64,000 nucleotides of DNA. Origin: Iphinoe sp. HA4291-MV1. GTDB taxonomy: Bacteria; Cyanobacteriota; Cyanobacteriia; Cyanobacteriales; Nostocaceae. A program made the position numbers and the translations under genes. Position 1 is the first letter of the stretch. Each line of letters begins with the position of its first letter. Below the pieces are notes generated by a model. The model was not told where the DNA came from and did not search any database. It saw only the letters and a program-made list of their open reading frames with translations. Positions 1 through 64,000 of the stretch are shown here, piece by piece. The stretch spans positions 19,909 through 83,908 of the forward strand of contig JAHHHH010000024.1 of NCBI GenBank assembly GCA_019359415.1, written 5' to 3'.

Positions 1-1
1 C

Positions 2-34
2 AAAGAACTATTAGATTTAGCTAAGAAAAAGTAA
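2..34 (+). CDS. 3' end of an upstream gene (partial)
   Basis: The first bases read as an open frame ending in KELLDLAKKK and a stop, so the window probably opens in the last codons of a gene. Given the T4SS genes that follow, it may belong to the same operon. Only eleven codons are visible, so no function can be assigned, and chance openness cannot be excluded. Confidence 0.3.
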   Translation, partial: KELLDLAKKK

Positions 35-319
35 GAATTCAGCATCAATGAGGTTAGAAGTCAGAAATTCTTACGGAGTCTATTATTATTGGTACATTCA
101 TTTCATCAAATGTTTTCCTGATTCTTTAACTATTCACCAATCCTGTAGAGTGCAAGGGCGTTGGCGCAGCCTCTGGGATAGGAGAAGCCCATTTTCGCTC
201 CTGAATTCTTACAAAAAAACCGTACTAACCATACAAGCTATAGAAAAACTAGCAGAAGAAAATCCTAAACAAGTGGCTTCAAGTAATTAATTGCCACATC
301 GACAACTAATTAGTCAAGT
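35..319. repeat. Intergenic gap with a Nostoc-type dispersed repeat
   Basis: No convincing gene. Positions about 146-200 carry the dispersed repeat GGCGTTGGCGCAGCCTCTGG followed by GATAGGAGAAGCCCA, which recurs near 15046-15085 and, inverted or in variant form, near 27262-27290, 30392-30420 and 47945-47977. An 80-codon frame across this gap is mostly repeat; only its last 26 codons look protein-like and could be a gene remnant. Confidence 0.6.
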
Positions 320-1063
320 ATGAAAAAACCATTCAAGTTGAAACCCAAAAAAGGAATAATAATCGGCTTAGTAATCGGGGTATGTACTCTTATCGGAACA
401 GCCCCGTCCTACGCCCTCTCACTCGATTTCTTTAATGAAATATTGGGCGAACTCAATAGCTACTTTGAAGAAACCAAAGGCGAACTCATCGCTGCCATCA
501 ATACTAGTTGGGGTGGACTCAAAAATGAGGCAAAAACTGCTACCAATAATTCTACTAGTAGCATGGGTTTGCCTGACCCAGTAAACTCAGCCCAGAAGCT
601 TAAAGAGCAGCTTAAAAATAAGGGTTCCTGGAACGAGAGTAATACTGTCGAGGGTGCAGTTGCTGCTGGGAATGAACTCGAACGGGAAACCACCCGTGCT
701 ACAGTTGAAAGCGTCCTGGGAGAAAAAGGGCAAAAACGTACCAAGAAGGAAATTGAAGCAACCCAACAAACAGTAGCCGACGCGCAAGATTTGGCAAACC
801 AAGCCCAAGGTATGGATGCTTCCCAAAATATCCTCAAGGTAATCGCTGCCCAAAATGCCCAGATTGTCTCAATGCTTGGACAGTCCCGTACTGATGGACT
901 GCAACAAAGGCACGACGCCCAACAAACTAACCTCATGCTATCCCAAATCGCCGAACAAGGCGCAAGCGATCGCCGCCGTCAAAATCTGATGATGGACGGT
1001 ATCACCTCCCAATACATGGAAATCAGTGGGTTTAGCTCTCTCAAAACGACTGCTGGTAAATAG
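320..1063 (+). CDS. Secreted T4SS component, VirB5/TrbJ-like
   Basis: A 247-residue protein with a clear signal peptide: basic start MKKPFKLKPKK, hydrophobic stretch at about 13-27, and a likely cleavage site after APSYA. The mature part is Ala/Gln/Asn-rich and mostly helical by composition, ending in a segment (about 170-225) rich in AQNAQ, LMLSQIAEQ and similar heptads. Helical, exported proteins directly upstream of the VirB6/TrbL gene are typically VirB5/TrbJ, the minor pilus or pilus-tip component. The family call rests on position, signal peptide and helical Gln-rich character, not on a specific motif. A generic periplasmic T4SS accessory protein is the alternative. It is the first clear gene of the transfer operon in this window. 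Confidence 0.55.
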   Translation: MKKPFKLKPKKGIIIGLVIGVCTLIGTAPSYALSLDFFNEILGELNSYFEETKGELIAAINTSWGGLKNEAKTATNNSTSSMGLPDPVNSAQKLKEQLKNKGSWNESNTVEGAVAAGNELERETTRATVESVLGEKGQKRTKKEIEATQQTVADAQDLANQAQGMDASQNILKVIAAQNAQIVSMLGQSRTDGLQQRHDAQQTNLMLSQIAEQGASDRRRQNLMMDGITSQYMEISGFSSLKTTAGK

Positions 1064-1360
1064 TTTGTGTGAATAGGAGTCAGAAGTCACCGAGTCAGGA
1101 GCCAGAATAAAATGCTGTAAGCGCAAGCGCACACTGCGTGTTCGCCGTAAGGCGAAAGCAGCCATACGCGCAGCGTGCCCTACGGGCATATACTGAATTT
1201 TTCTTACTCTCCTGAATACTGACTCCTTGGCGGAGCGGAGTCACGCCTACGCTCCTGAATGCTTCTTCAATTCTTCTTCTTACTCTCCTGACTCCTGAAT
1301 ACTGTAGAGTGCAAGGGCGTTAGCCCATTCTGAATTCTTCTTAATGGAGTCTCCTTTCAA
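1064..1360. repeat. Intergenic palindromic repeat cluster
   Basis: No gene seen. The gap is built of short palindromes and imperfect direct repeats. GCGCAAGCGC, TTCGCCGTAAGGCGAA and GCGCAGCG/CCTACGGG are packed at about 1116-1190. The strings CTCCTGAATACTG and TGAATTCTTCTT recur between 1200 and 1345. The cluster ends with a copy of the AGAGTGCAAGGGCGTTAGCCCA repeat (1306-1327) that is also seen near 147. Confidence 0.65.
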
Positions 1361-1369
1361 TTGCACCAG

Positions 1370-2551
1370 ATGACCCCTGAAGCATCAGGTAATCAAAGCA
1401 TCATGTTAGAACATCTCATAATCGCCACCGATCCATTTTTTGGACAAGACATTCTCGAAAATGCTGCTGGCGGAGCACAACTCGTAGCAGAAGGATTTAA
1501 AGAACTTTGGCAGGAAACCCTCAACGGTAACTTGTATGGCTCGATGTGCAAAGTTGGTCAGTTTTTTGCACTCGCCACTCTCACCTTGTATATGGTGGAA
1601 CTTGGTAAAAACTTTATCAACCAAGAAGACATGAAGGCACTGTCAAGTTGGATATGGCCCATCATAGTCATTGCATTGTTGGCAAACAACGGCACCCTAC
1701 TGAGAAGCGGAACCTTCACTATTAGAGGTTATATCAATAATGTTAATAATGATGTCATAAATTTTACCGCAGCCGGAGCAAACCTTGAGGTAGCATTCAA
1801 CCGCGCAGTTGGAAATATTGCCCTCCAACAGCAAGTCGGAGGCGCAATGGAAAGATGTAGGTCAATTCCCGGTAGTACACAAGATGCGATCGCATGTCTC
1901 CAACAAGCCGAACTCGAAATCAAAAAATCTGCGCCCGACCTATTTAAGGGAGAAGCACCAAGCGTTGGGAGTTGGGAATTTAACCCCCTTAAGTCTCTAT
2001 CCGACGCCAAAGACGCACTCTCAAATCTTTCCCCAGGTCAAGTATTAGAAAAAGTCGGTAACACAATCACCAGTACCATTGGTGCAATGATGACTGGTTT
2101 TGTCGCTGTCATATTACTTGCCCTTAATAATGCGTATCAGTGGGGAATCGAATTTACCATGCTGCTAGCCGCCCTCCTTGGTCCATTAGCAGTTGGTGGT
2201 TCGTTACTCCCCTTTGGTGCTAAACCAATATTTGCCTGGTTAACGGGCTATTTCACCGTTGGAATGGCGAAACTTTGCTTCAACATCATTATCGGGTTGT
2301 GCGGACAACTCATTGCAAATTCCGAACAAAATCAACCAATGATATTTCTCCTCTTCGTCGGGTTAGTATCCCCCATTCTCGCATCAGCTCTCGCTGCTGG
2401 TGGTGGAATAGCCGTTTGGACGGGACTAGGTAAAGTCACATCATTTGGGGCTGAAGTTGCAGCAGGAATTGCCACTGGTGGAGCAAGTACAGCAGCGACA
2501 GTAGCTGTCAATACCACAAAATTTATCGCTTCAAAAACCAGGAAAAAATAA
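1370..2551 (+). CDS. trbL: VirB6/TrbL-like inner-membrane T4SS channel protein
   Basis: A polytopic membrane protein of about 393 residues. Hydrophobic segments lie near residues 60-85, 90-105, 240-260, 268-290, 300-320 and 325-360, separated by a soluble loop (about 110-235). The last 45 residues are Ala/Gly/Thr-rich and end in a basic tail, SKTRKK. This topology and its place between a VirB5-like and a VirB8-like gene match VirB6/TrbL, the polytopic inner-membrane subunit through which DNA passes. The open frame extends to a TTG at 1361. I chose ATG 1370, with GGAG at 1346 as a weak ribosome site; ATG 1403 is also possible. HIP1 occurs inside the gene. Confidence 0.75.
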   Translation: MTPEASGNQSIMLEHLIIATDPFFGQDILENAAGGAQLVAEGFKELWQETLNGNLYGSMCKVGQFFALATLTLYMVELGKNFINQEDMKALSSWIWPIIVIALLANNGTLLRSGTFTIRGYINNVNNDVINFTAAGANLEVAFNRAVGNIALQQQVGGAMERCRSIPGSTQDAIACLQQAELEIKKSAPDLFKGEAPSVGSWEFNPLKSLSDAKDALSNLSPGQVLEKVGNTITSTIGAMMTGFVAVILLALNNAYQWGIEFTMLLAALLGPLAVGGSLLPFGAKPIFAWLTGYFTVGMAKLCFNIIIGLCGQLIANSEQNQPMIFLLFVGLVSPILASALAAGGGIAVWTGLGKVTSFGAEVAAGIATGGASTAATVAVNTTKFIASKTRKK

Positions 2552-2557
2552 TCAACC

Positions 2558-3340
2558 ATGCTCAAATCAAAGTCAAAATCACAACCACTTCGCCTCCTCA
2601 GTTACGGGCAATCTACATCAGCACCAGTTGCAATCACAACTACAGTAGGGGCAGCAGCAGGCATATTCTCTCTTCTATTACAATTTGTCAATTTTGGGGC
2701 AAATTCTGCTGCTGCCAAATACATGAAGGGCATGACATTTGTACAACTCCAAGATGGAACAACTGTAGCAGCCAAAACTCTCGCCCCCGGACAAAGAACT
2801 AACGAAACTATTAAAACTTTTGTCACCAATAGCATGGTGAAGTTATTCAACTGGGATGGAATTATCAACACCGACGAAAATGGCAAGCTCATTCAAAAAG
2901 TTGATAAAGGAGTAGAAATCGAAACCGAAAATGGAGGTAGAAGAAAAATTCCCAGTGATGTTTGGGAAGCAGCATTTACTTTATCTGAAAACCAAGATTT
3001 TCGTGCTAGCTTTCTCAAAACACTAGCAGAAACAATTCCTGAAGGTATACTCTCCGGACAAGGTACAGTCACAATTGTCACCAACTACATCTCCGAACCT
3101 AGAAAAATATCTGAGGGCAAGTGGGAAGTGGATATTATCGCCAGTTTAGTTACATTTAATAGCGAAAGAAACAAAAGTAAAGGTTTACCTTTTAATAAAA
3201 CAATAACTATTGCAGCAGTAGATACACCACAGAATCCACCCCAAACTACTGATATTGCTCAAAAAGTATACAAAGCCAGAAATTCTGGTTTAGAAATCAT
3301 TCAAATTGTCGATTATGAACTTGGTAAAAATCAAAAATAA
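2558..3340 (+). CDS. VirB8/TrbF-like T4SS assembly factor
   Basis: A 260-residue protein starting seven bases after the VirB6-like stop. A single N-terminal hydrophobic segment (about residues 25-50, with ITTTVGAAAGIFSLLLQFV) is followed by a soluble domain. That domain has alternating beta and helix character: TFVQLQDGTTVAAK, a helical region ending LSENQDFRASFLKTL, and a late beta-rich stretch WEVDIIASLVTF. This single-TM plus NTF2-like periplasmic layout and gene position suit VirB8/TrbF, which scaffolds the inner-membrane complex. Sequence identity to known VirB8 is too low for a firm call by eye. Confidence 0.55.
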   Translation: MLKSKSKSQPLRLLSYGQSTSAPVAITTTVGAAAGIFSLLLQFVNFGANSAAAKYMKGMTFVQLQDGTTVAAKTLAPGQRTNETIKTFVTNSMVKLFNWDGIINTDENGKLIQKVDKGVEIETENGGRRKIPSDVWEAAFTLSENQDFRASFLKTLAETIPEGILSGQGTVTIVTNYISEPRKISEGKWEVDIIASLVTFNSERNKSKGLPFNKTITIAAVDTPQNPPQTTDIAQKVYKARNSGLEIIQIVDYELGKNQK

Positions 3341-3383
3341 TACGACAAATTAATTTTTATTAATCTATTTCAATCAAATAATT

Positions 3384-5120
3384 ATGTTACAGTTGCAAAA
3401 CGACAATCAAGACAGGGTTAATGATAACGGGAATTTACAACAAGCTAATTCTGTTGATGCACTCTTACCGTTAGATGAGAAATTAGTGAAAAATCCCGAA
3501 TCCGAAGATAAATTAGAATCAGAAGAGGGGGAAGAGGAAGAAAACCCCGCAGCGGTTCAAACCAAACACGACTTTGTAACTTCTCCCTGGTCAAGACTTG
3601 GTATTATTGGAGGTGCATTTGGAGTAGGTTTTCTAGTCATGTTTGTCGCCCTTAACGGCATGATGAACAGTGGTAGCAATACTGCCCAAACTCCAGTTGC
3701 ACTTTCCTCTCCTACTCCCACATCCACACCATTTCAAGAGAAAGATGGGGATGTTTATGCAAAACTAGCGCTGCAAAAGCAACAGCAAGAACTTGAAACA
3801 CTCAACGGTAAAGAGGAAGAAACCAAAGAAAATAATACTGAACAAGAAACTCCAAATAAAGAAAAACAAGCCTCAGCTACCACCAACATAAATACTAACA
3901 AAACAGCAAGTCAAATTAGAGTTACTCCGCAACAGACACCTCCCCCTCCCAATAGACGGGTATATCAGGAACCAAATTCCGAAGGCGAATACAGACTAAG
4001 GCGCAGTGCGGTACTCGCATCTCGTCCCATCGAACCCAAAAGCCCTACTGCAACTTTCCCTCGAATAACCCTACCAACTAGTAAAAATAATACTGCGAGC
4101 GTACGCACAGCCCTATCAGCCAGCAGGGGTAGTATGTTGGGAACACCGAAAGACCCCCTCGCCGAACTCGAACGCCTTCGTAATTTAGGAAGTGTCGGTA
4201 GGGTTGAATATACCAGCGCTGACAACACCACTGTTGCAAGCAAGGTAAGTGAAGAGGAAGTACCGAATGGTGATGAAACACCCCGCCGCCGTCGCAACCG
4301 TCGCAGTGAAACAAGCGTTGAAAACACAATCAACAGTACACCCAACAACACAGGGGAAGTTGAAGAACTGCGTCCCCGGTGGAAACCAACTAACAATACA
4401 GTCGAGTTGACTGCATCTTATAGCAAGCAAACCCAACTCGCTTCTCTTAACTATCTGACTGATGAAGCCCAAATTTTAGAGGAAAGACAAACTCAATATT
4501 TAGTAGTAGGTTCTTCCGCAAGCGCTACCCTAGTTACTCCCCTGATACTTGCCCAAGGCAGTGCAAATAATAATCTCAGGTTTGTTGCTCGCCTAGATGA
4601 ACCAATGAAAAGTAATACAGGTGGAATAGCCATACCTGCTGGTACCCAGGTAGCAGTTGCTATGACTGGTGTAGATAGTGGATTTAATATCACCGCCTCA
4701 GTCAGCGCCATACTCAAAGATGGTACTGAATACCCCATCTCCCCTGGCGCAATCTCAATCCTGGGTAAAGGTAACAACCCCCTTATTGCCCGTCCCTACA
4801 AAAATAAGGGGGGTGAAATCGCTCTTAGTGACGCCACTGTCGGTACTATCGCCGGACTTGCAAAGCTAGGGGAAATTATCAATCAGCCTCAAGAAGAAAT
4901 AACCGAAGATTTACCCTTTGGTGGTAGTCGTACCCGTTCTAGAGGTAACAACCGCAATATCATGGGTGCATTTTTAGAAGGTGCATTCGGCAAAGTTGCT
5001 GAAACTATGGGCAGCCGCACCCAACAGGCTAGTAGTGAAATTACCAGCCGTCCCCATACCTGGTATGTACCTGCTAATACCAAAATCTCCATTCGTGTCA
5101 ATCGCTCTATAAAACTATAA
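3384..5120 (+). CDS. trbI: VirB10/TrbI-family T4SS core protein
   Basis: A 578-residue protein with the VirB10 plan. An acidic cytoplasmic N-terminus is followed by one transmembrane helix at about residues 72-93 (LGIIGGAFGVGFLVMFVAL) and a long Pro/Thr/Asn/Gln-rich linker (about 100-330) that would span the periplasm. The C-terminal beta-barrel domain (about 370-578) includes VVGSSASATLVTPLI, IAIPAGTQVAVAMTGVDS and the closing motif WYVPANTKISIRVNRSI. VirB10 links inner and outer membrane parts of the conjugation channel and senses ATPase activity. The family call is solid. The gene is followed by a nuclease relic before the VirB9-like gene, unusual inside a transfer operon. Confidence 0.85.
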   Translation: MLQLQNDNQDRVNDNGNLQQANSVDALLPLDEKLVKNPESEDKLESEEGEEEENPAAVQTKHDFVTSPWSRLGIIGGAFGVGFLVMFVALNGMMNSGSNTAQTPVALSSPTPTSTPFQEKDGDVYAKLALQKQQQELETLNGKEEETKENNTEQETPNKEKQASATTNINTNKTASQIRVTPQQTPPPPNRRVYQEPNSEGEYRLRRSAVLASRPIEPKSPTATFPRITLPTSKNNTASVRTALSASRGSMLGTPKDPLAELERLRNLGSVGRVEYTSADNTTVASKVSEEEVPNGDETPRRRRNRRSETSVENTINSTPNNTGEVEELRPRWKPTNNTVELTASYSKQTQLASLNYLTDEAQILEERQTQYLVVGSSASATLVTPLILAQGSANNNLRFVARLDEPMKSNTGGIAIPAGTQVAVAMTGVDSGFNITASVSAILKDGTEYPISPGAISILGKGNNPLIARPYKNKGGEIALSDATVGTIAGLAKLGEIINQPQEEITEDLPFGGSRTRSRGNNRNIMGAFLEGAFGKVAETMGSRTQQASSEITSRPHTWYVPANTKISIRVNRSIKL

Positions 5121-5220
5121 CAAGCCGTCAGGGTTCTCTAGTTGAGCGGCAAGTCCATGCCTAAAAGGCAGGGGCTTGCTGATTAACTCCACCTGACCAG
5201 ACTTCCGTTTAGAGTAAGCG
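5121..5220 (+). other. Structured stretch upstream of the IscB relic
   Basis: A strong hairpin lies at about 5148-5178 (GCAAGTCCATGCCT, a three-base loop, AGGCAGGGGCTTGC). IscB genes are normally preceded by their guide (omega/HEARO) RNA, so this could be a remnant of that RNA. I could not confirm a conserved omega-RNA architecture, and a simple terminator after virB10 is an alternative. Confidence 0.3.
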
Positions 5221-5493
5221 TTAAACTTCCTACCTTGGGATGCTGGCACTGATAAATACGGTTTCCCAACTCGACATCGTGAACGCAAACAAATTCATTT
5301 TGGCTTTAAGACTGGCGACATCATTAAAGCTGTTGTCACATCCGGGAAAAAAATTGGCGATTACGTTGGTCGTGTCTTGTGTCGCAAAACTGGCAGTTTT
5401 GATATTGTCACTTCTACTGGTCGTATTGCTGGTATTAGCTACAGATTTTGTACACCGATTCACAAAAAGGATGGTTACTCGTATGCATTCTAA
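5221..5493 (+). pseudogene. iscB: C-terminal relic of an IscB (RRXRR/HNH) RNA-guided nuclease
   Basis: In the frame of 5221 the sequence reads TDKYGFPTRHRERKQ, then HFGFKTGDIIKAVVTSGKKI, GDYVGRVLCRKTGSFDI and finally RFCTPIHKKDGYSYAF, followed by a stop at 5491. These are the hallmark C-terminal motifs of cyanobacterial IscB proteins (KYGFPTRH, GFxTGDxVKAVVTxGKKxGxYxGR). The frame is closed upstream by TAA at 5215, and no RuvC-I, HNH or other N-terminal part is present nearby, so only about the last 85 residues survive. IscB is the transposon-encoded ancestor of Cas9. Its relic lies between virB10 and virB9 and must be non-functional. Confidence 0.85.
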
Positions 5494-5574
5494 GATATCT
5501 GGACGGCGATTAAAATCGCCCGCTCCTTCCTCCCCATATTTAGAAAACAGGGGCTTCTGGGGCGAGGAGGTTCG
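5494..5574 (+). promoter_or_regulatory. Leader of the VirB9-like gene with strong ribosome site
   Basis: The gap holds a small hairpin (GGCGATTAAAATCGCC at about 5503-5518) and ends in GAGGAGG at 5564-5570, five bases before the GTG start at 5575. That near-ideal Shine-Dalgarno is why I accept a GTG start. The segment may be the right flank of the vanished IscB element. Confidence 0.55.
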
Positions 5575-6414
5575 GTGAAAGCTAAACATATATCCAGTTT
5601 CAGCTTACTTTTATTGAGTGCGATCGCCCCCTTGGGGCGGGCGCTCTGCGCCATCGCACCACTTATATTACTGGTGCAAACCGCTACAGCAGGTATCGTA
5701 AGGCAGGTGCAAGCATCCCAGGTATCAGGAGAAAAAGCGACTGGGCAAACAGTCAAGGTATGGGCGGGACACGGGGTATCCATCTCGTTTTACCGCACTG
5801 AGGAAGTTATTAAAAAAATCTGGTTGGATGACCCCTCTAAGTTCGTAATTGACGTGGATGGCTGTCTGGAAGGATTAGGGAGATGTTCAAAAGAGGGAAC
5901 AGGAGCAGGACTTATTCACCTGAGCCGCATCGAAACAGTAAAAATCCCCGGCTTACCACAAGCTACCTACGGCGCACACCTCACCGTAATCACTGAATCT
6001 GGAAGTACCAAAAAATCCTATCACTTTCGTATCGTACCGGGCACGGGAAAACCCGAATACAGCCAATTAGAAATTATAGGTGACTCAAGCAATGACCGAG
6101 AACTCAGAAAACCAAAAGCTGATTACACCGCCATATCCGATAGCAAATATATCGCCAAAGGAATGGAGTTTGCACTTTCCAAACAGTGGATAACCAGCGA
6201 TACCCCGCTGTGGGAAAGACTAACCAAACTCGTCGAGTTGCGATCGCAAGGAGAAGAACTCACTATCGCTGCAACCAACGCTGGAGTATCGATGAAATTA
6301 GTTGAAAAGCTCATGCTTATGGGTGGAAAACGCTTGCTAGAGATGCCCCCTCCCAAACCAGTAGAAACAAATAATACTCAACCTACACCAAAAAAGCTAG
6401 TTGTTGAAAAGTAA
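5575..6414 (+). CDS. VirB9/TrbG-like T4SS core protein
   Basis: A 279-residue exported protein with a GTG start. After a hydrophobic N-terminus (about 1-40) comes a beta-rich domain with VKVWAGHGVSISFYRTEE, IKKIWLDDPSKFVIDVDGCL and LTVITESGSTKKSYHFRIVP. It resembles the VirB9/TrbG fold, which pairs with VirB10 in the outer-membrane core complex. The C-terminal third (about 180-279) is helical and Pro-rich at the end. The signal peptide core contains an in-frame palindromic repeat (5619-5656, GCGATCGCC...GGGCG...GCGCCATCGC) that encodes APLGRALCAIAP, so the export signal has been extended by a repeat. Assignment is by domain character and operon position next to virB10. Confidence 0.65.
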   Translation: MKAKHISSFSLLLLSAIAPLGRALCAIAPLILLVQTATAGIVRQVQASQVSGEKATGQTVKVWAGHGVSISFYRTEEVIKKIWLDDPSKFVIDVDGCLEGLGRCSKEGTGAGLIHLSRIETVKIPGLPQATYGAHLTVITESGSTKKSYHFRIVPGTGKPEYSQLEIIGDSSNDRELRKPKADYTAISDSKYIAKGMEFALSKQWITSDTPLWERLTKLVELRSQGEELTIAATNAGVSMKLVEKLMLMGGKRLLEMPPPKPVETNNTQPTPKKLVVEK

Positions 6415-6422
6415 TAAAGATT

Positions 6423-7895
6423 ATGGAAACTAAAGATTTCTTGACAGACAATTCTAGAGTTAAAGTAATAAATCTTACAACAGAATCAGTACCGCCGCAA
6501 ACAAGTGCTATCCAAGTCAACTCGGAGATAGTTGCAATCGTCCCAGTTAGAACCACGAATGACAACCCTCCTAAAAATGAACTAAGTAAGGGGTATCAAT
6601 GGCGCGAACAAAAGATGAACACTTGGCGCTACCTCATGGCTGCTGGTATGGTAGCAGGACTCGCCCTGCACGGGTTAATTAGATTCGGGGGTAGCTACAA
6701 TATCGGCAGTCTCGTGTTTGAGGATAAAGCTGTCGCAGCTACACCAACGAATGATTCAAATTTGAATCATTCGACCAAACAAGCTAAAACACTGAAAAAA
6801 CAACCTCTTGCGGTCAAGTATGTTAATGGGGTGCCTGTCCCTGACTGGAGCAAGATTAACTTTGATAGCATGAAGTTTTCAAGTGCAGGGGAAGTCGAAT
6901 TTCCTAACATTAAAGACCTAAAACTTAAAGGAAAGCGTATTTGGAGCGCAGGACAGTCACTTGCTGAAGTAATGCAGTTGGGAGATTTTGAGGCAACAGA
7001 ATTCAAAATCGAAAATCTTAACCTCACTCAAATCTCAAAAATAACGGATACCAGCCTCAAAAATCTTAAACTATCAGACTTTGAGACACTCAAGTGGCAG
7101 TCACTCGGCGACTTAGCTTCAGCTATCCCAGAATTATCCAAATTAGAAGTTGCCGATATTCCAGCAATTGATGATTTAGTTACTAAAGTGACAGGAGATG
7201 CAACAAGCAGTCTGACTATAGGAGAAGCACTCGAAATTTACCCCAAACTTGAAACCGCCGAACTTGGCAAATACCTCAAACTTGATAAATACAAACTCAC
7301 CAGCATTCCCGGTATCGAAAAAGCCGCCCTCAAAAAGTTTAATAACTGGGAAAATACTATTATTGGCAAGGTTCCGGGATTGGGAAAAGTACCATTCGAC
7401 CAGTTACCTGGAGTACCCGTACCCGATCTCAGCTTTATCGGTAAGGTAGATGTGGTACTTAAAGAGGTAGAAAATGGCAGGTGGAAATCAATATCAGGTA
7501 GCGAGCAAGAAGGATTTAACGTTCCCTGTTATAACAAAGAATGCGCCCACATCGAAGTAGCTGGAAGCGATATCCTCACCGGAGCAACCTGGATGAGTGG
7601 AAAATTTCAAAAGGTAAGAGGTGGATTTGGAGTGCTGGGTAAACTCAACGGTGGGAAAGAACCAACCGGAAGACATCCCTTCGGTAAATCATTCAAACAA
7701 GTCATTTGGGATGTCAACGAAGCTGACGGAAGTATAACTACCGCGATGTTCTTCCGTTTCTGCAAAACAATCCCCTTCGTTGGTCGCACCTGCACGCCCT
7801 ACTTTATCGGTCCCGTTCCATTCTTCAACTATAGCGAGATGGACCCAATTATCTTAGGCACACCCCTCACAGTGCCTAAAAAACCAACTCCTTGA
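6423..7895 (+). CDS. Conserved plasmid membrane-anchored protein of the transfer operon, function unknown
   Basis: A 490-residue protein, eight bases after the VirB9-like stop. It has a soluble N-terminus, one transmembrane segment at about residues 71-90 (YLMAAGMVAGLALHGLI) and a long extracytoplasmic part. Residues about 150-320 contain a degenerate repeat of short Leu/Ile-spaced units (LKLKGKRI, LNLTQISKI, LKLSDFETL) that looks solenoid-like. The last 120 residues carry four or more cysteines (CYNKECAH, FCKTIPFVGRTC), as expected for a disulphide-stabilised periplasmic domain. I recognise no enzyme motif. Being embedded in the T4SS operon, it is probably a channel-associated or surface component specific to cyanobacterial plasmids. 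Its stop codon lies inside TTGACATCCTCCC, a motif also seen at the end of the decayed TnpB element near 62618. Confidence 0.7.
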   Translation: METKDFLTDNSRVKVINLTTESVPPQTSAIQVNSEIVAIVPVRTTNDNPPKNELSKGYQWREQKMNTWRYLMAAGMVAGLALHGLIRFGGSYNIGSLVFEDKAVAATPTNDSNLNHSTKQAKTLKKQPLAVKYVNGVPVPDWSKINFDSMKFSSAGEVEFPNIKDLKLKGKRIWSAGQSLAEVMQLGDFEATEFKIENLNLTQISKITDTSLKNLKLSDFETLKWQSLGDLASAIPELSKLEVADIPAIDDLVTKVTGDATSSLTIGEALEIYPKLETAELGKYLKLDKYKLTSIPGIEKAALKKFNNWENTIIGKVPGLGKVPFDQLPGVPVPDLSFIGKVDVVLKEVENGRWKSISGSEQEGFNVPCYNKECAHIEVAGSDILTGATWMSGKFQKVRGGFGVLGKLNGGKEPTGRHPFGKSFKQVIWDVNEADGSITTAMFFRFCKTIPFVGRTCTPYFIGPVPFFNYSEMDPIILGTPLTVPKKPTP

Positions 7896-7966
7896 CATCC
7901 TCCCGCCGCAGACTCTCCCTTAAGGTCAATCTCAAGTTTTTCTCTTTAAACACCACAAGGAGAAAT

Positions 7967-8011
7967 ATGCAATCCAAAAGTATATCTCTTCATAGCAATT
8001 TTTATGTATAA
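7967..8011 (+). CDS. 14-codon leader ORF coupled to the coupling-protein gene
   Basis: ATG at 7967 follows AAGGAG at 7957-7962 and encodes MQSKSISLHSNFYV. It ends with TAA at 8009-8011, five bases past the first base of the next start (ATG 8004), giving an ATGTATAA overlap. The only good ribosome site in the gap serves this mini-ORF, so it may couple or set translation of the T4CP. It could also be fortuitous. Confidence 0.4.
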   Translation: MQSKSISLHSNFYV

Positions 8012-9773
8012 CCTATATTTCGCCACAGCCAAAACCGTCAAAGTTAAAACTACTACAGAAACTAAACCTTCGTCCAGCTACGACTTCAGCAAATATACCA
8101 ACCAACTAATATCTCCCCAAGGACTAGCACTTGCTGGGGGAATATTAGCACTATTTCTCCTACAAATGTTTTCTCTTGGTAAGAAGGGCAAACTTGCTAC
8201 CAGCTATTGGGGTGGAGGAAAAGAAACAGCACGCGCCAAGAAAAAAGCCATCAAGCAAGTCACCTCCCCCAAGTGCGATAGCGCTAGTTTGTATATCGGA
8301 GTACATAAGTACAAGGGACAAAAACTACCTAAGGGGAGTGGGGGGACACCTATGTATGTACCCGATGTTCAAAGAGGTACAGCCGTCATTGGGGCACCTG
8401 GTAGCGGTAAATCCTTCTCGGCAATCAACCCCATGCTTTACTCAGCTATCGACCAAGGGTTTGGTATTGTTCTATACGACTTTAAGTACGCCAGCCAAGC
8501 CAAAATCGCCAGTTACGCAAAATCAAAAGGGTACGAAGTACACGTCTTTGCTCCGGGTTTTCCCGAATCTGAAGTATGCAACCCCATCGATTTCTTGCGC
8601 GACAGTAGCGATGCTGAAACTGCACGGCAGTTAGCTACAGTCATCAACAAAAACTTCCGTATGCTTGGTGGTGGAAACGAAGACGCATTCTTCGGTCCTG
8701 CGGGTGACCAGCTAACCCAAGCAATTCTCATGCTTACCAAAGAGTTTGGGGAGTTTGCTGATATCATGACCGCAGCAGCTATTCTCTCAAGCGAGAAGAT
8801 GGTCGAACGCTTGATGGCAGCAAGTCTTAATCCGTGGATACGGATAGCCTTCGGTCAATTATTTAGCTCCAGCGGAAGTGAAAAAACCATTGCAGGTATC
8901 GCTGGTACCGCCTCGCTCATGTTCACGCGCTTCATGGCAAAAAACACGCTTGGCTGCTTTGTCGGCAAGACTACCCTACCACTAGAGGTAGGCAAGAAAC
9001 AGATGATTATCTTCGGACTTGACCGCGAACGCCGGGATGCAGTTGGTCCGCTCATGACTTCAATTTTACATATGACCGTCGCCCGCAGTATTGCCAAAAA
9101 GAGGAAAGAAACTGGTCCACTTGTAGTTAGCGTTGATGAGCTGCCATCAATTTTTCTCCCAGACCTATTCAAATGGCTTAACGAATCCCGAAGTGAAGGA
9201 TTCTGCGGAATTCTCGGATGGCAGAACATGGGACAGTTGGAGAAAATTTATGGCAAGGAAATCTCAAAAGCAATCCTCGGTGCATGCGGTACCAAGTTTG
9301 TATTCAACCCAGGTGAAGAGGAATCTGCAAGAGTTTTTAGTGCTTACCTCGGTGAAGAGGAAATTAAATATAAGCAGAAATCCCGGTCAACTGGAGGGGG
9401 GAAAGCTTCAACATCTATCTCAGAACAAGAGAAAATTAAAAAGCTTTTTGAACCCGCCCAATTTCTCAAATTACCACCCGGAAAATGCGTATTTATCAAC
9501 CCTGCCTACGACAACAACAAGGAAGGTTCTGTACCAATCTTAAAAAGTATTAAAGTCCCAAAATATATCATCTCGTTAGAGTCAGAAAACGGGAACAATT
9601 GGGATAAACTTATCACAAAACTCGCTCGAAAAAGTACCCAAAAAAGACCAACTCAAGAAGACTTGGATATCAGAGTCAAAGAGGTAGACAAGCGTTTTCC
9701 CATTCCTCAAGCACCTGTACAAGCAGGAAATGCACCATTACCTGTGGATAGTTACAAAGAATTTTTCTCATGA
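8004..9773 (+). CDS. traD: VirD4/TraD-type coupling protein (T4CP) ATPase
   Basis: A 589-residue protein. It has one N-terminal transmembrane segment (about 38-55, GLALAGGILALFLLQMF), Walker A GAPGSGKSF at about 130-138 and Walker B VVSVDELPSIFL at about 373-384. A C-terminal RecA-like half has LGWQNMGQLEKIYGKE and CGTKFVFNPGEEESARVF, typical of TraD/VirD4/TraG ATPases. It docks the relaxase-DNA complex to the secretion channel and powers transfer from the inner membrane. Most T4CPs have two N-terminal helices; only one is evident here. The ATG overlaps a 14-codon ORF that owns the ribosome site. It belongs functionally with the relaxase at 51046. Confidence 0.92.
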   Translation: MYNLYFATAKTVKVKTTTETKPSSSYDFSKYTNQLISPQGLALAGGILALFLLQMFSLGKKGKLATSYWGGGKETARAKKKAIKQVTSPKCDSASLYIGVHKYKGQKLPKGSGGTPMYVPDVQRGTAVIGAPGSGKSFSAINPMLYSAIDQGFGIVLYDFKYASQAKIASYAKSKGYEVHVFAPGFPESEVCNPIDFLRDSSDAETARQLATVINKNFRMLGGGNEDAFFGPAGDQLTQAILMLTKEFGEFADIMTAAAILSSEKMVERLMAASLNPWIRIAFGQLFSSSGSEKTIAGIAGTASLMFTRFMAKNTLGCFVGKTTLPLEVGKKQMIIFGLDRERRDAVGPLMTSILHMTVARSIAKKRKETGPLVVSVDELPSIFLPDLFKWLNESRSEGFCGILGWQNMGQLEKIYGKEISKAILGACGTKFVFNPGEEESARVFSAYLGEEEIKYKQKSRSTGGGKASTSISEQEKIKKLFEPAQFLKLPPGKCVFINPAYDNNKEGSVPILKSIKVPKYIISLESENGNNWDKLITKLARKSTQKRPTQEDLDIRVKEVDKRFPIPQAPVQAGNAPLPVDSYKEFFS

Positions 9774-9826
9774 TTTCTACACCCGGAAAAGAAGAAGTTA
9801 GTAAGTATAAAAACTTCCGTATATGA
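9770..9826 (+). CDS. Tiny ORF overlapping the T4CP stop (doubtful)
   Basis: ATG overlaps the T4CP stop as ATGA and reads MISTPGKEEVSKYKNFRI in 18 codons. The overlap is operon-like, but the frame is too short to judge. It could be the leftover 5' end of a deleted downstream gene. Confidence 0.2.
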   Translation: MISTPGKEEVSKYKNFRI

Positions 9827-10243
9827 AATTAACAATTTATCTCTAATCTACAAAAACCTGATTTTTATAATATTCTACGGGAGCAAAGCGAAAAAGTGAG
9901 TCCAGAAAATTAGTAACTTAAGTCACCTATATGGTTAGCGATTACGCAGAGCGCAGACGCCAGAGGCGTATCGCTAGTCAAAAACCATGATAAATAGCGA
10001 ATCTTGGCTCAGGTTATTGACAATTAAAAGTGATAATTGAGAACCAAAATCTGATCTCACCAAATCGCGTTGCTCCCGTATTCTACTCTCTCACTACAAC
10101 CGCAAGAATTCGCATAATATTTATAGCAATTAATTTTACCAATATGGAGCTAAAGCATTATTACTAATCATTATATTTGATAACCAGTTAGTATTCGTTA
10201 GATACCAAAAGTCAGTACTGTTCGATAGATTACCAACACCACC
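9827..10243. repeat. Intergenic region with inverted repeats, no gene
   Basis: No coding sequence seen. It contains a Nostoc-type palindrome at about 9938-9977 (AGCGATTACGC ... GAGGCGTATCGCT). It also holds a separated inverted pair: TTCTACGGGAGCAA near 9875 and TTGCTCCCGTATTC near 10070, which share 11 complementary bases. The last 100 bases are A+T-rich and probably hold the promoter of the next gene. Confidence 0.5.
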
Positions 10244-12766
10244 ATGTTTGACCCGCAGCAACAACGAATAGCAGATAATTATCTTCAAGTAGCTGATACT
10301 GCTGGTAAAGCAGCCTTGGAATTAGCCAAAATCCTGATTAACACTTTTAAAAAGATTCAAGAAATACTTAAAGAACGGGAAGAAATAGATAAAATCGCAG
10401 TCGAGGTTGGCAAGGATACTTACAACCTCGTACCTGATGAATCTACCTCTGGGGCTTACAAATGGGAAAAGGTAGATTTAAACCAGGAGGTAGGTAGTAG
10501 AGACACAGTAGTCTTCATGCCGGATATGTACATGGATAATGTACAGTACAGCATGACAGTTGAATATAATACACAAAACGAACCTAGCGAATATCAAGCA
10601 CAAACTATCGCCGCCCTAATTATACAAAATGTACCTGATTTAGGTGATAATTACACCACAGATTACGAACCAGCTATCAAGATAACTGCCTATACTGAAT
10701 CAGGCGAGAAAACTGTCATTTACGAACAAGATTCAAAAGGTAAATGCCGAATAAACTTAGTCACAGAAAATCTCTCTCAAAATGAAATTATAGATGTAGC
10801 TTACGAACCAATCGTAAAGCTACTACCTCCTTCATCTGATATCATTCAAACTTACCAATATCCCATTTTTTTAGAAGATAATAGTAATTTCCAGCATGAA
10901 TGTAACGTAAATAATCAGTTCTTTAATATTCTAAAAAACCAACTCAAACATCTATCAATAGCAGCAAATGATATGTCATCGGAAGTTTTAAATAATAACA
11001 AAATTGAAGAATACGCAACAGATTTAATGACTACTGATGCCAACGATATTCAATCATTAAGATATACTCCAATAGAAGATGTACCGCCGTCAGAAGAGAC
11101 AGTTGTGTTTTTAGAAGATATAGATATTAGCAATCCTCCAGATTTTGATGCACCAGATGAAGATGAGGAAATTATTGTGGTCATTCAGAATAATGAGGAA
11201 GCAGAATTAATAGATAATACTGGTGCAACATTTATATCAGAATCAAGTAATCAGATAGATAACCAACCTTCAAGTATTGAAAATCCTAACTCCATAGTAT
11301 TAACCATATCAGAGAAAGCCGAAGAGAAGTTTGAAGAATTTGTCATCAACAATCTTCAGGAAGAGGTAGAAAATCAAGAAAATTCTACTTTAGAAGAAAT
11401 AAAAGTTACTAATAATAGAAAACCTATTGAGGAAGAAGAAAGCCCAAGCAGAACTCCCAAAAGAGAAAATTTGGAGGAAGAAGAACAATATGCTAGTCAA
11501 TATACTTACCAACAAGCAGCCAACTCCGGGGGAGTAGAACCGCAAGCGCAACAGTGGACACGTCAAGTAGAAGTACCAGTATACGAGATAAAAAACAAAC
11601 AAGCAGAAAAAGAACGTTACAATGGCGAAAACAAAGATATTGCCCAAGCTGCAACCGAAATGTTGAAAAAATATGGCACCATCGAGCAAGATGGTTCTCG
11701 TATTTACAGAAGTGATGCTTTTGTAATTCGGCAAGAAGGGGATACCATCAGCGTCCACCGCCGCAGTGACGAACTTCAGGGTTGGAACAACTCCTTGATG
11801 GAGTTCAAACCCGGTAAGGCAAACAAAGAACCCAAAATCACCAAACAGCCTAAAGAAATGTTAGGGGTAGAACGTCAGGAATTCTTGATGGTAAACGAAC
11901 ACCTCCAGGATAAGGGTAGACTACCCGACTTGAATTCTTCAGATATCCGAGATGTGGCAAATACACTTGGTTCTCTTGCGCCTGCTGGTACTATCAAAAC
12001 TCTTGAGGTATTCAAACAAAACGAGATGTTGGATACTCTCAACAACATACTCCTGACAGCAGGGAAGGATGAACTCGCCGTAGGAGAATTTACCATTAAA
12101 CGCACCCGTGACCCTGAAGGAAAAAAAGCCAGCCTGCAACTATTTAAAACCACCGAGGACAAGGGAATTCAGGAATTGGTCAAGTTCGACTTAACCAAAA
12201 CTGAGGAGGGCATAAAAAAAGAAGTCGCCAAGATGAATATCAGCGACTATGACATCAACCAAGTGAAGTTTCTTGCCCAACAGCAACGCAAACTCAATCT
12301 TGAACAGATATTTGACGGCGGACAAACAGCACAGGCGCAACAACCCCCCACTCCCCAACCTCAACAAATCCAAAGTGCAGGTGATATCCCTGTCAAGGTT
12401 CACCCGTACACTGCTCAAGAATGGGCAGAGATAACAAGAAAGGGTGGTCCCGCCTGGGGAGGGGCTATCAATCAAGGCAATGAAGAAATCCTACAAAAGC
12501 TGAAAGACAATGATGGCAAGCTACCCATTGCCGACCAGCGGGAAATGTACCTCAAAATCATGACCCACAAAACAAACGAGGCAGAAAATCTTGGGGAAAG
12601 CATCATTGAATTTACCCCCCTCAAATACATTATGCAGGACTTGCAGCAATGGCGGGCTGAAGAAATCAAACAGCAGTTTACCCCCACTCAAGTTGTTGGC
12701 TCCTCCCAAAGGCAAACAGTTGTCGCTGCTGCACCCAAAAGGAAATCAAGAGGGATAGAGATTTGA
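10244..12766 (+). CDS. Large acidic plasmid protein, function unknown
   Basis: An 840-residue protein I do not recognise. Residues 1-60 form a charged helix. The middle (about 60-420) is strongly acidic and low in complexity. A conserved-looking half follows (about 460-840). It contains AATEMLKKYGTIEQDGSRIY, then RSDAFVIRQEGDTISVHRRS, a short helix-plus-strands module that resembles segments at the C-termini of the relaxase (51046-52695), the 2117-residue protein and the 239-residue protein. A Gln/Pro-rich linker (about 685-715) separates a last helical domain from a basic tail, PKRKSRGIEI. No signal peptide or membrane segment, so it is cytoplasmic. Sharing a module with the relaxase suggests a role in DNA processing for transfer; this is inference. 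Confidence 0.7.
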   Translation: MFDPQQQRIADNYLQVADTAGKAALELAKILINTFKKIQEILKEREEIDKIAVEVGKDTYNLVPDESTSGAYKWEKVDLNQEVGSRDTVVFMPDMYMDNVQYSMTVEYNTQNEPSEYQAQTIAALIIQNVPDLGDNYTTDYEPAIKITAYTESGEKTVIYEQDSKGKCRINLVTENLSQNEIIDVAYEPIVKLLPPSSDIIQTYQYPIFLEDNSNFQHECNVNNQFFNILKNQLKHLSIAANDMSSEVLNNNKIEEYATDLMTTDANDIQSLRYTPIEDVPPSEETVVFLEDIDISNPPDFDAPDEDEEIIVVIQNNEEAELIDNTGATFISESSNQIDNQPSSIENPNSIVLTISEKAEEKFEEFVINNLQEEVENQENSTLEEIKVTNNRKPIEEEESPSRTPKRENLEEEEQYASQYTYQQAANSGGVEPQAQQWTRQVEVPVYEIKNKQAEKERYNGENKDIAQAATEMLKKYGTIEQDGSRIYRSDAFVIRQEGDTISVHRRSDELQGWNNSLMEFKPGKANKEPKITKQPKEMLGVERQEFLMVNEHLQDKGRLPDLNSSDIRDVANTLGSLAPAGTIKTLEVFKQNEMLDTLNNILLTAGKDELAVGEFTIKRTRDPEGKKASLQLFKTTEDKGIQELVKFDLTKTEEGIKKEVAKMNISDYDINQVKFLAQQQRKLNLEQIFDGGQTAQAQQPPTPQPQQIQSAGDIPVKVHPYTAQEWAEITRKGGPAWGGAINQGNEEILQKLKDNDGKLPIADQREMYLKIMTHKTNEAENLGESIIEFTPLKYIMQDLQQWRAEEIKQQFTPTQVVGSSQRQTVVAAAPKRKSRGIEI

Positions 12767-12865
12767 CCATAAAGAACCAGCACGCCTACATTTCTATCAA
12801 GAAGATTGTCCTCTAGTTAACCATATTTTTACATAAGCTAAATCTTTAAAGAAATATTACTAAAT

Positions 12866-13681
12866 ATGCGTCGTCGAACTATTGACATTGGAGAAAAGTT
12901 TGGTTATTGGCAAGTCATTGAAAATAAAGGGACAGAAATACTATGCCAGTGTACAGCATGTGGAACAAGAAGAGAAGTATTTAAGTTTAATCTTCTCAAC
13001 GGCAAAACAAAAAGCTGTGGATGCATTAAAAAAGGAAACCTTTTAGAAATAGGAAAAACCTTCGGCAAGTTAACAGTAATTGATAACCAAGAAATACAAC
13101 AAGCAGGTAGATTTGTAAAAGTTTTAGTACTTTGTAGCTGCGGAACTGAGAAATATGTCTATAAGCATAGCTTAATTGCTGGTAATACCCTAAGCTGTGG
13201 CTGTGGAAGAAAGAAGCCGATCAAAATAACAAGCAAAAACCCAAGAGAATACCACTCATGGAACTATATTAAACAAGTTTGTTATAACAAGAAACACCCC
13301 TTTTATAAAAAACATGGCGGTTGTGGAATCGAAGTACATCCAGATTGGAAAGATAATTTTAACCAATTCTTTTTAGATATGGGAACCGCTCCCAATAATA
13401 CAATTATCGCCCGTATCGATCCCAGTGGGAATTATGCACCTGGTAATTGTTTTTGGAGCAACCGCAAAAAATATTGGCAAGAACTCGAACGAGCAGAAAT
13501 CAACAAATTTCTCAAAAGCTTTTACACCAGTACAGGTCAAGACAAAAAGGTAAAGATATCTGAATCAACTATTCGCCTGATACTACTGGAACACATGAAC
13601 GGGGAGGCCAATATAAACAACATTGCTCGCAAATTTAACATCTCTAAAGATGATGTATTAAATATAATTATTAATATTTGA
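12866..13681 (+). CDS. HNH/AP2-like phage-type DNA-binding protein with two zinc modules
   Basis: 271 residues. The N-terminal half is a tandem pair of GxxFGxxxVI...CxCxxCG...SCGC modules (about 8-53 and 61-115), each able to bind zinc. The C-terminal half matches the domain seen in many phage homing-endonuclease-like proteins: W..IKQVCYN, Y.KHGGCGIEVHPDW, FFLDMG, ARIDPSGNYAPGNCFW, with WSNRKKY where phage versions have WATRKEQ. The tail (about 228-271) resembles a helix-turn-helix, INNIARKFNISKDDVLN. It may be a selfish endonuclease or a regulator derived from one. Metal-binding residues of a classical HNH are incomplete, so nuclease activity is uncertain. Confidence 0.7.
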   Translation: MRRRTIDIGEKFGYWQVIENKGTEILCQCTACGTRREVFKFNLLNGKTKSCGCIKKGNLLEIGKTFGKLTVIDNQEIQQAGRFVKVLVLCSCGTEKYVYKHSLIAGNTLSCGCGRKKPIKITSKNPREYHSWNYIKQVCYNKKHPFYKKHGGCGIEVHPDWKDNFNQFFLDMGTAPNNTIIARIDPSGNYAPGNCFWSNRKKYWQELERAEINKFLKSFYTSTGQDKKVKISESTIRLILLEHMNGEANINNIARKFNISKDDVLNIIINI

Positions 13682-13882
13682 TACTCGCCGATCTTCAAGT
13701 ACGGGAATTCTGTAGAAGCTTATTATGAAAGTTCACTATCAAGAAGACCTATCAGTAGCGCGTCATTAACATTGTTTGTCATGATTCGTCTATTTCGTGA
13801 GATTCGCCTTTTTCTGCCATTGCGCCTGTTTCTTTGTACGTTATATACTTAAACAAGATGGCAATTCTAAAAGACAAAACCT
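13682..13882 (+). promoter_or_regulatory. Promoter region of the antitoxin-toxin pair
   Basis: No gene. A sigma70-like promoter is plausible: TTGCGC at 13820-13825 and TATATA at 13842-13847 with a 16-base spacer, about 35 bases before the antitoxin start. No clear Shine-Dalgarno precedes the ATG at 13883. Confidence 0.4.
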
Positions 13883-14347
13883 ATGGCTACGCTTCGCCCA
13901 CCTGATCCTCTCATCCCTACTCCCGAAGTCGCTACTATGGCTGAAGCGGCGTTGTATTCTCTGGGACAATTCCTTGACAATCCGCCCGACAAGATAACCC
14001 TCGCGGTCATCGAACCGCCTCTTGCGAACACGGAAATCACTCTTAATGGCGACATGTTTCGGCTTGTAACCGAAGTCCTAAAGACGATCAGCAAAGGACA
14101 TCCGGTCACCATCCTACCTCTACAGGCAGAACTCTCGACACAGGAAGCCGCTGATATACTCAACGTCTCACGTCCCTATTTAGTCAAACTACTTGACGAA
14201 GGAACAATCCCTTCTCGTAAAGTAGGAGTCTATCGGCGAGTACTCGCCTCTGATGTTTTACAGTATAAGCAACAGAACGAAGCAGCTCGTCATCAAGCGC
14301 TCGACGAGTTGACAAAACAGGCACAGGAACTCGACATGGGATATTAA
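13883..14347 (+). CDS. Excisionase-type HTH antitoxin
   Basis: 154 residues. The C-terminal half contains an excisionase-family winged helix: LSTQEAADILNVSRPYLVKL then LDEGTIPSRKVGVYRRV. The N-terminal half (about 1-75) is a helical/beta region likely to bind the toxin. Its stop TAA overlaps an ATG and lies four bases before the PIN toxin start, the standard antitoxin-toxin order. Antitoxins of this type neutralise PIN RNases and autorepress their promoter through the HTH. The pair is richer in G+C than its neighbours and uses different codons (CTC, CGT, ACG), which points to recent transfer from a non-cyanobacterial source. Confidence 0.82.
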   Translation: MATLRPPDPLIPTPEVATMAEAALYSLGQFLDNPPDKITLAVIEPPLANTEITLNGDMFRLVTEVLKTISKGHPVTILPLQAELSTQEAADILNVSRPYLVKLLDEGTIPSRKVGVYRRVLASDVLQYKQQNEAARHQALDELTKQAQELDMGY

Positions 14348-14350
14348 TGG

Positions 14351-14911
14351 ATGTCTGTTGCCGTTGCCCTTCTCGATGCGTGCGTGCTGTATCCTGCTCC
14401 TCTGCGCGACTTTCTTATGCGTCTTGCCACCACTGGTAGTTACAAGCCACGTTGGTCGGCAATGATACACGATGAATGGATACGTAACGTCCGTGCAAAT
14501 CGACCTGACCTCTCACTCGCATACTTGGAACGCACGCGCACCTTAATGGATTTGCATGTGAAGGATGCGCTTGTGGAGGGGTACGAAACGATCATTCCTA
14601 CGCTGTCACTGCCAGATGCCGATGATCGCCATATCCTTGCAGCCGCAATCGTCGGTCAGTGCGACACCATCATTACCTTCAATTTGAAAGATTTTCCTCA
14701 AGAGACGTTAGCGCCCTATCGGATTGAGGCTATACATCCTGATGTGTTTGTCATGCGCTGCATTGAAGTATCTCTGGATGCAGTGCATCGTACGGTACTC
14801 CGACAGCAACAAGCGCTCAAAAATCCGACAAAGACACTTGAGGAGGTGTTGTCAGCACTGGAACGGACGTCAGGAGTCAGAATGGCTCCTGTACAACTGG
14901 CGGATGAGTAA
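14351..14911 (+). CDS. PIN-domain toxin RNase
   Basis: 186 residues with the PIN acidic residues: VALLDACVLYP (first Asp about residue 9), IHDEWIRNV, and LPDADDRHILAAAIVGQCDT followed by IITFNLKDFP. The last two motifs hold the other metal-binding Asp residues. PIN toxins are Mg-dependent endoribonucleases acting in the cytoplasm. The start at 14351 is four bases after the antitoxin stop; another ATG at 14347 opens a different, useless frame. The pair is probably a plasmid or island maintenance module. All catalytic positions look intact. Confidence 0.82.
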   Translation: MSVAVALLDACVLYPAPLRDFLMRLATTGSYKPRWSAMIHDEWIRNVRANRPDLSLAYLERTRTLMDLHVKDALVEGYETIIPTLSLPDADDRHILAAAIVGQCDTIITFNLKDFPQETLAPYRIEAIHPDVFVMRCIEVSLDAVHRTVLRQQQALKNPTKTLEEVLSALERTSGVRMAPVQLADE

Positions 14912-15249
14912 AGGGGTTCAAATCCCCACCGTCTACACGGGAGCCAGTACTGCAGGAGGGTTTCCCTCACTTGGTATCTGGAGTTGTCTACAATTGGTTT
15001 GGTGCTGCACCGATCCAATCATATTGCTGAATTCTGTTAGCGTAGCGGGGCGTTGGCGCAGCCTCTGGGATAGGAGAAGCCCATTCTGTCTTCTGACCTC
15101 TTCTTCAATTACAAAAAATAAGAAAATGAAACTATGTTGAAAATTTAAATCTGAAAAATTAACAGAATAAATGTAATACTAACTAACATAAATTAAACCA
15201 CTACTAGTAACTAACGTTGACCAAAATCAAAAGTATTTTGGTTAGTGTT
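14912..15249. repeat. Intergenic region with repeat and a tRNA T-arm-like string
   Basis: No gene. At 14913-14927 GGGGTTCAAATCCCC looks exactly like a tRNA T-stem-loop and is followed by ACCGTCTACA, but no other tRNA parts exist upstream. It could be a tRNA-derived attachment site marking the end of the imported toxin cassette. Positions 14951-14966 (GCAGGAGGGTTTCCCT) and 15040-15085 are Nostoc dispersed repeats. The last 100 bases are A+T-rich. Confidence 0.45.
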
Positions 15250-15993
15250 ATGTACGTAGAATTAGTTCCTGACTGCGAGCAATCACCTCAAAAATTCCAA
15301 ATTATTTATGCGCCGACATATTTACTTTTAGATACAAATTATAAGTTGGGTGATTATATCCCTGCATCAGATATTTATCTAATCGTTAATCATGCAGTAA
15401 GTTTAGGGTATCAAGTGAAAATATGCCCTAATTTAAAGAAAAAGATTCAATATCCTTTACCTGCTATCAGCGATGAACTAGCTGATTTAATGATTGATTA
15501 TCCATCAGATTTAAAAATGCGAACCAATGGAATGGTTTTTGAGCAAAGAGCATATTTAATGTCTAAATGCCATTACGAAGTATGTCAGGATACGGAATCA
15601 AAAACCCTCCTCAAGGAAGCCGAGTATTGGCTGGTAAATTATGCGCGAGAAGTTATCACCCAAGAGTGTAACTACTTGCCAGACATACTTACTAAGCTTG
15701 ATGATCCAGTTGTTAGGTCAATGGCAATAAATACTCTCATGGTCTGGCAACCTAACTGGAAAAAAGCTATCTCCCAGCATGCAGGAAGCAAGTTTGAAGC
15801 AGGTAATAATGAGTTCGAGGTCATCAGCTACTATCACAATCAAGAGAAAAAGGGGAGGGAGGGAGTAATGGTACTGTGCAGGGTAACAAAAACCATGAAT
15901 AACTACCTCGAATTCCCCACATTCCCTCTCAATACAAACTGCACTCTTGGTACTTATCAAGTAGAAAATGCTCTTAACCAACGATTGGCTTAA
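15250..15993 (+). CDS. Hypothetical protein upstream of the PrimPol/PRTRC cassette
   Basis: About 247 residues from ATG 15250; the frame opens at TTG 15217. I do not recognise it. The N-terminal half (YVELVPDCEQSPQKFQIIYA, VNHAVSLGYQVKICPNL) alternates strands and helices. Residues about 125-170 contain LDDPVVRSMAINTLMVWQPN, helical. No signal peptide, membrane segment or catalytic motif is evident. It runs in the same direction as the primase gene but is separated from it by about 70 bases. Confidence 0.6.
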   Translation: MYVELVPDCEQSPQKFQIIYAPTYLLLDTNYKLGDYIPASDIYLIVNHAVSLGYQVKICPNLKKKIQYPLPAISDELADLMIDYPSDLKMRTNGMVFEQRAYLMSKCHYEVCQDTESKTLLKEAEYWLVNYAREVITQECNYLPDILTKLDDPVVRSMAINTLMVWQPNWKKAISQHAGSKFEAGNNEFEVISYYHNQEKKGREGVMVLCRVTKTMNNYLEFPTFPLNTNCTLGTYQVENALNQRLA

Positions 15994-16064
15994 AACATAG
16001 AGCAGGTAGTTATAACTGCTTGCTCCAACACTATAAAGTTAACTATTAAGAATCGAATGAAATC

Positions 16065-17021
16065 ATGCACGCCCAGGCACGTAAAATAATCTCGTCCCTG
16101 GAAACACTACCCGATATATGGCGAATTATACCCACCTTCGGCAAACGCCCTCTAGGAGGAAAACAATGGCAACATAAAACTTATTCCCCCAAACAGCTAC
16201 AAGCCGAACTCATTCGTACTAGATGCAAAATTTGGTCGGGGAAAAGGTATATACACGCGACTGGTGTTGCTATTGTTTGCGGTAACTATGATCCCCAAGG
16301 GCACATCGTTGCTATTGACTGCGACGGACCACGCGCTTGGGGTCAAATCCTGATCCTCAACAAAAAACTCGAAGAGGATGAAATGGAGAAAATTTCTCCC
16401 CAAAAGTTATACGAAGGCGCACTCACTTACCTCCCGCCGACAGTCGCCTTTACCTCTGGAGGCGAATATAAGCGCCAGCTTCTCTACCTAATCCCCGGAA
16501 ACTCATCAATCACCTCCAGCAAAATCTCAAACCTAGAGTTCAGAGGCAAAAATCATGCCTCAGTTCTACCTCCTTCCTATCACCCAGAAGGAAGATACTA
16601 CCAGTGGGTTTCCGGTTGCAGTCCTCAAGAAAAGCAAGTTGCGATCGCACCAGATTGGGTAATAGCCCAAATGTTATTAAAGCAGAAGAAAGAAAGGTTA
16701 ATCAGCTTTCCACAAGAAAAATACAACCGCAGAGATAGGCGAGACAAATACATCAACTTATACCCAAACATCGAAACCAGTATCCAAGCTGCACTCACAT
16801 TCTTAGAAGTTATCCATCCCCGATTTGCTTCGGACTACACAAGCTGGATTCAAATTGGAATGGCACTCAAGTCAGTCAGCCCTATCTTACTCGACGCTTG
16901 GGACCGATGGAGTCAGCTGTCACCCAAATACAAACCAGGAGAGTGTGCCTACAAATGGCAGTCTTTCCGCAGAACGGGCATTACCATTCGTACCCTCGTA
17001 AAATTTGCTAACCTTTCATGA
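16065..17021 (+). CDS. PrimPol-type primase with PriCT-2 domain
   Basis: 318 residues. The N-terminal part fits the bifunctional primase-polymerase (Prim-Pol/AEP) domain of plasmids. VAIVCGNYDPQGHIVAIDCD provides the catalytic DxD (about Asp84 and Asp86), and VAFTSGGEYKRQLLYLIP the following strand and basic residues. LEFRGKNHASVLPPSYHPEG is the third conserved block. The C-terminal 75 residues match PriCT-2: LEVIHPRFASDYTSWIQIGM, then DRWSQLSPKYKPGECAYKW. There is no fused helicase, so a separate helicase, perhaps the one at 48262, would be needed. It likely primes plasmid or transferred single-stranded DNA. The stop overlaps the next ATG (ATGA at 17018), so it is co-translated with the PRTRC genes. 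Confidence 0.85.
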   Translation: MHAQARKIISSLETLPDIWRIIPTFGKRPLGGKQWQHKTYSPKQLQAELIRTRCKIWSGKRYIHATGVAIVCGNYDPQGHIVAIDCDGPRAWGQILILNKKLEEDEMEKISPQKLYEGALTYLPPTVAFTSGGEYKRQLLYLIPGNSSITSSKISNLEFRGKNHASVLPPSYHPEGRYYQWVSGCSPQEKQVAIAPDWVIAQMLLKQKKERLISFPQEKYNRRDRRDKYINLYPNIETSIQAALTFLEVIHPRFASDYTSWIQIGMALKSVSPILLDAWDRWSQLSPKYKPGECAYKWQSFRRTGITIRTLVKFANLS

Positions 17022-17455
17022 ACAATCAAAACCAAGAAAGTATAACTAACTCCGAAGCTAGTTACAGTAGCGATTTTAATCCTAATAACAATAATCACTT
17101 AGAAAGAGATGATGAAATTCATGAGCAAGGCGATAGTAATAACTGCCCAAACACCAAAACTTATCTAATAACCATCCAAATTCATCCAGAAGAAGAACAA
17201 GCTATCCTATCAATTGGTATCAGAAACGCACCACCCGTAATTAAAACTATCGACTATCAAGAAATAACTTCACAACCGGCCATCAAAGACTGCATCCGAG
17301 AGTTGGAAGAAATACTACCCAAAATCATAGAAACTGCTGAAAAGGCAATAAATACTACCAGTAATTCCACTCAAACAAGACAAGTACAACAGCGAGAATT
17401 ACCCAAAGATTATCAAAAAGCCGAATCTAACAGAAAACAACTTTCACTTTTCTAA
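17018..17455 (+). CDS. PRTRC system protein E-like, with C-terminal clamp-binding motif
   Basis: 145 residues; the ATG overlaps the primase stop. The N-terminal 50 residues are polar and disordered-looking. Then come beta strands TYLITIQIHPEEEQAILSIG, a helix IKDCIRELEEILPKIIETAE, and a polar tail ending exactly in QLSLF. The strand/PP/ELEE pattern and cassette position suggest PRTRC protein E. QLSLF is the consensus pentapeptide that docks proteins into the bacterial beta sliding clamp. A clamp gene lies at 25814 on the same plasmid, and the family B polymerase and delta' proteins end the same way, so this protein may be brought to the replisome. The E assignment is tentative. Confidence 0.6.
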   Translation: MNNQNQESITNSEASYSSDFNPNNNNHLERDDEIHEQGDSNNCPNTKTYLITIQIHPEEEQAILSIGIRNAPPVIKTIDYQEITSQPAIKDCIRELEEILPKIIETAEKAINTTSNSTQTRQVQQRELPKDYQKAESNRKQLSLF

Positions 17456-17461
17456 ATAATT

Positions 17462-17884
17462 ATGAACTATATCGCTATTATCGAAGGACAGCAAGTACCT
17501 ATCCCAGAGGAAACAGCAATCAGTGACGAAAAGCTAAAATTAGCAATCACCACCTATTTCCCAGAGTACGCCAATGCTGAAATTACCAGACAGATCTTAG
17601 GAGATACAACCGAAATAAGACTAATTAAACGCGCTGGAACTAAGGGCAACTGCATCACCGAACTCAAGTTAGCACCCGAACAAATTAACCCGGCATTTGA
17701 GTTAGCCTGGGATTTGAAACTTCTAGAAATAAAAAATCAACTAACCCTGGAAGTTTTGATTGATATGCAGGGAAACATAAACAAAACAATCAAAATAGGG
17801 GAAAGCTGGGAAACATACATCGACAAAGTTTTTAGCTCTCTCAGGCAACAACCTCCTGCACCCAGCAATTATCCCGTACTGTAG
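17462..17884 (+). CDS. PRTRC system protein C
   Basis: 140 residues. The N-terminal 70 residues match PRTRC protein C: a short strand, GQQVPIPEETAISDEKLKLA, then TYFPEYANAEITRQILGDTT and IRLIKRAGTKG (usual consensus of Y-P-E-L-xx-A and xF-x-R-xx-G-x-KG). A helical extension of about 70 residues follows. Protein C is a small beta-rich partner in ParB-related, ThiF-related cassettes found mainly on plasmids and integrated elements; its biochemical function is unknown. No diglycine tail is present, so it is not an obvious ubiquitin-like modifier. It lies six bases after the E-like gene. Confidence 0.7.
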   Translation: MNYIAIIEGQQVPIPEETAISDEKLKLAITTYFPEYANAEITRQILGDTTEIRLIKRAGTKGNCITELKLAPEQINPAFELAWDLKLLEIKNQLTLEVLIDMQGNINKTIKIGESWETYIDKVFSSLRQQPPAPSNYPVL

Positions 17885-17925
17885 TCAGGTAATGTCGCTA
17901 CTATATAGCGGCATATCTCAAAATC

Positions 17926-18648
17926 ATGATATCACTAGAACTATTTAAAATACCCATCACCTACAGAGAAACAATCATCTATCTGGAAAACCTATCTCAA
18001 AAAGCGAATTTACTCGGCTTATATCAAAAACTATTTCCAGAACAGTGGAGTGAATCAACAACACTCCTAAATAGAAAAACATATCCTAATTGCATATATT
18101 CAGACAGGGAAATTGAATTTCTTCAGCTAGTAAATTCCAACTTGTTTCCCATTGAATTTATTGATGAAATAGAAGCATACAAGGAGTATGAAAATCTTGT
18201 TATATTGCCACAAAGACTTGAATGGTGGAATGATAATTTTGAAGATTTAGAGATTAGCGAAAAGTTCTTACTTTCCGTTATGGGCAATGGATACAGCTTG
18301 AAAGATTGGCAAGAAGAATTTGGGTTTGAACCTAAGTGTCTAACAAATGACGAAGATATAGATTTACAAAAACTTGTGAAAATCTGTAACAAGTTAAAAT
18401 CACCAATCAAATATTTAGTAACTAGCCTCATGATTCTCGACTACTCAACAGGGAATATTTGGTTAGATACAACCTACGAAACAGGTTATTGGTGGGAATG
18501 GAGTGAAGAAAATATTATTTTACTAGCAGAGCAATGGCAAGAAGCTATTATCATGCTAAAGCACTTTCAAGAGTTAACAGACTGGATAGAAGCATCAGTA
18601 ACTAATAGAAAAAAACTTGTCAGAATCTGGAATCAAGCCGCCATATGA
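17926..18648 (+). CDS. PRTRC system protein F-like
   Basis: 240 residues, helical, rich in Leu, Trp and Glu. The C-terminal third has the pattern I associate with PRTRC protein F: VTSLMILDYSTGNIWLDTTY, then WEWSEENIILLAEQWQEAI and a final helix. No enzyme motif, no membrane segment. Its ATGA overlap with the next gene (protein B) and its place between C and B favour a cassette role. The exact PRTRC letter is uncertain. Confidence 0.55.
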   Translation: MISLELFKIPITYRETIIYLENLSQKANLLGLYQKLFPEQWSESTTLLNRKTYPNCIYSDREIEFLQLVNSNLFPIEFIDEIEAYKEYENLVILPQRLEWWNDNFEDLEISEKFLLSVMGNGYSLKDWQEEFGFEPKCLTNDEDIDLQKLVKICNKLKSPIKYLVTSLMILDYSTGNIWLDTTYETGYWWEWSEENIILLAEQWQEAIIMLKHFQELTDWIEASVTNRKKLVRIWNQAAI

Positions 18649-19334
18649 ATACAGAAGCCAACGCCCAACCCATATTATCAAACATTCCAACACAGGAAAT
18701 TTTAGGGTATCTAATCATTCTCAGAGGACAGTTTGTACTAGTAGAAAAAGAGGGTAATAAAACACAGCACAAGTTTCTATCACCCGAAGCAGTAGAAAAG
18801 GCATTTACAACTAAAACTGTAAGTTCTGGATGGCTATCTCCCAATATGCTGTGGTGGGAAAAAACACCCTCTGGAGAGGGTGTTATTCAATTTTACCCAC
18901 CCCAAAAATATTCAGTCTCAATACAAACCTTAGAAGAAAACAAAACGATAACTATTCCTATGCCAGCATTTCTATTCGCTGGCTGCGACAGCAGCTACTA
19001 CTTGTGGGCAATTAAAGGAAAAACCTTCAAGCAGGATTGTCAATTATACAAGGCACCCTTACCAAATATTTGGGATGACTCAAATAGAATTTGCTTTGGC
19101 AGAAATACTCCACCAGCTTGCAATCCAAACTCAATTAATAAAGCCTGGAAACTGTTCTGGAGCAGCCCTTTCAACCAAGACCTCAGCCAGAACAAATCCA
19201 AATCACACCTCCACAATGTCTGCGACCTACTAATCAGCCTGCAAGGTACAAGATCCTTCCCAGCAAAGGAATTAGTAACTAGCAACTATCAAAGAATCAA
19301 AACTCCAAATGATATACCCAGATATATATTTTAA
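18645..19334 (+). CDS. PRTRC system protein B
   Basis: 229 residues; the start overlaps the previous stop (ATGA). It carries the protein B pattern: VSSGWLSPNMLWWEKTPSGE, PMPAFLFAGCDSSYYLWAIK, LYKAPLPNIWDDSNRICFGR and WKLFWSSPFNQ. These correspond to the family's W-P...L.F, ALxxxxRP, LYxAPxxNV..G.VCxG and W...F..S.F blocks. Its biochemical role is not established. Its stop lies two bases before the protein A start, so B, A and ThiF form one translational unit. Confidence 0.72.
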   Translation: MNTEANAQPILSNIPTQEILGYLIILRGQFVLVEKEGNKTQHKFLSPEAVEKAFTTKTVSSGWLSPNMLWWEKTPSGEGVIQFYPPQKYSVSIQTLEENKTITIPMPAFLFAGCDSSYYLWAIKGKTFKQDCQLYKAPLPNIWDDSNRICFGRNTPPACNPNSINKAWKLFWSSPFNQDLSQNKSKSHLHNVCDLLISLQGTRSFPAKELVTSNYQRIKTPNDIPRYIF

Positions 19335-19335
19335 C

Positions 19336-19980
19336 ATGAATAACCCCTTCATCAGTTATAACTATGCCATCAGTCACAATCTTCCTCCCTACAGCCAAAA
19401 GCTTCAGGAATACTGGCTTGCGGCTGATGGAGTATACGTGCGTGCGCACCGCTTAGAACTAGAAATCTGCCTGCAAATCGCTCATACTCAGGTACCAGGA
19501 TTGACACAAATACAACCCTATTTCAAATTAAATGTACCGAAAGTGCCAGCAAGCATCATTGCAGACATTATCAATGCTGCACGGGTTAATCCCCATCAAG
19601 AAATCCTCTTTTACTTGGGGGTTGAGAATAACATTTGGTGGTATCACATTCCACTGCAAGAAGCATCCTCAACCCATGTGCGATGGGCAAAGCCCCGCCT
19701 TCGCCCTTTGGGCGACGCCAGAGGCGAACGCGCAGCGTGTCGCAGACAAGGGCGTTCGCTCTTAACTACAAACTTCAAATACAGCCAAGCACTGGTTGAA
19801 GTACACAGCCACGGCTGTATGAAAGCAACCCCCTCATGCCAGGACAACCAAGAAGAGTCAGGAAAGTTCCGCATATTCGGAATTATCGGGACAGTTAATA
19901 CGACCCCCACCATATACACCCGCTTAGGGGCATACAACCACTTCTTTGAAATTGACCCCAATTTTATATTTGAGTCATGA
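19336..19980 (+). CDS. PRTRC system protein A, JAMM-type metalloprotease domain
   Basis: 214 residues from ATG 19336, just after the B stop; the open frame reaches 19309. A perfect JAMM zinc signature HSHGCMKATPSCQD (His157, His159, Ser167, Asp170) follows strand ALVEV, and an N-terminal YFKLNVPKVPASIIADIINA block precedes it. JAMM enzymes cleave isopeptide or peptide bonds next to ubiquitin-like folds. Here the partner is the ThiF/E1-like gene that overlaps its stop. About residues 114-143 (WAKPRLRPLGDARGERAACR onwards) are encoded by a Nostoc palindromic repeat at 19675-19765, inserted in frame between two structural blocks without touching the zinc ligands. Confidence 0.8.
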   Translation: MNNPFISYNYAISHNLPPYSQKLQEYWLAADGVYVRAHRLELEICLQIAHTQVPGLTQIQPYFKLNVPKVPASIIADIINAARVNPHQEILFYLGVENNIWWYHIPLQEASSTHVRWAKPRLRPLGDARGERAACRRQGRSLLTTNFKYSQALVEVHSHGCMKATPSCQDNQEESGKFRIFGIIGTVNTTPTIYTRLGAYNHFFEIDPNFIFES

Positions 19981-20810
19981 TACAAATCAATACAGAAATT
20001 TTCTTACCCGTTTTCCCCCATCCTCACCGCAAAGTAGACTTTCTCTTAGTGGGGGCTGGCGGCACAGGAGGATACCTCGCAGAAGATGTTTGCCGTCTCA
20101 TACTACAGTTACAGCAAAACGAGAAAAAGGCTAATCTCACCATCATTGATGGAGATAGCGTCGAAACTAAAAATATTGCACGCCAAAATTACCAACCATC
20201 AGAGATAAGTTTGCCCAAAGCACAGTGTTTAGCCACGAGATGTAGTGCCAAATATGGGCTAGAAGTCACAGCAATTTCAGATTGGTTCTCCCCCAACTAT
20301 GTAGAAAAATACAGGTGGAATACCCTCACAGTTATCATCGGTTGCGTAGATAATGCCGCCGCTAGAACGCAAATTCACTCGTGTCTGGAATATAGCAACA
20401 GCCGCGAGCAAGCTGATCTATTCTGGCTGGACTGCGGTAACACAAGCACTTCCGGACAAGTTCTATTGGGCAGTCTCACTAACTTCGATATTGTAAGCAC
20501 CTCGGATAACGCAGACAATCCCTCTTTCTGGAAACATCTACCATCTCCAGCACTGGTGCATCCTGATCTGCTAATTCCAAAGGCTGAAGAACTCAGCAAC
20601 AATAAACTCTCATGTGCGGAACTTCAAATACTGAATTACCAAACTCTATTCATAAACCGCATGACATCAGCTATCGCATCTCAATACCTTCTAGAATTAA
20701 CACTAGCAGGAAAAATAACCAAATTTGCTAGCTACTTCAATCTAATGACTATGTCCTGTCGCAGCATTCAAACCACAATTACAAACCTTGGGAAATATCA
20801 TCTTGTCTAA
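19977..20810 (+). CDS. PRTRC ThiF/E1-like adenylyltransferase
   Basis: 277 residues; the start overlaps protein A (ATGA). It has the E1/ThiF Rossmann core: FLLVGAGGTGGYLAEDVC (about 22-39), LTIIDGDSVETKNIARQNY with the nucleotide-binding Asp and Arg, PKAQCLATRC, and the VIIGCVDNAAARTQIH strand. Family members adenylate the C-terminus of a ubiquitin-like or sulphur-carrier substrate. A catalytic cysteine cannot be fixed by eye. With protein A it makes an E1-plus-JAMM pair, the core of PRTRC cassettes. A terminator-like hairpin follows at 20841. Confidence 0.85.
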   Translation: MIQINTEIFLPVFPHPHRKVDFLLVGAGGTGGYLAEDVCRLILQLQQNEKKANLTIIDGDSVETKNIARQNYQPSEISLPKAQCLATRCSAKYGLEVTAISDWFSPNYVEKYRWNTLTVIIGCVDNAAARTQIHSCLEYSNSREQADLFWLDCGNTSTSGQVLLGSLTNFDIVSTSDNADNPSFWKHLPSPALVHPDLLIPKAEELSNNKLSCAELQILNYQTLFINRMTSAIASQYLLELTLAGKITKFASYFNLMTMSCRSIQTTITNLGKYHLV

Positions 20811-20840
20811 ATAAAAACAACCACAAGAGTTAACACACAT

Positions 20841-20874
20841 CTGTTCTGAAAAATACTCAGGACAGATTTTTCTT
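20841..20874 (+). terminator. Rho-independent terminator or attenuator after thiF
   Basis: Stem CTGTTCTGA (20841-20849) pairs with TCAGGACAG (20857-20865), eight of nine bases, with loop AAAATAC, followed by ATTTTTCTT. It ends nine bases before the next ATG, so it may also attenuate the downstream small genes. Confidence 0.6.
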
Positions 20875-21105
20875 ATGAACAAATTCAATCCAAGCCTATT
20901 AGAAAAACTCGGCAGTGAGTTTCACCTCATCATGCAGCAGATTGGATTGGGACTACCTGTAGAACTATTTTTCAAAGCATATCCTCAAATAGACAAGTGG
21001 ATAGAAGCAGCAAAACCATTTCTAGATATTCCCGGCAGCAAACAATGGAATACCGAGGCACAATATCTCTTCCTGAAGTTGAATTATGAACTCCCCCGAA
21101 ATTAA
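20875..21105 (+). CDS. Small helical hypothetical protein
   Basis: 76 residues, mostly amphipathic helix (LLEKLGSEFHLIMQQIGLGL, ELFFKAYPQIDKWIEAAKPF). No known motif. It overlaps the next gene by 20 bases in another frame, so the pair is probably co-translated. It may be a cassette accessory. Confidence 0.5.
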   Translation: MNKFNPSLLEKLGSEFHLIMQQIGLGLPVELFFKAYPQIDKWIEAAKPFLDIPGSKQWNTEAQYLFLKLNYELPRN

Positions 21106-21433
21106 AGTCAAAAAAGTTGAACTGACATGCGATGGTTGGACACTCAACATCCTATCTCCAAGAGTCGCCACCATTACTAGTCCTACGGGAGTGAGGAAAA
21201 CTACTTACTTTGGGTTTGACTCCAAGGAAAAAGCCAAAACCTTTCAAAACTGGATAATCCGTAAGGACAAATGCTCCAAAGCTATAGTTCGCTCAAGCGA
21301 ACGACTTTCTACCTTGTGTGAAGTTAAAACTTGGGATACTGAAGAATCTCTCATCGTTGAATGTGCGCTTAAGGATTTGAAAGAAAATGCAGCTAAGTAC
21401 TTACGCAAAATAAATTGTATATTAGGAAAATAA
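21086..21433 (+). CDS. Hypothetical protein preceding the methyltransferase
   Basis: 115 residues with beta-rich N-terminus (VKKVELTCDGWTLNILSPRV, ATITSPTGVRKTTYFGFDSK) and a helical C-terminal half. Not recognised. Its stop TAA at 21431 lies two bases before ATG 21436, the original start of the methyltransferase now split by an IS630 element, so the two were once a tight operon. Confidence 0.55.
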   Translation: MNSPEIKVKKVELTCDGWTLNILSPRVATITSPTGVRKTTYFGFDSKEKAKTFQNWIIRKDKCSKAIVRSSERLSTLCEVKTWDTEESLIVECALKDLKENAAKYLRKINCILGK

Positions 21434-21453
21434 TCATGTACAATATCTTCTTA

Positions 21454-22479
21454 GTAATAAGAAGCTCAAAGAAATGCGATTTATTAAAGACTTAACTCTT
21501 GATACAATCAAATTACTTAACAGAGTATATAAACAAAGTTCTCATTATCAAGTTAAACAAAGAGCGCACTGTATTTTATTGAGCTACGAAGGAAAAACAA
21601 TTTCGGAATTGATGAAAATTTTCCAAGTAAGCCGAGGAACTATATATAACTGGATGAACGATTGGGAGGACTACAGATTATTAGGATTATATAATCTTCC
21701 AGGACGAGGTAGAAAACCAATTTTCAATGAACTCCAAGAGCGACAAATCAAAGAATGGGTAAAACAATCGCCCAAAGATTTAAAAAAAGTTTTATTCCAA
21801 ATTGAATAATTATGGGAAATCACAGTAAGTAAGGATACAGTCAAACGAATTTTAAAAAACTTTGACTTGACATGGAGAAGATTTAAAAGGGGCTTAGCAG
21901 GAGAGCCAGACCCTCTGGAATATAAGCAAAAATATGAAGAACTAGCTGACCTAAAAAAACGAGAAAATAAGAGTGAAATTGATTTAAGATATTTAGATGA
22001 AACAGGTTTTTGTTTAACACCTTATGTACCTTATGGATGGCAAGAAAAGGGAGAAGATATTCAAATTAAAAGTAGTCGTAGTCGTCGGCTAAATATCTTA
22101 GGATTAATGAATTGCAATCTAGAATTAGACGCTTATATATTTGAAGGAAGAATTACAAGTGAAGTGGTTATTTCTTGTCTTGATAAATTCGCCGAAAATA
22201 TTCAAATAAAAACCGTTGTCATTATGGATAAAGCATCATTCCATAGAAGCAAGAAAATTCACGAAAAAATTAGTGAATGGAAAGATAAAAAATTAGAGAT
22301 ATTTTGGCTACCATCCTATTCTCCTCAAATGAATTTAATAGAGATTCTCTGGCGATTTATGAAATATGAATGGATAGAAATAAATGCGTATCAAAGCTGG
22401 GAGAATTTAGTTAATTATGTTGAAAAAGTTATTCGAGATTTTGGAGAAAAATATGTAATTAATTTTGCATAGGTACTTA
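21454..22479 (+). mobile_element. IS630-family insertion inside a methyltransferase gene
   Basis: A roughly 1026-bp insertion. Left flank ...ATCTTCTTA ends at 21453 and right flank resumes at 22480 with TCACTCTTT. A TA (here TTA, even CTTA) is repeated at both junctions, as expected of TA-targeting IS630/Tc1 elements. Imperfect ends GTAATAAG (left) and, reversed, AGTACCTA (right) share only GTA. Removing the element rejoins the reading frame as MYNIFLSLFKVTPQHTT, which proves the insertion point to within a base or two. Confidence 0.75.
21474..22472 (+). pseudogene. IS630 transposase with one in-frame stop
   Basis: One reading frame runs from 21474 to 22472 but contains TAA at 21807-21809 between FQIE and LWEITVSKDTVKRILKNF. 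The N-terminal half is the HTH (ISELMKIFQVSRGTIYNWMN). The C-terminal half has the DDE catalytic blocks LDETGF, VVIMDKASFH and SPQMNLIEILWRFMKYEW. Because both halves share the frame, this is a nonsense mutation rather than the frameshift common in IS630. The enzyme is probably dead unless the stop is read through. Confidence 0.85.
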
Positions 22480-23532
22480 TCACTCTTTAAAGTAACTCCA
22501 CAACATACAACCTCCAACAGCTTCTATACCTTCAATTTTAACACTCCTAACCCGAAGCAAGCCGCAAAACTGCGAGAAAAAGCTGCCTCAATGCAACAAT
22601 CAATTAACAGTAAGCTCCATCCCGCCATAAACAAACAGCGGGCAACAAAACGCCGTAAAACAATAGCCCAAGGAATTATTGCCGAAGGGGTGGAACTACA
22701 GACAATCCAGTCTTGGTTGCTTGCAATAGCCGAAATGTGGTTCGTAGGAAATATTCCCGAAGTGCTGCGCGGCATTTCTCAAAAGTCCCAAGTAGAAGCC
22801 CTGTACAAAATCTCTCAAAGAGCAAAGACTCTCGAAGAAGTCAAGAAAGTTTTTAACAATGAATCTTATCAAAATAGGGTGAAGTCTCTTAACCGTGCAA
22901 GTATCTACACCGCAGGCGAGATTATGTCTGCAATAGCCGAAATTCAGAAAGTTGTAAAACCTGAAGATATTGATACCACCCAACAAGAGTTAAACCGACT
23001 GGAATTAAAAATCATCGGCATGAAGTCAGGAGACTTCTTCCCCACCCCATTTTCTGTTTGTGCTCGCCTGATTCAACTAGCAGAAATTAATGAAAATTCT
23101 CGCATACTTGAACCCAGCGCTGGCTCTGGCTGCATTGCCGAATCCATATTAAAAAAACATCCTCAAGCCAATATAGAAGTCGTAGAAATTAATCCAACTC
23201 TACGCAAGATACTTGAACTCAAAAGATTCAATTTAGTAGGTAGAGATTTTCTAGATTACACAACTGATAATCTCTACTCACATATCATTATGAACCCTCC
23301 CTTCTCTCAATTAATTGAGCATACATACCATGCTTGGGAGTTAATGAAATCAGGAGGAATACTAATAGCAATAATTCCAGAGTCAGTATTCTTCAATCGC
23401 AAATACCAAGAATTTAAAGCATGGTTAGATAGCCGAGATACATACAAAGAATCTCTACCCAAAGATGCCTTTCTCCAGTCAAACAATCCCACAGGTGTAG
23501 TCACCCGTATCATCAAAATAAATAAGCCGTAA
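22465..23532 (+). CDS. N6-adenine-type DNA methyltransferase, 5' end displaced by IS630
   Basis: About 355 residues in the current frame. A helical N-terminal region (about 25-180) precedes the SAM-dependent core: GDFFPTPFSVCARLIQLAEI, motif I RILEPSAGSGCIAESILKK (about 213-231), IEVVEINPTLRKILELKRF and catalytic motif IV MNPPFSQ (about 275-281). The original start was ATG 21436; the IS entered after codon six. A TTG at 22465, overlapping the transposase stop by eight bases, restores an open frame as MHRYLSLFKV, so the protein may still be made with five replaced residues. Without a partner restriction enzyme it is probably a solitary (anti-restriction) methylase. Confidence 0.75.
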   Translation: MHRYLSLFKVTPQHTTSNSFYTFNFNTPNPKQAAKLREKAASMQQSINSKLHPAINKQRATKRRKTIAQGIIAEGVELQTIQSWLLAIAEMWFVGNIPEVLRGISQKSQVEALYKISQRAKTLEEVKKVFNNESYQNRVKSLNRASIYTAGEIMSAIAEIQKVVKPEDIDTTQQELNRLELKIIGMKSGDFFPTPFSVCARLIQLAEINENSRILEPSAGSGCIAESILKKHPQANIEVVEINPTLRKILELKRFNLVGRDFLDYTTDNLYSHIIMNPPFSQLIEHTYHAWELMKSGGILIAIIPESVFFNRKYQEFKAWLDSRDTYKESLPKDAFLQSNNPTGVVTRIIKINKP

Positions 23533-23986
23533 TATGAGATTGAAGAAGGCAGGAGGCAGAGGGCAGAAGGTTTCGTACCCTTCGGGAAGCTAACGCAACA
23601 GATGGGGATTCAAAACCAACCATGACGAGAACCACGCAAGATTGAAAATTTGGTGGGGGTCTTAAACCCTTGCTCTCTCCGGTCGCGCAGAGGTCCCTTG
23701 CATTCAGGAGAAGGGACAAATCCCTTCTGCCCTCTGCCTTTCTTCGATAAGTATGTAACAAACTTATTCCCTGCATAAGGCATCCTGTTGAAAGTGTCAA
23801 CAAAGCTATTATTCACAATTTCCCAGGTGTATCGGTTCTCGCAAAATCGGACAGCTTGGAAGGATAGGGATTTGATAGTTTCCTCGCTGCAAGGGGGAGT
23901 GCTGAACTCAGCTAATTCCTCTATCGCATACTTATGTGTGTAGAATCGCGTGTAGAATCGGAGGTATTGTTGTTGGTAAAAAAGCG
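23533..23986. repeat. Intergenic repeat region, possible gene remnant on the minus strand
   Basis: Nostoc dispersed repeats fill 23545-23750 (GGAGGCAGAGGGCAGAAGG, its inverted CCTTCTGCCCTCTGCC copy, and CTTGCATTCAGGAGAAGGGAC). Between 23935 and 23745 the minus strand stays open and reads plausible protein (AIEELAEFSTPPCSEETIKS), but it runs into repeat on both sides, so at most it is a fragment. GTGTAGAATCG is directly repeated at 23938 and 23950. GGAGG at 23960 is too far from the next ATG to be ideal. Confidence 0.4.
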
Positions 23987-25015
23987 ATGCCCAGAAGGAA
24001 GAAGCTTTCCGTTGAAGAACCGAACGAGCAACAGGAAGCGGCAGTAGAGATAGTACAGACCGAAGAACATGTCTCTGTTCCTGTCGAGAAGGGGAAAGCC
24101 GAACGTGATGAGTCCACGACCGAAGAAAAGGGTGTAGTCCCTGTCGAAGCGGAGCTTGTCGCTGAAGGAGAAGATGCACCGCTCTCCGACGAAGAAAAGG
24201 AGCTTCTCCTACAACTAGAACGCCAGGTAGAAGACTCCTTTTACGCTGCCGCTACGGCACTTCGAGCGATCAATGAAAAGCGTCTCTACCGAGAGAGCTA
24301 CCGGACGTTTGCAGAATATTGTGAGTCACGTTTCGGCTTCAAACGTCGTCAAGCATACCACTATATCGAGGCCGCAAACGTCACCGATACTCTAGCGAAA
24401 AGTGCACGTCCCGTGCACGTTCTTCCGACGACCGAGTACCAAATTCGTCCCCTCTCGACGATAAAAGACCCGGAGAAACAGGTAGAGGTATGGGTGCGAG
24501 CGGTCGAGAAGGCAGGGGGACGAGCTCCAAGCCATGAGATCGTAAAGGAGATGAAGCAGGAAATTATAGGGAATGGCACGTCACCGAAACTCCCTTCAAA
24601 CCCACTTCAGGAGGGGGACGTGTGCGTCATAAAGCGCTCATCAGATGCCCTTCTTTCGGATCGTGCAGGCTTCTGGGGGGTGGTGACGGAAGAGGCGGGG
24701 GAGACGGTCACCCTTGAGCTTTTCGACCGTACAGTCCCCAAGGTAGCCATTACTGACGTTGTGCCGCTCAAGCTTTCCAAGAAAGAGGAGAAGGAGAGAG
24801 CAGAGCTTCTTAGCCGTTTGAAAGCAATTTACGAAGGAGTTGGGGTCGGAGAGGATGCTCTTGTCCCCATTTTCCGGCATTTCGGTACCCTTACCGCGCG
24901 AGCGACCCTTACCCGGTTCGAGAAGAAGCTCTTGTCCTTCCTTGAGCGACAATTCAAAGACGCAAAGATAGAGACGGACGACGAGGATTCTACACCTCAA
25001 GACGCTTCTGAATAA
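23987..25015 (+). CDS. ParB/KorB-like helical DNA-binding protein, foreign composition
   Basis: 342 residues from ATG 23987; the frame opens at GTG 23936 inside a repeat. A Glu/Val-rich disordered N-terminus (about 1-65) precedes a helical domain, ALRAINEKRLYRESYRTFAE then RFGFKRRQAYHYIEAANVTD, which resembles the helix-turn-helix of plasmid ParB-like or DUF3102-like regulators. A small SH3-like beta segment follows (VCVIKRSSDALLSDRAGFWG), then an acidic tail. The gene is clearly richer in G+C than its neighbours and uses CTC, GTC and ACG codons, like the toxin-antitoxin pair at 13.9 kb, so both may have come from the same kind of donor. A role in replication control or partition is a guess. 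Confidence 0.55.
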   Translation: MPRRKKLSVEEPNEQQEAAVEIVQTEEHVSVPVEKGKAERDESTTEEKGVVPVEAELVAEGEDAPLSDEEKELLLQLERQVEDSFYAAATALRAINEKRLYRESYRTFAEYCESRFGFKRRQAYHYIEAANVTDTLAKSARPVHVLPTTEYQIRPLSTIKDPEKQVEVWVRAVEKAGGRAPSHEIVKEMKQEIIGNGTSPKLPSNPLQEGDVCVIKRSSDALLSDRAGFWGVVTEEAGETVTLELFDRTVPKVAITDVVPLKLSKKEEKERAELLSRLKAIYEGVGVGEDALVPIFRHFGTLTARATLTRFEKKLLSFLERQFKDAKIETDDEDSTPQDASE

Positions 25016-25513
25016 GCGCACTTCTTTAACGACGGGTGATCTGTTTTTCGTCCGTTTAATCGAATCCGGAAAAATCTGCCTTAGCGTAGCGGCTCCCCTT
25101 GGGAGCTTCCTCATTACTAATTAACTGGTTTAGAGTCCACGCTCTTGACGGAAAAATCACCCAAATGTTAATTGGTATACAAAAATCACAATCTTTCATA
25201 GGGCGATTTTTCCGGAGGCTGGCAGATTTTTCTAGGTTTTTACCCAACCCTCGCGTCTTCCGTTCAAGCCTTTTTGCTTGCGGTTCTATATCCTGTCGTG
25301 CCGAGGTTTTGTTTGAGAAAAACATCCCACAATCTCATTAAGACTAAAAAGGAGTACATAGAAGGAGAATATTCATATAAATTGGAAGATATTACTTAAA
25401 TAACACTTTCAAATTTCACTTTCAGAGTCGTTTGTAAATGCAGACGACTTTAGTTTTTTACCACAACATATGCAAATGCACAGGTTATTTGAACTAGTTC
25501 AAGAACCATAATT
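25016..25513. repeat. Intergenic region with nested inverted repeats
   Basis: No gene. Outer pair: CCGGAAAAATCTGCC at 25066-25080 against GGCAGATTTTTC at 25221-25232. Inner pair: CGGAAAAATCACCC at 25149-25162 against GGGCGATTTTTCCG at 25201-25214. The four arms are related to each other, so the unit can fold two ways. It contains a Nostoc repeat (TAGCGTAGCGGCTCC). The remainder to 25513 is A+T-rich with no strong signal except GTCGTTTGTAAATGCAGACGAC near 25427-25448, a small inverted repeat. Confidence 0.55.
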
Positions 25514-25741
25514 ATGGCTAAAAATCCAATAAAACTAGTGCCCTCAATGCAGTGACAAAACAAGACATTATTGGATGGTTCACCCACTGCTGTTACTATA
25601 TTTCACCCAACTGAGAACCGCTATAGCCACCGCATTGGTAAAACCTCCACCGTCGTAGCTACACATCACCAGCTAACAGGTGTAAATACTACCGATATAC
25701 CTGCATTACCTCTCTCAACAATCGAGGAACTACTCTATTAA
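25514..25741 (+). pseudogene. Small conserved-looking gene with in-frame TGA at codon 14
   Basis: From ATG 25514 to TAA 25739-25741 a single frame of 75 codons is broken only by TGA at 25553-25555. It reads MAKNPIKLVPSMQ, stop, QNKTLLDGSPTAVTIFHPTE, and ends DIPALPLSTIEELLY. The composition after the stop is protein-like. One base change from TGC/TGT (Cys) or TGG would explain the TGA. Initiation at TTG 25571 (LDGSPTAV) could still give a shorter product. I do not know the family. Confidence 0.55.
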
Positions 25742-25756
25742 GTTCTTCTCCTTCTT

Positions 25757-25786
25757 AAAGGTGCTAGTTGACACACGAGTACCTTT
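25757..25786. promoter_or_regulatory. Inverted repeat upstream of dnaN
   Basis: AAAGGTGCT (25757-25765) and AGTACCTTT (25778-25786) are complementary at eight of nine positions around TTGACA at 25769. An operator over a -35 element is possible, placed 28-57 bases before the dnaN ATG. No clear -10 was found. Confidence 0.3.
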
Positions 25787-25813
25787 ACAAGTCATGTTCC
25801 GGCAAAATACACT

Positions 25814-27178
25814 ATGAAACTAACAACTACTCAATTTGTACTGACAGAACTCCTAGAAATAGCAAAAAACGGCATATCCACAAGACCAGTAGACCCTATA
25901 CTCGGAAGTTTGCTAATCGAAGCCTCGGATGAAGGTAGACTTACCGTCATTGGTACTGATCTGAATGTCAGTATCAAAACTACGGCAATAACTAATATTC
26001 TACAGGCAGGTGTAGTCGCCTTAAACGCCAAACTACTAACCAACACGGTTAACAATCTAGGAAGCGGCGAACTGGATATTGAAGTAAGCGAACACATTTG
26101 CGTTATCAGCCACAGTACGGGGAAATGTCGTATCGTAGGAGGAAATCCAGAAGATTTTCCAAGTATCTCAGAAACAGAAAACCCCACGGAAATCAGTATC
26201 CCTAGCAAAAAGCTACAAGCTGCCTTAGAAGCTTGTCTGTATTGCAGTAGCACAGACGAAACCAAACTTATCCTCACAGGCGTACATTTTCAGTTACAAG
26301 GCGAAAATTGGAGTTGCGCTAGCACCGACGGACACCGCCTTGCGTTGGTATCCTCCAAGCTAGAGGGAAACTACTCGCCAATCTCATTCACAGTCCCTAG
26401 AAGAAGTCTCACCGAGTTGGCAAAGCTCCTCTCGACAACAACCGAAAATAGCAGTTGTACGCTCAAGGTTGGAAACAACACTATCCAGTTTATCTTGCCA
26501 AATGCTGAACTCACATCCAGGTTGTTAGAAGGAGAATTTCCCCATATTAACCACCTTATTCCTAAAAGCTTTGCTAACGAACTCATAGTAGAACGCAAAG
26601 GAATGGAAATAATTCTTAAAAGAATCAGCCATTTCGCAGAGAAAAAACACAAAATTGTCAAAATTCTATGGGAGGTAAATGACCAACAGGCAACATTAAT
26701 GACGGGTAATACTGATATTGGGGACGCGGTAGATTCTTTGCTTATCAAGACCAAAACCAGTATAGGAGAAAACATCGGTATTGGGCTAAATAGTGGCTAT
26801 CTACAAGAAGCGCTCAAGCACATCTCAACTGATGAAATTATATTCAGATTTAACAAGCCCCTCCAACCAGTCATCATTTCTCCTCTAGGTGGATTGCTTG
26901 ACCAACTAACACTAATTATGCCCGTAGAAGTGCAAGATTTCGATAAACCAGAAGGTCTTACCAAACAGAAAACTGACACTTCAAAACCAGAAAATAAAAC
27001 AGGAGCAGAAAATATTACTGGGGTGGATAAACTTCCAGAACTAGAAAAAGTATCCAATGAAACAACTAATGTCACAGACACACCGCCGTCTCATACACCT
27101 ACCGCTAACAAATCAAAATCCCGCAAGCGCAAGCAAGAACTAAAACCAGAACCAAAATTAGAAACAACAGCCGTATAG
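25814..27178 (+). CDS. dnaN: DNA polymerase III beta subunit (sliding clamp)
   Basis: 454 residues, against about 370-390 for typical clamps. Recognisable features are KAALEAC-like central helices (SKKLQAALEACLYC), CASTDGHRLALVSSKL, the EGEFPHINHLIPK strand and the C-terminal pocket strand LDQLTLIMPVEV, where most clamps have the M-P-x-R/V-L end. The three-domain clamp ends near residue 378. A further 75-residue Lys/Thr/Glu/Pro-rich tail (to PKLETTAV) is extra and disordered. Clamps encircle DNA and tether polymerases; partners bind through QL(S/T)LF-type peptides, which occur on three other proteins of this plasmid. The domain core looks intact and divergent from chromosomal cyanobacterial DnaN. 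Confidence 0.93.
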   Translation: MKLTTTQFVLTELLEIAKNGISTRPVDPILGSLLIEASDEGRLTVIGTDLNVSIKTTAITNILQAGVVALNAKLLTNTVNNLGSGELDIEVSEHICVISHSTGKCRIVGGNPEDFPSISETENPTEISIPSKKLQAALEACLYCSSTDETKLILTGVHFQLQGENWSCASTDGHRLALVSSKLEGNYSPISFTVPRRSLTELAKLLSTTTENSSCTLKVGNNTIQFILPNAELTSRLLEGEFPHINHLIPKSFANELIVERKGMEIILKRISHFAEKKHKIVKILWEVNDQQATLMTGNTDIGDAVDSLLIKTKTSIGENIGIGLNSGYLQEALKHISTDEIIFRFNKPLQPVIISPLGGLLDQLTLIMPVEVQDFDKPEGLTKQKTDTSKPENKTGAENITGVDKLPELEKVSNETTNVTDTPPSHTPTANKSKSRKRKQELKPEPKLETTAV

Positions 27179-27186
27179 ACCAAAAA

Positions 27187-27519
27187 TTGAATCCTCTGCG
27201 CTCTGAAGACACGCAGATTCACGCCATATCCCCGTCTAGCTTTTCGCCCCTTCGGGTGAGTCCTTCTCCTATCCCAGAGGCTGCGCCAACGGACACGCCA
27301 CGCGTTAGCGAAGCTCCTCTGAAAGAGGTACGCCAGTCACCTGCGGTAAGTCCTGCGGACAGGCTGCGCCAACGCGTAGCGTCTCCATCAGGAGAGGGAA
27401 ACCCTTCCACAATGCTGGACCCACCGTTCTGGCTATCAAGCTCCCGCATTATTTTCGGTATAGTCAGTTTTCTGACTGGCTATACACAAATTCATCTATA
27501 AAATCAAATACTCTTAAAT
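27187..27519. repeat. Dispersed-repeat cluster and leader of dnaX
   Basis: No true gene despite an open 104-codon frame, which is translated repeat (TCTCCTATCCCAGAGGCTGC, GGAGAGGGAAACCCTTCC and others). Positions 27431-27462 are a 32-base sequence repeated exactly at 35303-35334 upstream of holA. Next to it lies a hairpin, GTCAG TTTT CTGAC (27463-27476), extended by TATA/TATA on both sides. The repeat lies 57 bases before the dnaX ATG, so it could carry promoter or attenuator function. Confidence 0.55.
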
Positions 27520-28836
27520 ATGTACACACCACTGCATCTCAAATATCGCCCTCAGCAACTTTCACAAATAATCGGACAAGAACATATTGTACGCACTCTG
27601 GATAATGCAATACTCCCAAGAGGGAGTAGCTCTGCGAGCGCACTCAGCAAGATTGCCCCAGCCTATGTATTTACCGGTCCCAAGGGTACAGGTAAAACCA
27701 GTACAGCTCGCATTCTCGCCAAATCCCTCAACTGTCAATCAACAGAAGAACCAACAACTAAACCCTGTGGCGAGTGCAATTCTTGTCAGACGATTTCTCA
27801 CTCCTCATCCCTTGATGTAACCGAACTCGACGCCGCCAGTCACTCAGGAGTAGAGAACATTCGCGAGATAGTCTCTAACCTTCAACTTAAACCAATCGAG
27901 AGTAGGCGCAAAATCCTAATAGTAGATGAATGTCATGCCCTTTCCCACCAATCGTGGCAAGCATTACTCAAAACAGTAGAACAACCACCCGCCCATGTTG
28001 TGTTCATCTTCTGTACCACCGAGGTACACAAGGTTCCAGAAACTATCATCTCCCGCTGCCAAAAGTTTGACTTTAGAAGAGTTTCCCTCTCACTAGTTGT
28101 AGATTACCTGGAAAAAGTTGCCTACCAAGAAAGTATAAATATCACTCCTACAGCATTAACCGCCATCGCTAAAGCTTGCCACGGACACCTACGCGACTCA
28201 CTCAAACTCTTAGACCAACTAACCTTACTAGGATTCGGGGAAATCACTCCCAACTGGGTATGGGAACTATCAGGTACTATCCCCTCAGACGATTTAGTTA
28301 CTTTCTGTGAAAATATCACCAAGGGGGAAATGACAGGCAATTTAGGCATTCTCCAAGATTGGATGAAATATGGCAAGCACCCAATCACCATCCACACAAG
28401 TCTTGTCAGCTTTCTAAAAGACCTACTTATCTGCAAAAACAACCCGAATGGCAGAAATCTCACTGAACTAGAGGAGGACACCTGGAAGGAACTTACAACA
28501 ATCTCTAAATCGTGGAGTACTAACCACATTCAGTCGGCGATCGCACTTCTAATGGCACGCCAAAATCTCATGCGAGATGAAGGGGCGCATTTATGGTTGC
28601 AAGCTACCCTTATCGAGATAGTTCCAACCACAAACAGTCCCCAAACTCAACCTTGGAAGAATTGGAAAACTGCCCAAGATGCAATTAATTGGGGGAAAGA
28701 ACAACTACCCCATCTATCACAAGCACAGTTGCAGAAACACTGGCAGAAGCTTACACCCATTAATGGAAAAAAGGCTCCAGCATGGGTACAACTAGTAGAA
28801 AAGCTTCAAACTGATTCTCAATTACAGACTGCGTAA
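27520..28836 (+). CDS. dnaX: DNA polymerase III gamma/tau-type clamp loader ATPase
   Basis: 438 residues. AAA+ clamp loader features in order: KYRPQQLSQIIGQEHIVRTL, Walker A GPKGTGKTSTAR (about 53-64), zinc-binding cysteines C(N)CQS...CGECNSC (about 71-90), Walker B-type ILIVDECHALSHQSWQALLK, sensor 1 FIFCTTEVHKVPETIISRCQ (SRC arginine-finger motif) and sensor 2 region GHLRDSLKLLDQL. The length suits a gamma-like form; a long DnaE-binding tau domain is absent. A small repeat-derived insert (LPRGSSSASALS) sits near residue 31. With holA, holB and dnaN it would make a plasmid-specific clamp-loading machine. Confidence 0.95.
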   Translation: MYTPLHLKYRPQQLSQIIGQEHIVRTLDNAILPRGSSSASALSKIAPAYVFTGPKGTGKTSTARILAKSLNCQSTEEPTTKPCGECNSCQTISHSSSLDVTELDAASHSGVENIREIVSNLQLKPIESRRKILIVDECHALSHQSWQALLKTVEQPPAHVVFIFCTTEVHKVPETIISRCQKFDFRRVSLSLVVDYLEKVAYQESINITPTALTAIAKACHGHLRDSLKLLDQLTLLGFGEITPNWVWELSGTIPSDDLVTFCENITKGEMTGNLGILQDWMKYGKHPITIHTSLVSFLKDLLICKNNPNGRNLTELEEDTWKELTTISKSWSTNHIQSAIALLMARQNLMRDEGAHLWLQATLIEIVPTTNSPQTQPWKNWKTAQDAINWGKEQLPHLSQAQLQKHWQKLTPINGKKAPAWVQLVEKLQTDSQLQTA

Positions 28837-28895
28837 AAATACTTTTAACTTTAGAAAAATCAAAAATCCACTTTCCCCAATTTTTGGCTACGGTA

Positions 28896-29044
28896 TACAC
28901 ACAAGTCTCGAAATTCCACCTAACACTTGGTTTCGTCGCCCTAGCTCCCAAATTATGGAAAGAAGTGGAGTTTCAAGTCCCCCAAGATTTGGGTATTTAG
29001 GGGGTTAGGAGAGTTAAAACGTATGCGGACAGGACTTGTGTGTA
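28896..29044. mobile_element. MITE-like element with 12-bp terminal inverted repeats
   Basis: TACACACAAGTC at 28896-28907 and GACTTGTGTGTA at 29033-29044 are perfectly inverted, 149 bp apart, with no ORF between. The inside contains AGTCCCCCAAGATTTGGG and TTAGGGGGTTAGGAG, familiar from small Nostoc elements. It sits in the dnaX to 29128 gap. Confidence 0.55.
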
Positions 29045-29127
29045 CGAGGTTGACATACCAGCAAAAAAATTTAACAAAGCCTCAATAATTTACAAAAATA
29101 ACTGACCATTTTGCGGCAACAACGAGT

Positions 29128-29514
29128 ATGTTTACCAGAACCGAACTTGAAACGAAGAGTTTTTTGGAGTTAGTTACATTGTGCAATCGATATGGTTTGA
29201 AAGCACATTCTGACCCTAATCTGAGGTCTTCTTGGGCTGCTGTTTTGCTGTCGTTTTCTAATATCGCTATTTCCCAGATGCAGCGGGGAGTGGGGTTAAA
29301 GCATCCTGGGCGTGATGCTATTGAGTCTTTAATTGTTGCTTATGATGCTTTTGGGTTACCGACTCGTGAGCAATCTGCTTTGATTAAAGTTTCTGTGGAA
29401 GAGAGAAGATTAATGCTTCAACCGTATAAAGTGGAGCAGCAAAGAATGCTGGCTCTTTATCAGGCGAAAGTGAATATTGATAAAGCGATATCTTTGCTTG
29501 GTGGTTTTTATTAA
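29128..29514 (+). CDS. Small hypothetical protein, possible SAP-like N-terminus
   Basis: 128 residues, helical. The start TRTELETKSFLELVTLCNRY and GLKAHSDPNLRSSWAAVLLS resemble a SAP-type helix-extended-helix DNA-binding motif, but this is by shape only. The rest is helices with Arg/Gln. Codon usage (TTT, GAG, more G+T) differs from the adjacent replication genes. Flanked by MITE-like elements on both sides. Confidence 0.5.
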   Translation: MFTRTELETKSFLELVTLCNRYGLKAHSDPNLRSSWAAVLLSFSNIAISQMQRGVGLKHPGRDAIESLIVAYDAFGLPTREQSALIKVSVEERRLMLQPYKVEQQRMLALYQAKVNIDKAISLLGGFY

Positions 29515-29563
29515 GAGGGAACTCTTAACGGGCAACAGGCAACAGGGGAATCCTCATAAATAA

Positions 29564-29754
29564 ATGATACTGTTGGTCAATTCGTAAGGGGTTTAGCCCC
29601 TCACCCGTAAAACATTGATTTTGCGTTGTTCACCCACCCGGAAATAAATTTTGGGCTAATAGCTCAAGTTCATTGAAATGGACTGAAATCAAAGAAATCA
29701 ATACGGATTGGAACTGAGGAGTTAGACCCCCTATTAATTCGCCAACAGTATCAT
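29564..29754. mobile_element. MITE-like element with 19-bp terminal inverted repeats
   Basis: ATGATACTGTTGGTCAATT at 29564-29582 and AATTCGCCAACAGTATCAT at 29736-29754 are inverted with 17 of 19 matches, 191 bp overall. There is no ORF inside, so it is probably non-autonomous. It occupies most of the gap upstream of the polymerase gene. Confidence 0.6.
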
Positions 29755-29827
29755 AAATTAAGGCGCTTGCATCCTTTATCTTCTCCTGTCGGAATTTGGC
29801 ATTTGTAATTCGTAAAATTCAGAATTT

Positions 29828-31915
29828 ATGAGTTATAACCATAGAAATTTTATTACCAAATTTAGTAATAAAATTATAGTTGATGAGGAAAAACTTGACA
29901 TATTCTGGGAAGATACCACTCCTATACTCCAGTGGCAACCTACAGTAAATATTTCGACCTACTCTAGTCTCAAAACTCTGGTAGTTGATATTGAAACAGC
30001 AGGAATCAACCCAAGAGAGAATCGCATCTATGCAATTGGCTGTATGAGTGAAATGGGGAAAGTCTCCATTTTTATGGATATCTCCGAAAGCAAAATCCTC
30101 ATCTCGTTTCTCAAACACCTAGAAATAAGCAAACTAGACGTAATTTATACTTACAATGGAACTGAGTTTGACCTACCGTTTATTATCACCCGCTGCGAAT
30201 TACATGGCATTGCTCATCCCTTTAGAATTGCATCTAGAACGCGCACTATCCGAACTGCCCAGGTACATGGTACATCACTAACTATCCGAGAAATATTCAT
30301 CCGAAACAGCACCGGACACTCCCCTCAAATCGGGAAACCCTTATGCCTATGTCCTGTGGACACGCTACGCGTTCACGAAGTGTGCCCGTTGGCGCAGCCT
30401 CTCCGACAGGAGAAGGGCTTACGGCACACCTATGTCCAGAGGACACGTTACGCGAACGGTGAACGTCAGAGCCTCAACGTCTCTTGCGCGTCTCCGACAG
30501 GAGAGGGAAAGCCGTCATTCGTACTGGACCCCTCACGCACCAGTTCCCCTGCTACAGCGCTGATTCACCACGGAGGTGTCCTCCAGCACGTAGATATCTA
30601 TATCTGCGTTCTCAGATGGGATTTTGTCGCTAAGGAGCTAACCAACGGACGGTCACTCAAACAAGCCGTCCGAGAAATGGGATTGCGCTCTCAAGCTCGA
30701 CTGGTTCTCCCCTATGAGGAAATTCTAGCTTGCTGGAAAGCTGGTTCCGGTAGTGAGGGATGGCAGAAAATTAAGGAGTATCTTACTTACGACTTAGAAG
30801 ATACCCGACTCATCGCCAATAGGCTAGTACCCTCATATTACTACGAAGCGCTAGTTGTACCGGGAATGAACCTCCAACAACTAGCCATCACGGGTAATGG
30901 CACTAAGTGGGAGAGAATTTTCGAGCATCACTACCAAGGGATAAAACCTAAACCCGACCGCAAGTACAAATTCCAAGGGGGAATAGCGTATTCTGTTCCA
31001 GGACTGTATAGGAAAGTTGGATACATAGACATTAGTTCAATGTATCCCAATGCCATACTGTCGAAAGGCATTGTCTCTTGTAAGGATACAAATCGCATTG
31101 GGTTAAGCATCTTGCAATATCTGGTAAAAGAAAAATCAAGGCTGGAACAACTTGCTAAGACTGGAGATATTGTTGCCAAGGAAAAAAGAGAATCCACCAA
31201 AGTCCTAGCTAATTCTCAGTTTGGGTTCTTTGGCACATCTGAACTTGCCTTTAATGATATGGAAGCAGCAGCCCTGGTAACAGCCTATGGTCGGCGTATC
31301 CTACAGTTTATGATTGAGGTAATCAATCAAGCTGGCGCAGTCCCTATAGAAGTTGATACCGATGGTGTATTCTTTACCCACCCTAATGTAGAAGAGGTGT
31401 ACGCCATACTTCAATCTCAATTACCCAAAGGGATAATCGTCAAACTAGAATTTATTGCCGAAGCCATGTTTATTCCCGAAAGGGGAACTAAGAACTATCT
31501 CTTGTGGCTAAAAGATGGCAGGATTATCCGTAAAGGTAGTTGGAGAAGTCGTTCTCGCTCGAAGCTAGAAAAAGAATTTGCTGTTGAATATCTAACCCAT
31601 TTCATTCAAAATCAGCTACGCGCAGAAGAACATTACAGAAATATCAAATCGCAGATTTCATCAAGAGACTACCCAAAAGAGAAACTCGCCATCACTCGCA
31701 AAATTCGTGAAGGTGAAAAAGAACTTCTCAAACTAGGAAAACCTGGAGATATCGTCACCTACTATTACAGCATTCAAGGTGTAACAAATATCAAAAGTTC
31801 GCAGAACTATTCATCACAGTATTATCTCAATTTACTTGCCCAAAAACGACTAGAAATCTTGCAAATAGCAAACCCTCAAATGCTAGACAGTCGCAAACAA
31901 TTGACCCTATTCTAA
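29828..31915 (+). CDS. Family B DNA polymerase with 3'-5' exonuclease, C-terminal clamp motif
   Basis: 695 residues. Exo I LVVDIETAGINP (Asp55, Glu57 region), Exo II YTYNGTEFDLPF (about 106-117) and Exo III around HVDIYICVLRWDFVAKELT form the proofreading domain. Polymerase motif A is GYIDISSMYPNAIL (about 398-411), motif B KVLANSQFGFFGT (about 458-470) and motif C VEVDTDGVFF (DTD about 510-512). It is a compact family B enzyme. It ends exactly in QLTLF, the bacterial beta-clamp docking peptide. About residues 160-255 (nt 30306-30590) are translated Nostoc repeats inserted in frame between Exo II and Exo III, without a stop. Proofreading folding may be affected. No DnaE-type polymerase is present in the window, so this may be the polymerase served by the plasmid clamp loader. 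Confidence 0.92.
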   Translation: MSYNHRNFITKFSNKIIVDEEKLDIFWEDTTPILQWQPTVNISTYSSLKTLVVDIETAGINPRENRIYAIGCMSEMGKVSIFMDISESKILISFLKHLEISKLDVIYTYNGTEFDLPFIITRCELHGIAHPFRIASRTRTIRTAQVHGTSLTIREIFIRNSTGHSPQIGKPLCLCPVDTLRVHEVCPLAQPLRQEKGLRHTYVQRTRYANGERQSLNVSCASPTGEGKPSFVLDPSRTSSPATALIHHGGVLQHVDIYICVLRWDFVAKELTNGRSLKQAVREMGLRSQARLVLPYEEILACWKAGSGSEGWQKIKEYLTYDLEDTRLIANRLVPSYYYEALVVPGMNLQQLAITGNGTKWERIFEHHYQGIKPKPDRKYKFQGGIAYSVPGLYRKVGYIDISSMYPNAILSKGIVSCKDTNRIGLSILQYLVKEKSRLEQLAKTGDIVAKEKRESTKVLANSQFGFFGTSELAFNDMEAAALVTAYGRRILQFMIEVINQAGAVPIEVDTDGVFFTHPNVEEVYAILQSQLPKGIIVKLEFIAEAMFIPERGTKNYLLWLKDGRIIRKGSWRSRSRSKLEKEFAVEYLTHFIQNQLRAEEHYRNIKSQISSRDYPKEKLAITRKIREGEKELLKLGKPGDIVTYYYSIQGVTNIKSSQNYSSQYYLNLLAQKRLEILQIANPQMLDSRKQLTLF

Positions 31916-31917
31916 CA

Positions 31918-32115
31918 ATGGCTAAAAAATTATCACTACTCAACAAAAAACAACGCAAGTGGTTAGATAATTTCCTGAAAGACAAACCCCACGCCAGATT
32001 AACCAACGTCTATGACTTATTAGATGGCGACCGGGTTATTGAAATTGAATGGTGGGAACATACCATACCTTTAATTCTTGATAGGCATACGCTTATTGAG
32101 AACAAGTTAAAATAG
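31918..32115 (+). CDS. Small basic hypothetical protein after polB
   Basis: 65 residues, starting two bases after the polymerase stop, so clearly in the same transcript. It begins KKLSLLNKKQRKWLDNFLKD, a basic helix, then YDLLDGDRVIEIEWWEHTIP. Not recognised; perhaps a polymerase accessory. An IS630 element follows closely. Confidence 0.6.
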   Translation: MAKKLSLLNKKQRKWLDNFLKDKPHARLTNVYDLLDGDRVIEIEWWEHTIPLILDRHTLIENKLK

Positions 32116-32173
32116 GGCTTCGGAGCAAACAACGAGAAATAAGGAGTTTTGAGGATTTATTATCCCGAACTCA

Positions 32174-33311
32174 TACCATTTCACGAAAAATTTGATGTAA
32201 ATAAAGCATCAAGAATAAAATCCCAACCTGTAATAGAAGCAACGATTGATGTGTTTAATTTCTCCAAACGTTTCCAGATAAATTGCCTTAATTCATCTAA
32301 GGTTTCAAAGCTTTCCCAAGCTAAATGTCTTTTAACTTCCTCCCACAATCGCTCAATTGGATTAACTTGTGGCGTATGTGGAGGTTGAAATAACAAAATT
32401 ATATTTTCTGGTATCTGAAGATATTGGCTAAAATGAAAAGCTCCATTATCTAACTGGATTATATGTATATCTTGAGGATAGCTAGCAGAAAATTTTTCTA
32501 AAAAAATATTAAAACAAGCTGCATTTAAATGAGAGAATTCCCAGATAAAATACTCCCCAGTTAATGGTTCTACTAATCCATATAAATAAAAGTTCTCTCG
32601 TTTCCATTGCATGATACCAATAGGCTTAGTACCTTTTTTAGTAATTAGTCTCCCCGCTTCGGTCTTTAATCCCACGCGGCTTTCGTCTTCACACCAATAT
32701 CTAATTCTTTTGTTTTTATCTATTGGTGATATCACGTATGTTTTAATTACTTCTAAGTATTGCAGGAGTTTTTTTTAAATTCTGATTCTGCTTCGGGCTG
32801 GTATTTTACCCCTACTGCACGCGGCACTTTTAGCTTTGCTTTCATTTGATAACGTACTGTATCATGTACTACTTTGTATGACGCTTCTACTCCCTCTACC
32901 GCTTTTAACCATGTTCGTATTTCTTCATAACTTTTAAATCCTTGTGGATCTTCTAATTCTTTTAAAAGTTGCTCTCGAACATCCGAGTTAATGATTGGCG
33001 GTCGTCCTGAACCCTTTTTTCTTGATACCAGACTGGCTATTCCCGACTCTGTATAAGCCTTTAACCACCTTTGTACCGTCGCGCTTCCTCTTCCCAACAC
33101 CACAGCCAAATCTTGTATTGTCTTTACTTGCCCTATTTTCAGTAAATACAAGGCGCTTATACGTTCTTTCCCTAATGCTGTTTTTTGTTTTCTCAGCAGT
33201 TCACGTAATTCCTCTGTTGATTCTTCTATTTTTACTTTAGTGACTCCAGCCATGAACTTCTGCTCATATTTCTTCTTTATCTATCTTTATCATTTTTTTA
33301 GTGAAATGGTA
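32174..33311 (-). mobile_element. IS630-family insertion sequence with perfect core inverted repeats
   Basis: CCATTTCAC (32176-32184) and GTGAAATGG (33301-33309) are perfect inverted ends flanked on both sides by TA (32174-32175, 33310-33311), the IS630/Tc1 target duplication. The similarity continues inward as A-rich tracts (GAAAAA and, reversed, TAAAAAAA). It carries one transposase gene on the minus strand and separates the polymerase operon from ilvD. Confidence 0.85.
32181..33253 (-). CDS. IS630 transposase, two overlapping frames joined at an A8 run
   Basis: The first frame (33253-32753) is an HTH protein: LGKERISALYLLKIGQVKTI, VLGRGSATVQRWLKAYTESG. It ends soon after EFKKNS. The second frame (from about 32770 to 32181) has the DDE blocks CEDESRVG, IIQLDNGAFH and TPQVNPIERLWEEVKRHL. 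Where they meet, the coding strand reads TTTAAAAAAAACTCC. A one-base slip on the eight adenines gives EFKKKLLQYLEVIKTYVISP and joins both parts into one transposase of about 355 residues. This arrangement is common in IS630 elements and suggests programmed frameshifting, so the enzyme may be active. Confidence 0.85.
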
Positions 33312-33354
33312 TCACGTTAGACTATTAAGAATCGTTAGACAAATAGGATGCGCC

Positions 33355-35199
33355 ATGCCGACCTATCGATCCAAAACCTCCACTCAGGGACGCAATATGG
33401 CCGGTGCCCGTGCGCTCTGGCGCGCCACCGGAATGCACACCGCAGATTTCGAGAAGCCAATCATTGCGGTTGCCAACTCCTTTACCCAATTCGTACCCGG
33501 CCACGTTCACTTGAAGGATCTGGGCCAATTGGTGTGCCGTGAGATTGAAACCGTTGGTGGTGTCGCCAAGGAATTCAACACCATCGCAGTGGACGATGGT
33601 ATCGCCATGGGCCATGACGGGATGCTCTACAGTCTGCCCTCGCGCGAGATCATTGCCGATTCGGTCGAGTACATGGTCAACGCTCATTGTGCCGACGCCC
33701 TAGTCTGCATTTCCAACTGTGATAAAATCACCCCTGGTATGTTGATGGCAGCCCTGCGTCTCAACATTCCCGCAGTATTCGTCTCCGGCGGTCCCATGGA
33801 AGCTGGCAAGACGAAGCTATCGGAGCACAAACTGGACTTGGTGGACGCTATGGTGGTTGCCGCAAACGATAGTGTCAGCGACGAGATTGTCGAAGAATAT
33901 GAGCGTTCTGCGTGCCCGACCTGTGGCTCTTGCTCTGGCATGTTCACCGCCAACTCCATGAACTGTCTCACCGAGGCCATCGGTCTCGCCTTGCCAGGTA
34001 ACGGCACGGTGCTCGCGACCCATTTCGACCGTAAGGATCTGTTCCTCAACGCTGCGCGAACCATTGTCAGCATTACCCGCCGCTACTATGAGCAGGATGA
34101 TGAATCGATACTGCCACGCTCTGTAGCCAGTTTCAAAGCATTTGAAAATGCCATGATGTTGGACATCGCCATGGGCGGTTCCACCAACACCATTTTGCAC
34201 TTGCTGGCCGCCGCCACCGAAGCCGGTGTCGATTTCACCTTGACCGACATTGATCGCCTCTCGCGCAAGATTCCACAACTGTGCAAGGTAGCACCTAACA
34301 CACTCCAGTATCATATAGAGGATGTCCACCGTGCCGGCGGCATTCCCAGCATTCTCGGCGAGCTGGATCGTGCCGGACTGCTCCACACGGACGTGCCGAC
34401 GGTCCACAGTAAGACGTTGAAAGAAGCGCTCGATTACTGGGATATCATGCGTACCAACAACGAAGCCGTCCACACCTTCTTCAAGGCCGGCCCTGCGGGT
34501 ATTCCCACTCAGCAAGCATTTAGTCAATCGACCCGCTGGCCCTCACTCGATCTGGATCGAGTGAGCGGCTGTATCCGCCGTCTCGAAAACGCCTACAGCA
34601 CCCAAGGCGGACTGGCTGTGCTATACGGCAACCTGGCTGAGCGCGGTTGTATTGTGAAGACCGCAGGCGTAGACGAAAGCATTCTGGTGTTTGAAGGGCG
34701 GGCGCGCGTTTATGAAAGTCAGGATGCCGCTGTCAAAGGCATTCTCAACTCGGAGGTGGAACCGGGCGACGTAGTGGTCATTCGCTATGAAGGTCCGCGC
34801 GGTGGTCCTGGTATGCAGGAAATGCTCTATCCAACCAGTTACCTTAAATCTAAGGGTCTGGGCAAGGTTTGTGCATTATTGACCGACGGTCGCTTCTCAG
34901 GCGGTACTTCGGGACTCTCGATTGGTCATGCCTCTCCGGAGGCGGCAGCGGGCGGCAACATTGCTCTGGTTCAAGATGGCGATCGCATCGGGATCGACAT
35001 TCCCAATCGCAGCATCAATGTGGATCTATCGGCGGAGGAATTAGCCAACCGTCGTGTTGCAATGGAAGCGAAGGGCAAAGATGCCTGGAAGCCGGAGCGG
35101 CCCCGGCAGCGTCGGGTGAGTGCGGCGCTCAAGGCTTATGCACTGTTGGCGACTAGCGCGGATACTGGCGCGGTACGAAACCTGGAAATGCTTGAGTAG
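33355..35199 (+). CDS. ilvD: Dihydroxy-acid dehydratase, proteobacterial-type, horizontally acquired
   Basis: 615 residues from ATG 33355, after AGGA in AATAGGATGCGCC; the frame opens at 33301 inside the IS end. Full-length IlvD with iron-sulphur cysteines CISNCDK (about 122) and [11 protein letters not shown] (about 187-197), [16 protein letters not shown], and C-terminal [20 protein letters not shown]. IlvD dehydrates 2,3-dihydroxy-acids in valine, isoleucine and pantothenate synthesis in the cytoplasm. The roughly 615-residue form is that of E. coli and relatives; cyanobacterial chromosomal enzymes are shorter (about 560). G+C and codon use (CTG, CGC, GCC) contrast sharply with flanking genes. 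It lies between an IS630 element and a repeat. It could be a spare or inhibitor-resistant copy; assembly contamination must be excluded. Confidence 0.95.
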
Positions 35200-35407
35200 A
35201 GAAATACGCAGACACAAAAACGGGGGTTGTGTCGCTTGCAACAGGTTAATGGTAAGGTAGGAAAGCCTATCCTTGTTTCCCCACCCAGATTTAAAAATAC
35301 GGGGCTATCAAGCTCCCGCATTATTTTCGGTATAAAGTCTACAAGATTTATTTACCACCACTTACTGGCTAACGCAATTATATGTAAAAAAATCCAGCCA
35401 TATACCC
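35200..35407. repeat. Repeat-bearing leader of holA
   Basis: No gene. Positions 35303-35334 repeat exactly the 32 bases found at 27431-27462 upstream of dnaX, and end 73 bases before the holA start. GGTAGGAAAGCCTATCCTT (35256-35274) is a small hairpin. The remaining bases to holA are A+T-rich. Confidence 0.55.
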
Positions 35408-36361
35408 ATGCCAGTAAAATTCATCTATGGGGAAGATAACCACTCAATTTCAAAAAGGGTAGAACAATTAATCAAATATTTTACTACCCAAGAGTGGGAA
35501 ATATTCAACTACATCCGAGTTGATAACAAAACGTCAGCAATATCCCAAACAATAACAGAAGTGATGACAATTCCTTTCGGAGAAGGAGGAAAGATTGTCC
35601 ACATCACAGACGGGACGATATTAAACAAATGCCCGGATGGAATAATTTTATCATTCAAAGAAAATCTTCCCAAAATACCCAAACGAAATCTACTGTTAAT
35701 TACCTCACAAAGTAAGCCTGATGACAGAAGTAAAGCCGTCAAAGAACTACTTCAACACGCTGAAATTGAAGAATTTCCCCTCATCTCTAGTTGGGATAAA
35801 GAAGGGATAGAAAAACTCATTCAAGCTGCAGTAAAAACCCACTTCTTAGAGCTTGCTCCCACCGCCATAAGCTATCTAGTAGAGGCAATTGGAAACAATA
35901 CTGCAAGGCTCGATAGCGAACTCGCCAAGCTTGCTATCTACGCCCAAGGGGAAAAAGTAGATATTGAGGATATCTCACACTTAGTTAGCAACAACAATAC
36001 TAGTTGTACTGGACTTGCCCACGCCATCAAAAATAGTAAAGCTAATACAGCAGCACAAATACTTTATCGCCTGCTAGACAATAACGAACACGCTCTCAAG
36101 ATAGTCGCTACTCTCATAAGTTACTTCCGCACTTGGCTAATTACCAAAGCTGGGGTAGAAGAAAAACTACCCGACAACAAAATCTTAACACTCGCCGAAC
36201 TCAACAATCCCAAAAGGCTGTACTTCCTCAAAAAAGAAGTTGAAACTGTAAGCGCCCTCAAACTTAAACAAACCCTCATAGCACTAATCCAACTTGAAAG
36301 CGAACTCAAGTCTGGCATTGACAACTTTACCTCCACCATCATTCAAATCTGTACTTTATGA
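35408..36361 (+). CDS. holA: DNA polymerase III delta subunit (clamp loader wrench)
   Basis: 317 residues. It has the delta-type three-domain plan: MPVKFIYGEDNHSISKRVEQ at the N-terminus (the usual YGEDxxxI start), NLLLITSQSKPDDRSKAVKE in the AAA-like domain without a Walker A, YLVEAIGNNTARLDSELAKL in the middle and a helical collar domain at the end (LKLKQTLIALIQLESELKSG). Delta opens the beta clamp. The stop overlaps the holB start (ATGA), so delta and delta' are made together. It is divergent but convincing, supported by the adjacent holB and nearby dnaN/dnaX. Confidence 0.85.
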   Translation: MPVKFIYGEDNHSISKRVEQLIKYFTTQEWEIFNYIRVDNKTSAISQTITEVMTIPFGEGGKIVHITDGTILNKCPDGIILSFKENLPKIPKRNLLLITSQSKPDDRSKAVKELLQHAEIEEFPLISSWDKEGIEKLIQAAVKTHFLELAPTAISYLVEAIGNNTARLDSELAKLAIYAQGEKVDIEDISHLVSNNNTSCTGLAHAIKNSKANTAAQILYRLLDNNEHALKIVATLISYFRTWLITKAGVEEKLPDNKILTLAELNNPKRLYFLKKEVETVSALKLKQTLIALIQLESELKSGIDNFTSTIIQICTL

Positions 36362-37272
36362 ACAACCTCTTTAACGAGATAGTCGCCCAGCATACCGCAA
36401 AACTTATCTTAAATAGCGCGATTGGGCAAGCGAGCGTGCCAAAGGCAATCGCCTCACAGAGTCAGCTCCTCCGAACCATCGCAAGCGGTAAAATTGCCTC
36501 TGCCTACTTATTTACCAGCACCATCGAAGGGGTAGGTAAAACCAAAACCGCCCTCTTATTTGCCTCCTACATCTGTAGCACCACAGACATGCTGAAAGTA
36601 CACCCGCAAGAGGAAAATTCCACTATCGGAGTAGAACAGGTACGGGAAATCATCACCTTTGTTTCAACTTCTCCCATTGAAAGCAATCACAAAGTAGTAA
36701 TTATCCACGACTGCGACACCATTACACCCACCGCCGCCAACGCCCTACTCAAAACTTTAGAGGAACCAGGAAAAGGAATATTTATTCTTATCACATCCCA
36801 AGCCCAGAATATACTGCCTACCATCAAAAGTAGGTGTCAAATCATACCATTTGCTCAGTTAGCTATTGACGAAGTAAAAACTATTCTGGAAAATCAGAAA
36901 ATCTTCTTACGCCAAGACATACTCAAACTTTGTTCGGGCAGTCCTGGTCGCGCGATCGCATTTCAGAATTTGTTAAATTCTATACCTGAAAGCATACTTG
37001 ACCACACTAACGTTTATCTTTATTGCAGTCATACTACCCTTATCAAACACCAACCATTCCCAAATTATAATTATGACAAACTGTGGGAAAGTATTGGTAG
37101 CAGCCCTATCGATTACAAACAAATCCAGTATGCTTATGAAAGCATCGCCACCGATATCCGCACTCGTGTCATCAAAAGCGCAAGCAATGAATGGGGTAAA
37201 AAGCTTAAGCAAAAACCCTTAGAAAATAATCAATCTACAGAGCTAAATAATTCACAATTATCACTGTTTTAA
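36358..37272 (+). CDS. holB: DNA polymerase III delta' subunit with C-terminal clamp motif
   Basis: 304 residues. AAA+ delta' features: a Walker A-like TIEGVGKTKTALLFASYI (about 55-72), VEQVREIITFVSTSPIESNH, Walker B-like KVVIIHDCDTITPTAANALL, KTLEEPGKGIFILITSQAQN and sensor/SRC motif LPTIKSRCQIIPF. The C-terminal collar is followed by a polar tail ending exactly in QLSLF. Delta' normally does not need a terminal clamp peptide, so this is notable. An in-frame short repeat (AIGQASVPKAIA, nt 36417-36455) sits near residue 22. The motif set fits a functional loader subunit. Confidence 0.88.
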   Translation: MNNLFNEIVAQHTAKLILNSAIGQASVPKAIASQSQLLRTIASGKIASAYLFTSTIEGVGKTKTALLFASYICSTTDMLKVHPQEENSTIGVEQVREIITFVSTSPIESNHKVVIIHDCDTITPTAANALLKTLEEPGKGIFILITSQAQNILPTIKSRCQIIPFAQLAIDEVKTILENQKIFLRQDILKLCSGSPGRAIAFQNLLNSIPESILDHTNVYLYCSHTTLIKHQPFPNYNYDKLWESIGSSPIDYKQIQYAYESIATDIRTRVIKSASNEWGKKLKQKPLENNQSTELNNSQLSLF

Positions 37273-37364
37273 ACAACTATTACCTACTACCCAGTGACAG
37301 TTGTGCAACCATACATCAAGTATTATCAGGATTGGTTAAACCAACCTGATTTTTTCCTCTTCAT

Positions 37365-38351
37365 CTACAATTTTGCAGCATCTTTTCTACCTCGTTCGTA
37401 GAAGGGTAACAGGTTAGAAAAAGCTTCTCGCAGGAGCCAATTTCTACCTTCCTGCCATTCCTCAACCCCAGAAGTAGTAATAAAATAACCAATCCTATAA
37501 ACAGCAGCAACCAACAATGATTGAAAGGTAGTAGAGACGCGAGAATTAAATGGAATCAACATTATCTCGTCAAGGCGATTAGCATCATACCCGTGACCAA
37601 CAAATACGTAATACACTATCCTGTGGACTAATTTTGATAAGAGTACAGTGCGGTCAGTCCATTTTTCAATATAGGGTTTACATTGAAAATAACCATCTGG
37701 CAATAACCCAAGTTCAATATCAAATTCAGCCCTTTCAACATCATCCATACCTTCCAAAAAATTTTCAGTTTTATCATCTATATCGCTATTACCCATACCA
37801 AAACCACCCTCAGCTGCAATCTCAAGCGCAAGATAATGCAGCGCCAATCCCCACATAAGGCTATCTGAGTCCTCAATTCCAGTTAGGGAAAAACTATCTG
37901 TTCCATTAAAATATTTCCTACCCATAGTTTGAAGACTCTGATAAACTATCCTACGCGCAAAATACTGGTCAGCAGGATTAATAAACTTTCCCTTAAGCTC
38001 ACCATCTACTAAATACATTGCAATTGCCACAAGAGCATAATAGGAAGCATCATGCAAGCAAGTCGAGTTGGGAGAAAGAAGGTCTACCAAACGAAGTGAC
38101 ATCACCTCATCCCAAGCACCAATCCTAACTGTGTTAGATACCTTCCTAAAATGTTCAACATCCGGACCACCATTTCTATCCCACCATTCAGAATTGTCTA
38201 CAAGTAAAGGTGACGAGTAATCAGCACTCTCAATTCTTTGTTGATCTTCGTCATACTGCATCCACATCAGAGCGAGCATGACCAACTTACATTTGACAAA
38301 TCTGGATTGAAGCGATCGCATTGAGTCTATTTCTAATTTAAATGTTTCCAT
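37365..38351 (-). CDS. Hypothetical protein, function unknown
   Basis: 328 residues on the minus strand between holB and ssb. Helical and acidic, with FVKCKLVMLALMWMQYDEDQ near the start, DASYYALVAIAMYLVDGELK in the middle and YRIGYFITTSGVEEWQEGRN near the end. No signal peptide or known motif. It is convergent with holB and divergent from ssb, so it has its own promoter in the A+T-rich 38352-38523 gap. HIP1 (GCGATCGC) lies in the first codons. Confidence 0.6.
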   Translation of the reverse strand: METFKLEIDSMRSLQSRFVKCKLVMLALMWMQYDEDQQRIESADYSSPLLVDNSEWWDRNGGPDVEHFRKVSNTVRIGAWDEVMSLRLVDLLSPNSTCLHDASYYALVAIAMYLVDGELKGKFINPADQYFARRIVYQSLQTMGRKYFNGTDSFSLTGIEDSDSLMWGLALHYLALEIAAEGGFGMGNSDIDDKTENFLEGMDDVERAEFDIELGLLPDGYFQCKPYIEKWTDRTVLLSKLVHRIVYYVFVGHGYDANRLDEIMLIPFNSRVSTTFQSLLVAAVYRIGYFITTSGVEEWQEGRNWLLREAFSNLLPFYERGRKDAAKL

Positions 38352-38523
38352 AAAAAATTAATAAATCGATACATATATATTTCCCATATCTACAATTTTT
38401 ATACCAATAAATAAACAAAATATCAGAAAAATTATGACTAGCTCCACACAGTTACAAACAACCACAAACTAACAAGTGCTAACGCAGTAGAAATGTAAAG
38501 TATTAGAAAATTTCACAAATCCT

Positions 38524-38907
38524 ATGAGCGACTATCTCAATCGCATCACAATCGTCGGACGCTGCGGTCAAAATCCGGACATTCGCTACTTTGAAAGCGG
38601 TTCGGTAAAAGCAAGTATTTCGGTTGCAGTTAAACCTCCCTACAAAAGTGAAACTGCATTATGGTTTGACCTCATCGCCTGGGGTTCAACCGCCGAGGTA
38701 ATCGCAAATTACGTCAAAAAGGGAACCCAAATTTCTATATTAGGCGAGTTCGGATTTGATAGATGGACAGATAAAAACTCAGGTGCAATGCGCTCTAAAC
38801 CCGTAGTAACTGTCCAAACAATCGAATTATTAGGTTCTCCTCGCAGTGAAGAGAAATCCTCCTTTGAGCAAGAACAAACCATAAGCCTAGCTAATGCTAA
38901 TTTCTAA
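38524..38907 (+). CDS. ssb: Single-stranded DNA-binding protein
   Basis: 127 residues. OB-fold SSB signature: LNRITIVGRCGQNPDIRYFE, SVKASISVAVKPPYKSETAL, WFDLIAWGSTAEVIANYVKK and GTQISILGEFGFDRWTDKNS. The C-terminal tail ends ANANF, lacking the acidic DDIPF that SSBs use to recruit partners. The second SSB-like gene downstream has a better tail. It coats plasmid single strands during replication or transfer. Confidence 0.93.
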   Translation: MSDYLNRITIVGRCGQNPDIRYFESGSVKASISVAVKPPYKSETALWFDLIAWGSTAEVIANYVKKGTQISILGEFGFDRWTDKNSGAMRSKPVVTVQTIELLGSPRSEEKSSFEQEQTISLANANF

Positions 38908-39173
38908 GGACAGTCTCGTGCTTTGAGTGTCCCGCGTTGAGAAAATTATCTGGTAAAAATGTCTGCACAAAAAAACTAGAGTGGCAAAGTTAACTAGAGA
39001 AGGACGAGCAGGGGAGATCAAGAGCCGGGGAAGAAAGAAAAACAATCTTCATTACCCCTAAAGTTGCTTCTATTTTTCGCCAATCCAGTTAATATTGCCG
39101 TCCTAGAAAAAAATAGTTTCAACCCAAAGTAACTGGTTGAAAAGTAGTCAATTAGTAAAAAACCTACAATACC
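38908..39173. other. Intergenic region between the two SSB-like genes
   Basis: 266 bases with no gene. GGACAGTCTCGTGCTTTGAG is followed by TGTCC, a weak hairpin near 38909-38932. AGTTTCAACC and GGTTGAAAA at about 39116-39140 form a loose inverted repeat upstream of the second gene and could be an operator. Nothing else stands out. Confidence 0.3.
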
Positions 39174-39593
39174 ATGATTGAAACCAACACAGCAGTAGTC
39201 ATCAAAAGCGTTAATGAAACCCACGACTCATTGGGTAGCTTAATCACCTACGGAATAGCTGAATTTAGCTATCGGGGTAAAGATGGCGTGGTAATAGATG
39301 AAATCTCCTACCGCGCCAAAGGAACTCCAGCCGTAGAAATCAAAGGGAGTGGAGAATACCCTCAAGGTGTAGCTACCGGATACATCAATTTACAAGTCAA
39401 CGAACGGGAAGGCTACAAAGAAAAAGTCGCTACCCTCGTCATTAGAGGGTTCATCCCAACTGGGAAAATACTTCCTCAATTAGCACAATTTGGAGCTACA
39501 AAAGAAGAAACTCCCGACTTTGCACAAGAATTACTGGAGGAAAACATCAACAGCGATAGTAACGAAGAATTAAGCGACGTCCCACCGTTCTAA
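39174..39593 (+). CDS. SSB-like protein with DVPPF tail
   Basis: 139 residues. A beta-rich N-terminal 100 residues (TAVVIKSVNETHDSLGSLIT, EISYRAKGTPAVEIKGSGEY, VATGYINLQVNEREGYKEKV) has an OB-fold-like strand pattern. An acidic disordered tail follows, ending NEELSDVPPF, close to the classic SSB tip DDIPF. Such a tip recruits helicases, primase and repair enzymes. It may therefore be a specialised plasmid SSB or a DNA-binding partner that takes over the interaction role missing in the first SSB. The call is by tail and context; the fold needs testing. Confidence 0.55.
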   Translation: MIETNTAVVIKSVNETHDSLGSLITYGIAEFSYRGKDGVVIDEISYRAKGTPAVEIKGSGEYPQGVATGYINLQVNEREGYKEKVATLVIRGFIPTGKILPQLAQFGATKEETPDFAQELLEENINSDSNEELSDVPPF

Positions 39594-39607
39594 CAGGCAG
39601 TTTTTGG

Positions 39608-39660
39608 AATAATGTCAGTATGAGTCAGTCTAGACACTCATACTGACATTATTTTTTTAC
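39608..39660 (+). terminator. 17-bp perfect stem terminator, possible operator upstream of parA
   Basis: AATAATGTCAGTATGAG (39608-39624) pairs perfectly with CTCATACTGACATTATT (39637-39653); the run continues TTTTT. The 12-base loop contains the palindrome GTCTAGAC. It is a strong rho-independent terminator after the SSB-like gene. The length and inner symmetry also suit a partition-protein binding site 60 bases before parA. Confidence 0.75.
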
Positions 39661-39719
39661 TTTTTCTGAATCATAGTTTGATAGAATCGCAACAGTTAGG
39701 TACCCAACACTCTTGAAAA

Positions 39720-40493
39720 ATGACAAGTAAAACGAAAATAATCGCCGCATTCAACCAGTCAGGGGGTGCGGGGAAAACGACAACTATACACAATCTGGGG
39801 TATCATCTCGCCCAAAAACACCAAGTCCTGCTTGTTGATATGGACCCACAAGCAAGCCTAACAACCTTCATGGGAATCGAACCAAAAGAGCTAAAAGACG
39901 AACAGACAATATATACTGCCATCACCGAACGCGCACCCCTAAATATTTGGCACGAACCCATCCACAAGATGCATCTTGTACCCAGTAATAATGCTTTAGT
40001 TGGGGCTGAACTCGAACTAGGGCGTGATATCACAATCGACGGTCGCCAGAAACTAAAACTAGTACTCGAACCAATAGCCAATCAATACGATTACATCTTA
40101 ATCGATTGTCCTCCTTCGCTGGGCTATTTAAGCATTATGAGCGTACTTGCAGCTACCCATCTAATAATCCCAGTCCAAACAGAATATAAATGCTATGCAG
40201 CTACAGAACAACTACTAACAACAATTGCCCGTCTCAAAAAAGGAGGACACAAAGACTTACAAATTGCAGCTTTTATCCCAACCCAGCACAACCAACGTAC
40301 CCTTCAACAATCAGGTATACTCGAAGCTATCAAAAACCAAATTGAGGGGCGCGTCCACATAACTACTCCTATTCCCAAATCAATAGACTTCCCAAGTGCA
40401 TCACAAGCACACCTTCCACTTGCTCTGTGGAAGAAAAATCACCCAGCAGTTAGTATCTTAGAAGAAATCGCAAATTATCTCAAAAAACTATAA
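39720..40493 (+). CDS. parA: ParA partition ATPase
   Basis: 257 residues. ParA/Soj features: FNQSGGAGKTTTIHNLGYHL (Walker A at about 12-20), VLLVDMDPQASLTTFMG (Walker A'), DYILIDCPPSLGYLSIMSVL (Walker B) and LIIPVQTEYKCYAATEQLLT. The deviant Walker box normally reads KGGxGKT; here the signature lysine is serine (SGGAGKT). It lacks an N-terminal HTH (type Ib-like length). It positions plasmid copies with ParB, whose gene starts three bases after its stop. Confidence 0.93.
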   Translation: MTSKTKIIAAFNQSGGAGKTTTIHNLGYHLAQKHQVLLVDMDPQASLTTFMGIEPKELKDEQTIYTAITERAPLNIWHEPIHKMHLVPSNNALVGAELELGRDITIDGRQKLKLVLEPIANQYDYILIDCPPSLGYLSIMSVLAATHLIIPVQTEYKCYAATEQLLTTIARLKKGGHKDLQIAAFIPTQHNQRTLQQSGILEAIKNQIEGRVHITTPIPKSIDFPSASQAHLPLALWKKNHPAVSILEEIANYLKKL

Positions 40494-40495
40494 AT

Positions 40496-41488
40496 ATGAC
40501 CACCAAGAAAGTCGAACTCAAAGAATATGACAAAAATGCACTCGATGATTTATTGGGTAGTAGTGCAAGCCAAGAAGAATCAACCAAGAAAAACACTACT
40601 ACCCTACCAATAGATTCAATCATCCTCCCTGCATCCCAACCAAGACGCTACTTTGATACCGAAGCACTACAATCACTGGCAAACGATATCAAAGAAAATG
40701 GACTTCTTGCACCGATCGCAGTCAGATATACATCAGGCAACACTTACGAACTCATGGCTGGCGAACGCCGCCTCCGTGCTTGCAAGATTGCAGGATGTGA
40801 AGAAATACCTGTCAATATCATTGACTGCGATGACAAAACAGCCACCCGCATCCGCATCGCAGAGAACCTACAAAGGGAAGACCTCAACGCCTATGAAGAA
40901 ACTATCGGCATTCTTGAACTACTCGCTCTGGAGCTAGATATTAACCAAGATACGGTAGTCTCACTACTATATGAGATGAATAATGAAACGAAAGGAAATT
41001 CTAACCATAATGTTATGGTTAGCTCCGAAGCCGTGACTGTACAAGACATTTTTTCCAAGTTAAGCAAAATCACCTGGCAATCATTTGTAGCTAACCGCTT
41101 ACCTATACTCAAACTACCTGGTGACATTCAGTCAGTACTGGCGAAAGGTGAACTGGAGTACACTAAAGCAACAACAATTTCCAAAATCAAGAATTTAGAG
41201 CAACGACAAGAGGTATTAAAACAGGCAATTGAGGAAAAACTATCTTTATCACAGATAAAAAAGATAGTAGGGAATATCCTAGAAGCTAGCAAACAAGAGA
41301 AACAAGAAACGCCTACAAGAGAATTAGCAACACGAGTCGGAAAAATATCATCACTGATAAGGAAAGACAAAACTCTGAATGAAGATAAAAAAAGATTGAA
41401 TAAAGTTAATAAACTAATAGAACAGCTTATAGAATTGCTTAAACTTCCAGAAGAGATAGAAACAGCAGAAGAAACTCTAGAAAACTGA
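40496..41488 (+). CDS. parB: ParB partition protein
   Basis: 330 residues. The ParB CTPase/nuclease-like domain has SIILPASQPRRYFDTEALQS, LANDIKENGLLAPIAVR, YELMAGERRLRACKIAG (GERRLRA box) and ATRIRIAENLQREDLNAYEE (ENLQR box). A central HTH region follows, and a C-terminal Lys/Glu coiled-coil (about 270-330) for dimerisation. It loads at parS sites and stimulates ParA. A palindrome at 41525 could be such a site. Arranged as an operon with parA. Confidence 0.92.
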   Translation: MTTKKVELKEYDKNALDDLLGSSASQEESTKKNTTTLPIDSIILPASQPRRYFDTEALQSLANDIKENGLLAPIAVRYTSGNTYELMAGERRLRACKIAGCEEIPVNIIDCDDKTATRIRIAENLQREDLNAYEETIGILELLALELDINQDTVVSLLYEMNNETKGNSNHNVMVSSEAVTVQDIFSKLSKITWQSFVANRLPILKLPGDIQSVLAKGELEYTKATTISKIKNLEQRQEVLKQAIEEKLSLSQIKKIVGNILEASKQEKQETPTRELATRVGKISSLIRKDKTLNEDKKRLNKVNKLIEQLIELLKLPEEIETAEETLEN

Positions 41489-41524
41489 TTATCAAAACTA
41501 TAGAGCTTCCAAAGAGTTCGCACG

Positions 41525-41536
41525 TTTCTATAGAAA
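41525..41536. promoter_or_regulatory. 12-bp palindrome after parB, candidate parS half
   Basis: TTTCTATAGAAA is a perfect palindrome 37 bases after the parB stop, in a context of GTTTC...GAAAT reminiscent of TGTTTCACGTGAAACA-type parS sites. Only one copy was noticed, so this is a weak candidate. Confidence 0.3.
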
Positions 41537-41599
41537 TTTCACTGAAATTCTCATCGCAGCACTCAACTAGTAGTACTGCGATTCTCTTGAGAGAACTTT

Positions 41600-41992
41600 T
41601 TATTTACAATAATCCAGTTTGAAACAATGCTTTAAAAAGTAGACTTGAGTAAGAGGATGAGCATTCGTCAAGCACACATCCGAAACTACATTAACTAACC
41701 CGTAGGGACGAATATCATCTGGAGCGTACAAAACCCTGGATAAACTATGTCCCAACCGAGAAAGAATATCTTCGTAGTTCTTGATATAGACTATGTCAGA
41801 AGGTAGGGTGTAGACAACATACCCCAAACAAAAGCCTATATCCCACGGTTTGCCTGTTTTATAAATAGGACACATGAAAGGCTCAACTGCAATAAAAGAA
41901 CGCTGCAGATGAGAACGAATCAACCCACAAGTTGCATTGACTAGTACCTGGGGCACAACCAAATCATCAGAATTATAGGAGTCATACATCAT
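41600..41992 (-). CDS. Hypothetical protein, second of a coupled pair
   Basis: About 130 residues from the ATGATG at 41992; the frame extends to 42022. It contains CGLIRSHLQRSFIAVEPFMC and LGYVVYTLPSDIVYIKNYED. Not recognised. Its start overlaps the stop of the gene before it (GAATGATG), which indicates translational coupling. Confidence 0.5.
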   Translation of the reverse strand: MMYDSYNSDDLVVPQVLVNATCGLIRSHLQRSFIAVEPFMCPIYKTGKPWDIGFCLGYVVYTLPSDIVYIKNYEDILSRLGHSLSRVLYAPDDIRPYGLVNVVSDVCLTNAHPLTQVYFLKHCFKLDYCK

Positions 41993-42201
41993 TCCAAACC
42001 TTCTGAAGTTACCAACACACAACAGGATAAATTGCTGTAGTAAAGAGTTTTTACCTCAGAAGGTCGAAAAGCTTGAGCTTCCCAACCCTCTAGAACCCGA
42101 GAACCAAATCGATTCAAGCTGGTATATGCGTAGCCTAACTCTTGTTTTACAGTCAACATAATAGATGCATATTTCTCTATTTGAAAAGTGTAAGTCATCA
42201 A
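41989..42201 (-). CDS. Small hypothetical protein, first of a coupled pair
   Basis: 70 residues: MMTYTFQIEKYASIMLTVKQ, then LGYAYTSLNRFGSRVLEGWE. Not recognised. It ends inside the start of the next gene. The two could be halves of an ancestral single gene, but the neat ATGA overlap favours two genes. Confidence 0.45.
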   Translation of the reverse strand: MMTYTFQIEKYASIMLTVKQELGYAYTSLNRFGSRVLEGWEAQAFRPSEVKTLYYSNLSCCVLVTSEGLE

Positions 42202-42845
42202 GTTTTTATCTTCCCTTACGTACCGAAAAATTTACAACAAATAAGTGTTTTATAATTACATACAACTCAACTTGGAGAACATCAAAAAACCATCATTTAG
42301 CAAAATAAAATCAACTAAGTCTTTGGTTGCTACAGGCGAAAGCTGGGAGTTTGCAGCTATGCTGTGGATGTGGACAGTATCCCAGTGCAGACTTACCGCG
42401 ACACGAGCGGTTGTACAGGCGAAGAATTTTTAGGTGTCATTAAGGGGTGCGATAGCCGAAGGCTTAAGCTCCGCTTATCGCCCGTACATGCCCCAACCCC
42501 GTCTTTCAGACGGAGTTGCACCCAATCTCCGATTGGGTGGACTCCCACTTCGTGGGAGTCGGGCATAGGGCGCGCTTTGCGATAGCCGAAGGCTTAAGCT
42601 CCGCTTATCGCCTGTTGAAAGCCAGTTATAGATAGGCATTAGCATTTTTCGGAGATGTCTAATAAGCACTCTCAATTTTTGGTAAACGAGTGCGGCAAAC
42701 TCGGTGAGCCAGTCTACATACTCGTGTTGTTCTTTTGCCGTATTCTTTTTATCGTCTCAAATCAACCATTTTGGAGCCGTTTTATACTTTGTAGGAAACT
42801 AAGTGGTACAACGATGGAGGGAAGGACATTAACAACTCAAAAATT
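42202..42845. repeat. Non-coding region with hairpin cluster bounded by direct repeats
   Basis: A segment starting GCGATAGCCGAAGGCTTAAG and running on to CTCCGCTTATCGCC occurs at 42449-42482 and again at 42578-42612. Each copy is itself a long imperfect hairpin. Between them lie three perfect hairpins in tandem: GTCTTTCAGAC, CCCAATCTCCGATTGGG and ACTCCCACTTCGTGGGAGT (about 42503-42563). No gene; open frames here are translated repeat. The rest to 42845 shows no signal. Confidence 0.65.
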
Positions 42846-42850
42846 CCTTT

Positions 42851-43010
42851 AACTCAGATCTTGCACCTATCCGTATAAGCCTGGGCTTAGTCAAAAACAG
42901 CGCAATAAAGTTACATGATTTTTATTGACTTTTCTCGGTATAATAGGGGCTTTAGGCTTCGTACTGAGTGTAGAAAGAACATCAATTTTTCTTAGTGCAA
43001 GATGTGAGTT
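42851..43010. mobile_element. MITE-like element with 16-bp terminal inverted repeats
   Basis: AACTCAGATCTTGCAC (42851-42866) and GTGCAAGATGTGAGTT (42995-43010) are inverted with 15 of 16 matches. CTTTA and TAAAG extend the symmetry outward. The 160-bp unit has no ORF. It is probably a non-autonomous derivative of a cyanobacterial IS. Confidence 0.6.
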
Positions 43011-43245
43011 TAAAGTATGTCGTCGAGAATGGCGAATTGCTATATGGCACTCCTCCTAAAACACCGATTCAGTATTCATAGTTGTGACTAAAAAACCCGG
43101 TTTCTTCTAATAGAGTCAACCAAATTTCAGTCTTTCCGGTAACAGAAATCGGGTTTTTGGCATTAGTGAATCGATGTTCTAGCATCTCTCCCAAAAGGAG
43201 ACGATGATAACATCTAAAGCACTTAGTTTAACCACATTTGATTTT
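43011..43245. repeat. Intergenic region with AAAAACCCGGTTTCT inverted repeat
   Basis: AAAAACCCGGTTTCTT at about 43090-43105 and AGAAATCGGGTTTTT at about 43145-43160 form an imperfect inverted pair common in cyanobacterial intergenic DNA. No gene seen. Confidence 0.4.
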
Positions 43246-43792
43246 TTAGCTCGTGCCATACTTTTGTAAAATTGTTGTCCAATCTGTCAAAACTTTGGGA
43301 GAAATGTGTTTACCCCGCTCCTTGATTAAGGTATCAGCCATTGTCGTCACCTCTATCACTGTTTTGTGTCCTGTCTCTACCATCTCAGCTAATAATCGCA
43401 GTGTTCTGGTGTAGGTAACACCGTATGCCTTGCAGGTTTCAATAACTAGCCCATCATCACTAGCACAAATCAGCAATTGATGACGGGCAATGGCAATTGT
43501 AGATCGATCCGCGACACTCAAAAGGGGCGCTCTAACGCTAAATTCTAGAAAACTGGCAAACATCTCTTCTGTGGAAAGAGTTAGAGGTGTTAAGTATTGA
43601 TTGGCAGCGGGCGCGAGTTGGGGGTTCCAGTTGATCTGAGTCTAGAAGTTCTTGGGAAATGTACAGCGGGCTGTAGTGCTGTTGTAGCCACCCCCACTCG
43701 TTCAGCCAGCGAAAATCAATGAGTGCTGTGAGCCAGCGCTGCAGGAGGGTTTCCCTCCGTAGGCGACTGGCGAACCCGAAGGGTTGCGTCAA
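43246..43792 (-). pseudogene. Frameshifted PIN-domain protein gene
   Basis: Two minus-strand frames form one PIN-like protein. The first part (43792 to about 43640) reads ALIDFRWLNEWGWLQQHYSP, LYISQELLD. The second, in another frame, reads NWNPQLAPAANQYLTPLTLS and SVADRSTIAIARHQLLICAS then DDGLVIETCKAYGV, which has the late PIN Asp residues. A frameshift near 43630-43650 separates them, and the 5' end runs into a Nostoc repeat (GGAGGGTTTCCCTCC), so the true start is lost. It follows the XRE-ImmA/IrrE gene, probably as its former partner. Confidence 0.6.
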
Positions 43793-43803
43793 GAATTATT
43801 CCG

Positions 43804-44934
43804 TTAAGCGACTGCATAAACCTCATTTTCTTGACGACGCACCCGCAGTTTTTCAACAGTTAAGTTGAGAAGTTCTGCTGCCTTCATCTCTGAAATCTTG
43901 CCCAATTTTAAGGACTGCCAAATTAGAAATTCATAACGTTCATTTTCTGGATAATCCTCCGCAGCCAGTGCTGGTGGTAATTCCATTGAGTTTTGTAAAG
44001 ATGCACCATCATGTTGCTTTTTATAAATTGCACATATTTTGGCTTTCTCTTTAGCAAAATCAATGATTCCCATGGATGCTAAACGATTCAAGATGACTAG
44101 GTAACTCACCCGAAAATGCCGTTTAAGTTTGACAATATCTTGGGTTAGTGCATACATCCGCTCAAATTCAGCTTGGGGAACAAGTAGGTGACTAGCAAAG
44201 TAATCAGCAACATGCTCTCGTGCTTTTTCTTCATATAAGGTTTCTTCTTCAATCAAGGTGTCTTGGTACTCTACACGGTGAAAAATTAGGTGTCCAATTT
44301 CATGCGCAAGGGTAAATAATTGACGTTCAATAGTGATGTTATGGGTATTTACCAAAACAAAAGCACCTTCAATATCACTATAAGCACTCAAACCAAAGAA
44401 ACCTTTAATGGGAACACAGGAGCGTAAAACTTTTAATCCGATTTCTTCTACAGACTGAAACAGGTTGGCAATGGGAGCATCTCCCAAGCCCAGGCGATGG
44501 CGAAATAAAGCAGCTATTGTCTGAATGTGCTTTTCGTTGCCTTCTACTTGATGGCAAGGTGTACTTTCTGGGGTGTAGCTTGGTAAGCCAACGGCTTGTT
44601 CTAGGGCGTTATAAGTTTGCAGCATTCGTAGCACTTGGGCTGCAAACTGGGCATTTTTGAGGCAGTGCGTTGTCGCAACTGCCGTGTCGAATGTTACATG
44701 AGCGCGGAACCGGAAGTTGGGTAGTCCTTCACCTTGTGAGCGTAGCAAGTCATCGAGTGTAATGCCCAAAGCACTCGCCAGAGCAGAGAGGATTTTGCTG
44801 TCTGGTAAAGTTTTGGCGTTCTCGTAGTTATTGATGCTCTGGCGAGTTACCCCGGTAGTTGCTGCAAGTTGCTCTTGAGACAAGCCCAGACTTTTACGGT
44901 AGCGGATCAGGTTCGCAGCAATGATCTCTTTCAT
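43804..44934 (-). CDS. XRE-family HTH regulator fused to ImmA/IrrE metallopeptidase
   Basis: 376 residues. The N-terminal XRE HTH is IRYRKSLGLSQEQLAATTGV then RQSINNYENAKTLPDSKILS. A middle linker follows, then the ImmA/IrrE domain with HEIGHLIFHRVEYQ (zinc HExxH about residue 230) and EEKAREHVADYFASHLLVP (third ligand Glu). Such proteins act as repressors or antitoxins that are cleaved or cleave partners under stress. It is encoded upstream of a broken PIN gene, so it may now be an orphan. A perfect inverted repeat at 45027-45049 lies about 95 bases ahead of the start and is a likely autoregulatory operator. Confidence 0.88.
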   Translation of the reverse strand: MKEIIAANLIRYRKSLGLSQEQLAATTGVTRQSINNYENAKTLPDSKILSALASALGITLDDLLRSQGEGLPNFRFRAHVTFDTAVATTHCLKNAQFAAQVLRMLQTYNALEQAVGLPSYTPESTPCHQVEGNEKHIQTIAALFRHRLGLGDAPIANLFQSVEEIGLKVLRSCVPIKGFFGLSAYSDIEGAFVLVNTHNITIERQLFTLAHEIGHLIFHRVEYQDTLIEEETLYEEKAREHVADYFASHLLVPQAEFERMYALTQDIVKLKRHFRVSYLVILNRLASMGIIDFAKEKAKICAIYKKQHDGASLQNSMELPPALAAEDYPENERYEFLIWQSLKLGKISEMKAAELLNLTVEKLRVRRQENEVYAVA

Positions 44935-45026
44935 AGCTGATTATTTCCTGCGTTAGCGTAGCGGCTCCGACACGAGAAGGAGCATCGCTCTTAGTGTCAA
45001 AGAATTTGTCAAAGTTGTTGATACTA

Positions 45027-45049
45027 TTTTCTCTAATTATAAGAGAAAA
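45027..45049. promoter_or_regulatory. Operator-like inverted repeat upstream of the XRE gene
   Basis: TTTTCTCT (45027-45034) and AGAGAAAA (45042-45049) are perfectly inverted around AATTATA, upstream of the XRE-ImmA/IrrE gene (minus strand) and before the structured element on the plus strand. The HTH protein is the natural candidate to bind it. Confidence 0.5.
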
Positions 45050-45095
45050 TGTAAAAGTAGTTTGACATCAGTCTTGACGACGCATTTATCTACAC

Positions 45096-45235
45096 CAAAA
45101 CGCGCAACCCTTTTACGGTTACTCGTTCTACGCTCCACGATTAATCGTGAAGTGCCCCAAATCAAGCAGTTTATTAGAAATAATTACCGATTAATACTAA
45201 AAATCCTGCTTGATTTGGGGAGGGTTGCGCGTTTT
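45096..45235. repeat. 140-bp structured element with two nested perfect 15-bp inverted repeats
   Basis: Outer arms CAAAACGCGCAACCC (45096-45110) and GGGTTGCGCGTTTTG (45221-45235) and inner arms CCCCAAATCAAGCAG (45155-45169) and CTGCTTGATTTGGGG (45205-45219) are all perfect. The 44-base left bulge contains the perfect palindrome CACGATTAATCGTG. The right arms abut with a single base between them. It could be a small RNA, a replication or transposon hairpin, or a non-autonomous element. Confidence 0.65.
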
Positions 45236-45266
45236 GTGCAAGTTTCCCCCCGGAGGTGATAAAGAT

Positions 45267-45404
45267 ATGGCAAAGAATACAGGTAACGGTTATCGCCGTG
45301 GCGCTGTGGACAAACGCAGTCAAACTTACAACAGAGTGCACTCGCGCGCTGCTGCGCGTGCTGTAGTTCGCACAGTACTCTACATCCACGCTTGCATAGG
45401 CTAA
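45267..45404 (+). CDS. Small protein with MAKNTGNGYRRG start, probably truncated
   Basis: 45 residues; ATG 45267 follows an ideal GGAGGTGAT Shine-Dalgarno (45252-45260). The first 21 residues, MAKNTGNGYRRGAVDKRSQT plus Y, match the start of a short conserved bacterial protein family that continues with a NPK..W.KRD..TG.FMD block. Here the sequence switches to RVHSRAAARAVVRTVLYIHA instead, in a stretch with GCGCGC palindromes, so the 3' part was probably replaced by a repeat. The stop overlaps the end of the convergent actin-like gene. Confidence 0.55.
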   Translation: MAKNTGNGYRRGAVDKRSQTYNRVHSRAAARAVVRTVLYIHACIG

Positions 45405-46657
45405 ATCTTGTCGCTCATCGTAAGAAACTCCTTGGGAACAGGACGGGGAGTATAGTTGGGAACAAACTTAGTAGAAGTATTAGCTTTTACCTCAATATCA
45501 GCAACCGAGTCAGGTTTAACCGTAGGAGCATCAAACAAAGATTGAGAGCGCTGATAATTAGTCACCCTATCAAATTCCAACACCATATGCTCGTGCAGAG
45601 CAACTACATCTGTCATACGATTACCCAGGCTACTGGCTATCTCTGGAATCGCAATATCGCCGTGCCAAGATATTGGAGTACCCTCTTTCTCAAAATAAGC
45701 ATCAATCTCAGGGCGGATGTAATCAGCTGTACCCCCACAAAATACCAACTCGCACACATCATCTTCCATCCGGGAGCGCAACCACCTTGCCATCGCTCGC
45801 CAGTACTCATCTCTAACAAGCAATAGAGCCTTAGACATAGACTCTCCATCAGCTTTTATCTCATCAGGTTTACGCTTGCGAGAAAGTTTCTGCAACACCT
45901 GGGAGTCACAACTTGCACCCGCCTCAACCAAAACCTCGACAATACTAGTATTATCAGGACTGAGTCCTGATGTTTTGGAAACAAAATTGTTGACAAGCCA
46001 AGACATCCCCAAGTCGCTAGTAATTCCCCGACTGGGAACACCACCCCGAACAATAAAAGCGCTCGCGTTGCGATAACCCACCATCACAAACATTGAGGTA
46101 GGTATAGCACCACCACTAGTGCGCCTGCGATGGAAAAATATACCACTTCCCTCAGACGCCACATTGTAGTAAGTCATCCTCACTCGCATTCTACCCGCTG
46201 GAGTTTCAAATCCTCTAAATACCTCCTTCAATCGAGTTTCCAACTGAACCTTGTCTTGAGTCTCCCCCGGCGGCAGCAAAATATTCAAATAAACAGAAAC
46301 ATCATTCTCCAATCCCAACTTTTCCTTAGCCAACCAAATCGCCCCACATATCTTGGGTACTGCCAGTTCATACTTTAGTTCTTTCAGTTGCGATATTCCC
46401 CGAAACTGATGACGAGCAAGCGCACCCAATACATAATACTCTCCACCGACACCTACCCAAGCACGAGATTCGGGTATACCCTCAATATCTATCCCCTCAA
46501 CCGATGCCCTCGCTACATCAGCAACCTCTGAATCCATTAGCAGAACTTGCGGCTTACCCTCTGGATATTCCTGCACAATAGCCTTAGTTTTGCTCCCACC
46601 CATATCCAAGGTTAAAACAATTTTCCTAGATTTCGCTTTACCACTAATTTTAGCCAT
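45401..46657 (-). CDS. parM: Actin-like plasmid segregation ATPase (ParM/StbA-like)
   Basis: About 418 residues from ATG 46657; the frame opens at TTG 46690. Actin-superfamily motifs: phosphate 1 VLTLDMGGSKTKAIVQ, VGVGGEYYVLGALA, phosphate 2-type FVMVGYRNASAFIVRGGVPS, and the adenosine loop ELVFCGGTADYI. The polymerising actin-like ATPases pull plasmid copies apart, and PRTRC protein D belongs to the same superfamily. A 176-residue gene lies upstream in the same direction. The plasmid thus has an actin-type system besides ParAB. Confidence 0.75.
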   Translation of the reverse strand: MAKISGKAKSRKIVLTLDMGGSKTKAIVQEYPEGKPQVLLMDSEVADVARASVEGIDIEGIPESRAWVGVGGEYYVLGALARHQFRGISQLKELKYELAVPKICGAIWLAKEKLGLENDVSVYLNILLPPGETQDKVQLETRLKEVFRGFETPAGRMRVRMTYYNVASEGSGIFFHRRRTSGGAIPTSMFVMVGYRNASAFIVRGGVPSRGITSDLGMSWLVNNFVSKTSGLSPDNTSIVEVLVEAGASCDSQVLQKLSRKRKPDEIKADGESMSKALLLVRDEYWRAMARWLRSRMEDDVCELVFCGGTADYIRPEIDAYFEKEGTPISWHGDIAIPEIASSLGNRMTDVVALHEHMVLEFDRVTNYQRSQSLFDAPTVKPDSVADIEVKANTSTKFVPNYTPRPVPKEFLTMSDKI

Positions 46658-46848
46658 ATCTTTATTTTTATATTTATAAATGATTTTCAACCAATCTAAC
46701 CTACTCTTAAATGAGAGTGGATTAGTTTACAAGAATTTCAAAAACCCTAGTTTTTCTTAAGACAGTTTTCTCAAAGAAGTGTTATAGATTTGAGCAGATT
46801 TAGAGTCACTCCAGCAACAAGATATCATTTGGCAATCGGCAAATTGTT

Positions 46849-47379
46849 TCAAATACTTGAAAACTCCAAACTAAACCCTGCATCCCCCTCAATCATTCCT
46901 GACGGTATTACATCCTCGTCTGAATCAAAAAAGTCATCTTCTCCATCCAATTCCTCTTCTTGCAATTGTTCCTCAGAAGAAGCAACAGACTTTTGGGGAA
47001 TATGCCCATTACTATTAACTATTACGTGTTCTTGAGACACAACAGAAGAAGAAGACATAATTTGGGGAGAAGATTGACCAACCATCGGCGTAATTAGCAC
47101 CAACTGCGATATCCCCTCCAATCCACACACGCGCTTAATCATTTGAATCTGACTCTCCAATACCCCAATTGCCCACAAAGCAACCTTCCTCAATTCCTCT
47201 CCACTTATCCCCGCCGAATGCATCGCCAAGGGTAACCAAAATGCCTTGAGGGTATATACCACTGTCTCCACCAACCCCATCTCCATCGGGTTAGATATCA
47301 AATACTTAAACATCTTCCCCGTCACCGTATTCACACTCCGCTTTATCTGCGGTATCACCTCAAACTCTGTCTGACTCAT
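46849..47379 (-). CDS. Putative partner of the actin-like protein
   Basis: 176 residues. The helical N-terminal half (FEVIPQIKRSVNTVTGKMFK, LVETVVYTLKAFWLPLAMHS, LRKVALWAIGVLESQIQMIK) precedes a Ser/Glu/Asp-rich acidic tail. It is transcribed ahead of the actin-like gene with a 190-base gap. It could be a ParR-like adaptor, although ParR usually follows ParM and is basic; the acidic tail is unusual. No motif identifies it. Confidence 0.5.
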   Translation of the reverse strand: MSQTEFEVIPQIKRSVNTVTGKMFKYLISNPMEMGLVETVVYTLKAFWLPLAMHSAGISGEELRKVALWAIGVLESQIQMIKRVCGLEGISQLVLITPMVGQSSPQIMSSSSVVSQEHVIVNSNGHIPQKSVASSEEQLQEEELDGEDDFFDSDEDVIPSGMIEGDAGFSLEFSSI

Positions 47380-48261
47380 CCCTAATATCCAAACCTCACT
47401 AACTATTAATTGAAGACTGAATTCTCAACTATTCCCCTACTCCACCCCCCCACGCAAAATATCAGCCCAAACCGCAATGTAGTTGAAAAATAAAATTGTT
47501 TTCAACTAACAATAAATTGCCTACAACCCACAAAATATTTCGCAGATAAACAAAGGCGCGTGAATTAAACACCTTATTCCTACCAACAAATGAGAATTTA
47601 ACAGTAATGATGATGTACTTTGTTATACCATAACAAGCTACGGAGAAAATGTCATCTCCAACTATCCTCTACTCTCCCCATAGCAATCCCTTACCTACTA
47701 CTGATATTCTTAGTATAAAAGTACTATAAAAAGAGAAGGATAGTTAAGCCTACTGCTGCTATACTCTCGCATAACAGCAGTATGTCCCCTTACAAACCAC
47801 AAACCTTCCAAAGTGTGCAGCTATACCACAGCACAAGGTATGTTTACACACGGTATGTATTGCAAAACTTCATTCAATATCCGATGAAGGTTTAGTGGTG
47901 CATCTAAAAAATTTTGGGCGGATGAAAGTATTTTGCAAAATCTTGCCTTCTCCTATCGGAGAGGCTGCGCCAACGGCACATTACAAAGAACAAATATACC
48001 AACCCTTCTAGACCGCTCATAAAAATGTCTACAAACATAGTCACTCATGACCATAAGTATACATCACGTTCAGCGAAGGTTCAGTGTGACTACGCTTCCC
48101 GTACATTTTTGCCGACATAACGACCATTAATTCGATCACATCTTCTACTAGTTCTTGCTCAAAACTGACCTCTTGGTTTTTCCGGTTTTAATGAAGCGGA
48201 GCGCAGGTAGTTTTTGTCAATTTTTATAGCCAAAAACTTTTAAACTGAGGAAAATAATATC
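47380..48261. promoter_or_regulatory. 880-bp intergenic region between divergent partition and helicase genes
   Basis: No gene seen. It contains a perfect operator-like inverted repeat TTGTTAT ACC ATAACAA (47620-47636), CTGCTGCTATACTC then CATAACAGCAG (about 47751-47784, complementary CTGCTG/CAGCAG ends), and a Nostoc repeat at 47945-47977. TGTTTACACACGGTATGTAT resembles AGGTATGTTTACACACGG nearby (about 47837-47860), a short direct overlap. This is a reasonable place for a centromere (parC) of the actin-like system or an origin, but no clear iterons were found. Confidence 0.4.
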
Positions 48262-50421
48262 ATGATTCAAGTTTTAGTCCCTGAAATCCTGCCCGAAACG
48301 AAACCAGAGTTTAAGCTCAGAGATTACCAAGAACGAGCGATCGCACAAATCCATGAGCTCTTCAAATCTGGGCTAATAAGTGTCCTGTTATACGCACCCA
48401 CAGGTGCTGGGAAAACGGCGATGTCATCTCAAATCATCGCTGACTATGTGAGGCAGGGAAAACGGGTGCTGTTTATTGTTCACCGGACGAAGTTGGTAAC
48501 CCAAACTCAAGCGACATTGCAAAAGTATTTTGGAATTTCGGCAAGCGTTATTTGGGCAGATAAGGGCAAGCCCGATTACAGCAAATTAGTACAACTGGCG
48601 ATGCTGCAAAGCTTAAACCGTCGTCAACTGCCGCCAGATATTGACTTGGTAATTTTGGACGAGTGTCATACATCCAGTTATTATAAAACCTACCAACGCA
48701 TTGTCAATCATTACTCTGGTGGTGTCTGGGCAATTAGCCAAACCCAGTTTTTAGGATTGACAGCAACTCCCTGGCGGTCAAAGAAGCAGGAAGGATATTG
48801 TCATCTGTTCCAAGGTGTAGTCAAAGCACCTTATCCCCAGCGCCTAATTGACATGGGTCACCTATCCCGTGCTCGGCAGTTTGGTTACGTGGGATTGATT
48901 GATGAATCAAAGCTTGAGGTTGATTCAAGTACAGGTGAATTCACGGAATCATCAATGGCAGAGGTTTGCGATTCAACTCTCAACAGTGAAATAGTTTTAA
49001 GGTATTGCGATCTGCTGAAAGCAGCAGCGCTTCGCTATCGCGACCCGGAATCAAAGCGCAAAGCAATAGCATTCTGCGCCAATGTTAAGCAAGCCAAAGA
49101 CTTGACACTTCAGTTTCTTGAAGCGGGTTTTGAGGCAGAGTTGATTGTTGGGGATACGTCGCAGGACGACCGCAATGTCATTTTTGAAAACTTTGCTTCA
49201 GGTAAGACAAGAATTTTAATTAGTGTTGGGGTACTTTGTGAAGGTTTTGACGAACCAAGTGCTGATTGCGTGCTAATCTGCCGTCCAGTCAAATCCCGCG
49301 CTTTATTTATTCAAATGGCTGGTAGGGGACTAAGAATTTCATCTGGCAAAGAAGATTGTTGGATTATTGACTACTGCGGTAATATTAGAAGATTGGGTAT
49401 TCCCACTCAGGAGTATCCAATTAATCTATGTCCATCACCTGGCAACCCTGAAGAAGATATCATTTCAACAAAGACTTGTCCCAACTGCGGTGAAGCAATC
49501 TACGCATTTTTGATGATTTGCCCCCACTGTGGGTATGTGTTCCCGGACGAGAAGAAAAAGAAAGTTGCTAAACGCGGAAAGCTTGAGGAAATTCTAACAC
49601 CAGAGCAGAAGAAGCACTATCATTACCTCAAGAACCTGATTGTGGATATGTACAATAAGGAAGCACCCAACCAAGACATAGACCTTTGCTTCCAGAAGAA
49701 ATGGGGTTATGCCGCGCCAGACGATTGGTATGACTCTGTCTTGTTTGACGAAAAACACGGTTGGGAAGTAGATGTGCAAGTTTATTACAGGTACTTGCTT
49801 TCATTCCTCCCTAGTAGCGCACCGCAGAATAGAGAATGGATAAATAAGTGTATACAACGTGAATTTAAGACAGCGATCGCTTGGGCAAGAGAAAACTTCA
49901 CCGCGTCTTACTCTGGAACAAGTTTTACTCCTGACGAAATCAACCAGGTAGTTGACGCAAGAATCAAAGACTTAACTTCTTACCAAAGCTGGTGGCGCAT
50001 CTTAGGGTTTGAAAAAGAACCACCAGACCTTACCCTAGTCTACGATGCCTACTGGCGCTGTGTGCGAGCGTGTGAGAGTTTTTCTTCTTTGAACAAACAG
50101 AAGCCCAAAGTTTTAACACGGCGTGTTGATTTGTATAATCTAGCCTTAGAACAAGCTTGCCAGAGATTTCAATTAAGTTCCAAAATTATAACGCAGACCT
50201 TCTTTGCCATTAAGCAAGCAATTTCATCAGGAGATTTTGCAACAGCCCAAAGATACGCTAACTCCGTGACGTTGATTGCCAAAGAGACAATCTGGGGGAT
50301 GCTTGACGCAACAGAGCGTGTGTTGTTTAATCGCTATCTACGCAGTGAAGTAACTAAACCGCTTACCGTTATTAAACACAGCTACACTGATTATGGTAAG
50401 AGGTTTTATAAGGAAGGCTAG
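48262..50421 (+). CDS. SF2 helicase with zinc ribbon
   Basis: 719 residues. Superfamily 2 motifs: Q-like RDYQERAIAQIHELFKSGLI, motif I YAPTGAGKTAMSS (about 46-58), motif II VILDECHTSSYYK (DECH about 133-136), motif III GLTATPWRSKK, motif V ISVGVLCEGFDEPSADCVLI and motif VI IQMAGRGLRISSGK. A zinc ribbon (CPNCGEAIYAFLMICPHCGY, about 406-425) follows. The C-terminal 290 residues are helical and not recognised. It resembles ResIII/RadD-type helicases. It could unwind plasmid DNA for the stand-alone PrimPol or serve transfer. TGAGGA lies 13 bases before the ATG. Confidence 0.9.
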   Translation: MIQVLVPEILPETKPEFKLRDYQERAIAQIHELFKSGLISVLLYAPTGAGKTAMSSQIIADYVRQGKRVLFIVHRTKLVTQTQATLQKYFGISASVIWADKGKPDYSKLVQLAMLQSLNRRQLPPDIDLVILDECHTSSYYKTYQRIVNHYSGGVWAISQTQFLGLTATPWRSKKQEGYCHLFQGVVKAPYPQRLIDMGHLSRARQFGYVGLIDESKLEVDSSTGEFTESSMAEVCDSTLNSEIVLRYCDLLKAAALRYRDPESKRKAIAFCANVKQAKDLTLQFLEAGFEAELIVGDTSQDDRNVIFENFASGKTRILISVGVLCEGFDEPSADCVLICRPVKSRALFIQMAGRGLRISSGKEDCWIIDYCGNIRRLGIPTQEYPINLCPSPGNPEEDIISTKTCPNCGEAIYAFLMICPHCGYVFPDEKKKKVAKRGKLEEILTPEQKKHYHYLKNLIVDMYNKEAPNQDIDLCFQKKWGYAAPDDWYDSVLFDEKHGWEVDVQVYYRYLLSFLPSSAPQNREWINKCIQREFKTAIAWARENFTASYSGTSFTPDEINQVVDARIKDLTSYQSWWRILGFEKEPPDLTLVYDAYWRCVRACESFSSLNKQKPKVLTRRVDLYNLALEQACQRFQLSSKIITQTFFAIKQAISSGDFATAQRYANSVTLIAKETIWGMLDATERVLFNRYLRSEVTKPLTVIKHSYTDYGKRFYKEG

Positions 50422-50477
50422 CTGAAAGTTTAACGCTGTTTAGCGGGTTCTAGCATCTAGAAAGCATTTGACCACCC

Positions 50478-50548
50478 GAATTTCACAATAATCACCTAGA
50501 GTTTTTAGTTAAAGCTCATGGGTATGAATACCTTTTTGTGAGAAATTC
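50478..50548. promoter_or_regulatory. Candidate oriT/nic region upstream of mobC
   Basis: GAATTTCACA (50478-50487) and TGTGAGAAATTC (50537-50548) are inverted with a small offset. Between them is a hairpin GGTATGAATACC (50521-50532) followed by TTTTT. Mobilisation origins usually lie just upstream of mobC-relaxase genes and carry such inverted repeats near the nick site. The nick position cannot be assigned. Confidence 0.35.
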
Positions 50549-50626
50549 GTCAAATCTTTATGGAAAGAATATTTCACCTATTTGAAGGGGCAGGTTACAA
50601 AGGATTAGTAGAAAAATCAACTTAAT

Positions 50627-50962
50627 ATGAAGCGCACCCACCGAGTAGAAATCGCTCTCAACTTAGATGAGAAACAAACTATAGAGACAAAGGCACAACT
50701 ATGTAATGTCAGTACAGCCCAATACCTCAGAGATTGTGGATTGAGACGAACCCTAATGGCTAAACCACCTGCCGATGTGATTACCATTCGGATAAGTGCA
50801 GGTACTGCTAAAAGCAAACTGATGATGCTTCGACATCTAGCCCGTGAAACAAACAATCAACAGATTCTAGATACCATAGACGATGCGATCGCACTCGTTG
50901 ATAAGACAATTGCCGCTTCATTCAATATAAACATATCAGAAGAAACTGCTACCAGTGGATAA
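50627..50962 (+). CDS. mobC: MobC-like relaxosome accessory protein
   Basis: 111 residues. Ribbon-helix-helix-like start HRVEIALNLDEKQTIETKAQ, then CNVSTAQYLRDCGLRRTLMA, which resembles the MobC family. A helical C-terminal half has KSKLMMLRHLARETNNQQIL. MobC opens oriT DNA for relaxase nicking. It precedes the relaxase by 84 bases in the same direction. HIP1 is present near the end. Confidence 0.75.
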   Translation: MKRTHRVEIALNLDEKQTIETKAQLCNVSTAQYLRDCGLRRTLMAKPPADVITIRISAGTAKSKLMMLRHLARETNNQQILDTIDDAIALVDKTIAASFNINISEETATSG

Positions 50963-51045
50963 AGAACGCCTGTGACTTACAGGCTAGCTAAATCTGCGCC
51001 ACTACAAGATTTCAGTTCACAAGATAAAGCAGCAATTATCAGCGT

Positions 51046-52695
51046 ATGATACCCGTTATTTACAAGAAAGCTAGCTTCCTCGACACCCTAAAATATGTAT
51101 TAGAGAAAAATGATGCTGCAATTATCGATACCAATATGATGGGAACTAGCCCTGGAGAGTTAAATTTGCAGTTCCTCGCAAATAGGTATCTAAATAAAGC
51201 AGTAACTAGAGCGTGCGCTCATCACATCATTGCAATTGCTCATAGGGAACGACACCACGAACATCTCTGGGACAGCCAATATGGGTATGTAGTAGGAGAA
51301 TACTTGAAGGAAATGGGGTACTGCAAGGAAGGAGAAGCACTAAGTCAGTATGTAGCGGTGAGACACTGCGATCGCAATCACGAACACGTCCACATAATAG
51401 CTTCACGCATTACCCTGGATGGTAAAACTGTTTCAGACTCACACGACTACTTCAAGGCACAAGAAACAACCAGGAAAATAGCCGCTGCCCTAGGGTTAGA
51501 AATAACTCCTACTAGCAATCAAGCCATAGCTAATAAACTAGATCAAGAGTATGGGATTACCGCTGTTGTCAGTTCAAACCGCTCAAAAAGCATCAGACAA
51601 GTCAACAGTAAACACAAGACACCTTCAACCAAAGAGATTATCAAGCAAGGGATAGCCGCAGCAGTCGAGAATAAACCTGATGTAGGGACTTTTATCCAAC
51701 GCTTGGGGGAAAACGGGGTACAAGTCTTACCAAAGCTAAAGGAGAAAGAGTTACTAGGGTTTAGTTATATTTACAATTCTGTGGTAGTTGCTGGGTATCA
51801 GATATACAAACCTTACAGTTGGAAAAATCTCCAGACTGAATTTGGAATGTCATATAACCCAGAAACAGACTATGACACCCTAGTACAGGCACGTACTCAA
51901 GGACAAGAACTACTCCTTAAGGGAAAAAATACAAGCAGCACAACCGATAGTAGTGACGATAGCAACTCTGACTCTCATAAAAACAAGAGTGCGAACGCCT
52001 TTGGCAATAAGGGTAACCAGCAGCCAGATGAAAACACAGTAATACCAGTATTGCTCAAGGAAGGTAAACGCAAGAAGCGGCTATCAGTCGATACCAGCAA
52101 ATATGGCGAGAAAGAGGAAGTACCAGAAGCCGAGTTTACCGAAGTTGAAGAGGACACTAACGCAGTGAGTCAGTCCAATACAGAAGTAAAAGCAGCACGA
52201 TTAGATACCACATCGACTGAGAAAATCACTCAATTAGAGCTTTTAGATGTAAAAGTACCAGATGTAAAACAAACAGATTCAACTAAACGAGATAGCCCAG
52301 AAATAGGTGGAAAAGACGCCACATCTTTCAACTTAGTACAAGCTAACTTACAGACTACTGATACAGAAGAAAATCAACCATCTGAAGAAGATAAACACTG
52401 GGCAGAAAGTATCTTACCTGCCGTCGGTAAAATCTGGCAACTAGCAAATCAGACAGGAAAAATAAAGTTAATACCTGGAGGAATCAAACAGGTAGAGGGA
52501 AGAAGTTACAGAATTACCATCAAAGATGAGAGATTAAGCATCTCATTTCTTCAAGACAATAGAAAGGTAGCATCATACGACCTAGAAAAAAACACAGTAT
52601 TAGCTGCCAGCCCAACAGATGAAGATAAACAATACTGGAAGAAAATTACTCAGAAACAGTCAGTATCTATAAACAAAAACGATGTAGAATTGTAG
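51046..52695 (+). CDS. mobA: HUH relaxase (MobA/VirD2-like)
   Basis: 549 residues. The relaxase domain covers about 1-180: an N-terminal Tyr-bearing segment ASFLDTLKYVLEK, AHHIIAIAHRERHHEHLWDS, and the histidine metal triad HCDRNHEHVHIIASRI (about 107-122). It nicks oriT, stays on the 5' end and is pulled through the channel by the T4CP. A long charged linker (about 290-440) leads to a small C-terminal module, WAESILPAVGKIWQLANQTG and GRSYRITIKDERLSISFLQD, that resembles segments in three other plasmid proteins. The catalytic tyrosine is likely Tyr17 or its neighbour but not proven. Confidence 0.88.
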   Translation: MIPVIYKKASFLDTLKYVLEKNDAAIIDTNMMGTSPGELNLQFLANRYLNKAVTRACAHHIIAIAHRERHHEHLWDSQYGYVVGEYLKEMGYCKEGEALSQYVAVRHCDRNHEHVHIIASRITLDGKTVSDSHDYFKAQETTRKIAAALGLEITPTSNQAIANKLDQEYGITAVVSSNRSKSIRQVNSKHKTPSTKEIIKQGIAAAVENKPDVGTFIQRLGENGVQVLPKLKEKELLGFSYIYNSVVVAGYQIYKPYSWKNLQTEFGMSYNPETDYDTLVQARTQGQELLLKGKNTSSTTDSSDDSNSDSHKNKSANAFGNKGNQQPDENTVIPVLLKEGKRKKRLSVDTSKYGEKEEVPEAEFTEVEEDTNAVSQSNTEVKAARLDTTSTEKITQLELLDVKVPDVKQTDSTKRDSPEIGGKDATSFNLVQANLQTTDTEENQPSEEDKHWAESILPAVGKIWQLANQTGKIKLIPGGIKQVEGRSYRITIKDERLSISFLQDNRKVASYDLEKNTVLAASPTDEDKQYWKKITQKQSVSINKNDVEL

Positions 52696-52701
52696 TTTAC
52701 A

Positions 52702-52860
52702 CTACCCCTCTCCACTACAAGAAGCTTGATATTCTGCCCAGGCGCAACCTATTTCATTGTACCATTCGTCTAGAATAAGCCATTCAGGTATATTACATGA
52801 ATTTAGCATAAAAGCTAGTTCTATAAATGAGACATTTTCTAAATATTCAATCGAATACAT
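52702..52860 (-). CDS. Small hypothetical ORF on the minus strand
   Basis: 52 residues, starting MYSIEYLENVSFIELAFMLN and ending EYQASCSGEG, with CNIPEWLILDEWYNEIGCAW between. The Trp/Glu/Cys content is protein-like, and the frame occupies half of the gap between relaxase and giant gene. No Shine-Dalgarno is visible. It is convergent with the relaxase. Confidence 0.4.
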   Translation of the reverse strand: MYSIEYLENVSFIELAFMLNSCNIPEWLILDEWYNEIGCAWAEYQASCSGEG

Positions 52861-53000
52861 AAATCAAATATTTCACTAATTAAATATCAGGATTATATCG
52901 CGTTAAATAAAGCATTTGTAAGAATTATCAAATTCTAGTTGGATGTAAATTCAATTTACGAAAAATAAAATCGAGTGGGAAAGGTTATCTAAGTAGGCAG

Positions 53001-56000
53001 ATGGTTATTGAGGCAAAGCATTTCGACACTCGCTTAAATCAGTGGATTCACAACGATAACAATCCAAGCAATGCAGACTCTTTACTAAAAGAGGAGCTAA
53101 AAAATAGCCTACTAGAACATTTTTTCCCACAGGCAGAATTCTCGTTCGGACATATGGACGAGAAAGCTACCGCCGACCAGTTAAAAAACCACCCGGAAGG
53201 ACACAAGCTACTACTATCTTCAAAAAGCCGACTGTTATATGGACCAGAAGAATATCTGGAAACTATAAGCAAGTTATGCCCTGACAACAAGGATAGAGGT
53301 GCATATGGGTCAATATTCCTTGGCTCGTGCAAAAATGCCATCAACGCAGAATTAAATATTCTCATCGTAGATGACAGCACAGGAGAAAATGGCGGAATTA
53401 TTAACAATGACCAAGCTTATCGCCTCACCGGGGACTGCTACGGACAAATATCCACAGAGTTATACCAAAAGTTAACCGGACACCAAGAAGGCGACCAATA
53501 CCGTGTTATCCAACACCGCTTCGGGTGGACAGATAAAGATGGGAATGATGATAAGCTCAGGTTTGGAAAGGGTATTCTACGTCCAGCTAACCTCGACCAA
53601 ATCCTTAATTATCAAAACCCTAACCAACCAAAAATTGATTTAATCATCCCCTTATCTGCTTTTAAGGGAACAGATAAAGATAACCCGAATGGTCCGACCA
53701 AACCCCAAATTAAACCAGGGCTGTACCGCCAAAACATCTGGTTAGGGGAAAAATCTCAATCTGAGTTAGGTAAAACTGCTATCTCTCAAATGATTGCTTC
53801 CTTTCCCAATGGGTTAAAGGATTTTGCCGAAACAGCAGAACTCGAAGCAGCAAAACTCAAAAAAGCGCTGGATGATCCCCGCAAGATAGCTCAACTCTAT
53901 TGCGAGAAATACGAAAAACGCAAAGCCTTCCTCGAACAACAAGCCGCCGAACTAGAAGAAGAAGCAGCTGTTGACCAGGAAGTCGCTGAAGAATTTGAAA
54001 AACTACAAGAACGGATTGCCACCGATACAAATATTTACAAACTCATTAAAACTGATCTCCAAGGATGGGGACAACTCCTAGAAACTGAAAAAATTCAAAG
54101 AGAACTTGCCAGATTTGTCCAAGGCGAGTGGCAAGATATTTCGGTTGGGAAAACTCTCACCTTCGAGCGGGCAATGGTCATCCCATCCAAAGACCTTCGA
54201 GATGGTGAAGTCTGCATTCCCCATTATCAAGATAGTGAACAAGTACTTAACTTCCGCTCCCCCTTCCTCAACTCCAATGGTCTGTGTACTTCAACCAACA
54301 AAATAGTTGATGATATCATTGGACCTGACGGCAAGCCTTTAGCAGGTGTTATCGCTGTTTCGGATGAAACCTCTGAGCGCATTTACAACCGCCTCAACAG
54401 TCAAATCAAATCCATCCTTCCCGAACTCCAAGAAAAAAACATTCAACTAGAGGGTATTGAAAACTACCTTGATCAAAATATTGGGAAGCTGGAAACAAGA
54501 GATAAAATTGAATTCACTAACAAATTTAATGAGTATATTAAGCTACTAAATAATAAAGGGTATCAACTAGAAATCTTACCCCAAGAATCTGAGCAAGAAA
54601 GACAAGCCCGCGACTATGATGGCGACTGTATCGGATTCGACCATGCTAGCAAATACCCAAACCTCACAGCTGAAGCTATCTGGCGTAACGTACCTGAAAA
54701 CGCCTATGACCCAATTGTCAAACTCAAAAAACAATCGTTTTATCGGGAAAATGGCACTCAACCCGAATTTGAGGAAATCGCCATCCACATGAGTGATGCT
54801 ATCAGTGTCGGTGTAATCAACAATCACCTGACATCAATTGAGGCGCTAGAGTCAGAAATTACTATCCTCAAAACCTTTGGTAGCGAGAAAGACCAAATAG
54901 AGTACGTTATTCAGGTAGCCAAACACTACGAAAAGTTATTTGACCAAGAAAATAGCGCACAAGCACACGGTGACACCAGCCACGACATCTCCAACAAGTA
55001 TCGCGGCTATATGGAAGAATTTGTCCAAACGTTACGGCAAGAACCTCTCACCCAAGAAAACGCACTCTTTGCAATGGACATTAATACCCAAATATATCGG
55101 GAAATGGTTGCTGAAGCCGCGTTCCAAAACCAAATTGCAGTTGACTTGTTCAAAAGTGCTAAAAAACCAGAAATGGATGTTATCCGCAACAACAGTCGGA
55201 TTCTTCATCGGGAAGTTAACTACATTCGTGATAAGAAAAAGGATGTTTACTTTGACAGTACTATCGAACCGACAGGTCACTCACCTGTTGAAATTCTCAT
55301 TAGTAAAACTAACCAATATTTTGAGAAAGCCCAATTGGAATCACGTGAACTAGCTCAGTTTTCAAATCTTTTTAAGGGAGTAGAATTTACCTACGAACAA
55401 CGCTTGCAAGCTACCCTCGCCAAGAGAGAATTTGATAAAGAGTTTAACAACGCCACACGCTATACCCAACGAAAGAAGACAGAAAAGGGACCATCAGCAA
55501 GTATTGATATTGGAAATGGTAAAAAACTCGATGTTACAAATATCCTGAAATATAACCATCCCCTTATCTGGAATGCACAGAAAATTACCCTAAAAGTCTC
55601 AGAAATTCCACCGGAAAAACGCTCGATAGATAAACCTCATCAGTATCGAGTTTACGCCCAAATTAATGATGAAATTGAAAACGCTAAACCCAAGTTTAGG
55701 ACACTAGGAACTGTATCCAAGGAACAAGAAAACTCCCTCCAAGAGTTAGGAATTATCCCCAACAGAGAAATTACATCAACTAAGATATCCTTCCAGCCAG
55801 AATTAAGTGAAGGACAAATTAAGTTGATGTACCAAAAGGCTTACCAAATCGCAGAAGACTTTTATAATTCGATTTCTGATAGCGAAGCGGGACGCGATGC
55901 TCCTTCAGGAGTCGCCAAGGGCGATCGCGTCCTAGAACAAAAGCTAGCAATGGCTGCTGCTACTTGGGCAGTATCAACTACTCGTGAAGGCTCTAACTCT

Positions 56001-59000
56001 AGAAGCCAACAAAACGAGGTTGAACAAGAAGTTGAAAGACAAAAGAAAGTATCAAATTTTGTATTTGCTAGCTTTACTCAAGAAATTATCCAGCAAGTAG
56101 ATAAACTTCAATTTACTGATTTTACCCTGACGGCACATAAGCATAAAAGTGAAACAATCAAGCAGGTAAATCAAAATAATCCACAGGAAATTAGATTTAA
56201 TATTAGCGAGCAGAAAGATAGTAGAGGTAATACTGTAATCAAAGATGTCATTGAAGTAAAGAATCCTGAAACAGGAGAGTATGAAACCTTCGCCAACATC
56301 AACGCCACTGATGGTAAGCTCCCCATCGGTACAACTGCAACTGGTACTATTAAAAAAGGAGAAGTGTATACAGCCACAGCTAAAATAAATATACCTAGAG
56401 TCATAAATTTAGAATTTCATGTTAAAGAATTACAAAAGTTTCAATGTAAAGACCAAAAATTTAATGGTGAGGAAGTAAATTTAATCATCCTCAAAGATAA
56501 ACTGGAACGAGAAGATTATGTTATTACCTTTAAAAATAGTTACAAGGAAGATAAATTAGGCACTGTTTCTAAAGAATCAGTAATAGCAGGAATAGAACAG
56601 GGATGGCTGGCAGAAAAACCTGGTCAAGGTGGTCAAAAAGTACAATTAGAAATCACAAGTATTGCTACAGGTGAAAATGCCTTCGCTATTGGAAAGACAG
56701 CCAATGGTAATTTAGTAAGAATAGATATTAACGACAAGCTTAAAAATAGAAATTTTCAAGGACAAGAAATAACAGCAACAGTTAAAGCTTACGACAAACA
56801 GGATGTATATACAGCCAAGATTGGTAATTTATCTCTTGGTATTATCGGTCAACATACGGAAAAAGCATTTGGAAACAGAAGTAGGTACAGTCAAAAGAAA
56901 AGTACAGTACAACAATTAGTAGATGCAGGCATAATTAATGAAAGTAAAGTACAAACAACCATTCCTGTTATTCTCACAAGCAATGAAACCACCTGCAAAC
57001 TAACCATTGACCTTAAATCAGTACAATATCCTGAAACATGGGTTAAGCGCTACCATTTAGTTGACCAACAAAAAAAGGTCAATCCAGTAGAGCAAAAAAA
57101 TAATCAGTTATTCGATAAAATTACCGAACGTCCTACTATAATATTTCAAAGTGAGGAGGATAAATTAGTAGGATTAGTTGGGTTAGCTGTCGATAGTAAA
57201 AAATCTGAGGTGACAAAAGAATTTTTAGAAAGAGTGGGAATAACATACGACCAGGTTGCTAAGTCACAAAGCAGATTGGAAGCTAAAAAGGGCATGACAG
57301 GATTCATGCTTGATGAAAGTACAATTACTCCCAAAAGAAAAGAACAGTTTATAGAAAGATTTGGCGGTATCAAAAGTAATGATACTCCGCCACTACCTGC
57401 CCCCATTATTCCTGAACAGACCGTATATTTTAGCAACCCTAACCAACAGTATACCCTAGAAAATAACTCGCAAGTCATTAAAGAAAGTATTGGATTAGTA
57501 GTACCAGCCCAAGATGCCATTATTGTCAACAGTTGGTTAGAATCTAAAGGCACAAATAATAACTACATTATTGATACAAATAGCAATATAGCTATATTCA
57601 TAATCGAAAAAGACACAGTTAGTAGTGAATTAGAAGAAGGTCTGAATAGTTTATTAGGAGAAGCTATCAATATTGGTGAAATAGATGGATTTGACCAATA
57701 TGAACAATTAAGTAATAAGCTTAATCAAAAAGTAGAAAAAGAAGGGAGCCTGTTAGAAATTAACTCTACACTACAGCCAAGCGAATACGAGCAGGCACTT
57801 CAATCACTTCCGAATCGTCCTAAAGAAATTGGTAAAGAAGAAATACCTTTACCAATAGTATCAGCAAAGCCAGTTCAAGAAGATAGTACAAACGATAAAG
57901 AGTTAAATATACTTCAAAAATCAGTTTCACCAATTAGTAAAACTGTCGTCGAAGTTAACCCACCTACAGAAAAGATTGTTCAAGCAATTGAGTTATCTAA
58001 ACTAGGCGATTTTGACTCCAGCGACGGGTTAGGCGCTGCACTGTCAAACGCCACGACGCTTGCCAAAGAGCAAGGCAAATTACAGAATGATTATCCAGTA
58101 TCGGTAGGTAACAACCCCACTGCGCCAGCAGGACAATACGGCACTGAAACGCATACAGCCAAAGCAGAAGGAGTTCCCTACACCTCAGCCGAGCAAGCCT
58201 TCAACCACCAGAAACAAATAAACCCATCTTTCTGTGATGAGTACAAGTTAATGGTAACAGTCCTTCAAGCCAAACTTGAACAACACCCACGCCTTGCTGA
58301 AACAATTACCAAACGTGGAGGAACCAAATGGCTGGAAAACTGCACCAACATTACCAATAGTCAAGATAAACAATGGGAAGGTAAAGGTAAAGAATCAGCA
58401 TTTATCCGAGCGTTATCAGAGGCATATACCAATGTAGTAGAAAAGAATATAGCACCTACCCCAGAAACGTCAACTACAAACAATCCACTTGCCAACCTAG
58501 AACCAATAAATCCAGCCGTCGAACACATGAAGAAGGACATTGCTATGGCTGAAGTAGCAACACAGTTTATTGGCAAGTCAGCTGCATCCCCGAAAACACC
58601 TTCTAGCACGCGAAATTATGAACAGGCTTGGAGCGAATCTCCTTTGGACAATCATACAGCAGAACCAATACAGCTTACCTCCAACCAAAAATTAGAATCA
58701 GAATCACAAGGTAAAAACACAGAGACAAGCTTCACTCCAAAGTTGGGCGCAAAGAATATCTCCCCGCCCACTTCTGTTAAAAATCAAACTGAAAGTTCAC
58801 AAACTCTAAATACAGACATTCAACAGACATTATTACAAACATCTACAAATCGCCAAACAAAGTCGATAGATAAAACTCTCGATAACATTAAACAAAGTAC
58901 TATCCAAAGTCTTCAAAATTGGTATAAAGTCGCTCAAAAATTAGGTAGGGCTGAAAAATATATCAATCGAATTCAAGAAGTCACTGAACAGTATATAAAT

Positions 59001-59354
59001 GAAAGCAGTTACAGTCTAGATAATGCATTCCAAGCTATGTCGCGTGACATCAAAGAACTACAGCAAATTGATGAAATGACAACCCTTGCCCAAAGAGTTG
59101 TTCAAAATTTTGGAAAAGAAGATGTTAACGGTATAATGAGCGTTAGAACTGAAAATTATAAAAATTATCAAATAGCAACACAAGCACAAGAAAAAAACTA
59201 TCTTATTAAAGATAAAGATAGTAATATATTACTATATATTCGAGACGGTAAAACCCAAGTCAATAACCTGAACGAAGAAATTGTAAATGACTTTAGGTAT
59301 ATGAATTCACGAATTGAGAATAGGCTTCAGAGTGTCAAAATAGAAATTCTATAA
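53001..59354 (+). CDS. 2117-residue protein with RNA polymerase-like DYDGD motif and NADAR-like domain
   Basis: A giant cytoplasmic protein. The N-terminal third has PSKDLRDGEVCIPHYQ and VLNFRSPFLNSNG, followed after about 100 residues by RQARDYDGDCIGFDHASKYP. DYDGD (538-542) matches the DxDGD metal motif of double-psi barrel RNA polymerases (beta' NADFDGD, YonO and eukaryotic RdRP DLDGD), and the preceding G-x-V...N-x-R-x-P block also fits that class. Long helical and beta-rich stretches follow, with several small repeat strand domains at about 1080-1480. Residues about 1690-1815 look like a NADAR (YbiA-like) domain: VPYTSAEQAFNHQK, AKLEQHPRLAETITKRGGTK, WEGKGKESAFIRALSEAY. The last 60 residues carry the module shared with the relaxase. 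An in-frame Nostoc repeat encodes SEAGRDAPSGVAKGDRV (nt 55878-55932). It starts 300 bases after the relaxase and may act in transfer or early expression of incoming DNA. Confidence 0.8.
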   Translation: MVIEAKHFDTRLNQWIHNDNNPSNADSLLKEELKNSLLEHFFPQAEFSFGHMDEKATADQLKNHPEGHKLLLSSKSRLLYGPEEYLETISKLCPDNKDRGAYGSIFLGSCKNAINAELNILIVDDSTGENGGIINNDQAYRLTGDCYGQISTELYQKLTGHQEGDQYRVIQHRFGWTDKDGNDDKLRFGKGILRPANLDQILNYQNPNQPKIDLIIPLSAFKGTDKDNPNGPTKPQIKPGLYRQNIWLGEKSQSELGKTAISQMIASFPNGLKDFAETAELEAAKLKKALDDPRKIAQLYCEKYEKRKAFLEQQAAELEEEAAVDQEVAEEFEKLQERIATDTNIYKLIKTDLQGWGQLLETEKIQRELARFVQGEWQDISVGKTLTFERAMVIPSKDLRDGEVCIPHYQDSEQVLNFRSPFLNSNGLCTSTNKIVDDIIGPDGKPLAGVIAVSDETSERIYNRLNSQIKSILPELQEKNIQLEGIENYLDQNIGKLETRDKIEFTNKFNEYIKLLNNKGYQLEILPQESEQERQARDYDGDCIGFDHASKYPNLTAEAIWRNVPENAYDPIVKLKKQSFYRENGTQPEFEEIAIHMSDAISVGVINNHLTSIEALESEITILKTFGSEKDQIEYVIQVAKHYEKLFDQENSAQAHGDTSHDISNKYRGYMEEFVQTLRQEPLTQENALFAMDINTQIYREMVAEAAFQNQIAVDLFKSAKKPEMDVIRNNSRILHREVNYIRDKKKDVYFDSTIEPTGHSPVEILISKTNQYFEKAQLESRELAQFSNLFKGVEFTYEQRLQATLAKREFDKEFNNATRYTQRKKTEKGPSASIDIGNGKKLDVTNILKYNHPLIWNAQKITLKVSEIPPEKRSIDKPHQYRVYAQINDEIENAKPKFRTLGTVSKEQENSLQELGIIPNREITSTKISFQPELSEGQIKLMYQKAYQIAEDFYNSISDSEAGRDAPSGVAKGDRVLEQKLAMAAATWAVSTTREGSNSRSQQNEVEQEVERQKKVSNFVFASFTQEIIQQVDKLQFTDFTLTAHKHKSETIKQVNQNNPQEIRFNISEQKDSRGNTVIKDVIEVKNPETGEYETFANINATDGKLPIGTTATGTIKKGEVYTATAKINIPRVINLEFHVKELQKFQCKDQKFNGEEVNLIILKDKLEREDYVITFKNSYKEDKLGTVSKESVIAGIEQGWLAEKPGQGGQKVQLEITSIATGENAFAIGKTANGNLVRIDINDKLKNRNFQGQEITATVKAYDKQDVYTAKIGNLSLGIIGQHTEKAFGNRSRYSQKKSTVQQLVDAGIINESKVQTTIPVILTSNETTCKLTIDLKSVQYPETWVKRYHLVDQQKKVNPVEQKNNQLFDKITERPTIIFQSEEDKLVGLVGLAVDSKKSEVTKEFLERVGITYDQVAKSQSRLEAKKGMTGFMLDESTITPKRKEQFIERFGGIKSNDTPPLPAPIIPEQTVYFSNPNQQYTLENNSQVIKESIGLVVPAQDAIIVNSWLESKGTNNNYIIDTNSNIAIFIIEKDTVSSELEEGLNSLLGEAINIGEIDGFDQYEQLSNKLNQKVEKEGSLLEINSTLQPSEYEQALQSLPNRPKEIGKEEIPLPIVSAKPVQEDSTNDKELNILQKSVSPISKTVVEVNPPTEKIVQAIELSKLGDFDSSDGLGAALSNATTLAKEQGKLQNDYPVSVGNNPTAPAGQYGTETHTAKAEGVPYTSAEQAFNHQKQINPSFCDEYKLMVTVLQAKLEQHPRLAETITKRGGTKWLENCTNITNSQDKQWEGKGKESAFIRALSEAYTNVVEKNIAPTPETSTTNNPLANLEPINPAVEHMKKDIAMAEVATQFIGKSAASPKTPSSTRNYEQAWSESPLDNHTAEPIQLTSNQKLESESQGKNTETSFTPKLGAKNISPPTSVKNQTESSQTLNTDIQQTLLQTSTNRQTKSIDKTLDNIKQSTIQSLQNWYKVAQKLGRAEKYINRIQEVTEQYINESSYSLDNAFQAMSRDIKELQQIDEMTTLAQRVVQNFGKEDVNGIMSVRTENYKNYQIATQAQEKNYLIKDKDSNILLYIRDGKTQVNNLNEEIVNDFRYMNSRIENRLQSVKIEIL

Positions 59355-59365
59355 AGGTAAATAAA

Positions 59366-60085
59366 ATGATAAATATGACAGAAGCAATGCATTATGCCAA
59401 TATTCAAGAAAAAATGACTCAATTAGGCATAACTGATGAAAGTGTTGCTAAAAAAGCACAAGAAATTGGTTCAGTTACCCCAGAGGAACAAAAAAAAGCC
59501 GAAGAAGCACTTTGGCAAGAATCAAGAATTGCTCATGAAGAAAAAATGGCACAAGCACAAGTTAGCATTGAAAGTGTAGAAGCAATCAATTTTAGAGACT
59601 TTAGCTTTCACCAAAATCAAACTATAACCGCCGATTTAGAAAATCAAAGTTTCAATTCGGATAAAAAAGATGATGATAACAATAGTAAGAGCGAATTAGC
59701 AGTAGAAAATAGAGAAGTCATCATCGCCAAAAATTCTGATGTACAGCAAGTAATGATTCCTAAATTATTAGAAATATTAAGTAACGAAGGAAAACAGGGA
59801 AATGGGTCGGTAGTTTATCAGGGTGAAAAGTACACAGTCAGTATCAAAATCGAAGAAAGTTCAAATACCCTCTCCCTTGATAGAAATTCAGATTTAGAAA
59901 ATAGAGAAGCGCTCTTGGCTTCCAAAAATAATGATGAACCTACTTATAGTATCGTAGTCAACAACATTACTCAAGAAGAATTTGAACGGTTTAAGTTACT
60001 CGTTAATAACGAACAACATTACCGCAAGAACCAGCAAGCTCAACAACAAGCTAATACAAAATATTCTGATAATGAGCTAGAGTAA
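59366..60085 (+). CDS. Accessory protein sharing the relaxase C-terminal module
   Basis: 239 residues, eleven bases after the giant gene. The helical N-terminus (MTEAMHYANIQEKMTQLGIT) is followed by an acidic linker and then VMIPKLLEILSNEGKQGNGS and VVYQGEKYTVSIKIEESSNT LSLDRNSD, the clearest copy of a module also found in the relaxase, the 840-residue protein and the giant protein. The end is Gln/Asn-rich and helical. No enzyme motif. It is probably an operon partner of the giant protein. Confidence 0.6.
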   Translation: MINMTEAMHYANIQEKMTQLGITDESVAKKAQEIGSVTPEEQKKAEEALWQESRIAHEEKMAQAQVSIESVEAINFRDFSFHQNQTITADLENQSFNSDKKDDDNNSKSELAVENREVIIAKNSDVQQVMIPKLLEILSNEGKQGNGSVVYQGEKYTVSIKIEESSNTLSLDRNSDLENREALLASKNNDEPTYSIVVNNITQEEFERFKLLVNNEQHYRKNQQAQQQANTKYSDNELE

Positions 60086-60089
60086 TTAA

Positions 60090-60392
60090 TCAAAGTATTC
60101 CTATCAAGATACCGAAAAAGAATCCACAAGCAATAAAAATATATTTATTCGGTATCTTGTATTTAGGAAAAGTAATTCCAGCCATGCCAATACAATAAGC
60201 GAGTCGAAAGTAGTCAGCGTCAGCGAACTGACCGATAAAAAGACTGCTAAGAAAAATCAATGATTGAAGACTAAAACCGCAAAAAAAGAGCCACGATATA
60301 TCAAATAGATTGGAGAAATTCACAATGCTATCGATAATATAATCGAACCAGATCTTCTTTTTTTGAGGCTTTTCCATTTTAAGAAGCGGCAT
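60090..60392 (-). CDS. Small membrane protein after the histidine kinase
   Basis: 100 residues (95 if the second Met at 60377 is used). Three hydrophobic stretches: ISWLFFCGFSLQSLIFLSSL, FRLAYCIGMAGITF and YIFIACGFFFGILIGIL, after a basic start EKPQKKK. It overlaps the 3' end of the kinase gene, so it is co-transcribed. Function unknown; it could serve as a membrane partner for the soluble kinase. Confidence 0.55.
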   Translation of the reverse strand: MPLLKMEKPQKKKIWFDYIIDSIVNFSNLFDISWLFFCGFSLQSLIFLSSLFIGQFADADYFRLAYCIGMAGITFPKYKIPNKYIFIACGFFFGILIGIL

Positions 60393-61632
60393 TATCTACA
60401 AGTAAGCGTTTACCCTGAGAATAACATTGAAAATTTGCCTCTAAATTAAAGATTATGACAAATGTTGAACCTTCTCTTACCTGAGAAAACACGCTAACAC
60501 TGGCTTGGTAACAATCCGCAACATACTTAACTGTACGCAAGCCTAAGCCAGTACGAGCTACATGAGAGCCAGTACCATCAAGAGTAAATGTTCCCTCAGC
60601 AGCTAAACTGCCTAATTTCCGTGCTTTAGGAAAGCGCTTTGCACTTAGACTATCCGTTTGGGTACAGCTTTTCCTGTTAAGTGCAGAAGTTCCCGTTAAG
60701 TAACGTTCCTCAAGGAAATAGTTTGGCAAAGAAAATGCACTACCGCCAAGTCCTATGCACCCACTTATCCCCAAATTATTATTTAACTGCTCCAACTGCG
60801 TTGAGGTGATACCTACGCCAGTATCTTGAACCACCAACCGGAGGAAACCACCTACTTGAGTATCAAGCTTGATAGTGACAGAGCCACTAGCAGAAGTATA
60901 CTTAAAAGCGTTTACAATCAAGTTGCAAATCATCCGCCAAAGGTGACTGTAATTCGCGTACAAGCACACATTAGCAACTTCAGACTCAATTATAAGGGAG
61001 AAATTTATATTCTGCGCGATCGCACTATTAGAGAACTGAGCATGGATAGAATGCAGCAGGCTAGCAATATTGATATATTCGATGTTTCCTCCTGGCTCTT
61101 GATTCAACTCACTCTTCAAATCAGTAAGCACACCTAAAGTGGAAGTGATTGTAGAGCACGAGGTATCTAACACCGAATGCAGCTGCTCAAGGCTATCACC
61201 ATACTTACCTACTCTAGTCAAACTCAAAACAAAGTTAACTGCCCTCAAAGGGTGATAGACATCGTGGAATACCATCTCCAAATACTGAGGAAGCCTCCGG
61301 AGATAATCACTTCGCTTGTGCAAGCATAAATTCACACGCTTCATTAGCTCAAACGAAGAAAAAGGATACACCAAAAAATCGTCAAAATCCAGAACGCATG
61401 AATCATCTCCTGATTGCACCACCTTAATAACTGGTAAACCTTCCGAACGGATACTAATTGGCTTTAAAGTAACGTCCAGTATCAAGTCAATACCTTTAAG
61501 ATTGTCAGATATTGCAGACTTAGTAACCACCAAAAAATTTGATTGGTGCAAGCTATCAATAACACTCGCAACAACCTGATTACGCTTTCTGCCAATTACT
61601 AGTATCTTATATAGCACAGCAGTTACATTCAA
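60379..61632 (-). CDS. Hybrid-type soluble histidine kinase with repeat-encoded insert in the ATP lid
   Basis: 417 residues. An N-terminal receiver-like domain (KILVIGRKRNQVVASVIDSL, DLILDVTLKP; phospho-acceptor not obvious) is followed by HisKA with FHDVYHPLRAVNF (His about 121) and HATPase with N box NLIVNAFKYTSASGSV, G1 VVQDTGVGI and G2 RTGLGLRTVKYVADCYQASV. Between G1 and G2, about 70 residues (SGCIGLGGSAFSLPNYFLEE onwards) are far longer than a normal ATP lid and come from a repeat-like stretch at about 60580-60780 with inverted GCACTTAG/GTTAAGTGC pieces. The kinase is cytoplasmic, with no transmembrane segments. It is divergent from the response regulator at 61872. Confidence 0.85.
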   Translation of the reverse strand: MNVTAVLYKILVIGRKRNQVVASVIDSLHQSNFLVVTKSAISDNLKGIDLILDVTLKPISIRSEGLPVIKVVQSGDDSCVLDFDDFLVYPFSSFELMKRVNLCLHKRSDYLRRLPQYLEMVFHDVYHPLRAVNFVLSLTRVGKYGDSLEQLHSVLDTSCSTITSTLGVLTDLKSELNQEPGGNIEYINIASLLHSIHAQFSNSAIAQNINFSLIIESEVANVCLYANYSHLWRMICNLIVNAFKYTSASGSVTIKLDTQVGGFLRLVVQDTGVGITSTQLEQLNNNLGISGCIGLGGSAFSLPNYFLEERYLTGTSALNRKSCTQTDSLSAKRFPKARKLGSLAAEGTFTLDGTGSHVARTGLGLRTVKYVADCYQASVSVFSQVREGSTFVIIFNLEANFQCYSQGKRLLVDNAAS

Positions 61633-61871
61633 ACACTACTGTAACTATCAAAGCACCATACTACCAACATTTACCACAGAAATATTACCAAAGAAAACAA
61701 GTCATTGAACTTAATCAAAAGTTTAATATTAAGCCATTTATTGAATTTACTATAAATATAAAAAACATAATTTTATAGCTATTCATTATGTATAAATGTT
61801 ACGAGCTTGAGGCATCAACTTGAAAGTAATGTTAGAAAGATTATCACGGTGTTATCCAAAAGATTCATAAC
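61633..61871. promoter_or_regulatory. Divergent promoter region of the two-component genes
   Basis: 239 A+T-rich bases between the kinase (minus) and response regulator (plus), with no gene. TTGAAT...TATAAATAT-like strings occur near 61740-61760 but no certain promoter was identified. The LuxR-type regulator is a natural candidate to bind here. Confidence 0.35.
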
Positions 61872-62621
61872 ATGAAGCTTATCAAAACTGTCATAGTAGA
61901 AGACCAGAATATATTTAGACTTGGTTTAAAAACTATTCTAGAAGAAAGCAACAAAATTAAGGTATGTGGAGAAACAGGATACGGAAAAGAAGCTCTAAGT
62001 GTCATTCAAAATACAGAGCCAGACGTAGTCATTGTGGATATAGGACTACCTGATATCAGTGGAGTACAAGTAGTTGAAGAAATCAGAAAAGTCTACTCAA
62101 ACAGAATTAAAACCATTGTCACAACAGGAAGTTGTGAGAAAAAGATAGTCAAAGAAATATTTAAAAAAGGGGCAACTTCTTTTTACAACAAAAACAATGT
62201 CGAAAGTAAAATTATTGAAGCTGTCATAACCACCTACAAAGGTGAATCTTGGATTGATAGCACAATACACACAATTGTAGCACAAGCAATGTGGGAGCCT
62301 AACACTAAAGATACTCCCGGAAACATGATAACAAAACGAGAGTATGAAGTTTTAAAATTACTAGCAAAAGGACTAACCTATGAGGAAATGGCTAACAAAC
62401 TCTGCCTGGAAATTAGTACTGTACGTTCGCACGCTCACCGAATAATCAGTAAGCTTGATAAACCAGAAAAAGACGAAAAACATAGACCCACTAGAGGAAA
62501 AGCTGTATGTGAAGCTCTAAAACTAGGAATACTCTGCCCAGAAGACTTAACCGAAGAAGTCTACAAAGAAGCGAAAGAATTCGTTCCCGATTACAAGAAC
62601 CGCGAATTTTTCGCTGCTTGA
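61872..62621 (+). CDS. NarL/LuxR-family response regulator
   Basis: 249 residues. Receiver domain: acidic pair Glu10-Asp11 in VIVEDQNIFRLGL, phospho-acceptor Asp56 in VVIVDIGLPDISG, switch Thr/Ser in TIVTTGSCEKKI and conserved Lys in FKKGATSFYNK. The LuxR HTH covers about 153-205: MITKREYEVLKLLAKGLTYE, then MANKLCLEISTVRSHAHRII. A 45-residue C-terminal extension follows. The stop TGA lies in TTGACATCC, the end of a decayed TnpB element, so the original C-terminus may have been longer. It is paired with the divergent kinase. Confidence 0.9.
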   Translation: MKLIKTVIVEDQNIFRLGLKTILEESNKIKVCGETGYGKEALSVIQNTEPDVVIVDIGLPDISGVQVVEEIRKVYSNRIKTIVTTGSCEKKIVKEIFKKGATSFYNKNNVESKIIEAVITTYKGESWIDSTIHTIVAQAMWEPNTKDTPGNMITKREYEVLKLLAKGLTYEEMANKLCLEISTVRSHAHRIISKLDKPEKDEKHRPTRGKAVCEALKLGILCPEDLTEEVYKEAKEFVPDYKNREFFAA

Positions 62622-62655
62622 CATCCTCCCCATGCCCTACGGTGTGGGGATTCTA
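62617..62655 (-). repeat. Right end of a decayed IS200/IS605-type element
   Basis: On the minus strand the tnpB stop is followed by a hairpin, CCCCACACCGTAGGGCATGGGG, and then AGGATGTCAAG. A hairpin a few bases from TCAA is the pattern of IS200/IS605 right ends cut by TnpA. The final TTGA on the plus strand supplies the stop codon of the response regulator. Confidence 0.6.
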
Positions 62656-62879
62656 AGAAGTTGCCTTCTTAGGCTTTCTGGTTCCACGAACTGACTTACC
62701 TGAAGGAATTTCTCCACTCATGCAGAGGTCATTCTCATCCCCAGACGTTTTCGTTCCCGTGGGTTATCCATCCAGTACCAAATGCACGCATTCCGAATAA
62801 ATCTGGCTGTACAAATTATTTCGTCCAGGATTGCATATTGCGATTTTGTTCCTTCTAACTTCGCCTCTAATACCAGCAT
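62653..62879 (-). pseudogene. tnpB: Internally deleted tnpB (IS605 OrfB) relic
   Basis: The minus strand starts MLVLEAKLEGTKSQYAILDE, then TARFIRNACIWYWMDNPRE, the typical TnpB N-terminus of cyanobacterial elements. In a shifted frame it then reads ENDLCMSGEIPSGKSVRGTR and KPKKATS before the stop, the typical C-terminus. The RuvC-like catalytic middle (about 350 residues) is missing. TnpB is an RNA-guided nuclease; this copy is dead. Its 3' end region would have encoded the guide RNA scaffold. Confidence 0.85.
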
Positions 62880-63317
62880 AAATAACCTCACCTCCTTTGT
62901 TTTCTTACTCTGTTTATTATGATGTAAACTTCACATTTAATGTTCCTGATTCCGGAAAAATAGCAAAGACATTTAGATGGGGATTTTAATCCCCTACGGG
63001 TTTCATCCTCCGTCTATGAACGGAGGGACTTTCACCCTTCGACCCTTGGTAATCAGCTATTTCTTAGTCCAGGGTAAGCGCATCTCAAACCCTATTGACA
63101 CGGTAGTTTTGGGGTTCACCCAAAACACAAATTAAGTTCAAAATTATCGCACTGAGTTCAGAAGGGTTGACATTTGCACCTTTCTGTGAGTCAAAAACAT
63201 AAAAAGCTATTTGACTCATGTTTTTTCAATCATTTACGACAATTCGTCCTATTTTGAATGAAAAATCTCTATTCAGATAGAGTTTTAAGCTTTCTGTCTG
63301 TATCGAGAACAACAAAA
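62880..63317. repeat. Non-coding region with hairpins, possible transposon debris
   Basis: No gene. Hairpins GGGGATTTTAATCCCC (about 62977-62992) and TCCTCCGTCTATGAACGGAGGGA (about 63006-63028) are followed by an unstructured stretch and GACTCATGTT/TGAGTCAAAA elements (about 63190-63225, an inverted TGAGTCA pair). The hairpins resemble the ends of IS200/IS605-type elements. Confidence 0.4.
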
Positions 63318-63989
63318 TTAGATGCGCTTACCCTGTTTCTTAGTCTTAGCGTTAATTATACAGCCGCCAGGGTTCTTACCCTGACGACAGGTTTGAATAA
63401 TGCCAGCATTATCGGTATAAATCTGTCGGGCATCACGTCCCTCTTTTGATTTAGCCCATTCTAAAAGTTTAGTGTCTTCAGGTTTAAAATTTGTCACAGC
63501 AGAAGATTTAGCAGCAGATTGGGACGCAATAGCCATACTAAAAGTAAAAGCCCCTATAGCTGCACCTAACGCCAGGACGCAGCCAAAGACAAAACTAATA
63601 GTCGCTAAATTAAAGTTATTGACATCAGACAAACCTAACCTAACAAGAAGACCTTTCTCACTTTTGAGAGGAGTAGATTTTTTAGTATTCCTTACCAACT
63701 CTTCAGCGGCTTTAGCTATTGCAGCCTGCTGCTGAATAATCGCCACTTCAGCCGCATGACTTAATTTGTTATCAACCTTGAGCGTCCAGCCACCTATCAC
63801 AGTATCAAGCTTAGCAGGTAGCTGCATAATCGCATATTGAGTGGTACCAATCTGTGCCCATAATTTAAACAAAGGGTCAGATGGCTTCATACCCGACTTA
63901 GCCATCAACTCTTCTATATACTCTTTCTCTTTCTCTAATTGCTCTTTACTAGGATTATCATCTGTGGAAATATTTTTAGTATCAGTCAT
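63318..63989 (-). CDS. Membrane-anchored hypothetical protein (DUF6753-like)
   Basis: 223 residues. A charged helical N-terminus (EQLEKEKEYIEELMAKSGMK) leads to PSDPLFKLWAQIGTTQYAIM and QLPAKLDTVIGGW, a pattern I associate with a family of cyanobacterial plasmid proteins. One transmembrane segment lies at about 130-153 (ATISFVFGCVLALGAAIGAF), and a C-terminal domain with two cysteines ends in a basic KTKKQGKRI. Function unknown; such proteins often accompany cyanobacterial conjugation genes. The family label is tentative. Confidence 0.6.
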   Translation of the reverse strand: MTDTKNISTDDNPSKEQLEKEKEYIEELMAKSGMKPSDPLFKLWAQIGTTQYAIMQLPAKLDTVIGGWTLKVDNKLSHAAEVAIIQQQAAIAKAAEELVRNTKKSTPLKSEKGLLVRLGLSDVNNFNLATISFVFGCVLALGAAIGAFTFSMAIASQSAAKSSAVTNFKPEDTKLLEWAKSKEGRDARQIYTDNAGIIQTCRQGKNPGGCIINAKTKKQGKRI

Positions 63990-64000
63990 AAAATTGCCAA

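Follow-up and report, generated by a model that had tools for sequence, protein, structure and literature searches.

Which polymerase would a plasmid-encoded sliding clamp and clamp loader serve where their own region holds no DnaE? The question is raised by a 64,000-nt stretch of a cyanobacterial plasmid contig, hereafter the window, within which all coordinates are given. Within 14 kb lie dnaN, dnaX, a family B polymerase gene, holA, holB, ssb and an SSB-like ORF, and DnaE is absent there. A sequence-only reading had named the cluster dnaN/dnaX/polB/holA/holB/ssb and the lack of DnaE in the window, and the family matches agree. The features, with the basis of each in brackets, are as follows.

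16065..17021, + strand: primase with Prim-Pol and PriCT_2 domains, the module's candidate primase (PF09250 7e-23, PF08707 2e-22)
17018..17455, + strand: 145-aa protein whose start overlaps the primase end, C-terminus QLSLF (ORF-end comparison)
25814..27178, + strand: dnaN, beta clamp (TIGR00663, E 4e-72)
27520..28836, + strand: dnaX, gamma/tau clamp-loader ATPase (TIGR02397, 7e-120)
29828..31915, + strand: polB, encoding a family B DNA polymerase and 3'-5' exonuclease that ends in ...KQLTLF (PF03104 5e-10, PF00136 4e-6)
31898..31912, + strand: codons of the C-terminal clamp-type motif QLTLF of polB (C-terminus alignment)
35408..36361, + strand: holA, clamp-loader delta (TIGR01128, 1e-50)
36358..37272, + strand: holB, delta-prime, a truncated fusion (PF13177, 1e-34)
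38524..38907, + strand: ssb (PF00436, 9e-21)
39174..39593, + strand: SSB-like ORF with tail DVPPF (adjoins ssb in relatives)
39720..41488, + strand: parA and parB (family matches)

The DnaN match covers positions 1-366 of 367 of TIGR00663, over the cut-off, and the landmarks of the peptide pocket (T[DN]xH[RK], P and MP), placed by E. coli numbering, are kept in most rows. The DnaN of the window has a C-terminal tail of ~83 aa that is missing from the host clamp (tail lengths were measured leaving out L058, whose clamp is cut short). Gamma/tau, delta and delta-prime of a DnaX-type loader are found together, the delta-prime of the window being a truncated fusion. PolB belongs to family B, with Exo I-III and motifs A, B and C all present, and in a 12-row alignment that includes the window and phage N1 the exonuclease residues D54, E56, D115, Y227 and D231, the polymerase residues D310, K367, N371, D419 and D421, and likewise N110 and G375, are invariant. 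A PolB profile (26 rows) matches archaeal PolB structures (E 3e-40), and the PolB profile has a single match in the host genome. In the plasmid rows ExoII has the form [YF]N[GQ]xxFD, lacking the 'GWN' given as the signature of the Pol II-like clade in the accessible text of PMC7544198. PolB is under purifying selection (dN/dS 0.08-0.25).

The SSB-like gene of the sequence-only reading stands in part: its acidic ...DVPPF tail, presumably its only SSB-like feature, and its place beside ssb in relatives speak for it, while the ORF found no match in Pfam, NCBIfam or PHROGs. The 145-aa protein has no credible family (Pfam COG7 at E 0.03 is below the cut-off, PHROGs gave none), and at six loci an ORF at the same place after PrimPol has the same kind of ending. 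A search for iterons after parAB, covering 41400-48300, returned just weak two-copy repeats.

A search of the plasmids for dnaE, set beforehand as the observation that would count against a PolB machine, left the proposal standing, as DnaE is found on none of the 24 plasmid records bearing holA. The plasmid contig of the window (C38) is only 83,908 bp long, so the plasmid is incomplete here and the absence of dnaE is drawn from the plasmid records of relatives. Copies of dnaE, dnaN and holA are also present in the host itself, with dnaE on contigs C39 and C30 and the second dnaN on contig C34. A DnaE elsewhere on the plasmid is rejected on the strength of these relatives' records, host dnaE lying on other contigs.

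The expected co-occurrence of polB with clamp genes in relatives was borne out. All 18 PolB-bearing cyanobacterial PLSDB records also hold dnaN and holA, and at 45 of 49 genome loci PolB is accompanied by one or more clamp or loader genes, with dnaN inside the fetched 10 kb at 39 of the 49. All 11 of the PolB plasmid regions that were annotated show the order dnaN-dnaX-polB-holA-holB, some of them having further genes interposed. PolB stands without clamp genes in the fetched stretches of L061, L082 and L085, and those of L050 and L072 show no dnaN or dnaX. Conservation across plasmids and genome loci rules out a chance or misannotated cluster. A general link between PolB and clamps was likewise rejected, no clamp gene being annotated within 9 kb of the PolB of Deinococcus gobiensis P3. 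The PrimPol primase is present on 11/11 PolB plasmids versus 0/13 PolB-less holA plasmids; among the latter, 9/13 carry a family A polymerase (14/23 in another count) and 4/13 carry neither PolB nor PolA. All eight family A polymerases read have an internal clamp-type motif, and in this second lineage the peptide lies between the exonuclease and polymerase domains.

The C-terminus of PolB is QL[ST]LF in 44 of 48 readable genome-set copies and in 11/11 PolBs of the plasmid comparison, window included; the Nostoc-type phage PolB copies have no C-terminal clamp motif (0/4, in a scan from which the window's own polB and holB were filtered out). QL[ST]LF is a published clamp-binding consensus (PMC12309361). 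Among 2,727 ORFs from 75 loci (read from stop to stop, with relatives and some duplicates among them), 98 end in the motif: 56 are PolB or PolB fragments, 32 the gene after holB, 6 the gene after PrimPol, 3 a large Calothrix protein and 1 the holB fusion of the window. By its QL[S/D]LF-type peptide PolB classes as a clamp-binding polymerase, the binding itself being predicted. On the viral contig L117 the PolB motif is present and no clamp gene was found in its 22 kb; the motif alone is therefore no proof of plasmid-clamp use. PolB may not favor the plasmid clamp over that of the host.

The reading that we favor, with some reserve, is that the region forms part of a plasmid-encoded replisome core, wherein PolB is held by the plasmid clamp and most likely copies the plasmid. 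The DnaX-delta-delta' loader of the plasmid would open plasmid DnaN and place it on primed DNA, and the C-terminal QL[ST]LF peptide would tether PolB to this clamp. The plasmid PrimPol would make primers for PolB to extend, SSB would cover single strands, and the proteins encoded after holB and after the primase, which share the C-terminal peptide, would probably be recruited to the same clamp. Working as a set, these proteins would most likely copy the plasmid itself and lessen its dependence on host DnaE; binding to the clamp, its loading, primer synthesis and a role in replicating the plasmid are inferred. The clamp-loader-PolB machine proposed from the sequence alone is partly supported, by co-occurrence, the lack of DnaE, the C-terminal motif and the primase link, with the reserve that this particular copy is maybe partly defective. 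Counter to the replisome reading run a polB split by an insertion sequence in T. variabilis, moves of polB between clamp lineages and damage to the copy in the window. Also on this side are the host's own dnaE, dnaN and holA, the loci where clamp genes are missing around PolB, the motif on L117 and the small number of clamp lineages behind the plasmid sets. The ~300-kb plasmids of T. variabilis ATCC 29413 and 0441 persist although their polB is interrupted by a transposase gene, which speaks against a strict need of the plasmid for PolB.

Tolerance of a split polB in the resident plasmid would be accounted for if PrimPol, PolB and the clamp instead resynthesized the second strand in the recipient during conjugation, with the host replisome copying the resident plasmid. 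Typing assigns 8 of the 11 PolB plasmids fetched to the conjugative class, and the window contig also encodes a relaxase together with a coupling protein and TrbI/VirB10. However, two PolB plasmids are typed only as MOBV-mobilizable and yet keep dnaN-dnaX-polB-holA-holB, the set abuts parAB in several plasmids (though the transfer genes of the window lie only 6-10 kb away), and a full loader would seem to exceed the needs of strand completion. We consider a role confined to conjugation unlikely.

Pairwise identities of polB and dnaN correlate at r 0.86, below the r of about 0.99 among dnaN, holA and holB, and polB has therefore moved between clamp lineages (the duplicate records L055, L070, L078 and L086 were excluded here and from one clamp comparison). 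The clamp tree, made without the spurious L029 'dnaN' and L027, with B rows thinned to 14 and with 12 of 29 phylum loci (17 gave no ORF by the search pattern), holds few lineages among the plasmid sets, which are therefore not independent. A-type clamps cluster with the chromosomal-type clamps of cyanobacteria (support 97/94), 12 of the 14 B rows fall elsewhere, and L074 and L077 stand apart from both. This grouping speaks against a swap of polymerases A and B within one plasmid clamp lineage and reduces the A/B contrast to a few lineages, not 24 events; a single plasmid clamp clade was not rejected by the AU test (p 0.28).

The movement of polB between clamp lineages would also suit a clamp and loader that serve host DnaE, by extra dosage or takeover, with polB as a phage-derived passenger in the operon. 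Nostoc and Anabaena phage PolBs are 37-41% identical to the plasmid PolB, holA plasmids without PolB and PolA exist (4/13), and the clamp peptide is common to many bacterial proteins, so that the plasmid clamp might also serve proteins of the host. A passenger is harder to reconcile with the place of polB between dnaX and holA in all 11 annotated regions, its low dN/dS, its company of PrimPol in 11/11 plasmids, and the frequent PolA of PolB-less holA plasmids (9/13; 14/23), and we hold this explanation to be more doubtful still. Least probable of all is that the plasmid supplies a polymerase for repair or bypass, comparable to E. coli Pol II, with the clamp genes raising its clamp supply: bacterial family B enzymes are known mostly from repair, and the window PolB weakly matches a DNA polymerase II model (NF004421, E 3e-10), but the exonuclease residues are kept in 12/12 rows, ExoII has no 'GWN', and PolB is linked to the primase and to every loader subunit.

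The copy of the module in the window carries the following alterations.

30311..30590, + strand: in-frame insertion of a dispersed repeat into polB, separating Exo II from Exo III (alignment to relatives)
31918..32090, + strand: remnant of a ~260-aa gene sited between polB and holA in pBOCT1 (homology)
32181..33253, - strand: two transposase-like ORFs, foreign to relatives at this place (comparison with relatives)
33301..35199, + strand: ilvD, 55.9% GC, foreign to the module (family matches, comparison with relatives)

The 280-bp insert in polB adds 91 residues and is matched at 41 places of the host genome, one of them the insert itself. Homology to the relative L005 stops at 32090 and restarts at 35330; the transposase ORFs, which we take to be of IS630 type, and the high-GC ilvD replaced most of the relatives' gene between polB and holA. 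E. coli contamination as the source of ilvD was rejected, as megablast against 20,395 E. coli records matched none of them. In holB, delta-prime residues ~1-216 are followed by the C-terminal end (...SQLSLF) of the relatives' next gene, the two being joined by a deletion. The window copy of the module may be partly broken, with intact copies in relatives such as Scytonema NIES-4073 and Nostoc sp. C052.

More tentatively, the replisome reading may extend to a DnaE-independent plasmid machine in which PrimPol and a PolB akin to the Pol epsilon side of the family work with a bacterial beta clamp and a DnaX-type loader, and in which the clamp peptide tethers the polymerase along with two or more new accessory proteins; a second plasmid lineage may have a similar machine with a family A polymerase. 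PrimPol primase and PolB would be its archaeo-eukaryotic-type catalytic parts. If true, bacterial replicons are copied by families A and B with the beta clamp and not by C alone, the bacterial clamp-loader machine can be rebuilt in nature around other polymerases as a small, testable set of parts, and there is an explanation for the additional dnaN/dnaX/holA genes that annotations show on large plasmids of cyanobacteria.

Among known systems, the phage T4 replisome is likewise a mobile element's own supply of PolB, clamp, loader and ssDNA-binding protein. T4 has a PCNA-type clamp and an RFC-type loader, whereas here both match bacterial DnaN/DnaX models, which rejects a T4-like replisome, and the primase is a PrimPol. 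E. coli Pol II is a bacterial family B enzyme able to use the beta clamp, but it is chromosomal and unlinked to clamp or loader genes, and the ExoII signature of its clade is missing from the plasmid PolB. PolB has been published for Nostoc phages A-1/N-1 and for plasmids pCC7120beta, plasmid C and pP742402 (PMC4916379); these belong to the same polymerase family, and two of these plasmids, plasmid C and pP742402, were analyzed here, but the accessible text of that work treats the polymerase alone. In our literature search the dnaN-dnaX-polB-holA-holB module was not found in print, PolB on three plasmids being already published. Unlike plasmid PolB, the phage copies lack the clamp motif (0/4), and N1 has no clamp genes within 10 kb. 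The Nostoc phage PolBs, which with those of Anabaena share 37-41% identity with plasmid PolB, were placed in G3 of the bacterial PolB EpsilonN-like clade, with no clamp or plasmid module mentioned in the accessible text (PMC7544198). POLBc-like proteins reported from plasmids of cyanobacteria and red algae, where they were classed as a new POLBc subfamily having a partial domain, resemble the present genes by description only, as PolB-type genes on cyanobacterial plasmids, and the accessible text mentions no clamp genes (PMC4814812). PolC of B. subtilis, a replicative polymerase, resembles the plasmid PolB in having a clamp peptide, QLSLF, at its own C-terminus (PMC12309361); PolC differs in being chromosomal and of family C, the family whose polymerase III alpha was encoded in all of about 2000 bacterial genomes surveyed (PMC3919608).

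The window spans bases 19,909-83,908 of a contig totalling 83,908 bp from a cyanobacterium close to Brasilonema, and the nearest plasmid is Brasilonema octagenarum pBOCT1 (PolB 92.7% identical over 89%). Its plus strand carries dnaN, dnaX, polB (family B polymerase), holA (delta), holB (delta-prime), ssb, an SSB-like ORF, parA and parB, with a PrimPol primase and an E2/JAB/ThiF set upstream of the replisome genes; a relaxase, a coupling protein and TrbI/VirB10 are also on the contig. Because other host contigs hold dnaE, a further dnaN and a further holA, the plasmid dnaN and holA are additional to the host genes. The host genome also has a second, divergent PolA-like ORF of 691 aa (G000:C48:34792-35451) and a longer polA on contig C11.

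Window positions of individual features
18645-20807 (+): E2, JAB and ThiF (ubiquitin-like) genes, between the primase and the replisome genes
30311-30590: 280-bp dispersed repeat, in frame within polB
32,091-35,329: transposase ORFs and ilvD, in place of most of the gene intervening between polB and holA in pBOCT1
33301-35199 (+): ilvD, adjoining the transposase ORFs
53001-59354 (+): gene for a 2,117-aa protein, directly 3' of the relaxase gene

A tblastn search of 72,556 plasmid records returned PolB matches in 27 (18 cyanobacterial and 9 from Deinococcus), and window DnaN and window HolA each matched all 18 cyanobacterial records. The sequence-only reading had grouped these genes as a partial replisome, and the neighborhood is indeed conserved, with the order dnaN-dnaX-polB-holA-holB, in some cases with intervening genes, in all 11 annotated regions of the 18. 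From a scan of genome contigs we kept 79 loci, including 49 cyanobacterial loci with long matches (L038-L086; five are also PLSDB plasmid records), whose fetched stretches contained dnaN in 39, dnaX in 41, holA in 44 and at least one of these in 45. The other four comprise a 4.4-kb contig (L083) and three real exceptions (L061, L082 and L085). Across the host's family, PolB matches over 900 bits occur in 33 of 146 sampled genomes (a raw tally of 93 was swollen by many exonuclease-like matches of ~20 bits), a patchiness expected for a plasmid gene. PolB on chromosome-size contigs, at L063 with the full module and at G137:C1:5753843-5755657, possibly represents integrated plasmids. T. variabilis and A. 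cylindrica PolB plasmids likewise carry E2/JAB/ThiF genes, and in Leptolyngbya boryana a ThiF gene adjoins holA on pLBX, which lacks PolB; E1/E2/JAB operons are described in PMC1779556.

Companion genes were sought in 24 whole plasmid records, 11 with PolB and 13 without, drawn from 41 cyanobacterial holA records. The absence of DnaE, first noted for the window, extends to all of them (0/24). PrimPol was found in 11/11 PolB plasmids versus 0/13 PolB-less ones, and a family A polymerase in 0/11 versus 9/13 (a stop lies inside two of the nine matches), counts that represent related plasmids and not independent events; 4/13 PolB-less plasmids have neither polymerase. The PolB profile matched the 11 PolB plasmids and, weakly, one PolA exonuclease. 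By tblastn, the best 60 of 107 PolA records include 14 of the 23 PolB-less cyanobacterial holA records; the 18 PolB plasmid records are all absent from those 60. On the 12-kb plasmid pAL20118a (L176), with no annotated clamp genes, a DnaB-like helicase gene adjoins a family A polymerase gene.

The bacterial clamp-binding consensus is QL[S/D]LF, with QLSLF at the PolC C-terminus, according to PMC12309361. A C-terminal QL[ST]LF is present in 11/11 plasmid PolBs including that of the window (in one, two residues lie beyond the motif), and in T. variabilis, where polB is split, the polymerase half also terminates in it. Of the 48 PolB C-termini readable in the genome set, 44 carry it (one of these, L081, on a frame with stops; the cut-off L083 lies outside the 48), and the remainder have QLSIF (two), QLTLL (one) or no motif (L085). 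It is absent from the four phage PolBs read (N1, A-1(L), Elbi and Dfl-JY23). A rule confining the motif to plasmids is countered by the PolB of a viral contig (L117), which terminates ...EQLSLFV; L118 and L119 lack it. Scanning the last eight residues of 2,727 ORFs from 75 loci for QL[STDG]LF gave 98 positives: 55 PolBs and one PolB fragment, 32 copies of the ~220-aa gene following holB, the window holB fusion, 6 copies of the gene directly after PrimPol, and 3 large methyltransferase/helicase proteins of Calothrix plasmids, two being the same record. Eight further ORFs carry the motif elsewhere, and the ~220-aa protein has Q[QH]SLF at its N-terminal start in 26/31. In PolA-type plasmids, Q[LMI][SP]L[FL] lies between the exonuclease and polymerase domains in all 8 PolAs read (of 9), and is absent from one host chromosomal PolA and from the PolA of one 12-kb plasmid without annotated clamp genes.

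Plasmid DnaN retains most peptide-pocket landmarks. Clamps from PolB loci bear a C-terminal tail of 57-101 aa in 43 of 45 rows measured (exceptions L074 and L077; the L058 clamp, cut short, was left out); the host clamp has 4 residues at this position, and six of seven clamps from PolA plasmids have 3-17. For the seventh (L009) the pattern mismeasured the tail, and its alignment ends as in the other PolA-plasmid clamps.

The module is most likely a plasmid-supplied core replisome, its parts and linkage being observed and its binding and function predicted. PrimPol would make primers, the DnaX loader would put the plasmid clamp on DNA, PolB, held by its C-terminal tail, would perform extension, and SSB would coat the template. 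Less likely roles are strand completion after conjugation, repair, or provision of a clamp for host DnaE.

Within a core replisome of this kind, the fit of polB to any given clamp may be loose, judging from sequence comparisons. Across 40 loci, dnaN, holA and holB track one another closely in pairwise identity (r 0.986-0.994), and polB tracks dnaX at r 0.95, dnaN at 0.86, and holA and holB at 0.84. Between Brasilonema and Nostoc C052, PolB is 81% identical and the clamp 53%; between Brasilonema and Hassallia L051 the values are 73% and 87%, a mismatch from which we infer that polB has been exchanged between lineages. In the pairs tried, dN/dS was 0.08-0.25 for polB and 0.07-0.29 for four other genes.

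The window copy is damaged relative to pBOCT1: a loss of ~680 bp has joined delta-prime residues 1 to ~216 to the C-terminal end of what is the ~220-aa protein in relatives. The missing part is presumably the collar domain, and the loader may therefore need host delta-prime, or fail. The repeat within polB has 41 matches in the host genome, including itself. The ilvD gene, at 55.9% GC versus 40-45% for module genes, is not found at the corresponding place in pBOCT1. A transposase gene also interrupts polB in T. variabilis ATCC 29413 and 0441; on T. variabilis plasmid C, the split polB (L006, 20001-22730) has ISAva7 between its exonuclease and polymerase halves. In ATCC 29413 both halves have dN/dS of 0.09-0.11, which fits a recent insertion.

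The 2,117-aa protein has matches in 67 PLSDB records and no Pfam match over cut-off, and D[YF]DGD is retained in 8/8 aligned sequences, window included. This motif resembles DxDGD, the catalytic loop in double-psi barrels of the RNA-polymerase type; the protein is possibly a plasmid RNA polymerase or primase.

The literature search found no account of a plasmid PolB-clamp system, with thin coverage of subscription journals and without supplements, and the accessible parts of PMC4916379, PMC7544198, PMC4814812 and PMC1779556 make no mention of clamp genes beside plasmid PolB; this is no proof of the module's novelty. Of these papers, PMC4916379 reported this PolB from three plasmids of cyanobacteria as well as from phages A-1 and N-1, PMC4814812 describes POLBc-like proteins encoded by plasmids of cyanobacteria and red algae, and PMC7544198 assigns Nostoc phage PolBs to bacterial group G3.
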